In this document: positions 1 to 38,904 of the stretch, piece after piece | How the letters are laid out: the number at the start of each line of letters is the position of its first letter | How positions within the stretch are numbered: position 1 is the stretch's first letter | Source: Candidatus Uhrbacteria bacterium RIFCSPHIGHO2_12_FULL_60_25 | GTDB lineage: Bacteria > Patescibacteriota > Patescibacteriia > 2-12-FULL-60-25 | NCBI GenBank assembly: GCA_001791275.1 | Contig: MGEH01000004.1 | Span: forward strand, 1-38,904 | Reading direction: 5' to 3' | Length of the DNA stretch: 38,904 nt | Made by a program: the position numbers and the translations under genes | The notes under the pieces: generated by a model | What the model was told of the DNA's origin: nothing | Database searches by the model: none | What the model saw: only the letters and a program-made list of their open reading frames with translations

Positions 1-1
1 C

Positions 2-3000
2 AACAAAGCAGGGGAGCCTGAAGGCGCCGGCATCCCGTACTGCTCGAATTACGTGGACAGGTCGCTCGCGACCGAACTCCTGAAGAAAGATGTTGTGATT
101 GACGCCGGTACCTACGCCTCCCGTGCAACCGGGTTTGGGAACAAGGACTACAGCGGAATGACGATTCCGGATCACTTCCAGATCGTGGACGCGGAGTTGG
201 CGCCCATCGGTTCCATACTGGCGCAAGACCCCCTCACGAGGAGCCGGTACAAGAAGGACTACCGTCTCGCGGTCCCGGTGCCGTACCCCGGCCCGCGCGC
301 GCGACCGGCGAATGCTGACGAGAAAGAGGGATTGACGATTTCATCGGAGTTGAAGGACTCGCTCTGCGTGATCGATCAGACCGGAGGCATCGGGCTCCTC
401 ACCGACACGTCAAACAACCTGAAGAAGATCGGTGGCTGTAGCGCAGCTTCTCCCTGTCTGTGCTGGGTTACGGTGGACCAGTCCCAACCGCCGCAACTCG
501 CGGGCGTCGGTGAGCCGATCACGAGCGACAACCTGAACGTGGTGAACCTCGTGACCCGTTTCCGGCAGTCAACCCAACCCGGACTCGACCCCGTGCTCTC
601 GCGCAGCTTCCCGAACACGCAATGCAAGGCGGCGCCCCAGGGAGATTCGCCGTTCGGCAACGAGTTCGTGATCGAGTGGGACGATACCGTGACCCCGCCC
701 AAACCCAAACGGGTTGCCGACGGGTATGGATCCGTTAAATTCTGCGAGTACGGCGAGGAGTGTGCGTGTACCTACAAGCGCGTGGAGTACGGAGGTCTTT
801 CGAAGTTCTACGAGCCGCTCTCAACGAACGTGTCGAACGCCGTCTGTTCCGGCGGGCCGCGCGACGGGTTACCCTGCGCGCTCGACACGGGAATCCAAAA
901 GAGCGGACAACCGGCGCAAACGGGAGGCCAGACGGGCGGGACGCCGCCCGCCGCAGACTCGACGACGCCGAGTCATTCCGCTCAAGTTCCGTCAACGGGC
1001 GGGGTGCCGGCGCTTCCCGTTGTGGGCGGATGTGGTGAGGGCGGGACGTGCACGCCCGTCTTAAAGAGCACGCTCGTGCGCGGCGTCACGGGCCAGTGCC
1101 TGGAGTACGACACGGCGCGCGTGGTCGCGGGAGACCAGACCCGGCTCGAGTGCCTCACCTGGAGCCCGAACCCCGTGCTCTCGGGCCCTGGCGACACCTA
1201 CCACTGGAGCCCAACGGCAGGCTGGTCGCCGCCCCTGTCCTCCGGTCGTTACTACTGCACGTCGCCGGTACGACCCCCGAGGGACTTTGCGTTGAAACCC
1301 GAAGCGCTCGTTCCGAACGACGAAGACGCGAGCCTCTTGGGCGCGATCGCGGGCGTGCTTGAAGGATTCGGTATTCCATCCATCCCCCTCTCACCTGTCA
1401 TCGGCGGATATATCGGTGCGGCGGTTACTGTCGGGGAAGACAACGAGTACACCCAATACGGGGCCGTTGGGTTTAAACCGAATTCGGCCGGGACCTATGC
1501 GGGAGCCATCAGGCACTTTTGGTATCACGACAAATTCACGTCGGATAAGAGCTGTTCAACGATTTTCGATCCCGCGAACGTGTTCGGGTGCGACGGGAAC
1601 GAGCCGGGCGCATCGCTCGACGGTGGTTTGGCCGAAGGGACGGTAATGGGGAACTGGTGCGAACTCGCCGACGACGATCAGGAACCGATGAGAGACCCGT
1701 CCGTCGTGCGGTTGGTCACGACGGGGTTTGGAGCGAACCGTTCGTACGCGGAGTACGCCGTCCTCCTCGAGCCGTGGCACATCGCGTACGGCGTGAACGG
1801 CGGGCCGTTGCCGGATGCGGACGCGGCTCTCGAGAATTCGCTCGAGGACAACATCGCGTCGTTCCAGTTCAGCGTGCCAGGCGGCAAGATCGGGTGCATG
1901 TACTACGAGGGGTTCGGTGACGCCGGGGGAATGGAGTACGACGACCCGGACTCATTCGGACCGCAGGATAATCAGTGGCACGCCAATTTCCGGAAGTACC
2001 TTGCGGAGGGCGGGGGGAAGTTGGATCGTCGCAATGCCGCCATCGTGACCGAGGACGGGACGCCGGAGGGGGTACCCGTGAAAGTCAAATGCGCGAATCC
2101 GGCCAATGAATCGGACGAAGAGAAGAGCGGGTGCTTCATGAAGACCTGGGAGCTGAATTATCGGGCCGCGGGGCAGGAACGGTTCCAGGCATTCGGTCCG
2201 GACATCGGGCGGATGAGTTTGGACAGTTTGTCGAAGACTCCCGTCTATGGCCGGTGTGATGCCGACCATCCCTGGTTCTCGATCCGGGCGGTCTTTGAAG
2301 ACACCTTCAAGGAGGAGAACGCCAAAGATCCGGAAGACGTGACGCCGAGCAAGCTCGTGGGTCCGTTCCAGCTCGTGGGGTTCTGGGTCACGACCTGCGC
2401 TCCGGGCGACGGGCCATACTACATCTACATGAACGTCAACGTGTCGTCGGCCGACGTGTGCCGCGAGCTCGCGGAGACCATCTCGAAAGACAGCCACGAG
2501 TCGTCCGTGTTCACCGATCGGAATTCCTCGAGGAGCGGGTTCGCGATTCCCCGGAGCGGATTCAGTTGGAACAGCACCAACATTCCCTACGGCGCATCGC
2601 TCGCCACGGGCGACGCGGGCAACGAACCGCTCTTCATGACCGGGGTGAAGCAGGCGGAATCAAATCCGCTCCACCCGCCCGTGTTCACCTTCCCCGGCCA
2701 GACGTACTTCCGTCCCGAGAAGTTCCCCACGTCGAATTGGGGGATGCTCTCGAACGTCTTCGCCCGCATCTACCGGATTTACGGGTACTTCCCACGCGGG
2801 ACGACCCGTGACAGCTGGGCATGCACCGATCCGAAGAGTCCGAATTTCACCGGGTGGTGCCCCACGGACGCCGACGCGGAGGCGTCCAGGCGGTATTGCG
2901 GTCTCGAAGCCAAGTGCGTGAAGGGCGCCACCGGCGGCGGAAACGCGTTCGCCCAAAAAGTCTGCAACAGCTTCAGCGGGACGAATCGCGGACTTGACTG

Positions 3001-5926
3001 TTCGAATGATTCCGACATCTGCCACGTCGCTCCCGTGCAACTGGATGAGCTGAGCGGCACGCTCCGCCCGCAGTTCGCCGCCTGCGAGCGTCGTCAAGTG
3101 GCTGATGAAACGTGGGAGAAATTTACCGTCGGGAAAAATTTGCGGTGCACGGGAGCCGGGTGCCGTACGGACGGCGACTGCAGCACGTGCAAGGATACGG
3201 ACACCGGCTGTAGGCGGGTGACGGCCGTCCAATGCGGCGCCTTCCGGTGTTCAGACACGAGCGTCCGGGGTCCGAGCAAGGTGAACGATGCGAACGGCGC
3301 CTATACGAGCTACTGCACCTCTGAGAAGGAAGAAAGCCAAGAATGCCCGCTCGAGGTCACGGGCGTGAAGTGCGTCAAGCCAACGGCCAGTCGTGACAAC
3401 GGTGTCCGTGTCGCCGCGGCCGGGAGCGGCGTAACCGGCGGCGGATCCCGTGTCACCGCGGCCCTCCGCATTGCCGTCCAGAACGGTGATGGAGACGAAC
3501 CGGGCGATGGCGGCACCCCATCGGGGTGCGATGTTGGTGATCAAATAGACTGCAGTGGAGACTGTAGCTCCGGCCAGACTGGATTGAAAACATGCCTCTC
3601 GAATAGAACGTATGGACAGTGCGTGTGCAAGGACGCGCCCGCGAGCGGAGGCGCAGAAACAACCTGCCTCCTAGGCACTACCCAAAATTGTAATAATGAG
3701 TGCTCGTCCGGCCAGACTGGAATAAAAACGTGTCGCGCAAACGGAACTTATAGCACATGCGCTTGCACGAGCGGAGGCGCACCGGGCGGTGGAACCCCGG
3801 GCGGCGGCGGTGGTACGGCGTCCAATCTGGGCACCTGCGAAGGTTACCCGTGGGCCGAGTGCACGAAAGACGATGACTGCAGCTTCACGGCGCGAAACGC
3901 CTGGCCTGCGGGTATTGCGAACCAAACTTTTAATTGGACAACATCGAATTACGGGGGTCAGTATTCGGACAAGTTTGCGCGGCCGACAACCCCCGGATCA
4001 AATCCCATGTATTACTACTACACTCCTGGCCCATTTTCGGACTTTAGCAGGGGTTGTTGGGATGGTTTTTGCCCGTTGAAAGACGCGTTCCTCCCGGTAA
4101 AGACTGTACCGGCAGAGAGGACCTTTTTCTTCGCAACACGCGTGCGGTACACGGCCGATGACACGCCCATCAAGGGGGGGTGGGACGACCTTGACCTTCT
4201 GAAGACATTCCCTGGTTTTGTGCCGCTCGTGTTTAGTTACTATCCAGATCCTGGGGACGGTACCAGTTATGGTGACATAAGCTCTAATTTTAGCGCTTTA
4301 GAATTATCCGCACTTGATGGCCCGCCGTATATGAGTTGGTCATGGCGTGGTACCCCAAGCGAAAGAGCGAAGGACTTCATCACGATCCACTACGGTGCAT
4401 GCGAACCGCTCGCTGCCATGTTCCGTGATGGGGCGTCAACGTCATCGAAGGGCCTCGGAACCTGCCGCGGCGGGGCGCGGACAGGCGCCACCTGCTTCGC
4501 GGATAATGATTGCCGGCCGCCCGGGATGAGCGGATCTGATTATGATTCATTCCAGACTCAATCGGAGAATTGGTGTAATCCTGTCACAACCGGCGCGCCG
4601 GATTTTGCAAAGAGCTCGAAGAATAGCGCGTGTTGGCCCTCGGGCGCGAGCGACGCAGATTCAAACTCACCGAAACGTGAGGAAGATACGAGGCTTGATA
4701 ACAACATCTGCACGCACCCGCCGGGGTACTGGCCGAGGCCCAACCTGTGCGCTGATCCGAATGATGAGTACTGCGGCCTGTTCGGCTATGACCTCGGCAA
4801 CGTGAGGAGCAGCGTGGACGACGCCACACCGCTCCCAACGGACGTGACGCCCGGCCTCTACACGCCAAAGTACCTGAATTCAAATACGACAGACGTGAAG
4901 GGGAATGCGTTAGATTACAACTACATTGAGTACTACAACCCCGCGCCGCCGCAGATCGCCGCGCCGGACATGCGCGCGTGCACGGGCGGGCAGTGCCGCG
5001 TGAGCGGATTGGGCACGATCGGACTCGACGGCCTGAACGAGGGCATCGTGAACGGCGGGGCTGGCGGCCACGTGGCCACCCTCCGCTTCTACGCCTGGGC
5101 CTCGCACGAGCAGATGCCGCTCCGCCGCGTGACGGTGGACTGGGGCGACGGCAATCAGACCGAGCTCCCGGACGCCTTCATGAAGAACCGCAAGCCGTAC
5201 TGCCAAACGGAGAAGGAGTGCATGGACGCTCCCGGCCTCACGTGCGAGAGCGACGCGGACTGCCCGCCGGGCGCAGTGCCCTGCGTGGCCTGGGGATCGT
5301 GCGCGGATCGCCCGAACGTTCGCTGTTTCCGGGATACGCAATGCGAGTCTGGCGGCGAACCCGGTACCTGCAACCCGCGCGTGGCCTTCGGGAATACGCA
5401 GGAAGCCTGTGATGAGCAGTACTTCGAGTTCCGCCACGCGTACGCGTGCCTCCCGAACAACAAGCCCGCGTCATGCGACGTGAATACAGAACGTTGTTCA
5501 GGGAACCCTCAAGTCGAATGCACGATCGGGTGTACCCCGGGGGACGGCAACTGCTGTCAGAAGGGCGATACGTGTATCCGAAACCTCGTGCCCAAGGGCG
5601 GGTGCTTCGACAGCGGTTCGAACACCTGCCGGTTCACCCCGCGCGTGCTCATCACGGACAACTGGGGGTGGTGCGCGGGCGAGTGCCGGAATGAGTTCTC
5701 CCAGAGCCGCATCCTCGTTGACGCGCTCGGGGCGGAAATCCGGCACCCGAACGGCGGATGCTTCGACGCCTCACGTATCAAGAGCAACGTGGATTTCAAA
5801 ACAGCCATTGGCGTAAATGAATGCAGCATCAACTACCCTGACACGTCCGGTACCACGGGTAGTTCGCAACGCCCCTGGGTCGTGTTCCCGGGCTCCATGC
5901 AGCTCCTTACGGGCGAGGCGCAGTAA
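2..5926 (+). CDS. giant Cys-rich surface or secreted protein, 5' end outside window
   Basis: The frame is open from the first complete codon (position 2), so the true start lies upstream and about 1,974 residues are visible. The protein is rich in Cys, Gly, Asp, Pro and aromatics. Short C-x-DxDC motifs recur near 3840-3890, 4460-4510 and 5220-5390, as in secreted Cys-knot-like repeats. Two Cys-rich modules are duplicated at 3530-3768 and followed by a Gly/Pro/Thr linker (near 3780-3815). A PKD-like strand with the WGDG signature lies near 5130-5160. No membrane anchor or sorting signal is seen at the C-terminus. GC falls in patches around 3540-3760, 3900-4030 and 4250-4330, suggesting a mosaic gene. 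An extracellular structural or adhesive role is inference; no enzyme motif was recognised. Confidence 0.8.
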   Translation, partial: NKAGEPEGAGIPYCSNYVDRSLATELLKKDVVIDAGTYASRATGFGNKDYSGMTIPDHFQIVDAELAPIGSILAQDPLTRSRYKKDYRLAVPVPYPGPRARPANADEKEGLTISSELKDSLCVIDQTGGIGLLTDTSNNLKKIGGCSAASPCLCWVTVDQSQPPQLAGVGEPITSDNLNVVNLVTRFRQSTQPGLDPVLSRSFPNTQCKAAPQGDSPFGNEFVIEWDDTVTPPKPKRVADGYGSVKFCEYGEECACTYKRVEYGGLSKFYEPLSTNVSNAVCSGGPRDGLPCALDTGIQKSGQPAQTGGQTGGTPPAADSTTPSHSAQVPSTGGVPALPVVGGCGEGGTCTPVLKSTLVRGVTGQCLEYDTARVVAGDQTRLECLTWSPNPVLSGPGDTYHWSPTAGWSPPLSSGRYYCTSPVRPPRDFALKPEALVPNDEDASLLGAIAGVLEGFGIPSIPLSPVIGGYIGAAVTVGEDNEYTQYGAVGFKPNSAGTYAGAIRHFWYHDKFTSDKSCSTIFDPANVFGCDGNEPGASLDGGLAEGTVMGNWCELADDDQEPMRDPSVVRLVTTGFGANRSYAEYAVLLEPWHIAYGVNGGPLPDADAALENSLEDNIASFQFSVPGGKIGCMYYEGFGDAGGMEYDDPDSFGPQDNQWHANFRKYLAEGGGKLDRRNAAIVTEDGTPEGVPVKVKCANPANESDEEKSGCFMKTWELNYRAAGQERFQAFGPDIGRMSLDSLSKTPVYGRCDADHPWFSIRAVFEDTFKEENAKDPEDVTPSKLVGPFQLVGFWVTTCAPGDGPYYIYMNVNVSSADVCRELAETISKDSHESSVFTDRNSSRSGFAIPRSGFSWNSTNIPYGASLATGDAGNEPLFMTGVKQAESNPLHPPVFTFPGQTYFRPEKFPTSNWGMLSNVFARIYRIYGYFPRGTTRDSWACTDPKSPNFTGWCPTDADAEASRRYCGLEAKCVKGATGGGNAFAQKVCNSFSGTNRGLDCSNDSDICHVAPVQLDELSGTLRPQFAACERRQVADETWEKFTVGKNLRCTGAGCRTDGDCSTCKDTDTGCRRVTAVQCGAFRCSDTSVRGPSKVNDANGAYTSYCTSEKEESQECPLEVTGVKCVKPTASRDNGVRVAAAGSGVTGGGSRVTAALRIAVQNGDGDEPGDGGTPSGCDVGDQIDCSGDCSSGQTGLKTCLSNRTYGQCVCKDAPASGGAETTCLLGTTQNCNNECSSGQTGIKTCRANGTYSTCACTSGGAPGGGTPGGGGGTASNLGTCEGYPWAECTKDDDCSFTARNAWPAGIANQTFNWTTSNYGGQYSDKFARPTTPGSNPMYYYYTPGPFSDFSRGCWDGFCPLKDAFLPVKTVPAERTFFFATRVRYTADDTPIKGGWDDLDLLKTFPGFVPLVFSYYPDPGDGTSYGDISSNFSALELSALDGPPYMSWSWRGTPSERAKDFITIHYGACEPLAAMFRDGASTSSKGLGTCRGGARTGATCFADNDCRPPGMSGSDYDSFQTQSENWCNPVTTGAPDFAKSSKNSACWPSGASDADSNSPKREEDTRLDNNICTHPPGYWPRPNLCADPNDEYCGLFGYDLGNVRSSVDDATPLPTDVTPGLYTPKYLNSNTTDVKGNALDYNYIEYYNPAPPQIAAPDMRACTGGQCRVSGLGTIGLDGLNEGIVNGGAGGHVATLRFYAWASHEQMPLRRVTVDWGDGNQTELPDAFMKNRKPYCQTEKECMDAPGLTCESDADCPPGAVPCVAWGSCADRPNVRCFRDTQCESGGEPGTCNPRVAFGNTQEACDEQYFEFRHAYACLPNNKPASCDVNTERCSGNPQVECTIGCTPGDGNCCQKGDTCIRNLVPKGGCFDSGSNTCRFTPRVLITDNWGWCAGECRNEFSQSRILVDALGAEIRHPNGGCFDASRIKSNVDFKTAIGVNECSINYPDTSGTTGSSQRPWVVFPGSMQLLTGEAQ
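3530..3768 (+). repeat. tandem pair of Cys-rich modules inside the giant protein gene
   Basis: Two copies of a roughly 33-residue module encode the shared pattern C-xx-(D/E)CSSGQTG(L/I)KTC-xx-N-xTY-xx-C-x-C. The copies lie about 3530-3632 and 3664-3768. The DNA has diverged more than the protein, so the duplication is old or under selection at protein level. Confidence 0.8.
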
Positions 5927-5975
5927 GAAATGACCAATTAGACATTAGGTCAATTACCAGTCACCATATCCCCAT

Positions 5976-6869
5976 ATGCCCAGATTCGAATCAGCCGCCG
6001 CGCGTCCGCTCCCTCCTTCATCGAGAAGGGAAAAGCCGCCGTTGCCTCCATCCCAGCGCGAACCCATGAGCGCCCTCGTGAAGAACGCGAAGGGCGAAGT
6101 TCTCGGACTTCGCACCGATGAGCAGCTCGTCACGAAGACCGAAGCCTATCGCGGCGTGGCCGCGCGGCTTCGTGGCATCAATGCAGAACTCAAGGATATC
6201 GCAGCCGCCGGACGCAAAGGATTCGAGAGGCGTGAGGCGGAATTGAACGCCGAAGCAAAGCGTTTCACCGACTACCTCGACAAGATGGAAAAGGGGGTGA
6301 GCGAGGAGCAGGCCCGCGAGGCGTTCCGCGAAGGCGCGGAGGTCATGGTGGACAATCCGTTCTACACCGAGGAAGTTGCCGAGCTTCGCGATGAGGATAT
6401 CGTCGACATCACGGAGGAACCCGCGGAAGTCGAGGAGGGCGAGCTCGTGTACAACGTGGAAGATCTTCGGAAGGATTACAAGACAATGGCGCTCGAGAAC
6501 CACGCGCTCGGCAAGAAGCTGCAAAAGCTCGAAGCGATCCAGCGCACGATCGTCGAGACGATCAGCAAGATGATGGAACCCGGATTCAAGCACCGGCAGG
6601 CGCTCACGAAGCTCCAGCGAGACGCCATGACCATCGAGGACTACCAGGCGTTCGCTTTTCCGCTCCTTGGCACGGAGATCCAGGAAGCGGGCGACCGTGA
6701 AGAGATCCGGAAGAAGCGGCTCCCGCAGATGCTGGATGCGGTTACGGGACAGATCACGAGGACGTCGGAACAGAAAGTGAAGCTTGCCGAAGAGATCGCG
6801 CGTACGGTGAAGAAAATCCGCGAGCTCGAAAAGGGAGGACAGGCCGGAGGCATGAAGAAAGCGGCGTAG
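5976..6869 (+). CDS. coiled-coil protein of unknown function
   Basis: 297 residues, highly charged and mostly helical, with long Glu/Lys/Arg-rich stretches that predict coiled coil (roughly residues 45-110 and 160-290). An acidic stretch near residues 135-155 separates the two helical parts. No signal peptide, membrane segment or catalytic motif is visible. The first 30 residues are Pro/Arg/Ser-rich and unlike the rest; the ATG at 6066 (MSALVKNAKGEV) is an equally good start and may be the true one, since neither has a Shine-Dalgarno sequence. The gene follows the giant surface protein after about 50 nt and ends at a strong bidirectional terminator. A structural or phage-portal-like role cannot be told from sequence. 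Confidence 0.7.
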   Translation: MPRFESAAARPLPPSSRREKPPLPPSQREPMSALVKNAKGEVLGLRTDEQLVTKTEAYRGVAARLRGINAELKDIAAAGRKGFERREAELNAEAKRFTDYLDKMEKGVSEEQAREAFREGAEVMVDNPFYTEEVAELRDEDIVDITEEPAEVEEGELVYNVEDLRKDYKTMALENHALGKKLQKLEAIQRTIVETISKMMEPGFKHRQALTKLQRDAMTIEDYQAFAFPLLGTEIQEAGDREEIRKKRLPQMLDAVTGQITRTSEQKVKLAEEIARTVKKIRELEKGGQAGGMKKAA

Positions 6870-6893
6870 GCTTTGCGTCAAACAAATACAACG

Positions 6894-6930
6894 ATGCCCC
6901 GTCCCGGTGGTCCACCGGGGCGGGGCATTT
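6894..6930. terminator. bidirectional terminator between convergent genes
   Basis: A nearly perfect 17-bp stem (6894-6910 with 6912-6928, one G-T wobble) with arms ATGCCCCG...CGGGGCAT lies between the ends of the coiled-coil gene and the minus-strand gene. Confidence 0.85.
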
Positions 6931-6936
6931 GATGAG

Positions 6937-7323
6937 TCACACGGCGGGCAGGAACGCCCGGAGTTCGCGCCGCGCATCGCGGATCGCCGCGAGGGCGTCT
7001 GCGGACGTCCGGAAGTCGTGGACCGTGAGTGCGCGAACGCGCTGTTCGAGTTCGCGGACTACGCCGAAGGCGGTTTCGAGCGACACGCCGGTCACGGGAT
7101 AGAGACGGAACACGAGGTTCTGCGCCTCCATCGTGCTTCCGAGGGCGAGGTAGACGGGCCGGAGCTCGTCGACCAAGGCGCGGCGCACGCAGAGCCAGAT
7201 CTTCTCGTCTATCTCGGCGTGGCGGCAGGTTTTGTGCACCGCCGCACCGTCAGTGGGATCCACGTAGTGGTCTCCAGGCGCCACGGCCTGTTCGCACCAG
7301 GCGCAGGTTGGGGATGTCGTCAC
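6937..7323 (-). CDS. small CxxC protein of unknown function
   Basis: 128 residues starting at GTG. The N-terminus has a CAWC pair (residues 7-10) and an HKTCRH stretch about 20 residues later, which could bind one zinc ion. The remainder is helical with no recognised motif. The start is well supported: AAGGAGG lies 7 nt upstream of the GTG, and a TTGACC-17-TAGTCT promoter lies further upstream. It is a single-gene unit convergent with the coiled-coil gene. Function is unknown; a zinc-binding regulatory protein is one possibility. Confidence 0.8.
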   Translation of the reverse strand: MTTSPTCAWCEQAVAPGDHYVDPTDGAAVHKTCRHAEIDEKIWLCVRRALVDELRPVYLALGSTMEAQNLVFRLYPVTGVSLETAFGVVRELEQRVRALTVHDFRTSADALAAIRDARRELRAFLPAV

Positions 7324-7357
7324 GAATCAGCCTCCTTTCAAGAAGGTACAACCGGGA

Positions 7358-7386
7358 AGACTAGCGCAATTTCGCGCTTTGGTCAA
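7358..7386 (-). promoter_or_regulatory. promoter for the small CxxC gene
   Basis: On the minus strand TTGACC (7381-7386), a 17-nt spacer and TAGTCT (7358-7363). Confidence 0.65.
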
Positions 7387-7391
7387 GGCTC

Positions 7392-7420
7392 TGTACAAGA
7401 CACCCGATCCATGCTATTCT
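7392..7420 (+). promoter_or_regulatory. probable promoter for the RRM protein gene
   Basis: TGTACA (7392-7397), a 17-nt spacer and TATTCT (7415-7420) preceded by TGC, an extended -10. It would give a leader of about 170 nt before the RRM gene. Confidence 0.55.
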
Positions 7421-7505
7421 GCCATCCGGATAAAACGTGCGAAGGTCCGTCCGTGCCCTGTCAAAGGGGAGGTCGAAGGGAAGTGGGTCATGCGCAAACG
7501 GTATC

Positions 7506-7556
7506 CGAATGGGCGAAGCCCATTCGTCCGCCAAAGCCCGAAGGGCGACGGCGGAC
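7506..7556 (+). repeat. tandem palindromes in the RRM gene leader
   Basis: Two adjacent hairpins. The first pairs CGAATGGG (7506-7513) with CCCATTCG (7519-7526). The second pairs GTCCGCC (7526-7532) with GGCGGAC (7550-7556) and encloses GCCC-GAA-GGGC (7536-7546). They look like REP-type palindromes and would be transcribed in the RRM leader. Confidence 0.7.
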
Positions 7557-7600
7557 GGTAGCTTCAACCGTTCACTTAGTCACTATCATTCGAAAAACGC

Positions 7601-7879
7601 ATGCCTACCAAGCTGTTTGTCGGAGGTATTCCTTACCGTGCAACGGACGAGGAACTCCGCCAACTCTTCTCCCAGGCCGGCGAAGTGTCCTCCGTGTTCA
7701 TCCCAATGGACCGTGAGACAAATCGCCCACGCGGATTCGCCTTCGTTGAGATGGCGGATGACGCGGCTGCCGAGAAGGCGATCTCGATGTTCGACGGATC
7801 CGACATGGGCGGACGCCGCATCGCGGTCAACAAGGCCCGTCCGATGGAAGAGCGCGCACCTCGCGGTCCTCGCTACTAA
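7601..7879 (+). CDS. single-RRM RNA-binding protein
   Basis: 92 residues forming one RNA recognition motif. RNP2 is LFVGGI (residues 5-10) and RNP1 is RGFAFVEM (about 44-51), both with the aromatic residues that stack on RNA. A short basic tail rich in Arg/Pro/Gly follows. This matches the small glycine-rich-tail RRM proteins of bacteria, which bind single-stranded RNA and in cyanobacteria are cold-induced. The gene stands alone: an extended -10 promoter about 180 nt upstream, a long structured leader, and a strong terminator after it. Role as an RNA chaperone is inferred from the family. Confidence 0.93.
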   Translation: MPTKLFVGGIPYRATDEELRQLFSQAGEVSSVFIPMDRETNRPRGFAFVEMADDAAAEKAISMFDGSDMGGRRIAVNKARPMEERAPRGPRY

Positions 7880-7895
7880 TTCGAGACGTTTGTCT

Positions 7896-7929
7896 AAAGA
7901 AAGCACCCGGTTCGCCGGGTGTTTTCTTT
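7896..7929 (+). terminator. terminator after the RRM gene
   Basis: Stem GCACCCGG (7903-7910) with CCGGGTGT (7915-7922), a TTCG tetraloop, an upstream A-rich arm and a T-rich tail. Confidence 0.9.
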
Positions 7930-7932
7930 CGT

Positions 7933-7961
7933 TTGACACGATGTCAGCAATGGCATATAGT
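7933..7961 (+). promoter_or_regulatory. promoter for nusA-yidC
   Basis: TTGACA (7933-7938), a 17-nt spacer and TATAGT (7956-7961). Transcription would start near 7968, about 46 nt before the nusA ATG. Confidence 0.85.
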
Positions 7962-8013
7962 CCTTGACGTTGACTCGTTCTAGTAGAACGGGTCTCTTTA
8001 TTAGCCACCCCCT

Positions 8014-9321
<1,308 letters not shown>

Positions 9322-9325
9322 TCGT

Positions 9326-10102
9326 ATGGGACAGATCTTCAACGAGTATCTGACACGTCCGATCCTGAACCTGCTCGTGTGGTTGTACGACGTTATCCCC
9401 GGGCAGGACTTGGGGCTTGCGATTATCTTCCTCACGGTGATCGTGAAGGCCGTGCTGTATCCGTTCGCCGTGCAGCAGATCAAGCAGCAGCGCGCGCTCC
9501 AGGCGCTCCAGCCGAAAATCGACGAGGTTCGCAAGCGTCTCGCTGACGATAAAGAAGCGCAGGCGAAGGAGCTCATGGCGCTCTACAAGGCGGAAAAGGT
9601 GAACCCGGCCGCGTCCTGTTTGCCGCTCCTGATCCAGCTCCCGGTCTTCATCGCGCTCTATCACGCGCTCGCGAGCGGACTCAAGTCCGAAGGGTTTTCG
9701 ATGCTCTACCCGTTCGTGCCGAACCCGGGCCAGGTGAACCCGATGCTCTTCGGGTTCGTGGACCTCGCGAAACCGAACTACGTGCTTGCGGTCATCGCCG
9801 GTCTCATTCAGTTCTGGCAGACACGGCAGATCCTGGTCCCGCCGGGCGCCGTCACGCCGCCTCCAAAAGAAGTCGCGGGGAAGGAAGGCGCGAAAGACGA
9901 GAGCATGGCCACCATGATGAACAAACAGATGATGTACGTGATGCCGGTCGTGACCGTCGTGATCGGATTCGGGCTTCCCGGCGGCCTCACGCTCTACTGG
10001 CTCACCATGAGCGCACTCACCGTACTCCAGCAGTGGGTCATGCTGAAGAAACATCCGCTCCCATCAACGGCTCCGCCGATGGTCGCGCCTCCAACTCCTT
10101 AA
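9326..10102 (+). CDS. yidC: membrane protein insertase YidC/Oxa1
   Basis: 258 residues of the short Oxa1 type, without the large periplasmic domain of proteobacterial YidC. It has a first membrane segment (LGLAIIFLTVIVKAVLYPF), a positively charged cytoplasmic hairpin, the family stretch CLPLLIQLPVFIALYHAL, and later membrane segments (about residues 150-165 and 210-235). YidC inserts and folds inner-membrane proteins alone or with SecYEG. It lies 4 nt after nusA and shares its promoter. This arrangement differs from the common rpmH-rnpA-yidC cluster. Confidence 0.96.
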   Translation: MGQIFNEYLTRPILNLLVWLYDVIPGQDLGLAIIFLTVIVKAVLYPFAVQQIKQQRALQALQPKIDEVRKRLADDKEAQAKELMALYKAEKVNPAASCLPLLIQLPVFIALYHALASGLKSEGFSMLYPFVPNPGQVNPMLFGFVDLAKPNYVLAVIAGLIQFWQTRQILVPPGAVTPPPKEVAGKEGAKDESMATMMNKQMMYVMPVVTVVIGFGLPGGLTLYWLTMSALTVLQQWVMLKKHPLPSTAPPMVAPPTP

Positions 10103-10104
10103 GA

Positions 10105-10374
10105 GTCATCCCGAGCGAGGCACCACACCCCAGGTGTCATCCCGAGCGAAGGGCCGTCCGCGGCCCGAAGTCGAGGGACCCCTTTCCCGTTACGTCACAT
10201 ACCAAACGGTATGGCGTCATGTCTCAACTCACTCCTCATCTTGGCAGAAAGGAACGTTCGGGGGCCCTTCATAAAAAATTCATCGCTTACTACAATCCCC
10301 TTTGGATCGAATCGGCCCCGTAGCTCTTACGGAAAAGGGGTCCCTCGACTCCGCTTCGCTTCGCTCGGGATGAC
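10105..10374. repeat. long interrupted inverted repeat of the GTCATCCCGAGCG family
   Basis: A partial copy (10105-10120) and a full copy (10136-10190) of a dispersed element beginning GTCATCCCGAGCGAAGG face an inverted copy at 10330-10374. Outer arms pair GTCATCCCGAGCG with its complement; inner arms pair AGTCGAGGGACCCCTTT with its complement. The roughly 140 nt between the arms hold no convincing gene. This fills the 323-nt gap between yidC and the PRC-barrel gene and could fold into a cruciform or terminate transcription. Confidence 0.8.
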
Positions 10375-10388
10375 AAAGAGAGGTTGAG

Positions 10389-10417
10389 ATGACAAGCTGC
10401 GGACACCGCTCTATCCT
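10389..10417 (+). promoter_or_regulatory. promoter for the PRC-barrel operon, probably leaderless
   Basis: ATGACA (10389-10394), a 17-nt spacer and TATCCT (10412-10417). Only 8 nt separate the -10 box from the ATG at 10426, so the transcript should start at or beside the start codon. Confidence 0.65.
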
Positions 10418-10425
10418 GTCCCCGT

Positions 10426-10704
10426 ATGGTCGTGAACACGAAACAGCTCGTGGGCCTGCCGGTCGTGACCCGGGGCGGGGTCGCTGTCGGGAAAGTCGCG
10501 GGGTTTGATATTGAGACGGAGACGGGCCGTCTGACGGCCCTTCGGGTGAAAGCGCGCGGGTTGGTCCCAGGGTTGCTCGACCAGGAACTGCTTGTCGCCT
10601 GGAATCAGGTCGTCGAGATTGCGAAGGACAAGGTCGTGGTCCAGGACGGCGTCGTTCCCGTGGGCGCACGCGTCCTCGCATCGCGGCCCTCGCCGAACGC
10701 ATGA
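10426..10704 (+). CDS. PRC-barrel domain protein
   Basis: 92 residues. The fold signature is seen in residues 5-40: a VGLPVVTRGGVAVGKVAGF strand-turn-strand followed by polar strands, as in PRC-barrel domains of RimM and photosynthetic reaction centres. A second strand set (about 50-85) completes the barrel. Such small proteins act as binding modules, but no partner is shown. The next gene starts inside this one's stop (ATGA), so the two are translationally coupled. The gene lacks a Shine-Dalgarno sequence and has a promoter that fits leaderless transcription. Confidence 0.8.
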   Translation: MVVNTKQLVGLPVVTRGGVAVGKVAGFDIETETGRLTALRVKARGLVPGLLDQELLVAWNQVVEIAKDKVVVQDGVVPVGARVLASRPSPNA

Positions 10705-11645
10705 GCTACCAGGGTCGGGTCCAGTCTGCCCGTGAAGCAATTCTCCAGACCGTGGCGTATTTCGACGCGATCGACTACGCGCCCACGTGGACCGAGTGCG
10801 CCTCGTGGTTCGAGTGGTCCGGAGCGCATGGGTTTGAATACGACGCACCGCCAACCGTTCCGGAACTCGTCTCGGCGCGTGACGGGCTTGTCCACGACGG
10901 ACGCCTCGAGTCCGGGTTCGGCCGCATCGCGCTCCATGGGCGGCTCGCGCGGCTCGCGTTGCTCGCGATGGAGCGGACCGCGCTCTTCCCGCGAAAAGTC
11001 CGGCGCGCCCGTTCGGTCGCGCGTTGGCTCCTCCGGAATCCGAACGTCCGATATGTCGCGCTCGCAAACACCACGGCACTCGCCCACGCCCGCGACCTTG
11101 GTGACCTGGATTTTTTCGTCGTGGTTCGCGCAGGGACAATCTGGTCCTCGCGACTCCTCGGGTCCGGCGTGTATAAACTTCTCGGCCGCCTCCCGGGTCA
11201 CACGGACAAACAGGACGCCGTGTGCCTTTCATACTTCGTCGCGGATGACGCCCTCGATCTCTCGAGTCACATGCTTCCGGGCGATGATCCATACTTCCGG
11301 TACTGGTTTTTGTCGCTCCTGCCCCTCGCGGACGACGGCGTCGGGAAATCGCTCTGGGACGCGAATCGCGCGCTCATCTCGCGTCACCCGCGCGCGGAAC
11401 GGTGGATGCTCACGCCCGATCTCACAGTTACACGTCCACGCATCAGATGTATCGCGTCAGACGCGATCGAATCGCTCGCGCGTCGTTTCCAGCTCGGGTG
11501 GTTCCCGAAACAAATTGTCGAGCGTATGAACCGCGACACGTCCGTGATGGTGAACGACCACGTCCTCAAGTTCCACGTGGACGACGGACGCGAAGCATAC
11601 CGCGCGGCGTATCAGGAACGGCTGCGCGTCATGGGTCTCGTATGA
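10701..11645 (+). CDS. nucleotidyltransferase-like protein of unknown function
   Basis: 314 residues. Residues 115-140 (VALANTTALAHARDLGDLDFFVVV) resemble the polymerase-beta nucleotidyltransferase core, in which a G-S turn is followed by a D-x-D metal-binding strand. Here the D-L-D strand is present but the usual G-S before it is replaced by N-T, so activity is uncertain. The N-terminal third resembles a winged-helix arrangement. The gene overlaps the preceding and following genes by 4 nt each (ATGA), forming a three-gene unit that ends with an O-antigen-ligase-like protein. A role in surface-polymer metabolism is inferred from that context only. Confidence 0.7.
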   Translation: MSYQGRVQSAREAILQTVAYFDAIDYAPTWTECASWFEWSGAHGFEYDAPPTVPELVSARDGLVHDGRLESGFGRIALHGRLARLALLAMERTALFPRKVRRARSVARWLLRNPNVRYVALANTTALAHARDLGDLDFFVVVRAGTIWSSRLLGSGVYKLLGRLPGHTDKQDAVCLSYFVADDALDLSSHMLPGDDPYFRYWFLSLLPLADDGVGKSLWDANRALISRHPRAERWMLTPDLTVTRPRIRCIASDAIESLARRFQLGWFPKQIVERMNRDTSVMVNDHVLKFHVDDGREAYRAAYQERLRVMGLV

Positions 11646-12988
11646 CGCGAGTACGTCTCTTTGATGTCGCATGGCGACTTGCCATCCTCGCTCTCCCCTG
11701 GCAGACGCGGTGGATTTATCAGCAGGGGATGATCGGCGGCTCACTGTGGGAGCAGGGGACGGGGGCCACCTACTTGTCATGGAGCTTTGTGCTGATCGCG
11801 GTTTTTTTAAGTTTTTTGGTCGCGCGGCTTCAGAATCGGGAACCGGGAACATGGAACCGGGAACCGCTTCAGAAGGGCGGTCTCCGGTTCCCGGTTCCCC
11901 GTTCCCGGTTCCCGATCGCGCTCCTCGTCCTTCTCATCGTCTCTTTCTTCACAGCCTCACCCACGGCGACCAGCCTCTGGTGGCTTCACGTCGCAATCCT
12001 CACGTTGTTCGCGTGGACGCTGGTTCGAGCGCATGTCGACGTCACGCCTTGGTTCATCCTATCGCTCGTCCCGCACGCGGCGCTCGGCGTGTGGCAGTAC
12101 GCGGCGCAGGACATCACGGGATCGACCCTGCTAGGGATCGCGACGCAACACCCATGGACGTCCGGCGTCTCGGTCGTCGAACACGGCCTGTACCGCGTGC
12201 TCCGCGCGTACGGCGGGTTCCCGCACCCGAATATCCTCGGCGGGTGGCTTGCCGTCGGGTTGACGCTGCTCCCCGGTCTTGCGCGACGGTCACGGTCGAA
12301 CCCCGAGACGCTCGGTCTCGCGGCGTGCGCCGTCTTGTTTGCAACGGCGCTCGTGCTCACGTTCAGCCGAGGGGCATGGATCGCGGCCATCGTCGGGTTG
12401 ATCCTCGCGGCATGGTCGGTCGTGCGTACATCGCACGCTGATCAAGACCGTCAGGCCACGTGGCTCGTGCTTGCCGCGACGGTCGTCGCGGTCGCCGCCG
12501 GTCTCGCATCGCAGTGGGATCACGTGACGGCGCGCTTTACGCCGACGCTGCGTCTCGAACGCTGGTCCATCGAACAACGGTCGTACGCCGTCGAAGAGGG
12601 GTGGGATGCATTTTTGGCGCGTCCAATCGTCGGCTGGGGGCCTGGGAGCAGTCTCGTCGCCATCACGACAACGCGGCAGGCGAAGTTTTCGTCGCGTCTC
12701 ACGGTTCCACCGGAGCCGCCGCATTACGTACCGCTCGTTGCACTCATTGAGACGGGGATCGCAGGCGTGCTCGCGATGGCGTACCTCGCGTGGCGTTTGC
12801 TCCGTCCGGCTCTCGGTCGGGACCGATGGCGCACGTCTCTGCCCCTGCTTTCCGTGCTCGGTCTTCTCATGCTGACTGACCACTATCTCTGGACGTTGTG
12901 GGCGGGGCAGGCACTCGTGATGCTGGTCGTTGCAATGCTCATCACTCATGTCAGCATGAGCGAGCGTCCCTCCATAGTGTCATCCTGA
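11642..12988 (+). CDS. O-antigen ligase/polymerase-like (Wzy_C) membrane protein
   Basis: 448 residues from the ATG at 11642, which overlaps the previous stop as ATGA; the frame is open further upstream but that part reads as shadow. About ten membrane segments are visible. The family motifs GGFPHPNILGGWLAVGL and LTFSRGAWIAA are present, followed by a large extracytoplasmic loop with a GWGPGS stretch, as in Wzy_C O-antigen ligases or polymerases. These proteins transfer or polymerise lipid-linked glycans at the outer face of the membrane. An inverted heptamer array (11838-11913) is inserted in frame between early membrane segments. The last codons and stop come from a dispersed repeat. Polymerase versus ligase cannot be decided. 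Confidence 0.85.
   Translation: MTRVRLFDVAWRLAILALPWQTRWIYQQGMIGGSLWEQGTGATYLSWSFVLIAVFLSFLVARLQNREPGTWNREPLQKGGLRFPVPRSRFPIALLVLLIVSFFTASPTATSLWWLHVAILTLFAWTLVRAHVDVTPWFILSLVPHAALGVWQYAAQDITGSTLLGIATQHPWTSGVSVVEHGLYRVLRAYGGFPHPNILGGWLAVGLTLLPGLARRSRSNPETLGLAACAVLFATALVLTFSRGAWIAAIVGLILAAWSVVRTSHADQDRQATWLVLAATVVAVAAGLASQWDHVTARFTPTLRLERWSIEQRSYAVEEGWDAFLARPIVGWGPGSSLVAITTTRQAKFSSRLTVPPEPPHYVPLVALIETGIAGVLAMAYLAWRLLRPALGRDRWRTSLPLLSVLGLLMLTDHYLWTLWAGQALVMLVVAMLITHVSMSERPSIVSS
11838..11913. repeat. heptamer array in inverted arrangement inside a membrane protein gene
   Basis: Four near-perfect direct heptamers (GGGAACC and variants, 11838-11865) are followed after 20 nt by four inverted heptamers (GGTTCCC, 11886-11913). 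The array is translated in frame as a NREPGT...RFPVP stretch in a loop between membrane segments. Confidence 0.9.
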
Positions 12989-13107
12989 GCGAAGGTCGCC
13001 GAAGGCGACCGTAGCCGAAGGACAGTTTTCAAACATTGAGGAGGCTCATGCCAGTTGAAAACTGTCCTTCGGCTCCGGGCCGTCGGACGGCCCTACGCTC
13101 AGGATGA
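12978..13107. repeat. inverted repeat of the GTCATCCTGAGCG family
   Basis: The left arm (12978-13031) and right arm (13054-13107) share complementary ends GTCATCCTGAGCG/CGCTCAGGATGAC and complementary inner parts CCGAAGGACAGTTTTCAA/TTGAAAACTGTCCTTCGG. The left arm supplies the stop codon of the ligase-like gene. Arms carry different central hairpins, as if assembled from two variants. The rest of the gap to groES (13108-13222) shows nothing recognisable. Confidence 0.85.
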
Positions 13108-13222
13108 CTCTGTAAAGACAGCTCCGTTCGGGAAGACGCATGTTGTCGCGAGTCCATATCTATTCAGTCTCAAATACAAAACCCCACGTCAAGTGTGGAT
13201 AACGCAGATGTTGGGGGCGGGG

Positions 13223-13251
13223 TTGACGCCTTTTTCGGCCTCTGGCACCCT
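13223..13251 (+). promoter_or_regulatory. possible groES-groEL promoter
   Basis: TTGACG (13223-13228), a 17-nt spacer and a poor -10 (CACCCT, 13246-13251). It is placed where expected, just upstream of the CIRCE element, but the -10 match is weak. Confidence 0.4.
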
Positions 13252-13267
13252 GTGCCCACGCGTCGGA

Positions 13268-13294
13268 TTAGCAGTCTCCAGTTGAGAGTGCTGA
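13268..13294 (+). promoter_or_regulatory. CIRCE element (HrcA operator)
   Basis: TTAGCAGTC (13268-13276), a 9-nt spacer and GAGTGCTGA (13286-13294). The CIRCE consensus is TTAGCACTC-N9-GAGTGCTAA, so 16 of 18 arm positions match. It lies 39 nt upstream of groES and implies heat-shock control by an HrcA repressor encoded outside the window. Confidence 0.9.
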
Positions 13295-13333
13295 TTCACG
13301 ACTCCTTAATGATTAACGAACGTACGCATCACT

Positions 13334-15260
<1,927 letters not shown>

Positions 15261-15280
15261 ACAAACGACGATAAAAAGAT

Positions 15281-15318
15281 GACCCCGCCTTTCGTGAAAG
15301 GCGGGGTCGAAGTTTTTG
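15281..15318. terminator. bidirectional terminator after groEL
   Basis: A perfect 13-bp stem (GACCCCGCCTTTC at 15281-15293 with its complement at 15296-15308), A-rich before and T-rich after, between convergent groEL and the small minus-strand gene. Confidence 0.9.
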
Positions 15319-15337
15319 GGGTGGCTCGTAGCCTGGT

Positions 15338-15562
15338 TTAAGGCGAGCCGCGGCGTCTCGTGCAACTGGGAGGAGGTGCGTCGTCAGGCGACTGGACAGA
15401 GCGGTGGTAGTCTATGAGCGCTACCACGGTGTCTTCGTGGGTGTTCGCGCGTGGCGAGCCCTGTCTCGATTTCCGCATGAAGCGATGTTCTTCTCGGAGT
15501 TCGAGGACGGTCGAGTAGTGACTGTCGGAGTCCAGGGCGTCGGCAACGTTTCGAAGGGGCAT
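15338..15562 (-). CDS. small orphan protein of unknown function
   Basis: 74 residues, polar, rich in Arg, Ser, Asp and His, with no recognised motif. It is called over the overlapping plus-strand frame because the signals agree: AGGAG sits 7 nt before the ATG, and a consensus minus-strand promoter (TTGACA-17-TATGAT) lies about 50 nt upstream. It shares the groEL terminator on the opposite strand. Function unknown. Confidence 0.65.
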   Translation of the reverse strand: MPLRNVADALDSDSHYSTVLELREEHRFMRKSRQGSPRANTHEDTVVALIDYHRSVQSPDDAPPPSCTRRRGSP

Positions 15563-15616
15563 GAGCGTTCTCCTTTTTCTGCAGGCACGGCATCCAGTGT
15601 GTCAGAGCGACCGGGG

Positions 15617-15645
15617 ATCATACAAGAGTTTGCGGATCATGTCAA
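15617..15645 (-). promoter_or_regulatory. promoter for the small orphan gene
   Basis: On the minus strand TTGACA (15640-15645), a 17-nt spacer and TATGAT (15617-15622). Confidence 0.8.
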
Positions 15646-15658
15646 CGGGTGGTACGAT
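15630..15658 (+). promoter_or_regulatory. promoter for the DUF4870-like gene, probably leaderless
   Basis: TTGCGG (15630-15635), a 17-nt spacer and TACGAT (15653-15658), 8 nt before the ATG at 15667. It overlaps the divergent minus-strand promoter. Confidence 0.55.
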
Positions 15659-15666
15659 CCGGACAT

Positions 15667-16005
15667 ATGACTGAACCCATGCAGGAGACCGTGATCCCCC
15701 GATTTGATCCGAAAGACGTTGAAGACCATAAACTCATGGCCGCGTTGTCATACATCGGCATCCTCTGCCTCGTGCCCCTCCTCGCCGTGAAATCGTCCCG
15801 CTTCGCGCAGGAACACGCGAAGCAGGGGCTCATTCTCTTGATCGTATGGGTCGTCGGCTCGTTCGTGTTCTGGTTCCCGTTCATCGGCTGGGCACTCGGG
15901 CTCGCCGTCCTCGTGGCGAACATCGTGGCGCTTTTGAAATGCCTTTCGGGGGAATTCTGGGAGATCCCGGTGATCGGTCAGTATCGGAGTAAGATCAAAC
16001 TTTGA
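15667..16005 (+). CDS. DUF4870-like small membrane protein
   Basis: 113 residues from the ATG at 15667. A short polar N-terminus precedes DHKLMAALSYIGILCLVPLL, then a second hydrophobic region that spans the membrane once or twice (about residues 53-100), ending in a polar tail. The DHK-x-AALSYI...F(A)QEHAKQG pattern is typical of DUF4870/Tic20-like membrane proteins, whose role is unknown. The gene has a promoter suited to leaderless transcription and its own hairpin terminator immediately before prfB. Confidence 0.75.
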   Translation: MTEPMQETVIPRFDPKDVEDHKLMAALSYIGILCLVPLLAVKSSRFAQEHAKQGLILLIVWVVGSFVFWFPFIGWALGLAVLVANIVALLKCLSGEFWEIPVIGQYRSKIKL

Positions 16006-16015
16006 ATGGATGCGG

Positions 16016-16043
16016 AAGACAGCCCCACCCGGGTTGTCTTTTA
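16016..16043 (+). terminator. hairpin terminator directly before prfB
   Basis: Stem AAGACAGCCC (16016-16025) with GGGTTGTCTT (16031-16040), one G-T pair, followed by T residues. The tail ends 4 nt before the prfB ATG. Confidence 0.75.
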
Positions 16044-16047
16044 ATAT

Positions 16048-17178
16048 ATGAGCCCGATCATGGACCGCGTGACCCATCTCCGAAGCCGCGTGGACGAAGC
16101 CTGGCGCGTGTTGGATTTGGATGCGGTGAAGCACGAGATCGCGGCACTTGAAGTCGAAGCGTCTTCGCAGGATTTTTGGTCTGATCAGGAACGTGCGCGT
16201 CGCGAGAGTCAGAAGCTCGCGGACCTGAAGGAGCAGTACGACCGTTGGGCCGCGCTCCGCGCATCAACCGTCGAACTCCAGGAACTGCTCGAACTCGTGG
16301 AGGCGGAGAAGGACGTGTCGCTCGCGCGCGACGCCGAGTTGCGCGCTGCGGAGCTCGAGAAGACATACCTGTCACTCGAGTTCTCCATGCTGTTCTCGGG
16401 GGAGCATGATGCGTCGAACGCGGTCCTCGCGATCCACGCGGGCGCGGGCGGCACGGACGCCCAGGACTGGGCCGAGATCCTCATGCGGATGTATTTCCGA
16501 TATGCGGAGAAGAAAGGATGGCGTGTCCGTCTCGTCGATGAGAGCCGCGGGACCGAAGCGGGGATCAAGAGTGCGACCTTCTTCGTGGAAGGCCGGTATG
16601 CGTTCGGACACTTGAAAGGGGAAGCGGGCGTGCACCGCTTGGTCCGCTTGTCGCCATTCAACGCCGACCAGTTGCGGCAGACGTCGTTCGCGCTCGTCGA
16701 GGTCCTCCCGGAGTTTGACGAAACGATCGAGGTTGAGATCAAACCCGAAGACCTGCGGATCGATACGTTCATGAGCGGAGGCAAGGGCGGCCAGTCCGTC
16801 AACACCACGTACTCGGCCGTCCGTATCGTCCACCTGCCCACGAAGATCACCGTCTCCTGTCAGAACGAACGGTCGCAGACGCAGAACAAGGCGACGGCGA
16901 TGAAGATCCTGAAGGCGAAACTCCTGAAACTGAAGGAAGAAGAAGTGTTGAAAGAACGTCAGGAGCTCCGCGGCGAGTACCATAGCGCCGAGTGGGGGAA
17001 CCAGATTCGTTCCTACGTCCTCCAGCCGTACCGCATGGTCAAAGACCACCGGACCGACGTGGAAACATCGGATACGGACGGAGTCTTGAACGGGGATCTG
17101 GATCTTTTCATCGAGGGATATCTTCGGCACCAGGCCGAGGGACAGGATAAAAGGGCGGAAATGAACCGGGACGTGTAG
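16048..17178 (+). CDS. prfB: peptide chain release factor 2
   Basis: 376 residues. The GGQ motif (SGGKGGQSVN, near residue 250) that triggers peptidyl-tRNA hydrolysis and the SPF stop-codon tripeptide (VRLSPFNADQLRQ) of RF2 are both present, so it recognises TGA and TAA. The helical domain 1 occupies the first 110 residues. Unlike many bacterial prfB genes, the reading frame is continuous with no in-frame TGA near codon 25, so the programmed +1 frameshift is absent. A terminator hairpin abuts the start; no clear separate promoter was found. The gene ends in a palindrome. Confidence 0.97.
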   Translation: MSPIMDRVTHLRSRVDEAWRVLDLDAVKHEIAALEVEASSQDFWSDQERARRESQKLADLKEQYDRWAALRASTVELQELLELVEAEKDVSLARDAELRAAELEKTYLSLEFSMLFSGEHDASNAVLAIHAGAGGTDAQDWAEILMRMYFRYAEKKGWRVRLVDESRGTEAGIKSATFFVEGRYAFGHLKGEAGVHRLVRLSPFNADQLRQTSFALVEVLPEFDETIEVEIKPEDLRIDTFMSGGKGGQSVNTTYSAVRIVHLPTKITVSCQNERSQTQNKATAMKILKAKLLKLKEEEVLKERQELRGEYHSAEWGNQIRSYVLQPYRMVKDHRTDVETSDTDGVLNGDLDLFIEGYLRHQAEGQDKRAEMNRDV

Positions 17179-17200
17179 GGGCGACGCGGTGCGTCGCCCC
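17178..17200. repeat. short palindrome abutting the prfB stop
   Basis: GGGGCGACGC (17178-17187), a 3-nt loop and the exact complement (17191-17200). It belongs to the dispersed G(T)GGGCG...CGCCC palindrome family and may act as the prfB terminator. Confidence 0.8.
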
Positions 17201-17245
17201 GTCAGGCAGGCTCAAACGGGCCTTTAATAGTTGGGTCAAGCAGGA

Positions 17246-17274
17246 TTGACAACCCAGCCATTTTCTGGTATTCT
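17246..17274 (+). promoter_or_regulatory. promoter for the epimerase gene
   Basis: TTGACA (17246-17251), a 17-nt spacer and TATTCT (17269-17274). Confidence 0.85.
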
Positions 17275-17317
17275 CTTTTGTTCTCCACATTGAGGAGGAC
17301 AGAAAGAATCACTCACT

Positions 17318-18295
17318 ATGAAACAGCACATCCTTGTGACCGGCGGAGCGGGGTTCATCGGTTCGCATCTCGTGGATGCGCTGCTTCAGGCAGGCCACGA
17401 GGTGACGGTGATCGATATCCTGTCCGACCGAAATCGTGGAAACCTCAATCCGAAGGCCCGGAACGTGAACGCGGACCTCACGAAGCTTGAGACGATCGGG
17501 ATCGTGGAGGCGCTCGCGCCGGATGTGATCTTCCACTTCGCCGGCAACGCGAGCGTGCCGAAGTCCGTGGCCGATCCGGTCATGGATATGGAGATCAACT
17601 ACGTGGCGACCGCGCGTCTTCTCGACGTGGCATCGAAGATCGGCGTGAAGCGTTTCGTCTTCTCTTCGACCGGCGGCGGACTGTCGTCCGAGTACACCAC
17701 GCTCCCGACGCCCGAGAACACGCCCTCCAGGCCGCTCTCGCCGTACGTGAAACATAAGCTCGCGTCTGAAGAGCTCGGCGAATTCTACTGTATCCATCGC
17801 GGTCTCCCGTTCGTGGCGCTTCGCTTCGCGAACGTGTACGGCCCGCGCCAGACCGTGACCTGCGGCGAAGCCAATGTGATCGCGACCTTCGCGCATAAGA
17901 TGGTGAGGAACGAGCCCGTGCAGGTGAACGGCAACGGTCTTCAGACGCGCGACTACGTGTACGTGGATGATGTGATCGACGCGTGTCTCATGCTTCTCGA
18001 TCAGACGAATGCGGCAGGACCGCTCAACGTCGGGTCAGAACATGAAATCAACGTGTCCACGCTGCATCGCGTGATGGCTCAGTACCTCGGGTACAGGGTC
18101 CCTGTGATCAAAGGCCCTGCCGATACAGGCGCGTCGTCTCGTTCCTGTCTCGACATCACGAAGATCCGCATGACGCTCGGCTGGAAGCCGACCACGTCCA
18201 TACAGGACGGGCTCAAGCGCACGCTTGACTGGCACCGTGAGGAAGTCGAGCGAGAACGCGCCAAAGCCGGCCTGGTCCGCGAGTTCGCGGCCTAA
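17318..18295 (+). CDS. NAD-dependent epimerase/dehydratase (GalE-like SDR)
   Basis: 325 residues of the extended short-chain dehydrogenase family. The NAD-binding motif GGAGFIGSH is at residues 9-17, the active-site SST lies near 119, and the catalytic Tyr-xxx-Lys is Y143-VKH-K147. The FANVYGPRQ and DYVYVDDV stretches are typical of nucleotide-sugar 4-epimerases. It probably converts a UDP- or dTDP-sugar for surface glycan synthesis; the exact substrate cannot be read from sequence. It is monocistronic with a consensus promoter. GGAGG lies 24 nt before the ATG, too far to be an ordinary ribosome binding site. Confidence 0.93.
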   Translation: MKQHILVTGGAGFIGSHLVDALLQAGHEVTVIDILSDRNRGNLNPKARNVNADLTKLETIGIVEALAPDVIFHFAGNASVPKSVADPVMDMEINYVATARLLDVASKIGVKRFVFSSTGGGLSSEYTTLPTPENTPSRPLSPYVKHKLASEELGEFYCIHRGLPFVALRFANVYGPRQTVTCGEANVIATFAHKMVRNEPVQVNGNGLQTRDYVYVDDVIDACLMLLDQTNAAGPLNVGSEHEINVSTLHRVMAQYLGYRVPVIKGPADTGASSRSCLDITKIRMTLGWKPTTSIQDGLKRTLDWHREEVERERAKAGLVREFAA

Positions 18296-18298
18296 GGA

Positions 18299-18332
18299 AA
18301 ATACCCCGCCTCTCACGAGTCGGGGTATTTGA
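18299..18332 (+). terminator. terminator after the epimerase gene
   Basis: Stem AAATACCCCG (18299-18308) with CGGGGTATTT (18321-18330). Confidence 0.88.
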
Positions 18333-18379
18333 TATTGTATGCCACGATCAGGGCGAGAGGCGGTCGGTTATAATGGTCG

Positions 18380-18398
18380 GGGCGCACGCAGTGCGCCC
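18380..18398. repeat. short palindrome upstream of tsaC
   Basis: GGGCGCAC, loop GCA, GTGCGCCC; a member of the dispersed palindrome family, followed by CGTAC. Confidence 0.8.
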
Positions 18399-18406
18399 GT
18401 ACGCCG

Positions 18407-18415
18407 TGCTATTCT
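18407..18415 (+). promoter_or_regulatory. extended -10 promoter for tsaC
   Basis: TGC-TATTCT (18407-18415), 6 nt before the GTG start. No good -35 is seen; the position would be inside the palindrome. Another TATAAT lies at 18369-18374. Confidence 0.5.
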
Positions 18416-18421
18416 AGTCGC

Positions 18422-19036
18422 GTGATCATTCTTCGTGGTCGTCACAGCGTCATGATCCGACAAGCCGTGCGCGTCTTGAAGCGGGGCGGCGTCATCGCAT
18501 TTCCGACCGAGACGACGTACGGTCTGGGGTGCGATCCAAGGAATGTGAAGGCAGTTGCGAAGGTCTTCCGCATCAAGAGACGCGTTACGTCGAAATCGTT
18601 GCCGCTCGTCGCGTCGTCCGTACGTGACGTACGTCGCATCGCGGTTTTGGATGGTCTCGCGGCTCGTCTTGCGCGTAGTCATTGGCCGGGACCGCTGACT
18701 ATTGTCCTTCCCATGAAGGCCGTCGGACGGTCGAAACGGGGAGGGGACATCGCCATTCGCGTGTCTGCGTCCGCATTCGTCCGCGCACTCGTGCGCGCGT
18801 ACGGGTTTCCCCTTGTCGCGACGTCGGCCAACCGGTCAGGGAAGCCGGAGTGTCGGTCTGGTCGCGCGGTCGTTCGAGTCTTTCAGCATGCAAAGACCAA
18901 GCCTGATCTCGTCTTAGATGCTGGAGCTTTGCCGAAGCGCAAGCCTTCGACGATTGTGAGGGTGGGGAAAGATGGGAGGGTTGAGGTCCTACGGAAAGGG
19001 GCAGTGAGGATGAAAAGGGGTTCCTCGGCCGTCTGA
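18422..19036 (+). CDS. tsaC: threonylcarbamoyl-AMP synthase (Sua5/YciO/YrdC family)
   Basis: 204 residues starting at GTG. The YrdC fold motifs are present: KRGGVIAFPTETTYGLGCD (about 20-38), KSLPL (about 60), WPGPLTIVL (about 97) and ATSANRSG (about 138). The enzyme makes threonylcarbamoyl-AMP from Thr, bicarbonate and ATP, the first step of t6A37 tRNA modification. It is the short form without the Sua5 C-terminal domain. The last residues and the TGA stop are encoded by a dispersed repeat, so the native C-terminus may have been altered by its insertion. The start is supported by family length; the ATG at 18452 would leave too short an N-terminus. Confidence 0.9.
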   Translation: MIILRGRHSVMIRQAVRVLKRGGVIAFPTETTYGLGCDPRNVKAVAKVFRIKRRVTSKSLPLVASSVRDVRRIAVLDGLAARLARSHWPGPLTIVLPMKAVGRSKRGGDIAIRVSASAFVRALVRAYGFPLVATSANRSGKPECRSGRAVVRVFQHAKTKPDLVLDAGALPKRKPSTIVRVGKDGRVEVLRKGAVRMKRGSSAV

Positions 19037-19052
19037 CGGCCTCGGAATGACA
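19017..19052. repeat. dispersed repeat copy at the tsaC 3' end
   Basis: On the minus strand it reads GTCATTCCGAGG, then a CCGTCAGACGG palindrome, then CCGAGGAACCCC. It resembles the elements at 10105-10374 and 12978-13107 and contains the tsaC stop. Confidence 0.7.
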
Positions 19053-19070
19053 AAAAAGGAATAAAGAAAC

Positions 19071-19099
19071 CGACCCCACCTTGAGGACAGGCGGGGTCG
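19071..19099. terminator. terminator between tsaC and the minus-strand gene
   Basis: CGACCCC (19071-19077) pairs with GGGGTCG (19093-19099); A-rich upstream and T-rich downstream. Confidence 0.7.
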
Positions 19100-19107
19100 T
19101 TTCGTAG

Positions 19108-19608
19108 TCAGGGAGCGGGTTGGATGTTCTGTGCGAGCCGGTGGTAGCGCCGAGCGGCGTCCTCCCGGCCAATCAGGCGGAGCATCTCGCTGTACGACCG
19201 GAACAGGTGGGCGCGGCGTTCTGCGCCGGCGTTCATGGCGTGGGAGAGGGCGATCTTCATCGCACCGCACGCGTCCATGAGCTCGCCGGACTTCCAGAGC
19301 GACAGGGCCTTGATTTCCCAGGCCTGGTCGTTCTTGTCGTCCAAGCCGAATGCGTTGTCGAGGGCGTTCTTCGCCTCGTCCAGAAGCTCGAGCCGGAAAG
19401 CAATCCCGGCGAGCATGGACCACAGCATGCTTTTCACCTCGCGTTCGTGCGGAGGGACACGGAGGATCAGGCGCAAGAGCACCGATCGCGCTTCCGGGAG
19501 CATGCCTTGCTCGATCAACGTGTCGCGGTAGCGACACAGGTGCCGGTACGATCCGGCATGCTCGTTCACACTGCGCAGAATCTCCCTGACGACCTTCTGT
19601 TGGTCCAT
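19108..19608 (-). CDS. helical-repeat (TPR-like) protein of unknown function
   Basis: 166 residues, almost entirely helical. Repeating pairs such as LIEQGMLPEARSVLLRLIL, LELLDEAKNALDNAFGLD and LWKSGELMDACGAMKIAL have the small/large spacing of tetratricopeptide repeats, giving about three or four units. Such proteins mediate protein-protein contacts; the partner is unknown. No signal peptide or membrane segment is seen. A minus-strand promoter TTGACA-17-TAGCTT lies about 50 nt upstream. It is a single-gene unit convergent with tsaC. Confidence 0.78.
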   Translation of the reverse strand: MDQQKVVREILRSVNEHAGSYRHLCRYRDTLIEQGMLPEARSVLLRLILRVPPHEREVKSMLWSMLAGIAFRLELLDEAKNALDNAFGLDDKNDQAWEIKALSLWKSGELMDACGAMKIALSHAMNAGAERRAHLFRSYSEMLRLIGREDAARRYHRLAQNIQPAP

Positions 19609-19656
19609 GGATTCGTCCCGTTTCTCCCTGTTGGGAAGGTCCGACTGATACGGTCG

Positions 19657-19685
19657 AAGCTAGCAGGGAATGCTCGGTGTGTCAA
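19657..19685 (-). promoter_or_regulatory. promoter for the TPR-like gene
   Basis: On the minus strand TTGACA (19680-19685), a 17-nt spacer and TAGCTT (19657-19662). Its -35 box touches the base of the hairpin at 19685-19723. Confidence 0.75.
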
Positions 19686-19723
19686 CCCCGCCCCAGTTCG
19701 ACTTGGTCGAACTGGGGCGGGGT
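19685..19723. repeat. perfect 18-bp hairpin upstream of ksgA
   Basis: ACCCCGCCCCAGTTCGAC (19685-19702), loop TTG and its exact complement (19706-19723). There is no T tract on either side, so it is a palindromic element or a structured regulatory site rather than an ordinary terminator. Confidence 0.85.
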
Positions 19724-19742
19724 CAAGGGGTGTACACTGACC

Positions 19743-19770
19743 GGGAACCGGGAACGGGGAACCGGGAACG
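19743..19770 (+). repeat. four tandem heptamers abutting the ksgA start
   Basis: GGGAACC, GGGAACG, GGGAACC and GGGAACG follow one another exactly; three bases then separate the array from the ksgA ATG, in the place where a ribosome binding site would be. Confidence 0.95.
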
Positions 19771-19773
19771 AAT

Positions 19774-20625
19774 ATGTCGCCGGCTGAAATCAAAGCAACG
19801 CTGACACGTCTGGGAGTACGCCCGAACAAGCGGCTTGGGCAGCATTTTTTGATAGATCGGGCGGCGCTCCAGGCGATCGTCGAAGCGGCAGACCTGAAGC
19901 GTGGAGACGTCGTTCTTGAAGTCGGCCCGGGTTTGGGCGTGCTGACCGGCGCGTTGTTGGACCATGGCGCACGCGTCACGGCGATCGAGCAGGACAGAAC
20001 GTTCGTGGCATATCTTGAAAAGATCTATCCAGACCTCACGGTCTCGCACGGCGATGCGGCGACCATCCATTGGCACGATATCGTGGGAGTCAAACCGTGG
20101 AAGTTTGTCTCCAATCTCCCATACTCGATCACGTCGCTCGCGTTGCGAAAGGCGCTCTGGGCGCCGCGACCGGCAGACCGCGTGGTCGTCCTCGTCCAGC
20201 GAGAAGTCGCCGAGCGCGCCGTCGCACGAAGCGGCAAGACGTCGCTCTTGAGCCTCATGGTCGCACTCGCGTCGCGGTCCGCGCGCATCATCCGTCGCGT
20301 ACCGGCTGGCGCCTTCTACCCGCCGCCCAAGGTCGAATCCGCCGTACTCGAGATCGTGCCCATGCCATGGTCTGACCGCGAAAAAAGGTGGGGGATTGAT
20401 CCGGAGAAGGTCATGGAGGTCGCGAAACGCGGGTTCGCGCATCCCAGGAAACAACTCGCATCGAACCTCGCGTCTCCTCTCCATGTACTGGCGCAGCGCG
20501 CTGCGCCCGTACAGGGAAAGGAGGCGGTGGTGTCCGTACTCGTATCACTAGGTCTGGATCCAAAAACTCGTGCCGAAGACCTGTCGCCGGACGAGTGGGC
20601 GAAGCTCACGATCGCATTACATTAA
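19774..20625 (+). CDS. rsmA: 16S rRNA dimethyladenosine transferase
   Basis: 283 residues (KsgA). NKRLGQHFLID (18-28) opens the Rossmann methyltransferase, motif I is EVGPGLGVLTG (about 50-60), and the catalytic motif IV is NLPY (about 114). The C-terminal helical domain is complete. The enzyme dimethylates two adjacent adenines in helix 45 of 16S rRNA during small-subunit maturation. The palindrome at 20484-20513 is translated in frame as part of the C-terminal domain (LAQRAAPVQ). The only sequence before the ATG is the heptamer array, with no Shine-Dalgarno sequence. The promoter is unclear; TACACT at 19733-19738 is a possible -10. Confidence 0.97.
   Translation: MSPAEIKATLTRLGVRPNKRLGQHFLIDRAALQAIVEAADLKRGDVVLEVGPGLGVLTGALLDHGARVTAIEQDRTFVAYLEKIYPDLTVSHGDAATIHWHDIVGVKPWKFVSNLPYSITSLALRKALWAPRPADRVVVLVQREVAERAVARSGKTSLLSLMVALASRSARIIRRVPAGAFYPPPKVESAVLEIVPMPWSDREKRWGIDPEKVMEVAKRGFAHPRKQLASNLASPLHVLAQRAAPVQGKEAVVSVLVSLGLDPKTRAEDLSPDEWAKLTIALH
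20484..20513. repeat. palindrome inside ksgA
   Basis: TGTACTGGCGCAGC (20484-20497) pairs with GCTGCGCCCGTACA (20500-20513) with one mismatch. It is nearly the same sequence as the palindrome in valS (35446-35473) and is translated as a similar peptide. Confidence 0.85.
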
Positions 20626-20631
20626 AATCAA

Positions 20632-20662
20632 ACGCCGGTCAGGTAGAAACCCTGACCGGCGT
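20632..20662. terminator. terminator between ksgA and the minus-strand gene
   Basis: A 12-bp stem ACGCCGGTCAGG (20632-20643) with its complement (20651-20662), loop of 7. The T-rich flank is on the minus-strand side. Confidence 0.8.
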
Positions 20663-20718
20663 GTGAGTGTCTCGGCAACGTCTCACGACGTGGCTTCGAC
20701 GAAGGTACTGCTTGCGGA

Positions 20719-22119
20719 TCAGGCCTCCGCGCGCTCACCCCGATTGCCCTTGGACTTCTTCTCCTTCTTGGGCTTGGTGGCGGCGATGGTGTGCATCTCG
20801 CACTCACCGCGCGCCTGCGACTTCTCGGCGCTCTTTTCCGCGCGTGCCTTGCGGTCCGCCTTCTTCTCGGCCGCGCGCGCCTCCTGCTCCTCGCGGGTGA
20901 GCGGCTTGCCGCTCGTCTGCTTGGGCTCGCGGATCGGGCAAGCACGATCCAGGAACTCCATGCCACGCGAGGCGCGATGAGTCGCCTCCTCACGTGCCGG
21001 AAGCCGAGCCTGGCACAGCCGGATGCACTCCTCGCGCTCGTCGGTCGAGAGCGTGGGGTCCTCGTCCACCTGGCACCACACCAGGCCGACCGCAGAGCGA
21101 AGCGCGTCGTCGTGGCTCAGACCGCGTTCCTCTTCGTTCCGCTTGGTGTGCAGGTCGATCTCGCGATCGATCTGCCCCCAGACGGTGAAGGGGACGGGGA
21201 CAGGGGCCGGAGCGGGACCGCGCTTCGGCAGCTTGGCCCGCACCTGGCGCTTCAGCGACTCGACGTCCTCCGGAGAGAGCGTCGTGTAAGTCTCGATCTC
21301 GCGGAACATCCGGCCGCAGGCGCTCGAGAGCGCGCGGTCGGCCGGCATGCCGTTTTCCACGTTGCGCTCGATGAAGAGCGCGACGACGTCGTCGAGGTGC
21401 CCGGGAGTGGTGAGCGGCAACCGTTCGAGACTGCGTCTCTGCGGGCGACGCTCCGCCTGCGGACGCGGGGCGGTCTTCGTGGACTTGGCGCGGGGTGCGG
21501 GTTTCTGCACCACCGTGATCTCGGGTTCGTCCGAGATCTCGAGCACGTCACCCGTCGTCACCTGATCGGCGCCAGCGAGGGCGGCGAGCAGGGATTCGGA
21601 AGTGTGTGCCACGGTCGCCTGATCGGGGCGGACGCAGTCCGCCCTTACGGCGTCGAACGCGGCCCAGAAGGCGACCACGTCCAGGTTCTTCACCTGGTCC
21701 GTGCGCGCCGCGCGGTCCTCGTCCTTCACGCCCTCGTTCTTCGCGAGGACCGTCTCGACGATCCACGTGCGCGCCGCGTCGAGCGCCTGGGGGCGACCCA
21801 TGGCGCGATCCAGATTGCGCTTCACGCCGCCCACGAGGAGCTGCGTGACGCGTTCGGCCGTGGGGTACCTGTGCGTGCGACTGGGGGACTGCGCGGTCTG
21901 CGGACTGAGGTCTGCGACCGTCGGACGGTCTACGCTCGTCTCGGGCGTCGCGGTCTCCGTCGCAACCGGTCGAGACTTGATGTCCGGCCGGAAGCTCGCA
22001 CGCGTGCCGCCGGATGCGGTCACCTCGAGCGAACTGGTCCTCGGCATCTTTGCGACGGCCTTCTGAATGGCCAGCCGCGCGTCGAAGCGGGAACTGATGT
22101 TGCTGGTGATGTTTTCCAA
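20719..22119 (-). CDS. unknown protein with duplicated helical module and Lys/Glu tail
   Basis: 466 residues from a TTG at 22119-22117, chosen because AGAGG lies 8 nt upstream and a consensus promoter ends at 22201; longer starts would lie at or before the transcription start. The protein has a Ser/Thr/Pro-rich N-terminus, a helical region (about 80-190), a basic linker, then two related modules of about 52 residues (near residues 245-300 and 315-370) sharing the pattern RN-x(6)-ADxAL-SA-x(12)-TLS-x-(D/E)-x(12)-LP. The C-terminus is a Lys/Ala/Glu-rich tail that probably forms a coiled coil. No known family was recognised. Confidence 0.75.
   Translation of the reverse strand: MENITSNISSRFDARLAIQKAVAKMPRTSSLEVTASGGTRASFRPDIKSRPVATETATPETSVDRPTVADLSPQTAQSPSRTHRYPTAERVTQLLVGGVKRNLDRAMGRPQALDAARTWIVETVLAKNEGVKDEDRAARTDQVKNLDVVAFWAAFDAVRADCVRPDQATVAHTSESLLAALAGADQVTTGDVLEISDEPEITVVQKPAPRAKSTKTAPRPQAERRPQRRSLERLPLTTPGHLDDVVALFIERNVENGMPADRALSSACGRMFREIETYTTLSPEDVESLKRQVRAKLPKRGPAPAPVPVPFTVWGQIDREIDLHTKRNEEERGLSHDDALRSAVGLVWCQVDEDPTLSTDEREECIRLCQARLPAREEATHRASRGMEFLDRACPIREPKQTSGKPLTREEQEARAAEKKADRKARAEKSAEKSQARGECEMHTIAATKPKKEKKSKGNRGERAEA
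21626..21644. repeat. short palindrome inside the Lys/Glu-tailed gene
   Basis: GGGCGGAC, loop GCA, GTCCGCCC followed by TTACGG; a dispersed-family palindrome in the coding sequence, translated as part of AVRADCVRPDQ. Confidence 0.75.
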
Positions 22120-22200
22120 GGGGCTACCTCTTTCTTGGTTGTCTATCGTCAGGTTGACGATGGTGGTTTGCACACTCAGGGAATCCGAGTATGACCGCAT

Positions 22201-22229
22201 AGAATAGCATAAATATCCGGTTTTGTCAA
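22201..22229 (-). promoter_or_regulatory. promoter for the Lys/Glu-tailed gene
   Basis: On the minus strand TTGACA (22224-22229), a 17-nt spacer and TATTCT (22201-22206). The leader before the TTG start is about 75 nt. Confidence 0.88.
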
Positions 22230-22326
22230 GGGGGCTTTGCACGGTTTTCTTGTCATGAAAAAAGTGTTATTTGAGCCATATTTGAGTTATTGCTTTCCAT
22301 CAGTCGCTTGTCCTCACATGGGTCCC

Positions 22327-22355
22327 TTGACGAAAGCGCTGAAAATCATTAACCT
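22327..22355 (+). promoter_or_regulatory. probable 16S rRNA promoter
   Basis: TTGACG (22327-22332), a 17-nt spacer and TAACCT (22350-22355). Transcription would start near 22362, just before the 5' arm of the processing stem at 22388. Confidence 0.55.
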
Positions 22356-22387
22356 TCCGGGCACCAGAAACCACGAAACTTGGACAA

Positions 22388-24001
<1,614 letters not shown>

Positions 24002-24017
24002 CAGTCCAGGTCTCAAG

Positions 24018-24040
24018 GCCCGTTGCGGGGTTTTTTGTTT
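24018..24040 (+). terminator. terminator after 16S rRNA
   Basis: A short GC hairpin (CCCG, TTG, CGGG) followed by six T residues and a further T-rich tail. It ends the 16S transcript just after the processing stem. Confidence 0.75.
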
Positions 24041-24052
24041 GTCGCGTATGAT
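24023..24052 (+). promoter_or_regulatory. promoter for the kinase-like gene, probably leaderless
   Basis: TTGCGG (24023-24028), an 18-nt spacer and TATGAT (24047-24052), 8 nt before the ATG at 24061. It overlaps the 16S terminator. Confidence 0.5.
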
Positions 24053-24060
24053 GCCGTCAT

Positions 24061-25200
24061 ATGCCCTTGAAAGCGGAACAGCCCACGGCCGCGCCCCAGC
24101 GCCGGCCGCCCGCGCCGGAACCCTCCGGACCGGCATCGTCGAAAAAACAGAAGCGGGAGATGCGCATGCCGACCCGCATGGATCAGGGACTGGCCGACGC
24201 GCTCTCCGACCTCACTCCTGAAACCTACCTCCCGCACCTCATGAGCAAGGGCGGTGAACACCTCGTGTTCGAGTTCGACGATCCGAAACACCGGAACATC
24301 GTCTACAAGATCAATTTTTACCAGACGGTTCCGTTTCTGAAATACGACCTTCGGAACATCCATGAACGGGCGGCGGCTGAAAAAAATCTTCAGAACGCGA
24401 TGGAGATGCAAAAGAACCGACTGACGATTCTGCGCGACTACTTTGGGTACCACGCCGTTCCCGCGCAGCACCTCATGGTGCGGGACATCCCCGTATCGAA
24501 GGCCGTCATCCGACGCCTGGACCCGACCGTTCTCGACGCGGTGACGGATCTGCCGGACACGGTGCCCGCGTGGGTGGCGGTCCAGCGACGATTGCAGTTC
24601 CCCGAGGGAGACGTGGTGTCGCTGAACGGGTACTACCCCGAATCGCCGACGGCGCTCCTCGATCCAAAGGATGAAGACGCCCAAGAGGTTTATGACGAAG
24701 CGCACGACTTCCTCGTGGGCCGCGGGTTTACCAGGAAGACCAGGGAAGACGAACTCCTGCTCGCGTTCAACATGTATCGGAATCTTGAGCAGGTATGGGA
24801 TCGCATGAGCGGTGATGCCGCATTCGCGTCGAAACTGAAGGAGACGGTGAAACAGCTGGTCGCATTCACGAACGAGACCGGGATGGTGCTCGATGTGGCC
24901 GGAAGAAACAATCTCGTGCTCCTGAAGAAAGACGGCGAGTGGACGCTCAAACTTCCCGACGCGCTCTTACCGGATGACCGGTTGAACATGAGGCAATTGG
25001 AACGAGCCGCCGGGAAACTCGAGACCGGTTCGAAACTCGACTCGTTGGATCTCTCATACGTGATGAACTGTTTGAATACGGTCCGGTACATCAACGCCCT
25101 GGCCATCGTCGCCGGCATCCCGGATCGCGTGAATGTCCCGGGCGTGAAGGACGTTCCTGCGTCGAGGTGGCGTGGGGAGATGAGTCGTATCCATTGGTAA
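24061..25200 (+). CDS. protein with kinase-fold-like signatures, function unknown
   Basis: 379 residues. A Pro/Ala-rich basic N-terminus (1-35) precedes a globular region. KGGEHLVFEF followed by NIVYKINF (about residues 63-85) resembles a phosphate loop and the ATP-binding Lys of protein-kinase-like folds. Further on, GMVLDVAGRNNLVLL (about 280-295) resembles the catalytic loop D-x(4)-N and is followed by KLPDALL, where a DFG-type metal-binding Asp would be. These similarities suggest an atypical kinase or aminoglycoside-phosphotransferase-like fold, but this is inference. The gene follows 16S immediately, with a promoter in the terminator region. Confidence 0.7.
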   Translation: MPLKAEQPTAAPQRRPPAPEPSGPASSKKQKREMRMPTRMDQGLADALSDLTPETYLPHLMSKGGEHLVFEFDDPKHRNIVYKINFYQTVPFLKYDLRNIHERAAAEKNLQNAMEMQKNRLTILRDYFGYHAVPAQHLMVRDIPVSKAVIRRLDPTVLDAVTDLPDTVPAWVAVQRRLQFPEGDVVSLNGYYPESPTALLDPKDEDAQEVYDEAHDFLVGRGFTRKTREDELLLAFNMYRNLEQVWDRMSGDAAFASKLKETVKQLVAFTNETGMVLDVAGRNNLVLLKKDGEWTLKLPDALLPDDRLNMRQLERAAGKLETGSKLDSLDLSYVMNCLNTVRYINALAIVAGIPDRVNVPGVKDVPASRWRGEMSRIHW

Positions 25201-25225
25201 TCAGGCCGCCCGGGCGGGCGGGGGG

Positions 25226-25254
25226 TTGACGGACTCCGATATTTTTGATACGTT
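25226..25254 (+). promoter_or_regulatory. possible promoter for the response regulator
   Basis: TTGACG (25226-25231), a 17-nt spacer and TACGTT (25249-25254). Confidence 0.5.
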
Positions 25255-25289
25255 CGATCGTCATTCGGACTTTCAACCAGGAGTCACTC

Positions 25290-25700
25290 ATGGCGAAGAC
25301 ACGTCTTCTGATCATCGTTGATGACGAGCCGGGCCTCGCGCGCGGGATTGCGCGCTACATTCGGCAGTTCATCCCACGGAGTAACGATCCCGCCGTGTGC
25401 CGGGTCCAGCCCTGTGAACACCCGAAGGCAGCCCTCGAGCTCATCCGTTCCTCCGGACACGACGCGAGCGTCTTCCTCATCACCGATGGGCACATGCCAT
25501 ACCTGAACGGCGATGAATTCATCCTCGAACTCCGCGCGAAGCACCCCGATGCGCTTCGGTACACGTGCATCACGTCGTGCCATCGGGTGTTCGATGAACT
25601 CGCAAAAGGCATTGGAGTCGAGTTCATGTACGGGAAAGCCGTGGATCAAGTGCACTGGCCGCGGATCAAGAAAGCGATCGAGGACTTCCTCGCAAACTAG
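25290..25700 (+). CDS. single-domain response regulator (CheY-like)
   Basis: 136 residues from the ATG at 25290, which has AGGAG 6 nt upstream; the longer frame from 25245 would start inside the promoter. It is a receiver domain alone: the acidic pair is in VDDEPG (about 9-13), the phospho-acceptor Asp is in LITDGHMP (about 66), the switch Thr/Ser is in TCITSC and the conserved Lys is in YGKAVD. No output domain follows, so it acts through protein contacts, in a phosphorelay or on a motor or kinase. No histidine kinase lies in the window. The loop between helix 1 and strand 2 is longer than in CheY. Confidence 0.92.
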   Translation: MAKTRLLIIVDDEPGLARGIARYIRQFIPRSNDPAVCRVQPCEHPKAALELIRSSGHDASVFLITDGHMPYLNGDEFILELRAKHPDALRYTCITSCHRVFDELAKGIGVEFMYGKAVDQVHWPRIKKAIEDFLAN

Positions 25701-25710
25701 AACACGTTCC

Positions 25711-25737
25711 AGCCCCCGACAGCTCTCGTCGGGGGTT
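25711..25737. terminator. terminator between response regulator and methyltransferase
   Basis: CCCCCGAC (25713-25720) with GTCGGGGG (25728-25735), loop of 7, between convergent genes. Confidence 0.85.
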
Positions 25738-25755
25738 CGTGATGTACGGGCATGC

Positions 25756-26316
25756 CTACGTGGCACTCACGTCTGTGATCGGTTCACGGCACACATACAC
25801 GGCCGCGGGAGGAACGTTCAACGGGGAAAATTTCACGTCCACGCTCCGGAAGTTGCGTTCAAGCTCGGTCTTCGAAGACAGGGAGTACTGGATGGCGATG
25901 AAGACGCCGCCCGGGTTCAGTTGTCGTTTGATGAGGTCGAACATGCGGGCGCGTTTCTCCGTCTCCATGACCGTGAACGGGACGCCAGACACGATCGCGT
26001 CCCACCCCGACCCGTCACGCAGCACGTCTTCCGCATCTCCGACTACGAGGCTCACGGCAGGAAAATTCTTTCGGAATTCGGTCGCAAGCTCCGGGTCGAT
26101 CTCGACGGCCGTGAGACGGGTCACGTTTGTCAGTCGTTCCAGGATCCCCTGGGTGATGGACCCAGTTCCGGCGCCCATCTCAAGCACGCGTCCGTTCGGA
26201 CTGATGGGGGAGGCCATCACACGGGCGGTCGCGAGGCTCGTCGGAAGCACCGCGCCCACGGCGACCGGCGAGGCGAGGAAGCGCTTGAAGAAGACGAGGG
26301 GATTATGAATCGCCAT
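25756..26316 (-). CDS. SAM-dependent methyltransferase (PmtA/KsgA-like)
   Basis: 186 residues from the ATG at 26316; the frame extends upstream but the family pattern begins here (FFKRFLASPVAVGAVLPTS, then LATARVM). Motif I is VLEMGAGTGSITQGIL, motif II ends in the acidic EIDPEL, and GDAED and VSGVPF mark motifs III and IV. This layout matches phospholipid N-methyltransferases and related rRNA-methyltransferase-like proteins. The N-terminal FLASP...GAVLPTS stretch favours the phospholipid type, though the substrate is not proven. A minus-strand promoter TTGGCA-17-TACCGT lies close upstream. It is divergent from tRNA-Val. Confidence 0.88.
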   Translation of the reverse strand: MAIHNPLVFFKRFLASPVAVGAVLPTSLATARVMASPISPNGRVLEMGAGTGSITQGILERLTNVTRLTAVEIDPELATEFRKNFPAVSLVVGDAEDVLRDGSGWDAIVSGVPFTVMETEKRARMFDLIKRQLNPGGVFIAIQYSLSSKTELERNFRSVDVKFSPLNVPPAAVYVCREPITDVSAT

Positions 26317-26334
26317 ACAAATCGAATGGCTGGT

Positions 26335-26363
26335 ACGGTAGTACGACGGGCTGAACCTGCCAA
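26335..26363 (-). promoter_or_regulatory. possible promoter for the methyltransferase
   Basis: On the minus strand TTGGCA (26358-26363), a 17-nt spacer and TACCGT (26335-26340). Confidence 0.5.
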
Positions 26364-26376
26364 CCAGGGTCATTCA

Positions 26377-26405
26377 TTGACGATATGGTCATCAGACGTT
26401 ACGAT
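26377..26405 (+). promoter_or_regulatory. promoter for tRNA-Val
   Basis: TTGACG (26377-26382), a 17-nt spacer and TACGAT (26400-26405), about 12 nt before the tRNA. Confidence 0.75.
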
Positions 26406-26417
26406 CCCGACCGCTTG

Positions 26418-26494
26418 GCACGCATAGCTCAGTTGGTTAGAGCGTCACATTGACATTGTGAAGGTCCCTGGTTCGAGTCCAGGTGCGTGCACCA
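26418..26494 (+). tRNA. tRNA-Val (anticodon GAC)
   Basis: The acceptor stem GCACGCA pairs with TGCGTGC. The D arm is GCTC-AGTTGGTTA-GAGC, the anticodon stem TCACA/TGTGA encloses TTGACAT with anticodon GAC, and the T arm contains GGTTCGAGTCC. The 3' ACCA is encoded. A promoter precedes it and a strong terminator follows. Confidence 0.97.
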
Positions 26495-26496
26495 TA

Positions 26497-26524
26497 AAAC
26501 CCCGCCTGCATGCAGGCGGGGTTT
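26497..26524. terminator. terminator after tRNA-Val
   Basis: A perfect palindrome of two 14-nt arms (AAACCCCGCCTGCA and its complement). Confidence 0.88.
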
Positions 26525-26542
26525 CGCGTTGATAAGGGGTCA

Positions 26543-26551
26543 TGTTATACT
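26543..26551 (+). promoter_or_regulatory. extended -10 promoter for the Cys-rich membrane protein
   Basis: TGT-TATACT (26543-26551), about 30 nt before the ATG at 26582; no clear -35. Confidence 0.55.
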
Positions 26552-26581
26552 TTCGCCATCTTATCCCATCATCCTTTTTGT

Positions 26582-27073
26582 ATGGCGAACACCAAAGCGA
26601 AAAAGTCTGGCCGCAAGGCGGCTAATACCCCCGCACCCTGCGGGCCGGGTTCCACGTGCGGCCACTCGGGTTGTGAGGGAGGAACCTGCAGCGTCCGCTA
26701 CGTCGGACCCACCTCCCACCCGCGCGACCATCACGTGCAGGAAGCGGCACAGGGCGCCCGTCACGTGTGGACGGCCGCGATTGTGGCCGGTCTCGCCGTG
26801 GTGCTGACCGGTACGGTGGCATACACGTCGGCACAAGCGCAGGACAAGGTGGATACGCCGTCGTTATTCATCCTCAATTCATTGCGCCGGATCGAACAGC
26901 GCCTGGACCGAATAGAGCCGAAACTTGAAAGCGCCTGCCTGAAGAGCTGCGGTGATGCGTACAAGGTTTGTGCCGAGGGTGCGGGTGATGACACGGGCGC
27001 GCAGGCCGCGTGTGAGGACACCGCCCGTTCTTGCCAGAACGGCTGTACGACGCCAGTGGAGACGGCAGAATGA
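26582..27073 (+). CDS. Cys-rich single-span membrane protein of unknown function
   Basis: 163 residues from the ATG at 26582. The N-terminal part has a Cys/Gly cluster (CGPGSTCGHSGCEGGTC, about 20-36), then a His/Arg stretch, then one membrane span (TAAIVAGLAVVLTGTVAYTS, about 63-82). The outer part has a helix (LRRIEQRLDRIEPKLES) and two Cys groups, CLKSC-x6-C and C-x6-C-x3-C, which could form a disulfide-bonded helical hairpin. The lack of a signal sequence suggests the N-terminus stays in the cytoplasm, where the first cluster might bind a metal. Function unknown. Confidence 0.75.
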   Translation: MANTKAKKSGRKAANTPAPCGPGSTCGHSGCEGGTCSVRYVGPTSHPRDHHVQEAAQGARHVWTAAIVAGLAVVLTGTVAYTSAQAQDKVDTPSLFILNSLRRIEQRLDRIEPKLESACLKSCGDAYKVCAEGAGDDTGAQAACEDTARSCQNGCTTPVETAE

Positions 27074-27091
27074 TAATTATTACGAGTTTAC

Positions 27092-27133
27092 AGCCCCCGT
27101 CCCGCTTCTCGTGAGAGGCGGGACGGGGCTTTG
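27092..27133. terminator. terminator after the Cys-rich membrane protein
   Basis: A long stem of about 18 bp with one bulged C (27092-27110 with 27113-27130), then T residues. Confidence 0.88.
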
Positions 27134-27178
27134 TTAACGCACTCCTTGCCTGGATTGTGGATATCTGTATCTGGAATC

Positions 27179-27187
27179 TGCTATACT
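27179..27187 (+). promoter_or_regulatory. extended -10 promoter for trmH
   Basis: TGC-TATACT (27179-27187). Transcription would start near 27194 and give a leader of about 117 nt. Confidence 0.6.
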
Positions 27188-27235
27188 TAATAAACTTTCA
27201 TATAGCCCATTTGAGCTTTCGGAATGGGACGAAGA

Positions 27236-27299
27236 GGGCGGAATCCGGAGTCGGTGTCTCCTGGCGAGGATGCCCGACCGGCCGGATGCCGCCCTTTTT
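27236..27299 (+). terminator. terminator-like hairpin in the trmH leader (attenuator or small RNA)
   Basis: GGGCGG (27236-27241) pairs with CCGCCC (27289-27294), TCCGG (27244-27248) with CCGGA (27282-27286), GTCGG (27250-27254) with CCGAC (27274-27278) and TCCT with AGGA around a 4-nt loop. Five T residues follow. The hairpin ends 16 nt before the trmH start, so transcription must pass it. It does not match SRP RNA or any riboswitch class I recognise. Confidence 0.7.
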
Positions 27300-27310
27300 G
27301 TTTACCTGAT

Positions 27311-27835
27311 ATGACTCCTGAAAGAGAGCAGCGCATCTCATCCGTCACGGCGCGACGCCAGAGGGATTTGCAGGTTGTGATCGAGAACGTCGACGACCCG
27401 CATAACCTTGGGGCGATCCTGCGGTCGTGCGATGCGGTCGGGGTCGGGACCGTCCACCTCCTCTATCATGGCGACCACACGCCGCCGAACATGCGCGATC
27501 TCAAGACCAAGGCAGCCGCGAGCGCGGCGAAATGGTTGGAGATTAAGAAATGGGGGAGTGTGGAGGCATGTGTCGCGTCTGTGAAACCCGCGACGATCTA
27601 CGCGGCCACGTTGTCCGACCGAGGTCGCGCGCCGTGGGATCTCGACCTCGTATCGCCGTGCGCGATCGCGGTCGGAAACGAACACGATGGTCCGTCGGAT
27701 GAACTGGTCCGGTCTGCCGACGGCATCATAACGATTCCGATGCAGGGGTTTGTCGACAGCTTCAACGTATCCGTAGCTACGTCGATCTGCCTTGCTGAAG
27801 CTATGCGGCAAAGGATCGCAAAGGAAAAATATTAG
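27311..27835 (+). CDS. trmH: TrmH-type tRNA/rRNA 2'-O-methyltransferase (SpoU)
   Basis: 174 residues from the ATG at 27311, the start that matches the family N-terminus MTPEREQRI...RRQ-DL-VVIENV; the upstream in-frame ATG at 27224 would translate the leader hairpin. Motif 1 is NVDDPHNLGAILRSCDAVGV, motif 2 is AVGNEHDGPSDEL and motif 3 is IPMQGFVDSFNVSVATSICL, the trefoil-knot SAM-binding signature of SpoU methyltransferases. TrmH methylates the 2'-OH of G18 in tRNA. The gene lies behind a terminator-like hairpin, and its stop overlaps the stop of the convergent gene. Confidence 0.93.
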   Translation: MTPEREQRISSVTARRQRDLQVVIENVDDPHNLGAILRSCDAVGVGTVHLLYHGDHTPPNMRDLKTKAAASAAKWLEIKKWGSVEACVASVKPATIYAATLSDRGRAPWDLDLVSPCAIAVGNEHDGPSDELVRSADGIITIPMQGFVDSFNVSVATSICLAEAMRQRIAKEKY

Positions 27836-28980
27836 ACTCGGGTGACTTTCAACGTCTCACGGAGTCTGTCGATGACGGTCTTTGATGCTTCGAGGAGCGT
27901 CGCGTTCGTCAAACATCCGGTCGCGCGGTCTCTCGTCCCCGAGAGGCCGAGCGGGCGGCCGAGTTCGGCGGCTGAACGGGGCGCGGTCGCGGCCACCGTG
28001 ACGCACACGCCCTTGCCCGCGTCCGGCTCATAGATGAGCGCGATCGTTTTCGCCTCGGGCGCATACCCGATGAGTTCGTCGATCACGTCTTCGAGAGCCG
28101 TCGCGTCCGCGCCGGCGGCGATGAAGTCCTGGTGCGAGAGCACGGTCCACACGAAGCCCGTGTCGCGGTCCTGTTCCAGCCGCGCGAGCGCGCGGCCCCA
28201 GAGCTTCAACGTCGCCACGGACCTGGTCCGCCAGAGTCCGTTCACGATGTCTTCGCGCCGCGCGCCCATGGCGATGAGCGCGGAGCTCGTCGCGAGCGTC
28301 TTCGGGGTCACGTTCGGCGTCTTGAAACTTCGCGTTCGCGCGATCATGCCGGCCAAGAGCGCTGTCGCGAGGTCTTCGTCGATCAGGTTGCGGTTCCAGG
28401 ACTCGAGCAGGTTGAAGAGCACCTCGGTGGTCGAGACCGCGTTCAAGTCCACAATGTTCACCTGGCCCCAATGCTCGTTCGCGGAGCCGCAGTCGATGTT
28501 CACCACGTGCGTGCGGTACAAAAAGTCCGCGTGCTCGCGCGCGAGGGGACCCAGGCTGGCCTGGTCAGGACAGTCGAGCGCGATCACGAGGTCGTAGCGG
28601 TCGGAGCCGTGCGTGAAGCTCACGTCGCTCGGGCGCCATTCTTTTTCCTTCGGGACCACCGTGATTTCGAGCTTGCCGTCTTTCACGTCGTACATGAGCT
28701 CGCCGAGCGGGGTCTTCGATACGTCGAGCGCGATGTGGAACGCGCGCATGGCGCCCATGGCACCGCGCACGTCGTCCGCGCCGCGAAGGAAGGACGGCGC
28801 CGTTTTTCGGTCGAATCCGGGTACGACGGTATCCACCTGCTTCTGGAGTTTTTTCAAATACGCGTGACATGCCACGGCAGCGGCGAGCGCGTCCGTGGTG
28901 GCGTGTTCTCTCGTGGCAACCAGGATGCGCGAGGCGCGCGTAATCAATTCCTGTGCCTGTTGGGTCGCGTTTAACGCCAT
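27832..28980 (-). CDS. DHH/DHHA1-type phosphoesterase-like protein lacking signature residues
   Basis: 382 residues with the NrnA/RecJ-like layout. Motif I, usually H-x-x-PDGDA, reads HATTDALAAA (residue 26 on). The motif II Asp is kept in VIALDCPD. The eponymous DHH reads D163-C164-G165 in NIDCGSANEHWGQVNIVD. The later G-x-x-x-DT-x-SF motif reads GMIARTRSF. Several metal-binding residues are thus lost while the fold is kept, which suggests a non-catalytic or altered role. The C-terminal third has DHHA1-like strands, but a clear GGGH signature is not seen. The gene has a consensus promoter, and its TAA overlaps the trmH TAG. Confidence 0.8.
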   Translation of the reverse strand: MALNATQQAQELITRASRILVATREHATTDALAAAVACHAYLKKLQKQVDTVVPGFDRKTAPSFLRGADDVRGAMGAMRAFHIALDVSKTPLGELMYDVKDGKLEITVVPKEKEWRPSDVSFTHGSDRYDLVIALDCPDQASLGPLAREHADFLYRTHVVNIDCGSANEHWGQVNIVDLNAVSTTEVLFNLLESWNRNLIDEDLATALLAGMIARTRSFKTPNVTPKTLATSSALIAMGARREDIVNGLWRTRSVATLKLWGRALARLEQDRDTGFVWTVLSHQDFIAAGADATALEDVIDELIGYAPEAKTIALIYEPDAGKGVCVTVAATAPRSAAELGRPLGLSGTRDRATGCLTNATLLEASKTVIDRLRETLKVTRV

Positions 28981-29006
28981 GACAGTGGTGCGACAAGCAG
29001 CGGGAT

Positions 29007-29035
29007 ACCTTATGACGAGTAGCCCGTGGTGTCAA
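29007..29035 (-). promoter_or_regulatory. promoter for the DHH-like gene
   Basis: On the minus strand TTGACA (29030-29035), a 17-nt spacer and TAAGGT (29007-29012). Confidence 0.75.
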
Positions 29036-29068
29036 TCCCGTATACGTTCCTCTGGCAGCATGTCTGTA

Positions 29069-29097
29069 TTGACAAACGACCTGTTTTCCAACACGAT
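29069..29097 (+). promoter_or_regulatory. promoter for the zinc-ribbon gene
   Basis: TTGACA (29069-29074), a 17-nt spacer and CACGAT (29092-29097). Confidence 0.65.
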
Positions 29098-29117
29098 CGG
29101 CTTGAGTGGAGGGAACC

Positions 29118-29345
29118 ATGACAAAAACAGATGAACCCGCGGCAACGACAACTGAACCGGTTACGATCACGGCCAACGTGATAGAAGCGTACATGGTGGA
29201 TAGCCTCGAGTTCTGGTGCCAGAACTGCAAGTGCCGGCACACCAAGACGGTCAGGAGGCTTCCTGCGCGCACCTTGAAGTTCGAACTCTTGAGCTCACTC
29301 TCTTTCAACTGCAACTGCGGCGCCGAGTTCATCGTGAAGTACTGA
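29118..29345 (+). CDS. small zinc-ribbon-like protein
   Basis: 75 residues from the ATG at 29118, which has GGAGGG 4 nt upstream. The first 25 residues are Thr/Ala-rich and polar. WCQNCKC (about 34-40) and FNCNCGAEF (about 63-71) form two Cys pairs typical of a zinc ribbon, joined by a basic stretch (RHTKTVRRLPARTLKF). No DNA- or RNA-binding family could be named. It is monocistronic with its own promoter and terminator. Confidence 0.8.
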   Translation: MTKTDEPAATTTEPVTITANVIEAYMVDSLEFWCQNCKCRHTKTVRRLPARTLKFELLSSLSFNCNCGAEFIVKY

Positions 29346-29371
29346 CTCTCCGTTCCTCGATCGCCTCCCAT

Positions 29372-29407
29372 GCCCCGTATCAACTGATGCGGGGCAACTT
29401 ATTTTTC
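29372..29407 (+). terminator. terminator after the zinc-ribbon gene
   Basis: TGCCCCG (29372-29378) with CGGGGCA (29391-29397) and further inner pairs, followed by a T-rich stretch. Confidence 0.87.
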
Positions 29408-29479
29408 GCCGACATCCCGATTCCGGGAATCGCGACGGTTTCAAGTTATCCACATTTTTTCTCTCGAGGGCTGGAAGTA

Positions 29480-29488
29480 TGGTAAGAT
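29480..29488 (+). promoter_or_regulatory. possible extended -10 promoter for the propeller protein
   Basis: TGG-TAAGAT (29480-29488); no convincing -35. It would give a leader of about 208 nt. Confidence 0.4.
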
Positions 29489-29497
29489 GTTCGACAG

Positions 29498-29530
29498 TTT
29501 GGATATGCCCGAGTGAGACGGGCAGCCAAA
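29498..29530 (+). other. stem-loop in the long leader of the propeller gene
   Basis: TTTGG (29498-29502) pairs with CCAAA (29526-29530) around TGCCCG (29506-29511) with CGGGCA (29519-29524). No riboswitch class was recognised. The rest of the 29408-29702 gap is AT-rich with no supported gene. Confidence 0.45.
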
Positions 29531-29702
29531 GTATACAAAGGTACATCAAGCCTTCATTCATCTCCCTGTCGTTCCATGAACGTTCTACAGAGAGGCCCAA
29601 CTACATAGCGCAGGCAAAAGGGGGGCTTATTTTATTTCCAGACACCACACACTCCATAACCAACGAGACTCATTAAAACCTTCTATTCATTAAGTACGAC
29701 AT

Positions 29703-32700
29703 ATGTCCATGATCGCGATCAAACATCGGTTCACGAAAGGGTTCAAGAAACTCGCCATCCTCTTCACGACCGCCAGCCTTGCCCTCGGCAACACGCTCGG
29801 CTACGTGGTGATCCCGCGACTCCTCCCAGGGCCGCAGGCGGCGTTGGCCTTTCAAGTAAATTCGAAGCCAGTAGGGATTGCAGCCGGGGAGCACCACAAC
29901 CTCGTACTTTTACAGAATGGCAGCGTTTGGTCCTGGGGCCTGAACGACAAAAAGCAGCTTGGGCTCTCCTTCCCCTACACGAATTTCAGTTTCAACGAAA
30001 GCCCACATCCAATTGATTTACTCACCGTACCCGCTAAGCAAGTGGCAGCAGGGGATCGTTTCAGCATGGCGCTTGCTACAAACGGCACCGTGTATGCGTG
30101 GGGGGAGGATACCTATGGCCAGATCGGTCAAGGGTGGGCAACCTCCTATATCGAGATGCCGCTACAAGTGAAAGATCCAACCGATCCCAGCGGGTTCCTC
30201 ACAAATGTGAAAGCAATTGCTGCAGGTAGCCAGACGGCATACGCATTAAAAAATGACGGTACGGTCTGGGCTTGGGGAAAGGGAACGGCCGGAGAAATCG
30301 GACATGGGTTATCGGGCAATAAGCCCTTTCCGACGCAAGTAATTACTCCATTTGGTTTCGGCCAACCATTGATGAACATCGTACAAATAGAAGCAGGCGG
30401 TTCACATGCACTGGCATTAGATTCACTAGGGTCAGTATGGGCATGGGGGGTAAATAGCGATGGTCAGTTGGGTCGCGGCACAGCTACACCATATGATACT
30501 TATGCAGAACCGGTGCTTAACCCCGCAGGAACTGACTATCTGACTGATGTTGAAAGGATCGGGACCGGAGGGGCCAGTTCATTCGCCATCGCGAGACCCG
30601 GCGGAACCGGAACGTCGATACTCTACGGCTGGGGCCTGAATATACTAGGTCAATTAGGGATGACAGCGAATACACCATTATATGAAGCACTCCCCAAACA
30701 GACGTCCTGCGGTGCGGCATGTAATGCCTGGTCCGTTGACAGTGGGGGAAACCATTCAGCGTTCATTGATGATTATGGGTCCGTTGGGATGGCCGGCTTG
30801 AATTTGTACGGTCAATTTGGCACTGGATCAACCTATGATTTCGGTAAGGGTTATTGGACTTATGGATTTGACAGTTATTACAATAATAACTTCATAAAAG
30901 TTGCTGCAGGGTTGGGCCACTCCCTCCTCCTTGATAATAATGGGAGAGTTTGGACGGCGGGTCGGAATGATGTTGGTCAAGTTGGCGACGGAACAACTGA
31001 CGACAGGCATAGCCCGGTAATCGTCCTCGAGGGTCCAACGGCTCAATACGTCATCCCCCCGGTCATCAGCCTGGGCCAACAGCACGGCGCGATGTTGCAG
31101 GAGGACGGGACCGTGCTCACGTGGGGTGATGGGGGCAGCGGCCAGTTGGGGAACGGAACGCAAATAGACAACCCAACGCCGAACAATGTGATTGATCCGT
31201 CCTCGCCCGGCGGATTACTTAAGAACGTGAAGCATGTAGCGGCAGGAGGCCACCACACCCTTGCGGCGATGAGCGACGGGACGGTACGCGCCTGGGGCCT
31301 GAACGCTGACGGTCAGGTCGGGCTTCCGCTCGCTACCGTCTTCACCACCGCACCCGTGAAAGTGTCTGATCCGAGCGATCCGAGCGGATTCCTCTCGGAC
31401 GTGAAGGCCGTGTACGCGGGATACAACTTCTCGGTAGCCCTGAAGAACAACGGGACGCTCTGGGCGTGGGGGGACAACCAGTCGAGCCAGTTGGGCATCG
31501 GCGTGGTGGGCGGTCCGCCTCACGTGAACCCGACCCAGGTCGTGGGCCTCACGAACGTCGTTGACATGGCAGCCGGAGGCTCCTTCGGCTTGGCACTCAC
31601 CGCCTCCGGCACGGTCTATGCTTGGGGTTCGAACGGGTATGGCGAACTCGGCATCGGGACTTTTGTCGGCCACGAATCGCCTGTCCAGGTGACGTCACTC
31701 TCGCAGATCCGGCAGATCTCGGCAGGGCCCACGCATGCCATTGCCTTGGATAACACAGGCGAGGTCTATGCGTGGGGGCGCAATGCCTACGGCCAGGTGG
31801 GTGACGGCACCCTGGCGAACAGTGATATGCCGGTCTCCGTCGTCGGCCTCATGAATGTCATCTCCGTTGCGGCAGGCGGCAGGCAGTTCAACTCCGGCCA
31901 CTCCTTGGCGCTCCTCGCCGACGGAACGATGAAAGCTTGGGGTCTGAACTCCTCCGGACAGCTTGGAGACGGGACGTTCACAAACCGGCTTACCCCGGTC
32001 CCAGTCGTCGGCCTCACGAACGTGAGGCCGCCCACCTGGGTGGAAGGCGGGCCCGTGTATCTCACGATCGCGGCAGGGGATACGTCCTCCATGGCGCTCA
32101 GTTCGCTCCACGGCTGGGGGGACAACTCGTCCGGACAGCTCGGCAACGGCACCTTCACGTCATCGCCGACCCCGGTAGAGGCGATCCTCCCACCGCCTCC
32201 GGCAGATACGACTGCACCGGAGATCTCCGAGGTGACCCTCGAGGCCGCGTCAACGTCAACCGCACGGATCGCGTGGCTCACGTCGGAACCGGCTTCATCA
32301 GTCGTTGACTACGGACTCACGGCCGCATACGGATCGACCGCGAACGGCTCAACAGACGTCTTTGGCCATCGCATGACCCTCACGGGCCTCTCCCCCAACA
32401 CCACGTACCACTACCGCGTGACATCGGCAGACGCGGCGAACAACGCGGCGCAATCGGAAGACCTCACCTTCACGACTGCCCCCCTCCCGTCCTCCTGCGT
32501 GGACCAGGACCAGGATGGCTTCGGCGCGAACGGGACCGACACGAGCACCTGTCCGGCCGGGCCAACTCCGGACTGCGACGACCTGAATCCCGCGAACAAC
32601 TCGGCCGCGCCTCCGGTCATCGATCCCTTGGCGGACGTTGACCCGACGGCTGTCATCGGCAATGGCGCCCAGATCGCCGCAGGAGCGCAGGTGAAAAAGA

Positions 32701-33077
32701 ACGTCGTGATCGGCCAGGGGGTGATCCTCGGCATCGACACGAGCGTGGATAAGGACTCGCAGGTGCTTGCCTGCTCCGTCCTGAAGACGGACGCGAAGCT
32801 CATGAAGCACGTGACCTTCGGCCCATCCTCCGTCCTCGGTCTGGACTCGAGCGTGGACAAGGATGCGGTCATCGGATCGTACGTCACGATCGGCGACCAG
32901 ACGGACATCGACAAGACCACGCACGTCGGTGACGATACGACGATCGGAAACAACACCCTCATCGACAAGGAGGTGACGATCGGCCAGAACGTCACGATCG
33001 GCAACGACGTGGAGGTCAAGAAGAACGCGGTCATTCCGAATGGGGCGGTGATCCCGGATGGAGCGACCGTCAACTAA
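29703..33077 (+). CDS. secreted protein: two RCC1 propellers, Fn3, Ca-binding segment and hexapeptide helix
   Basis: 1,124 residues. A signal peptide (basic, then AILFTTASLALGNTLGYV) opens the protein. Fourteen RCC1-type repeats follow, each near AAG-x-x-H-x-(L/F)AL-x-x-x-G-x-V-x-(A/S)WG-x-N-x-x-GQLG-x-G: seven in residues 55-440 and seven in 446-832, so two full seven-bladed propellers. An Fn3 domain (about 834-925), a DQDQDGFG/DCDDLNP calcium-binding stretch (about 932-962) and a left-handed beta-helix of VIG/VTIG-type hexapeptides (about 977-1124) end it. The first propeller is clearly more AT-rich than the rest. A cell-surface binding role is inferred. Confidence 0.9.
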   Translation: MSMIAIKHRFTKGFKKLAILFTTASLALGNTLGYVVIPRLLPGPQAALAFQVNSKPVGIAAGEHHNLVLLQNGSVWSWGLNDKKQLGLSFPYTNFSFNESPHPIDLLTVPAKQVAAGDRFSMALATNGTVYAWGEDTYGQIGQGWATSYIEMPLQVKDPTDPSGFLTNVKAIAAGSQTAYALKNDGTVWAWGKGTAGEIGHGLSGNKPFPTQVITPFGFGQPLMNIVQIEAGGSHALALDSLGSVWAWGVNSDGQLGRGTATPYDTYAEPVLNPAGTDYLTDVERIGTGGASSFAIARPGGTGTSILYGWGLNILGQLGMTANTPLYEALPKQTSCGAACNAWSVDSGGNHSAFIDDYGSVGMAGLNLYGQFGTGSTYDFGKGYWTYGFDSYYNNNFIKVAAGLGHSLLLDNNGRVWTAGRNDVGQVGDGTTDDRHSPVIVLEGPTAQYVIPPVISLGQQHGAMLQEDGTVLTWGDGGSGQLGNGTQIDNPTPNNVIDPSSPGGLLKNVKHVAAGGHHTLAAMSDGTVRAWGLNADGQVGLPLATVFTTAPVKVSDPSDPSGFLSDVKAVYAGYNFSVALKNNGTLWAWGDNQSSQLGIGVVGGPPHVNPTQVVGLTNVVDMAAGGSFGLALTASGTVYAWGSNGYGELGIGTFVGHESPVQVTSLSQIRQISAGPTHAIALDNTGEVYAWGRNAYGQVGDGTLANSDMPVSVVGLMNVISVAAGGRQFNSGHSLALLADGTMKAWGLNSSGQLGDGTFTNRLTPVPVVGLTNVRPPTWVEGGPVYLTIAAGDTSSMALSSLHGWGDNSSGQLGNGTFTSSPTPVEAILPPPPADTTAPEISEVTLEAASTSTARIAWLTSEPASSVVDYGLTAAYGSTANGSTDVFGHRMTLTGLSPNTTYHYRVTSADAANNAAQSEDLTFTTAPLPSSCVDQDQDGFGANGTDTSTCPAGPTPDCDDLNPANNSAAPPVIDPLADVDPTAVIGNGAQIAAGAQVKKNVVIGQGVILGIDTSVDKDSQVLACSVLKTDAKLMKHVTFGPSSVLGLDSSVDKDAVIGSYVTIGDQTDIDKTTHVGDDTTIGNNTLIDKEVTIGQNVTIGNDVEVKKNAVIPNGAVIPDGATVN

Positions 33078-33095
33078 CGATTAAGAAACACGAAG

Positions 33096-33124
33096 GCGCG
33101 CCCGTGGTCGACGGGCGCGCTTTT
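33096..33124 (+). terminator. terminator after the propeller gene
   Basis: GCGCGCCCGT (33096-33105), 5-nt loop, ACGGGCGCGC (33111-33120), TTTT. Confidence 0.92.
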
Positions 33125-33153
33125 GGCTACCAATTCGTACGAGCGTCGTAGGG

Positions 33154-33182
33154 TTGCGGAAAGTGCCAAGAAAACGTAACAT
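33154..33182 (+). promoter_or_regulatory. possible valS promoter
   Basis: TTGCGG (33154-33159), a 17-nt spacer and TAACAT (33177-33182). The transcript would begin just before the palindrome at 33194. Confidence 0.5.
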
Positions 33183-33193
33183 TTTCCTCGTCC

Positions 33194-33224
33194 TGTACGG
33201 GCGACGCGCTGCGTCGCCCGTACA
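33194..33224. repeat. perfect palindrome in the valS leader
   Basis: TGTACGGGCGACGC (33194-33207), loop of 3, and its exact complement (33211-33224). It lies 10 nt before the valS ATG. Confidence 0.9.
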
Positions 33225-33234
33225 TGTCAGCTCC

Positions 33235-35931
33235 ATGTCACGTTTTCAGGACCTGCCCAAGGCCTACGACGCGTCTTCCGTGGAAGACGCGATTTACGCG
33301 TCGTGGGAGATGTCGAACGCCTTTAACCCTGACAAGCTGCCCGGCACGCGTCCCGACCCGTACTGCATCGTGATGCCTCCACCGAATCGCACGGGGACGC
33401 TGCACGTGGGCCACGCAGTCATGCTCGCGATCGAGGACTTGATGATCCGGTTCCAGCGCATGCGTGGGAAGAAGGCGCTCTGGATTCCCGGCACGGACCA
33501 CGCGGCCATCGCCACACAGGTGAAAGTCGAGCAGCTCTTGCGCGAGCAGGGGATGAAGGACCCGAAGAAGGAACTTGGGCGGGAGAAATTCCTCGAGAAG
33601 GTCATCTCGTTCGCCGAAGAGTCTGCCGCGACGATCCGGAACCAGGTGCGAAAGATGGGGTCGTCGTGCGACTGGACGCGCGAGAAGTACACGCTGGACG
33701 CGGAACGCAACCGCGCCGTCGTCGAGATGTTCCGGCGCATGCACGAGGACGGGCTCATCGAGCGCGGAGATCGGATCGTAAACTGGGATCCCCAATCGAA
33801 GACGGTCGTTTCAGACGATGAAATTGTGTGGATCGATGAGAAGGCGCCGTTCTATACGTTCAAGTATGGTCCGTTTGAAATTGGGACGTCTCGTCCGGAA
33901 ACGAAGTTCGGAGATAAGTACGTCGTCATGCATCCGGAGGATCCGCGGTACGCGTCCTTCGAGCAGGGTCAGAAGATCGAGCTCGAGTGGATCAATGGTC
34001 CGATCACGGCGACAGTCGTCAAGGATTCCGTCATCGATCGTGAGTTCGGGACCGGCGTCATGACGATTACGCCCTGGCACGACAACGTGGACTACGAGCT
34101 GGCGGAACGGCATGCGCTCGACAGGGAGCAGATCATCGACTTGGAGGGCAGGTTGCTCCCGATCGCCGGAGAGTTCGCGGGCCTTCCGATCCTCGAAGCG
34201 CGCAAGAAGGTCGTGGAGAAGCTGAAACAGAAGGGGCTGCTCGTGAACGTCGACGAAAACTATGCGCACCGCATTGCCACGTCCCAGCGTGGAGGCGGGT
34301 TGATCGAGCCGCAGATATTGCGTCAGTGGTTCGTGCGCGTGACGAAGCCGTTCGCGCTCCGCCAGGACACGCTCGGGAAGTGGAAGAAGGGCGATCAGGT
34401 CACGTTGAAAGAGCTCATGCGCCATGCGGTCGAATCTGGGCAGACTAAGATTGTCCCGGAACGTTTCACGAAAATCTATTATCACTGGATCGACAACTTG
34501 CGCGACTGGTGCATCTCGCGGCAGATCTGGTTCGGGCATCGGATACCGGTGTGGTACCGGGAACCGGGAACCGGGAACGGGGAACCGGGAACGGGGAACC
34601 GGGAACCGGGAACCGGGAACGAGGAACCGGAAATCCGGGTCTCGGACGTGTCGCCGGGTGCGGGGTGGGATCAAGATCCTGACACGCTCGACACGTGGTT
34701 CTCATCAGGGCTGTGGACGTTTTCGACGCTTGGGTGGCCTGACGAGAAGGAATGGAATAAGAACCGCGCCTACCACCCCACGGCCGTCCTCGAAACGGGG
34801 TATGACATCCTATTTTTTTGGATTGCGCGCATGGTGCTCATGAGCGCGTACGCGCTTGGTGAGGTCCCATTCCGCGACGCCTACCTCCACGGACTCATTC
34901 GCGACGAACAGGGGCGAAAGATGTCCAAGTCCCTCGGGAACGTCATTGATCCTTTGGACGTGATCCCGAAGTACGGCACAGACGCCGTCCGCCTGTCCCT
35001 CGTGATGGGCACCACACCCGGGCAGGACGTGCGTCTCTCCGAGGCGAAGATCGAGGGGTTCAGGAATTTTACGAACAAGCTGTGGAATATTTCGAGGTTT
35101 ATATTGATGCAGATCGGGGAACCGGGAACCGGGAACCGGGAACCGAAAACGCTGGCGGATCGTTGGATCTTGTCGCGCCTCGACGAAGTCGCGGCGAGCG
35201 TCACGTCTAAAATCGAGAAATACGAGTTCTCGTCCGCCGGAGAGGAACTGCGCGACTACACGTGGGGCTACCTGGCGGACTGGTACCTCGAGATCGCGAA
35301 GGTCGAGAAGGGGAAGGACGCGATCCTCGCCCATCTTCTGCGTCATGTCCTTATCCTCTGGCATCCGTTCATGCCGTTTGTGACGGAGCACATTTGGAAG
35401 ACAGCCGGATTTGATGGGCAATTGATCGTCGCGTCTTGGTCACAAGTACGGGCGCAGCATGCTGCGCCCGTACAGGAATTCGAAGTATTGCGTCAGCTTG
35501 TGACGGACATGCGCCGTCTCCGCGCGGATCAGGGCGTCGAGGCGGCGAAGCAGGTCGAGATCGCGCTTGTCGCGTCTTCTGACGTGAAAAAGCTCGTCGA
35601 AGAGAACATGGAGGTCGTGAAGCATCTGGCGCGCGCGGCATCCGTCGCGTTCGTCGGCGCGGTCGCGTTCGGGTGGGCCACGACGGTCTCGGGGAGCGCT
35701 ACGATCGGACTGAATGTCGCAGGATCCGTCGACATCGTAAAAGAGAAGGACAAGGCACAGAAAGAGATCGATGCAACGCGCAAATACGTCGAGAGTTTGA
35801 ACGTCCAGCTTGCGAACGGGGAGTTCACGTCCAAGGCTCCGGCGTCGGTTATCTCCGGGATGAAGCTGAAATTGTCCGAAGCGGAGATGAAGTTGAAGAC
35901 GCTGGAAGAGAAGGTGAAAAGGTTGGGGTGA
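33235..35931 (+). CDS. valS: valyl-tRNA synthetase
   Basis: 898 residues from the ATG at 33235; the longer frame would translate the leader palindrome. The class I signature is PPPNRTGTLHVGHAV (about 48-62) and the KMSKS loop is KMSKSLGNVIDP (about 562). The CP1 editing domain with TPWHDNVDYELAERH and the GHRIPVWY and DTWFSSGLW motifs are intact, and the C-terminal coiled coil is complete. It charges tRNA-Val and edits mischarged Thr. Three repeat elements are translated in frame: heptamer arrays at 34559-34628 and 35117-35144, and a palindrome at 35446-35473. Each falls where family members vary in length, so the enzyme is probably active. Confidence 0.98.
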   Translation: MSRFQDLPKAYDASSVEDAIYASWEMSNAFNPDKLPGTRPDPYCIVMPPPNRTGTLHVGHAVMLAIEDLMIRFQRMRGKKALWIPGTDHAAIATQVKVEQLLREQGMKDPKKELGREKFLEKVISFAEESAATIRNQVRKMGSSCDWTREKYTLDAERNRAVVEMFRRMHEDGLIERGDRIVNWDPQSKTVVSDDEIVWIDEKAPFYTFKYGPFEIGTSRPETKFGDKYVVMHPEDPRYASFEQGQKIELEWINGPITATVVKDSVIDREFGTGVMTITPWHDNVDYELAERHALDREQIIDLEGRLLPIAGEFAGLPILEARKKVVEKLKQKGLLVNVDENYAHRIATSQRGGGLIEPQILRQWFVRVTKPFALRQDTLGKWKKGDQVTLKELMRHAVESGQTKIVPERFTKIYYHWIDNLRDWCISRQIWFGHRIPVWYREPGTGNGEPGTGNREPGTGNEEPEIRVSDVSPGAGWDQDPDTLDTWFSSGLWTFSTLGWPDEKEWNKNRAYHPTAVLETGYDILFFWIARMVLMSAYALGEVPFRDAYLHGLIRDEQGRKMSKSLGNVIDPLDVIPKYGTDAVRLSLVMGTTPGQDVRLSEAKIEGFRNFTNKLWNISRFILMQIGEPGTGNREPKTLADRWILSRLDEVAASVTSKIEKYEFSSAGEELRDYTWGYLADWYLEIAKVEKGKDAILAHLLRHVLILWHPFMPFVTEHIWKTAGFDGQLIVASWSQVRAQHAAPVQEFEVLRQLVTDMRRLRADQGVEAAKQVEIALVASSDVKKLVEENMEVVKHLARAASVAFVGAVAFGWATTVSGSATIGLNVAGSVDIVKEKDKAQKEIDATRKYVESLNVQLANGEFTSKAPASVISGMKLKLSEAEMKLKTLEEKVKRLG
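34559..34628 (+). repeat. ten tandem heptamers inside valS
   Basis: Nine perfect units of GGGAACC or GGGAACG and one AGGAACC run without interruption. They encode repeated REPGTGN/GEPGTGN heptapeptides between the GHRIPVWY motif and the DTWFSS motif. Confidence 0.97.
35117..35144 (+). repeat. four tandem heptamers inside valS
   Basis: Four perfect GGGAACC units encode GEPGTGNREP at the junction of the catalytic and anticodon-binding domains, just before LADRWILSRL. Confidence 0.95.
35446..35473. repeat. perfect 28-nt palindrome inside valS
   Basis: GTACGGGCGCAGCA (35446-35459) is followed directly by its exact complement (35460-35473). It is translated as VRAQHAAPVQ in the anticodon-binding domain. 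Confidence 0.95.
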
Positions 35932-35954
35932 TGGAAAAGTCTTCCCGGCTTGTC

Positions 35955-35983
35955 TTGACAATATAATCAATTTAGTTTATCTT
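35955..35983 (+). promoter_or_regulatory. promoter for the riboswitch transcript
   Basis: TTGACA (35955-35960), a 17-nt spacer and TATCTT (35978-35983). Transcription would start near 35990, just before the aptamer. Confidence 0.85.
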
Positions 35984-35998
35984 AGAACTACAACCGAA

Positions 35999-36112
35999 GA
36001 CTGACGTATCCAGAGAGTGGAGATGCCAAGGGAACTGACCCGATGCTCCACCCGCAACCATCCGAAAGGAAAGGTGCGACCTTCAGCCCCGAAAGGGGAA
36101 AGATAATGAGTC
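35999..36112 (+). promoter_or_regulatory. SAM-I-like (S-box) riboswitch aptamer
   Basis: The conserved S-box elements occur in order: AGAGAGTGGAG (36012-36022), GGGAACTGACCC with GATG and CTCCAC closing P2 (kink-turn pattern), CCGCAACC, GGTGC as the P3 return strand, a CCCC-GAAA-GGGG P4 hairpin (36087-36098) and AAGATAATGAG closing P1. P1 is TATC/GATA plus GACT/AGTC with a small internal loop. J3/4 differs from the usual TAAATCC (here GACCTTC), so it may be a variant. It should sense S-adenosylmethionine; none of the genes after it is a recognised methionine or SAM gene. Confidence 0.72.
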
Positions 36113-36118
36113 CTGGAG

Positions 36119-36144
36119 TACGTCGCCGCAAGGCGTCGTTTTTG
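36119..36144 (+). terminator. riboswitch expression-platform terminator
   Basis: CGCC (36124-36127), GCAA loop, GGCG (36132-36135), extended by ACG/CGT, then five T residues. It lies 7 nt after the aptamer. The following 36145-36311 holds CCAAGGA/TCCTTGG (36200-36206 with 36223-36229) and C-run/G-run pairing, which may form a second hairpin, but no gene. Confidence 0.8.
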
Positions 36145-36311
36145 TTAAAACGACTCATCTACAGGCGACGAACCATGCCCAGACCCCCCCTGTCTTTCCC
36201 CAAGGAATAAGGGGGTTTCTGATCCTTGGAGGAAGGGTCGGAGAAACGAGCGGATACGAACGCAAGGTTGGTTGAGTGTGGACATTCGACAACAGAAAAG
36301 GAGAAAAAATC

Positions 36312-37277
36312 ATGAATGCAACTGGATGGAATATGCACAGCGTCGTCGACATGGTCCCCATGGGCGACGCGGACCCCAAACTCTCGAAGGCCCTGCGGGT
36401 CGTCGAGGACCACGCCATGACAGCGCTGGGTCGTGAAATTGGAGACCTCGCAACTCTCAAACGACTTTCTACAAGCCCGCGGGCGGAGATCTCCCACCTG
36501 CGGGACCTGGGAAGACAGTTGAAGTTCGTCACGATTCCGTTCTCGTACCTCGATCCGGCGTCGTATGCAGACGAACCGGCCGAGACGCGGTGGGAAATCG
36601 CGACCTTCGTTCACGTCCTGTCTCCGATGTTCGACGTCTATGCGATGTGCCCGCTCGAGTACTACAGCTTGGCCAGGCACATCGCCGCGGTGGAGGACCT
36701 CCCCATCATGGTTCCGGAAGAGTACGTCCAGATCTTCCAGATGCTCGATATGTGCCTGCCTGTCTTTCGCGGGATCAGGCAGGACATCGCAGAGCTTCGC
36801 GAAAAGCTCGAGCTGAATATCCGCGCCCAGCAGGAGCGGGCCCGTATCCGGATGCTGGACCCCATGATGTTCGCGGTGCCGAAGACGAAGGGCATCCAGG
36901 ACGACGGTTTGGCGCTCATCGGCCCGGCCTGGGGTCCTGACCTCGACGATCTCCTCCTGCGGAACTTCGAGCTGAAGGCCAAACCCGAACAACGGCGGCT
37001 CATCGAGGAGTCGGTACGGGCAATGCTGGGCGATGGAGAGCGCGCCTTTGATCAGACGGATGTGGGGAGGCTGAACGTCGACCCCATCCTGCTGAACGAG
37101 GTGACACGCGACCATCGGGAGATCCGCGAGGACGTCCGACGATACCTCGAAGGTGACGGGTCAGTGCTGAACGCGCCGCCGATCAACGGACATGCCTACA
37201 CGCTGACGGACATCACCCGCGTCGGGCAGATCGCTCGTCGGAGCCTCGTCTATCTCCAGCGTCTTCATCGGGACTGA
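36312..37277 (+). CDS. unknown protein, first gene of the riboswitch-led cluster
   Basis: 321 residues from the ATG at 36312, with AAGGAG 8 nt upstream. It is soluble and mostly helical: an N-terminal region, a central helical region with EYYSLARHIAAVEDLP and a Glu/Arg-rich helix (about 165-190), and a C-terminal region. The C-terminal part (DPILLNEVT, then VRRYLEGD, then IARRSLVYLQRL) closely resembles the whole protein encoded at 37630, so this is a repeated module. No known domain was recognised. The gene lies after a SAM-I-like riboswitch and terminator and starts a run of five closely spaced genes. The motif GGACATTCGACAA lies just upstream (36280-36292), as it does before 37630. Confidence 0.8.
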   Translation: MNATGWNMHSVVDMVPMGDADPKLSKALRVVEDHAMTALGREIGDLATLKRLSTSPRAEISHLRDLGRQLKFVTIPFSYLDPASYADEPAETRWEIATFVHVLSPMFDVYAMCPLEYYSLARHIAAVEDLPIMVPEEYVQIFQMLDMCLPVFRGIRQDIAELREKLELNIRAQQERARIRMLDPMMFAVPKTKGIQDDGLALIGPAWGPDLDDLLLRNFELKAKPEQRRLIEESVRAMLGDGERAFDQTDVGRLNVDPILLNEVTRDHREIREDVRRYLEGDGSVLNAPPINGHAYTLTDITRVGQIARRSLVYLQRLHRD

Positions 37278-37295
37278 ACTGGAAAGGAGCATGTC

Positions 37296-37514
37296 ATGTG
37301 TGGATCCGGAACACCCGTAAGCCGCCTTCAGGCGGCTGGTACGCTTCATTCGCTTGGCAAGAGCAAGTGGCTTTCCGTGGGTGAAGATCTGGCCAAGCTG
37401 CCCGTCCCCGATTTTGAGAAAGTCCTCCATGCCTTTCGGCTCATCCGAAGGGCACGGGACATCGAACGGGGTCAGGAAAGCGCCGTGCGACGACGTTCTT
37501 CCGCGTCACGCTAA
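37296..37514 (+). CDS. small basic-tailed protein of unknown function
   Basis: 72 residues starting MCGSGT, with AAAGGAG 6 nt before the ATG and 18 nt after the preceding stop. It has a short polar N-terminus, a helical middle (VPDFEKVLHAFRLIRRARDI) and an Arg/Ser tail. Its start context (AAAGGAGCA-x-x-GTC-ATGTG) and MC-x-G opening resemble those of the gene at 38388. A palindrome (37320-37337) lies in its coding sequence. Function unknown. Confidence 0.65.
   Translation: MCGSGTPVSRLQAAGTLHSLGKSKWLSVGEDLAKLPVPDFEKVLHAFRLIRRARDIERGQESAVRRRSSASR
37320..37337. repeat. palindrome inside the small basic-tailed gene
   Basis: AGCCGCC, loop TTCA, GGCGGCT, flanked by GTA and TAC-like ends; translated as SRLQAAG. 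Confidence 0.7.
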
Positions 37515-37531
37515 GCAAAACCTCCTTCTTT

Positions 37532-37556
37532 GGAGAGGACGCTCTGCGTCCTCTCC
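37532..37556. repeat. palindrome between cluster genes
   Basis: GGAGAGGACGC (37532-37542), loop of 3, GCGTCCTCTCC (37546-37556). It fills the gap between the genes at 37296 and 37630. Confidence 0.85.
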
Positions 37557-37629
37557 TCTAACCGGCTCGTGAGAATGGTCTCGCGGGTCGTGAGAGGAAA
37601 CGGACATTCGACAAGAAAGCGGAGGAGTC

Positions 37630-37950
37630 ATGGCGACAAGGAACATATTGGATCCCATCCTGCTGCGCTACGTCACTATGGATGAAAGCGCGGACACCAT
37701 CGAGCGTGTACGTCAGTTCCTGCAAGGGGATGTCGAGTCCGCGTATGATTTTGGAAGGATTGTCGAGCGAGATCCTTTGTCAGAACTCGTCATCATGCAA
37801 GATCTCTCGCAAGAAGCGCATATCGCGCATATTGTCATCCGCTATCTCGATCTAGCGAGCTTGATGGAGGATATCGAGAGGGGAGACAAGAAGATCCTTG
37901 GCTTGAGAAAGCCGCCTTCGAAAGAATCCACGCTCACTCAGATGGAGTAA
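37630..37950 (+). CDS. unknown protein homologous to the C-terminus of the 36312 product
   Basis: 106 residues with GGAGGAG just before the ATG. Residues 5-35 (ILDPILLRYVT, then VRQFLQGD) match the pattern in the C-terminal part of the 36312 protein (NVDPILLNEVT, then VRRYLEGD), and the later IAHIVIRYLDLA matches IARRSLVYLQRL. It is therefore a stand-alone copy of that module. Its leader carries the same GGACATTCGACAA motif (37602-37614). The next gene begins 3 nt after its stop. No known function. Confidence 0.78.
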   Translation: MATRNILDPILLRYVTMDESADTIERVRQFLQGDVESAYDFGRIVERDPLSELVIMQDLSQEAHIAHIVIRYLDLASLMEDIERGDKKILGLRKPPSKESTLTQME

Positions 37951-37953
37951 ACC

Positions 37954-38712
37954 ATGAAGAAAAAGAGCAAAAAATCGGTCCGGCTCTATGACCTGCGTAA
38001 GGACAACTTCCCGGACAAACGCGGTGACGACTTCCGCAGCCTCCAGGTCTTCACGTGCTGGGTGTGCGGTGCGGTCACGAACCGTGTGGTCATGGGCGGG
38101 TACCCGGGGTACGGGGTCCGCGTGATCTGCCCGAACAGCAGCGAGTGCTGGCACCACGAACTCGAACAGAAAGTTTCGTGGCTCGAACATCCGCATCCGA
38201 AGGCGTACACGGATGCGCTCCGGCAGGAGATCGAGGGGTTCAAGGTCGAGCACCAGAGCCTCGTACAGAGCGACATCGAGGGTGATCCTGACCACAGCCT
38301 GAAAGGTCAGGTCACGAATAACGAAGTCGTACCTTCCAGGGTCGAATTGCACCCATTGATTCTGAAGGAGAAGAAAGGAGCAACGTCATGTGTTACGGAA
38401 CGGCAACGAGTCGGAACAGCTGGCAAGAGCCAGAGAGCGGACACAACGAGTGGTCGGCTTTTGTGGAGATCCAGAACAGGATCGAAGCGGAGAAGAAAGA
38501 GGAAGAGAAGCGGAAGAGGAGACGGAAAGCCTCCCGAAAGAAAACGTGAGCTGCTCAGTCTATCGACCCCGTCCCCCCTCGGCTACGCTCAGGGTTGGGA
38601 CGGGGTCTTGATTATTCCGGACGGTTTGGATTTTCTGGATCGACGTGCCAGCGCAAGGGGTTCAGTCGGATATAGTCTCGCGTGCTGGCCAGGCCTTCGT
38701 CTGTCCAGATGA
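37954..38712 (+). CDS. unknown Cys-containing protein; downstream part of frame doubtful
   Basis: The frame gives 252 residues. The first 110 look genuine: a basic start, CWVCG (about 35-39) and a CPNSSECWHH stretch (about 60-69) that could bind zinc, then a helical region. After about residue 145 the frame overlaps the gene at 38388 in another frame, passes through a terminator (38565-38611) and runs antisense to the transposase gene, giving low-complexity basic sequence. The native protein probably ended earlier and a frameshift or stop loss, or a sequencing error, has extended it. The start has GGAG a few bases upstream and lies 3 nt after the previous stop. Confidence 0.6.
   Translation: MKKKSKKSVRLYDLRKDNFPDKRGDDFRSLQVFTCWVCGAVTNRVVMGGYPGYGVRVICPNSSECWHHELEQKVSWLEHPHPKAYTDALRQEIEGFKVEHQSLVQSDIEGDPDHSLKGQVTNNEVVPSRVELHPLILKEKKGATSCVTERQRVGTAGKSQRADTTSGRLLWRSRTGSKRRRKRKRSGRGDGKPPERKRELLSLSTPSPLGYAQGWDGVLIIPDGLDFLDRRASARGSVGYSLACWPGLRLSR
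38388..38549 (+). CDS. very small basic protein of unknown function
   Basis: 53 residues starting MCYGTATSRN, with AAAGGAG 7 nt before the ATG. A polar aromatic N-terminus leads into a helix (AFVEIQNRIEAEKKEEEKRK) and an Arg/Lys tail, suggesting nucleic-acid or ribosome contact. It overlaps the doubtful 3' part of the frame starting at 37954. Its start signal resembles that of the gene at 37296. It is the last gene of the cluster and is followed by a terminator 16 nt later. Confidence 0.6.
   Translation: MCYGTATSRNSWQEPESGHNEWSAFVEIQNRIEAEKKEEEKRKRRRKASRKKT
38565..38611. terminator. terminator between the cluster and the transposase gene
   Basis: GACCCCGTCCC (38565-38575) with its exact complement (38597-38607), T-rich after. 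The loop holds CTCGGCTACGCTCAGGG, part of the GAGCG-type dispersed repeat. Confidence 0.85.
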
Positions 38713-38904
38713 TGCGTTCGTGAAAATTTCGTTGCCAGAATGGATCCCCTGATGATTGACGCAGCATATTTATCTTCTGAGCAGAAAATGTTTTAAACGC
38801 GCGGATCGTCTCCGACAAACCTTGTCGTTTCCCCGTAGGGGCGGGTTTTAAACCCGCCCCGTCGGTGATATGCGTGGGGTGTAATCCTGTCGGGGCGGGG
38901 TTTA
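38612..38904 (-). CDS. REP-associated tyrosine transposase (RAYT), C-terminal part
   Basis: The frame is open to the window edge, so about 97 C-terminal residues are seen. SETIRAFKTFSAQKINMLR, FWQRNFHERII and RDYIRLNPLRW are the characteristic C-terminal signatures of RAYT (TnpA_REP) proteins, which process REP palindromes as single-stranded DNA. The catalytic His pair would lie upstream, outside the window. Just before them the frame reads through the palindrome at 38838-38860 (GLKPAPTGKR), so the gene carries a repeat in its own coding sequence. Whether the full gene is intact cannot be judged. Confidence 0.85.
   Translation of the reverse strand, partial: NPAPTGLHPTHITDGAGLKPAPTGKRQGLSETIRAFKTFSAQKINMLRQSSGDPFWQRNFHERIIWTDEGLASTRDYIRLNPLRWHVDPENPNRPE
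38838..38860. repeat. palindrome inside the RAYT gene
   Basis: GGGGCGGGTTT (38838-38848), one base, AAACCCGCCCC (38850-38860), preceded by GTA. A second partial copy begins at about 38890 and is cut by the window end. Confidence 0.9.

Follow-up and report, generated by a model that had tools for sequence, protein, structure and literature searches.

An over-representation of heptanucleotide repeats in bacteria was noted as early as 2007, and to our knowledge no cause has been accepted. The GGGAATC and GGGGA(C/T)T repeats of Xanthomonas and Nostoc are G-rich heptamers that occur genome-wide in arrays of 2 to over 20 units, with a preference for four units, a heterogeneous last base and convergent pairs on opposite strands; in Xanthomonas 89-93% of them are intergenic and few lie on coding strands (PMC4692102). 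The TAACTGA direct repeats of marine Beggiatoaceae and others are found mostly just before start codons, contain stop codons when read in one orientation and hardly ever occur inverted (PMC4679880). Rickettsia palindromic elements are described as short palindromic repeats, ~150 bp sequence families, inserted in frame in many unrelated genes (Ogata et al. 2000, cited in PMC10969869). The P6b stem of the Nostoc tRNA-Leu intron bears degenerate heptanucleotide repeats on two pairing arms, which form a hairpin in a length-tolerant loop (PMC3488679), and genes of Borg elements carry translated tandem repeats that give rise to disordered protein stretches, the intragenic unit lengths being all divisible by three (PMC9879509). 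In the literature on Patescibacteria and the Candidate Phyla Radiation, we found no relevant report of heptamer or loop-inserted tandem repeats. The locus described here is a heptamer array translated within valS, the gene for valyl-tRNA synthetase (ValRS), in a 979-kb genome (37 contigs, 95% complete). The window, meaning the whole stretch of DNA analysed, comprises 38,904 nt (G000:C4:1-38904).

Two heptamer arrays within valS

The valS product is intact. Pfam matched PF00133 at E 9e-122 and found both the anticodon domain and the C-terminal arm, and the best PDB match is the ValRS of T. thermophilus (1gax, E 4e-180). The gene is nearest to valS of Candidatus Uhrbacteria and other Patescibacteria (65% identity, best segment), and its reading frame is open across array 1 (Table 1). 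The units of this array (34559-34628) read, in order, GGGAACC twice, GGGAACG, GGGAACC, GGGAACG, GGGAACC three times, GGGAACG and AGGAACC. These are nine clean heptamers and a tenth with a first-base change, in agreement with the initial annotation, which had placed ten tandem heptamers in frame in an essential enzyme. TRF gave a period of 7 and 11.9 copies over 34556-34639. With one mismatch allowed, GGGAACNGGGAAC matches the window 21 times, where shuffles predict 0.36 matches and not one of them attained 21. Three heptamers make one seven-residue repeat, as annotated, the translation being (GNREPGT)n on this strand and (GSRFPVP)n on the opposite one. The array DNA is stop-free on both strands in every frame. 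This property had been annotated correctly, but it is not special, as 1184 of the 2344 cyclic heptamers (50.5%) share it; a special design of the heptamer was rejected on this ground, half of all heptamers qualifying. On folding, one of the two valS arrays scarcely beat its shuffles (z -2.3) and the other was no better than they were (z -0.1).

Table 1. Positions of valS and of the heptamer arrays in the window
Feature	Position	Strand	Basis
valS, valyl-tRNA synthetase, 898 aa, host of two heptamer arrays	33235..35931	+	Pfam PF00133, PF08264, PF10458; best PDB match 1gax
Heptamer array 1 in valS, ten GGGAACN units and short partial flanking units, encoding REPGTGNGEPGTGNREPGTGNEEP	34556..34630	+	sequence, TRF, AlphaFold
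Heptamer array 2 in valS, four units, encoding GEPGTGNREP, in the loop between helices 603-627 and 640-661	35117..35145	+	TRF, alignments, AlphaFold
Convergent inverted pair: 4.9 units (+), 17 nt spacer, 4.4 units (-); inside ORF 11642-12988 (+)	11833..11914	.	TRF, array search
Single four-unit array, intergenic, 5 nt ahead of the next predicted ORF	19740..19769	+	array search

The structure of ValRS was modeled with AlphaFold from a 32-sequence alignment (mean pLDDT 84.5). The peptide of array 1 (residues 446-462) is the only segment of the model with pLDDT below 50, and it is predicted to form the tip of a beta-hairpin, between strands 439-442 and 466-469. From one relative to another, the stretch separating the anchors WFGHRIPVWY and DTLDTWFSS ranges from 39 to 163 residues, which bears out the annotated placement of the array in a loop of variable length. 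The present ValRS has 60, and its loop 1 holds 21 residues more than the short form of many close relatives. The loop of array 2 is no longer than in some array-free relatives (35 aa in L155), and this array may therefore have replaced sequence rather than lengthened it.

A heptamer array at this site is not unique to the present lineage: among the valS genes of 80 relatives, six have a lag-7 array in the corresponding loop, mostly of another sequence. One of the 80 has a lag-8 array there, and none has an array at the remaining lags tested. The rest of valS and its flanks show a lag-7 excess too, with 15 arrays versus 2-4 at other lags. In L143, a distant relative, the loop carries a GGGGAAC array that is the sole copy in that genome; repeats of the GACAACN type occupy the valS loop of two genomes, both of which carry them elsewhere as well. 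The valS of a further relative, L077, encodes repeat-like peptides in the same two loops, TSPQPSPSKGEG in loop 1 and HPEERSDEGSHLAARSEILRSAQND in loop 2. Thus, both valS loops seem open to several unrelated repeat families.

Three other features surround valS. A second dispersed repeat, palindromic (GTACGGGCG...CGCCCGTAC), has one copy just before the gene (33195-33223) and another translated within it as VRAQHAAPVQ (35446-35473); its ten strand-hits amount to five places in the stretches read. Directly upstream (29703-33077) is encoded a protein of 1124 aa in which RCC1-like repeats precede a fibronectin-like domain and hexapeptide repeats of the left-handed beta-helix type. Downstream, positions 36004-36109 resemble a SAM riboswitch (Rfam RF00162, 38 bits versus a gathering score of 44.4, E 3.6e-7) and lie upstream of ORF 36276-37277.

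Dispersal, size and pairing of the arrays in the genome

Two tandem units (GGGAACCGGGAACC), with one mismatch allowed, have 187 matches genome-wide, versus none for the reversed control. The stretches around these matches (269 kb, picked because they contain arrays) hold 60 arrays at 43 places on many contigs, four of these places being in the window. Of the four, the initial annotation names array 1 of valS, and it does not speak of a genome-wide family. Four units are preferred: a 27-nt core, counted from the first GGGAAC to the last, is present in about 40 of the 60 arrays. The core is usually preceded by C and followed by CG, and the commonest element, C(GGGAACN)3GGGAAC-CG, is about 30 nt long. 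This length of four units with their CG borders is divisible by three, which leaves most copies, taken as units, neutral to the reading frame. Among arrays of more than four units, those in coding DNA have 10 (valS, the degenerate unit included), 10, 10 and 7 units, with the exception of one of 5 in a pair; the noncoding ones have 5, 8, 9 and 20.

The pairs are polar. All 14 convergent pairs are in +/- order, with the G-rich arm first. They span 70-108 nt, and their spacers (9-25 nt) differ from pair to pair in sequence and length. For two of the hairpins the folding energies are -70 and -66 kcal/mol (z about -9). Within this genome, an arm resembles its own partner no more closely than it resembles arms of other pairs (p 0.43), and copying of arms within a pair was rejected here for that reason. 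A CCTGAGCGAAGTCGAAGG-type repeat is located inside or adjoining GGGAACC arrays of the same genome (G000) at C1:1374-1428 (L042), C19:6543-6597 (L056), C32:937-991 (L064), C22:6849 (L059) and C18:69736 (L055). In three places the array is thereby split into 2 + 2 units, which looks like the insertion of one family of repeats into the other.

With ORFs called by a simple home-made program, 35 of the 43 elements are wholly within predicted ORFs, as would be expected from the annotated ability of the heptamer to spread through genes without truncating them. A strong intergenic preference is absent, and the ORF share of the elements is indistinguishable from the coding fraction of 0.895 (p 0.13). 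The elements are present in conserved genes without breaking them, and the hosts include leuS, pheT, dnaE, dnaG, uvrB and those for thymidylate kinase, a Mur ligase, a UvrD-type helicase-nuclease, a class II ribonucleotide reductase, a LysRS-like class II synthetase and a pseudouridine synthase. Alignment to solved homologues places extra residues at the array in UvrB (between PV and QIDD), PheT, the LysRS-like protein and the editing domain of LeuRS; in the ribonucleotide reductase the array is beyond the part aligned to solved structures, and this case was left out of the insertions presented. Host alignments and ORF calls together document in-frame presence in many unrelated genes. Of 25 single elements, 19 have their G-rich strand in the coding sense (p 0.015), which favors the polar GNREPGT over GSRFPVP.

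Period and length in related genomes

A triple of GGGAACN occurs in one of 380 Patescibacteria genomes, which is the present one, and three genomes of the same genus gave no match to the array. Sampling of 15 relatives (800 kb in total) yielded 37 arrays at lag 7 and none at lags 4, 5, 6, 8, 10, 11 or 13; the 22 at lag 14 are largely a harmonic of lag 7. Nearly all of the lag-7 arrays belong to four genomes of the same family (G003, G009, G014 and G016). Their heptamers vary by genome and locus (AATTAAG, TGTAACC, TAATGAG, CGTACAA and others), and some recur at several loci of one genome. Their lengths peak at 27-33 nt, although shorter arrays were detectable, and control lags are near zero. 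The distribution does not fall from the shortest arrays, as would be expected of a slippage microsatellite. Where neighboring arrays clearly match each other, they are inverted. For GAGATNN the reversed-pattern control was not clean, as the reversed pattern itself matches arrays. One array of G009 (L237, 16644-16741; 98 nt) retains a period of 7 nt across its 14 units, the unit itself drifting from AAGAATT to AGGCTTT, and an inverted partner follows. On comparison of these sequences, the conserved feature looks to be period and length rather than sequence.

Origin of the arrays and comparison with known systems

We regard it as likely that an interspersed repeat phased in heptamers has multiplied in this genome and that the array in valS is one of its copies, in a model that combines several steps. 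The basic unit is about 30 nt and occurs alone or as two convergent arms which, with a spacer of 9-25 nt, make a strong hairpin. Copies would land nearly at random, and those in genes would persist where they fall in flexible loops or turns; they would be tolerated because the length of the common unit is divisible by three and neither of its strands has a stop. Later change of length within genes may tend to go by three heptamers (21 nt), judging by few cases, and array 1 of valS would be a grown copy (10 units = 4 + 6). The 7-nt step and the length of ~30 nt would be fixed by a generator, which might be replication slippage or template switching in 7-nt steps, plus copying between loci. We infer such a generator because relatives share period, length and pairing with other sequences. 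The array peptide is most likely a tolerated passenger and not a functional domain. A bolder version, in which a dedicated process of this family of Patescibacteria writes ~30-nt arrays of any sequence freely in coding DNA, stepping strictly by 7 nt and adding inverted partner arms, appears possible though doubtful; period and length would then be inherited rather than sequence, and essential proteins would gain disordered loops.

Other origins account for part of these observations. A non-autonomous hairpin element (MITE- or REP-like) that a transposase moves, with single arrays as half elements, would fit the genome-wide spread, the pairs with their CGG...CCG borders and in-frame insertion as described for Rickettsia palindromic elements (PMC10969869). 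We consider it unlikely, as many copies are single arms, the spacers vary among pairs in sequence and length, no clear target duplication was seen in the array flanks, and Y1 transposase (PF01797) has no match in this genome, where the controls were detected and completeness is 95%. RAYT mobilisation was rejected for the same absence of PF01797, and telomerase-like end addition by a reverse transcriptase was rejected as no PF00078 is present in the genome. Local microsatellite growth, in which each array would stem from its own slippage on a chance 7-nt duplication while selection removed frame-breaking lengths, is less likely still. Relatives do bear different heptamers at different loci, the GGGGAAC array of L143 is confined to valS, and heptamers reportedly outnumber the other long units in many bacteria, 7 nt having been proposed as a polymerase contact length (PMC4679880). 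Yet the presence of one heptamer at 43 places in one genome of 380 requires copying between loci, the lengths peak at ~30 nt instead of declining from two units, and convergent pairs are not expected.

We find it very unlikely that a regulatory role, as G-quadruplex or RNA hairpin, is what keeps the repeats in place, the four units supplying four G-tracts. Four GGGAACC units fit G3N4 x4, and the same argument has been made for the GGGAATC repeats (PMC4692102), but the elements are mostly inside ORFs of varied function and not at gene starts or ends, and arrays of ~30 nt in relatives, such as those of AATTAAG or TAATGAG, are without G-tracts. Because the same period and size recur with unrelated sequences in related genomes, four G-tracts are not the general reason for the four-unit size, and the G-quadruplex was rejected as its cause. 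Least credible of all is the adoption of the array peptide as a working part of ValRS, for example in place of the cysteine-rich (zinc) knuckle of other ValRS. Array 1 aligns with a cysteine-rich stretch (CxxC...CxxC) of the T. thermophilus enzyme that is missing from this protein; however, in most close relatives the loop is short and lacks both cysteines and array, the peptide is predicted to be disordered, and the same peptide occurs in unrelated proteins.

With one period and size recurring in unrelated sequences, what has to be asked is which machinery works in seven-base steps. Tandem units of a length that three does not divide reside here inside core genes of a small genome, and the arrays constitute a natural experiment on which protein loops tolerate insertions. 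Dispersed G-rich heptamer repeats are already known from Xanthomonas and Nostoc, and what looks new here, at the level of sequence comparison, is the conserved period and length and the translated arrays. The likeness to the Xanthomonas and Nostoc repeats extends to the four-unit preference, the convergent opposite-strand pairs and the heterogeneous last base. Those repeats are G-rich, whereas relatives of the present genome reach the same size without G-tracts, and the intergenic location in Xanthomonas is set against 35 of 43 elements in ORFs here, mostly with the G-rich strand coding and in core enzymes (PMC4692102). Unlike the TAACTGA repeats, the present arrays are translated, stop-free and often in inverted pairs (PMC4679880). 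In-frame insertion in many unrelated genes is shared with the Rickettsia palindromic elements (PMC10969869), but here the inserts are tandem heptamers of ~30 nt per arm, with a sequence that varies among genomes. The Nostoc P6b repeats likewise place heptanucleotides on pairing arms in a length-tolerant loop, which is an RNA loop in an intron, whereas the loops occupied here are mostly those of proteins (PMC3488679). The Borg repeats, too, are translated into disordered stretches; their unit lengths are divisible by three, whereas the unit here is seven (PMC9879509).

Follow-up and report, generated by a model that had tools for sequence, protein, structure and literature searches.

In-frame palindromes of apparent GTAG-tagged REP type in valS, ksgA and other genes of a small Uhrbacteria genome

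The valine--tRNA ligase gene (valS) of this Candidatus Uhrbacteria genome contains a perfect 28-nt palindrome (GTACGGGCGCAGCATGCTGCGCCCGTAC, 35446–35473) with GTAC on either end, and a palindrome that differs from it by 3 mismatches lies within ksgA (20485–20512), which raises the question of what these elements are and how they can persist inside such genes. We examined them in the window, meaning the whole analysed stretch of 38,904 nt (38.9 kb from the start of contig C4, G+C ∼60%), and across the genome to which it belongs (G000 where genomes are compared; 0.98 Mb, 37 contigs, 95% complete). As an earlier note on this DNA had claimed, the two near-identical palindromes encode similar peptides, VRAQHAAPVQ and VLAQRAAPVQ, and the palindrome found no match in 100 dinucleotide shuffles. 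Our explanation as a whole, to which we give a probability of roughly 0.8, is that the elements are GTAG- or GTAC-footed REPs that spread in a RAYT-like manner and survive within genes by passing a filter on length, frame and loop.

Related palindromes had been proposed elsewhere in the window. Those at 17178, 18380, 21626, 33194 and 38838 do have the GGGCG/CGCCC core of the family, while the one at 37532 (GGAGAGGACGCTCTGCGTCCTCTCC) was rejected as a member, being without this core. The 33194 copy belongs to the valS 5′ leader and is not coding, the 17178 copy overlaps the TAG of a release-factor gene, and the 21626 copy lies inside an ORF without known family (no Pfam match for the minus-strand ORF 20719–22173). 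Taken mechanically, the ORF begins at TTG 33154, which would make the 33194 palindrome part of the valS coding sequence; this start was rejected in favor of the ATG at 33235, the one set by the codon model. The features are collected in Table 1.

Table 1. Repeat copies and their host genes in the window
Feature	Position	Strand	Remarks
REP copy GTAGGGGCGACGCGGTGCGTCGCCC	17175..17199	+	the release-factor gene upstream (16048–17178) takes its stop codon from the TAG of this copy
REP copy GTACGGGCGCACTGCGTGCGCCC (minus-strand reading)	18376..18402	-	intergenic
ksgA (16S rRNA dimethyladenosine transferase), host gene	19774..20625	+	Pfam RrnaAD 7e-38
REP copy in ksgA	20485..20514	+	one mispaired position; in-frame VLAQRAAPVQ
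REP copy in ORF 20719–22173 (minus)	21622..21648	-	read as VRADCVRPDQ
Symmetric REP copy, valS 5′ leader	33194..33224	+	core 21 nt; ends 10 nt 5′ of ATG
valS (valine--tRNA ligase), host gene	33235..35931	+	Pfam tRNA-synt_1 1e-121, Anticodon_1; PDB 1gax 4e-180
REP copy in valS	35446..35475	+	28-nt palindrome + AG = 30 nt; in-frame VRAQHAAPVQ
REP copy GTAGGGGCGGGTTTTAAACCCGCCC	38835..38859	+	intergenic

The window holds other repeats and hairpins besides. The arms GAGAGGAC/GTCCTCTC of the 37532–37557 palindrome resemble the outer boxes of TIGR-like repeats on contig C37, without their GTCGAAAGACT center. Hairpins at 18299–18330, directly 3′ of a gene end, and at 26497–26524, after an apparent tRNA end, are probably ordinary transcription terminators. 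Heptanucleotide repeats of GGGAACC/GGTTCCC form a second repeat class in valS, with two tracts there that translate as REPGTGNGEPGTGNREPGTGNEEPE and GEPGTGNREP, and occur also at 11833–11916. Positions 29703–33077 encode a 1124-residue protein with ∼12 RCC1 repeats, a fibronectin-like domain and hexapeptide repeats.

Genome-wide, the pattern GGGCG-N8-14-CGCCC-N-TAC gave 74 strand matches versus 0 for the reversed control, and the stretches sampled around these matches hold ∼61 copies with inner cores of 19, 20, 21 or 22 nt, mismatches allowed, bearing out the dispersed repeat family that the earlier note had postulated. The family is built of a GTA[G/C] foot, an outer stem (GGGCG/CGCCC) that is constant and an inner stem that is self-complementary but variable; the inner stems differ yet stay paired (CACTGCGTG, ACGCGGTGCGT, ACCCGGTGGGT, CAGCATGCTG and others). 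On one side the feet read GTA[G/C/A/T] and on the other mostly CGAN or GTAC; the GTAG-footed form GTAGGGGCG...CGCCC accounts for 35 strand matches, many other copies have GTAC, and many symmetric copies carry GTAC at both sides instead of GTAG. Eleven neighbor pairs lie no more than 130 nt apart, mostly in opposite orientation, and many copies are single. Four gene ends adjoin a REP foot, among which the release-factor TAG stop was checked in the sequence.

By these features the family appears to be of the GTAG-tagged REP type, a known kind (PMC3733652). It shares with that type a palindrome of 20–40 nt, the GTA[G] foot, inverted dimers, a mostly intergenic location, TAG stops made by the foot and copies read in frame within tRNA ligase genes and truB; it differs in its GGGCG/CGCCC outer stem, its species-specific inner stems and its many symmetric GTAC feet, in that no RAYT was found in G000, and in that several unrelated repeat families share the loops in related species. 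The same paper (2013) describes intragenic GTAG REPs, including those in tRNA ligases and truB, as well as TAG stops given by REP feet, holds that loops may make intragenic REPs neutral, and records species without REPtrons, an associated RAYT being usual but not required. It is quite improbable, in our estimate, that the palindromes are instead an RPE/CGTC-type or other untagged family unrelated to GTAG REPs and RAYT. Such a family could account for the missing transposase match in G000, and the Rickettsia RPEs (PMC3733652) are likewise palindromic repeats found in frame in essential genes of a small genome, but RPE-4/6 belong to the CGTC super-family and RPE-1 is longer, whereas the G000 unit is ∼30 nt with a GTAG/GTAC foot, and membership was rejected since no CGTC end occurs among the feet listed above. 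The foot itself, the close inverted pairs, the foot-derived stop codons and the REPs that a congener (G002, see below) has within its Y1_Tnp gene and next to it all argue against this alternative.

Genes are mostly avoided: 14 of the 61 copies lie inside genes and 47 outside gene interiors, though ∼86% of the DNA is coding (86% of a sampled 262 kb, by a codon model trained on G000). Probable leader copies, close to the start of a PRPP-synthetase-like gene (C27:12378) and to that of C7:20701, do not figure among the coding copies. The earlier statement that the family tolerates coding sites is thus right in that in-frame copies exist in genes, but coding sites are strongly depleted. The hosts valS, ksgA, pheT (two copies), gyrB, queA, leuS and truB are well identified by NCBIfam and Pfam. 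The others are a lipoprotein of glucose/sorbosone dehydrogenase-like type, a glycosyltransferase that holds a REP pair, a membrane protein similar to the O-antigen ligase/IctB group, an ORF of no known family and a TIGR-Tas/IS110-like protein.

The last of these hosts lies in a setting of its own. ORF 3745–5316 of locus L224 (G000:C37:12000-20300) is TIGR-Tas-like (NF052498, 89 bits against a cut-off of 100; also IS110 Transposase_20), with a REP in frame near the C-terminus of the protein, and is flanked on both sides (2808–3703 and 5392–5838) by GAGAGGACT-N9-TGTCGAAAGACT-N9-GTGTCCTCTC repeats that look like a dual-spacer TIGR array.

The copies inside genes are biased in both frame and length. 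Ten of the 14 share one reading frame, V-x-A...P-x-Q (p = 0.004 against a conservative 1/3), giving VGAHCVRPEQ in leuS, VRADCVRPDQ in truB, VGADPRVRPEQ in gyrB, and VGATHASPVQ and VRAQRATPVQ in pheT; in the sense orientation, one of the alternative frames would read TAG out of the GTAG foot. Counted with its feet and the trailing CAG or AG of the coding copies, a core of 19 or 20 nt makes 30 nt and one of 22 nt makes 33 nt, while a 21-nt core gives a total not divisible by three. Cores of 19, 20 or 22 nt are found in 13 of 14 gene-internal copies versus 22 of 47 elsewhere (Fisher p = 0.002), and among symmetric GTAC...GTAC copies the 20-nt core is coding in 3 of 3 cases and the 21-nt core in 0 of 9. 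The queA copy is the sole length exception among the gene-internal copies and is read in a different frame. Such a pattern is expected if purifying selection acts on copies that land at random. A copy landing in a gene would survive only if it added a multiple of three bases in a frame that avoids the GTAG-derived stop, and only in a permissive, probably surface, loop, where the element may then act as a neutral V-x-A...P-x-Q linker and the surrounding loop may be trimmed.

We aligned the valS, ksgA, pheT, gyrB, truB, leuS and queA proteins with up to 29 relatives, which in our collection mostly have genomes of 0.5–1.6 Mb. The G000 peptides are absent from all of these aligned relatives, with a similar peptide, VGTQHTAPVQ, in the same loop of pheT of G003. 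The counter-case named in the earlier note, that relatives carry the peptide as ancestral conserved sequence, is therefore not what the alignments contain. Chance palindromes or conserved ancestral protein sequence could explain why the 30-nt element equals the loop length in some proteins, but with no match in shuffles or in the reversed-pattern control, and with relatives lacking such a peptide at these sites except in pheT of G003 and G014, we give that explanation next to no weight.

The same note had called for empty sites in close relatives. No empty site was found at the DNA level, the nearest relatives being only ∼62–71% identical in these proteins, and at the protein level the comparison is divided, with a longer loop than in relatives in ksgA and queA and an unchanged one in valS, truB and one pheT loop. 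Between anchors, ksgA has 27 residues in G000 versus a median of 13.5 in 28 REP-free relatives and queA has 18 versus a REP-free median of 9.5, a net gain of ∼9–14 residues, and KsgA of T. thermophilus (3fut) has ten residues fewer at the REP site. The cleanest empty site is offered by a relative: elsewhere in ksgA, G009 has a 10-residue REP peptide (VGAGLKPAPT) and 13 residues versus a REP-free median of 3. In contrast, the REP loop has 12 residues versus a REP-free median of 14 in valS, where the alignment with T. thermophilus ValRS (1gax) is gapless, and 12 versus 13 in truB; the two pheT loops have 17 versus 17 and 10 versus 8. In valS, truB and the first pheT loop, then, a variable loop is taken up by the repeat and is no longer for it. 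Only some sites show insertion, and the absent length gain elsewhere is not explained by simple insertion alone.

These unchanged lengths are the evidence for overwriting, in which a repeat is copied onto an existing loop without added length, by gene conversion or because a single-stranded copy anneals at short homologies, or in which every insertion is followed by loss of the old loop. In valS, truB and one pheT loop the length matches that of relatives or of 1gax, and single truB REPs (G000, G020) add nothing, while truB pairs (G008, G009) add ∼15 residues. We nevertheless regard overwriting as a rather unlikely general account, given the gains of ∼5–16 residues in ksgA (at two sites), queA and another pheT loop, and given that the loops of relatives are variable, so that ancestral length cannot be read from them.

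The same loops hold other repeats in other species. The valS loop of G011 and G015 reads VIPAEAGIQ or VIPVEAGIQ and is encoded by a TCATTCC...GGAATCC repeat, which is dispersed in G015 and has few copies in G011. The ksgA loop of G030 contains an inverted GTAGGGGCG pair, the truB loop is occupied by REPs, single or paired, in G020, G008 and G009 and by a TCATTCC-type repeat in G021, and one pheT loop has REPs in G014, G008 and G020. Among the REPs of these relatives the V-x-A frame again prevails, with 12 of 15 sense readings, some symmetric copies being counted on both strands. Species have the outer stem in common but not the inner stem, which is AGGCC/GGGCC in G001, CGGCATGCCG in G003 and AGGCATGCCT in G027, and the leuS and truB copies of G000 bear the inner-stem dialect of G000 itself, a sign that the spread postdates the separation of the species. 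Of 380 sampled genomes of the class, 66 contain GTAGGGGCG...CGCCC repeats. Palindromes of the form GTACGGGCG...CGCCCGTAC with many inner stems also occur, among the matches listed and with chance matches mixed in, in Chloroflexi, Cyanobacteria, Acidobacteria, Parcubacteria and others. It is possible, though we lean against it, that a set of loops in the core translation and topology enzymes of these related small-genome bacteria is a shared landing ground, which several unrelated palindrome families repeatedly enter and overwrite at constant length, the loop sequence being supplied largely by repeats.

This turnover between species also bears on whether the hairpins are kept for a role in mRNA or DNA, such as pausing, RNA stability or gyrase or nucleoid binding, with the peptide as a by-product. 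REP functions in the literature include mRNA stabilization and gyrase targeting (PMC3733652), and the valS copy keeps perfect pairing although it is coding. Copies are, however, depleted in genes, a given site holds different ones in different species, and most relatives lack them; we judge such a role improbable.

As to how the repeats were mobilized, a Y1 transposase (Y1_Tnp) has no match in G000 at its 95% completeness. This missing match, together with the many GTAC rather than GTAG feet, counts against the REP/RAYT explanation, and the earlier description of the family as active, right as to the repeat family itself, is not borne out; its current activity is unproven. Among 57 genomes searched in the comparison with relatives, 25 have a Y1_Tnp match. 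In G002, of the same genus, a RAYT-like Y1_Tnp gene (G002:C21:41034-41474, locus L335; a 190-residue ORF) has one GTAGGGGCG REP adjoining its end and a second in frame within it, as SAVGAGLRPAPT, and REPs adjoin the Y1_Tnp match of G008 as well. We infer that the mobilizing agent in G000 was a RAYT/TnpA-REP-like Y1 nuclease, which would have spread the hairpins, probably via single-stranded DNA, and would since have been lost from G000 or be missing from the assembly. With the REPINs and BIMEs that go with a RAYT (PMC3116915, PMC2817692) the present family shares inverted REP pairs and a Y1 transposase gene beside REPs (the latter in G002 and G008), while the many single copies and the transposase not found in G000 set it apart. 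We found no relevant paper on REPINs in Patescibacteria.

GTAG REPs inside genes have been known since 2013; what is added here is the filter on length and frame, the range of essential genes that serve as hosts within a single small genome, and the finding that related species repeatedly have different repeats in the same loops, in some cases with no net length gain. In-frame REPs are thereby extended to another small-genome lineage, and one loop of the same essential enzyme with a different repeat in each species amounts to a natural experiment. It makes testable how REPs enter genes, whether by insertion or by overwriting, and what share of the loop sequence of conserved proteins mobile hairpins have supplied. 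A warning follows as well: such peptides derive from repeats and should not be taken for conserved motifs.

Follow-up and report, generated by a model that had tools for sequence, protein, structure and literature searches.

A SAM-I-type riboswitch leader upstream of small orphan genes in a Patescibacteria genome without detectable metK

Between valS (end at 35931) and tyrS-argS (start at 39239), a conserved chromosomal site, the genome of the ultrasmall, uncultured Candidatus Uhrbacteria bacterium RIFCSPHIGHO2_12_FULL_60_25 carries five compact genes. The 38,904-nt stretch of contig MGEH01000004.1 analysed here is referred to as the window. Its genome (979 kb in 37 contigs, 95% complete; G000 in comparisons) is of the Patescibacteria/CPR type by gene content and relatives, and two publicly named relatives of one window protein belong to a Yanofskybacteria and a Parcubacteria genome. 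A preliminary description had regarded the five genes as a functional set built by duplication, with strong Shine-Dalgarno sites, shared leader sequences and shared protein modules. The genes are the following:

36312–37277, plus strand: P0001, 321 aa, predicted to be all-helical (pLDDT 38.6), C-terminal module in common with P0003
37296–37514, plus strand: P0002, 72 aa, begins with MCGSG, homologous proteins in G060 and G035
37630–37950, plus strand: P0003, 106 aa, DPILL-VRxxLxGD module in common with P0001
37954–38359, plus strand: P0004, zinc-binding-like protein, open frame continuing to 38712 (252 aa)
38388–38549, plus strand: P0005, 53 aa, begins with MCYG and has a basic tail, coding signal weak

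The cluster is adjoined by a REP-associated transposase-like gene (38793–39230, minus strand, partly N-masked in the contig), at which a palindromic GGGGCGGGTTTTAAACCCGCCCC element is located (approximately 38838–38861). Repeats of the GTGNREPGTGNREP type (ggaaccgggaaccgg) occur within the valS frame at approximately 34500–34620 and at other places of the window; this repeat is dispersed and able to sit inside a conserved enzyme gene.

The main feature of the locus is a SAM-I (S-box) riboswitch at 36004–36109, which the preliminary description had overlooked. The elements of the leader and of the end of the cluster are:

35955–35983, plus strand: sigma70-like promoter TTGACA-17-TATCTT, its TTGACA retained at this position in G001, G002 and G027
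36004–36109, plus strand: SAM-I (S-box) riboswitch aptamer (RF00162, 38.0 bits, E 2.5e-6)
36034–36037, plus strand: pseudoknot strand CUGA of loop L2, pairing with UCAG in J3/4
36085–36088, plus strand: pseudoknot strand UCAG of J3/4, pairing with CUGA in L2
36120–36144, plus strand: predicted intrinsic terminator ACGTCGCC-GCAA-GGCGTCGT followed by a T-run, with the 5′ arm GTACGTCG
36180–36221, plus strand: second G+C-rich hairpin, located between riboswitch and P0001 within the stretch of leader that is conserved in G027
36280–36292, plus strand: first copy of the leader 13-mer GGACATTCGACAA, exact
37602–37614, plus strand: second copy of the leader 13-mer GGACATTCGACAA, exact
38564–38612, plus strand: strong hairpin GACCCCGTCCC...GGGACGGGGTC followed by TTGATTATT (−34.3 kcal/mol)

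The match to RF00162 is full-length (model positions 1–108, E 2.5e-6 in a 3-kb search) and its 38.0 bits lie below the gathering score of 44.4, so that the score by itself does not place the aptamer in this family. At the same chromosomal site, the riboswitches of G002, a genus mate, and of G027, the closest homologue although it belongs to another genus, reach 47.9 and 44.7 bits, respectively, both above the cut-off. Ten genomes of the taxonomic family have an RF00162 match (five above the cut-off), and in five of the ten it lies directly upstream of metK, the expected target. All four stems of the aptamer (P1–P4) are complete in the window with 28 of the 30 mapped pairs being standard, and the conserved SAM-contact core is present as GCAACC, GGUGC and AAAGAU. 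The pseudoknot between L2 and J3/4 is complementary in all ten members of the taxonomic family, among which it is formed by five different pairs (CUGA/UCAG, CUGG/CCAG, UCGG/CCGA, ACGG/CCGU and ACGA/UCGU). The residues that we take from the crystal structure to contact SAM directly (U7, G11, GCAACC, UGC and U88) are all kept in the window aptamer, and SAM is, we infer, its ligand. The leader has the four-stem aptamer, the GCAACC/GGUGC core, the L2-J3/4 pseudoknot and a predicted terminator platform in common with SAM-I riboswitches of RF00162, which in related genomes stand upstream of metK, but it differs in its sub-cut-off score, in a C at A9, in proteins of unknown function as its target and in a genome without detectable metK.

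Downstream of the aptamer, the 5′ arm of the terminator (GTACGTCG) and the segment TGACGTAT in the 5′ strand of P1 are complementary, and their pairing would constitute the antiterminator. This complement comprises 8–10 bp and is kept in G000, G001, G002 and G027. Terminator and antiterminator are hence predicted to be mutually exclusive in these four genomes, and the switching path proposed below would build on this complementarity. The terminator is modest (−11.6 kcal/mol in a short fold), and a fold of the whole leader prefers another, longer pairing of the terminator 5′ arm with a downstream segment near 36165.

Two leaders of the cluster were said to have a sequence in common, and GGACATTCGACAA is indeed found exactly at 36280 and 37602. 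A third exact copy in the genome likewise lies in a 5′ leader (contig C18, 15245–15257), and each of the three precedes a start by a short distance. Among the non-SD 8-mers found ahead of starts, TTCGACAA ranks with the most over-represented (5 versus 0.35 expected; the highest of 60 random 8-mers used as control also reached 5). GGACATTCGACAA/TTCGACAA is possibly a 5′-leader element of accessory genes. Leaders with the shorter TTCGACAA also stand before the genes for a secreted protein of 658 aa and a lipoprotein of 744 aa; exact copies occur in leaders of G002 and G020. Single-mismatch versions of the 13-mer in other genomes, located inside coding sequence, were dismissed as mostly chance. 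For the gene behind the C18 leader and its HATPase partner, no defence family was matched.

As for the genes themselves, all five open reading frames are present. Four of them have a strong Shine-Dalgarno site (SD≥5), a level reached by only 63 of the 669 ORFs of at least 150 aa in the genome (9%), and the gene at 37954 has GGAG; the earlier remark on Shine-Dalgarno sites is thus borne out. Measured against the other frames, codon usage yields clearly positive log-odds for P0001 (+0.35 bits per codon), for P0003 (+0.21) and for the initial 144 codons of the 37954 ORF (+0.39), whereas the value of P0005 is weak (+0.17) and that of P0002 lies below zero (−0.15). Despite this negative signal P0002 is a real gene, since homologues with the same MCG start exist in G060 (42% identity) and G035 (E 3.6e-33). 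P0004 has relatives in seven other genomes, and across the eight aligned members C35, C38, C59 and H67 are invariant, which is the pattern of a putative zinc site; Pfam holds no model for this family. Two of the relatives end in TN-(about ten residues)-C-x-H. The 252-aa frame of the 37954 ORF is devoid of this ending and has a coding signal of −0.72 bits per codon over 38388–38549, and the next frame reads KSYLPGSNCTH followed by a stop at 38359, resembling the tails of the relatives. Hence, a frame change near 38318 is probable, caused by either a mutation or an assembly error, and P0004 would overlap P0005 in appearance only.

Duplication accounts for one pair of the set. P0003 repeats the C-terminal module of P0001, as had been noticed (BLASTP E 8e-5 in a single comparison; Smith-Waterman z 6–7, with 0 of 1000 shuffles scoring as well), while P0002, P0004 and P0005 are unrelated to these two and to each other. 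The MC-x-G opening of P0002 and P0005 is real, with M-C starts in 8 of the 760 predicted ATG ORFs, but homology of the two proteins was rejected because beyond this opening only their basic tails align. None of the five proteins matched a known family, including families of SAM, sulfur or methionine metabolism; no link of any of them to SAM, methionine or transport was found and no transmembrane character was seen by eye. Relatives of P0001 were absent from 57 related genomes, a GTDB scan and viral contigs, and P0005 had no convincing relatives in four libraries. The AlphaFold models were too poor for a fold search, both for P0001 by itself (pLDDT 38.6) and for P0004 together with two relatives (43.3). 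The small size, the helical or zinc-binding look and the lack of enzyme signatures suggest functions in binding or regulation and not in catalysis.

That the genes form a functional set is supported by the single promoter-riboswitch leader at the head of the cluster and by the strong hairpin, similar to a terminator, at its close; this hairpin, not flagged by a consensus terminator scan, is likely the end of the transcription unit. The set is further supported because its gene order recurs elsewhere. The order of an MCGx protein, a short VR/K-xx-L-x-G protein and a zinc protein is found again in G060, where a P0002-like protein is followed by one of 62–69 aa with VRFYLYGD and then by a P0004-like protein, and the first two genes recur in G035, where the leader carries TTCGACAAGGAG just before the start. 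The middle protein resembles P0003 weakly in G060 (z 3.4) and without support in G035 (z 0.7). In G061, which is related to G060, another protein occupies this slot. The order is not conserved within the genus of the window, and the riboswitch site of G002 and of G027 carries different genes.

In the window genome and its three genus mates, neither MetK (PF02773) nor the archaeal-type MAT (PF01941) was found as a SAM synthetase, while SAM-using rRNA methyltransferases (KsgA and RsmH) are present. SAM would therefore presumably come from outside the cell. The reading of the riboswitch as a gauge of imported SAM would rest on this absence; metK could sit in the missing ~5% of the genome, though all four genomes of the genus are without it.

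We consider it fairly probable that the cluster is one transcription unit, a small orphan operon that a SAM-I off-switch releases once SAM, presumably imported, becomes scarce. With SAM plentiful, the aptamer would close P1, the terminator at ~36120–36144 would form and transcription would stop before P0001. With SAM low, TGACGTAT of the P1 5′ strand would pair with GTACGTCG, no terminator would form and the five small proteins would be made. If SAM is obtained from outside, the switch would report the external (host) supply, and the cluster proteins may represent a low-SAM response, be it acquisition, sparing or host contact. Counting against this explanation are the score of 38.0 bits, under the Rfam curated score, the C at A9 in J1/2, the second hairpin at 36180–36221 and the long gap between the terminator and P0001, as well as the modest terminator, the other pairing in the whole-leader fold and the lack of a link of the proteins to SAM, methionine or transport.

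The C at position 9 of J1/2, which occurs in the window and in G027, might instead mean that the SAM-I fold has been kept with a ligand that is no longer SAM, so that the cluster answers another metabolite. J3/4 also has non-canonical letters and the cargo is unrelated to SAM, which would fit a changed ligand, but the remaining pocket letters, among them what we take to be the direct SAM contacts, are kept, and the genus mates G001 and G002 have the normal CAAGAG in J1/2. SAM-I variants can change their ligand (PMC10853860). The spermidine-sensing variants, altered in J1/2 and the P3 internal loop, have the SAM-I fold, the terminator off-switch and genes not always belonging to the SAM cycle in common with the window, but they combine changed pocket letters with polyamine genes (PMC10853860), whereas the window keeps the pocket letters apart from A9 and its cluster contains no polyamine gene. 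We thus regard a changed ligand as unlikely and retain SAM as the presumed signal.

Over 260 nt, including the second hairpin, the leaders of the window and of G027 are 82.3% identical, while the genes that follow are unrelated in G000, G001, G002 and G027, with different genes at the very same site in G002 and G027; the proteins behind the riboswitch in G001 and G002 are of similar length, end in DITHxxL and may be related to each other. The RNA itself could accordingly be what is conserved, the terminated transcript acting in trans as a small RNA with the orphan genes as passengers. The Listeria SAM riboswitch SreA reportedly acts in trans, and the terminated SAM-I leader of the window could likewise be a stable RNA. 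The terminator/antiterminator is a conserved cis device, the genes have strong Shine-Dalgarno sites and mostly a coding signal, and a single small-protein family recurs behind the switch across six families of the class (see below), which argues for cis control. Action in trans is hence quite improbable compared with cis control of the cluster by SAM.

A relic would be another explanation for a riboswitch in a genus without detectable metK: it once drove metK or another gene, metK was lost, unrelated genes filled the slot and no important regulation is left. The metK-linked copies in the family and the low score of the window copy would suit such decay. We hold this to be very doubtful, as the pseudoknot and the antiterminator complementarity are intact, the promoter is kept and identity across genera is 82%; moreover, G027 has metK on another contig, without a riboswitch there, yet retains the valS-linked riboswitch. 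That the cluster is cargo of a phage or mobile element, or a defence island unrelated to metabolism, is highly improbable: its orphan small proteins, its variable cargo and the adjoining REP-type transposase-like gene would be in line with it, but PHROGs and PADLOC gave no match except weak low-complexity ones of P0005, scans of viral contigs with P0001, P0003 and the first 144 aa of P0004 yielded no relatives, and the valS/tyrS-argS site is chromosomal and conserved.

Of 380 class genomes, a riboswitch match occurs in 100 and metK in 216; the two coincide in 84, and in 16 the riboswitch is present without metK. The association (84/216 versus 16/164, odds ratio 5.9, p 4e-11, uncorrected for incompleteness and relatedness) makes a riboswitch retained without metK the exception. 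Behind the switch of these 16 genomes are mostly small proteins of unknown function. One protein family (RPELsvFPfnvlF ... YEPDLsTF) stands behind the SAM-I switch in six families of the class (genomes G145, G178, G211, G235, G249 and G254, five of the six without metK):

L097, L099, L102, L104, L105 and L044: loci with genes of this family behind riboswitches

A second small-protein family is found behind the switch in further genomes, sometimes fused to the first. Neither had an above-cut-off Pfam match, and the window cluster proteins are outside both. The pairing of a SAM-I switch with orphan small proteins, often without metK, is thus recurrent across this Patescibacteria class. A kinship of P0004 to zinc-like proteins behind other SAM switches, suspected by eye, was discarded, as seeded profile searches missed P0004. 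Several genomes (L106, L109, L117 and L123) have a SAM-I riboswitch immediately ahead of a small ORF and a gene resembling rny (ribonuclease Y). At L098 (G205:C29, about 25305), in a genome without metK, the riboswitch is followed by an apparent second tandem aptamer and then by genes resembling those for ribosomal proteins L10 and L7/L12.

Literature searches on riboswitches in Patescibacteria, Parcubacteria and the candidate phyla radiation gave few papers; riboflavin riboswitches were not found in Parcubacteria (PMC4508563), and our search yielded no report of SAM riboswitches in Patescibacteria or of a SAM-I/orphan-gene design. Tentatively, it is conceivable that Patescibacteria which have lost metK gauge host SAM with the retained SAM-I riboswitch and have linked this riboswitch to small orphan proteins in sets that can be exchanged. 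If true, a fixed RNA sensor would drive lineage-specific response cassettes. The CPR is rich in proteins without a known function, and where a riboswitch of known ligand precedes such genes, it provides a condition for them (low SAM) and a way to test them. The riboswitch in metK-less genomes also raises the question how such bacteria sense SAM and obtain it from others.
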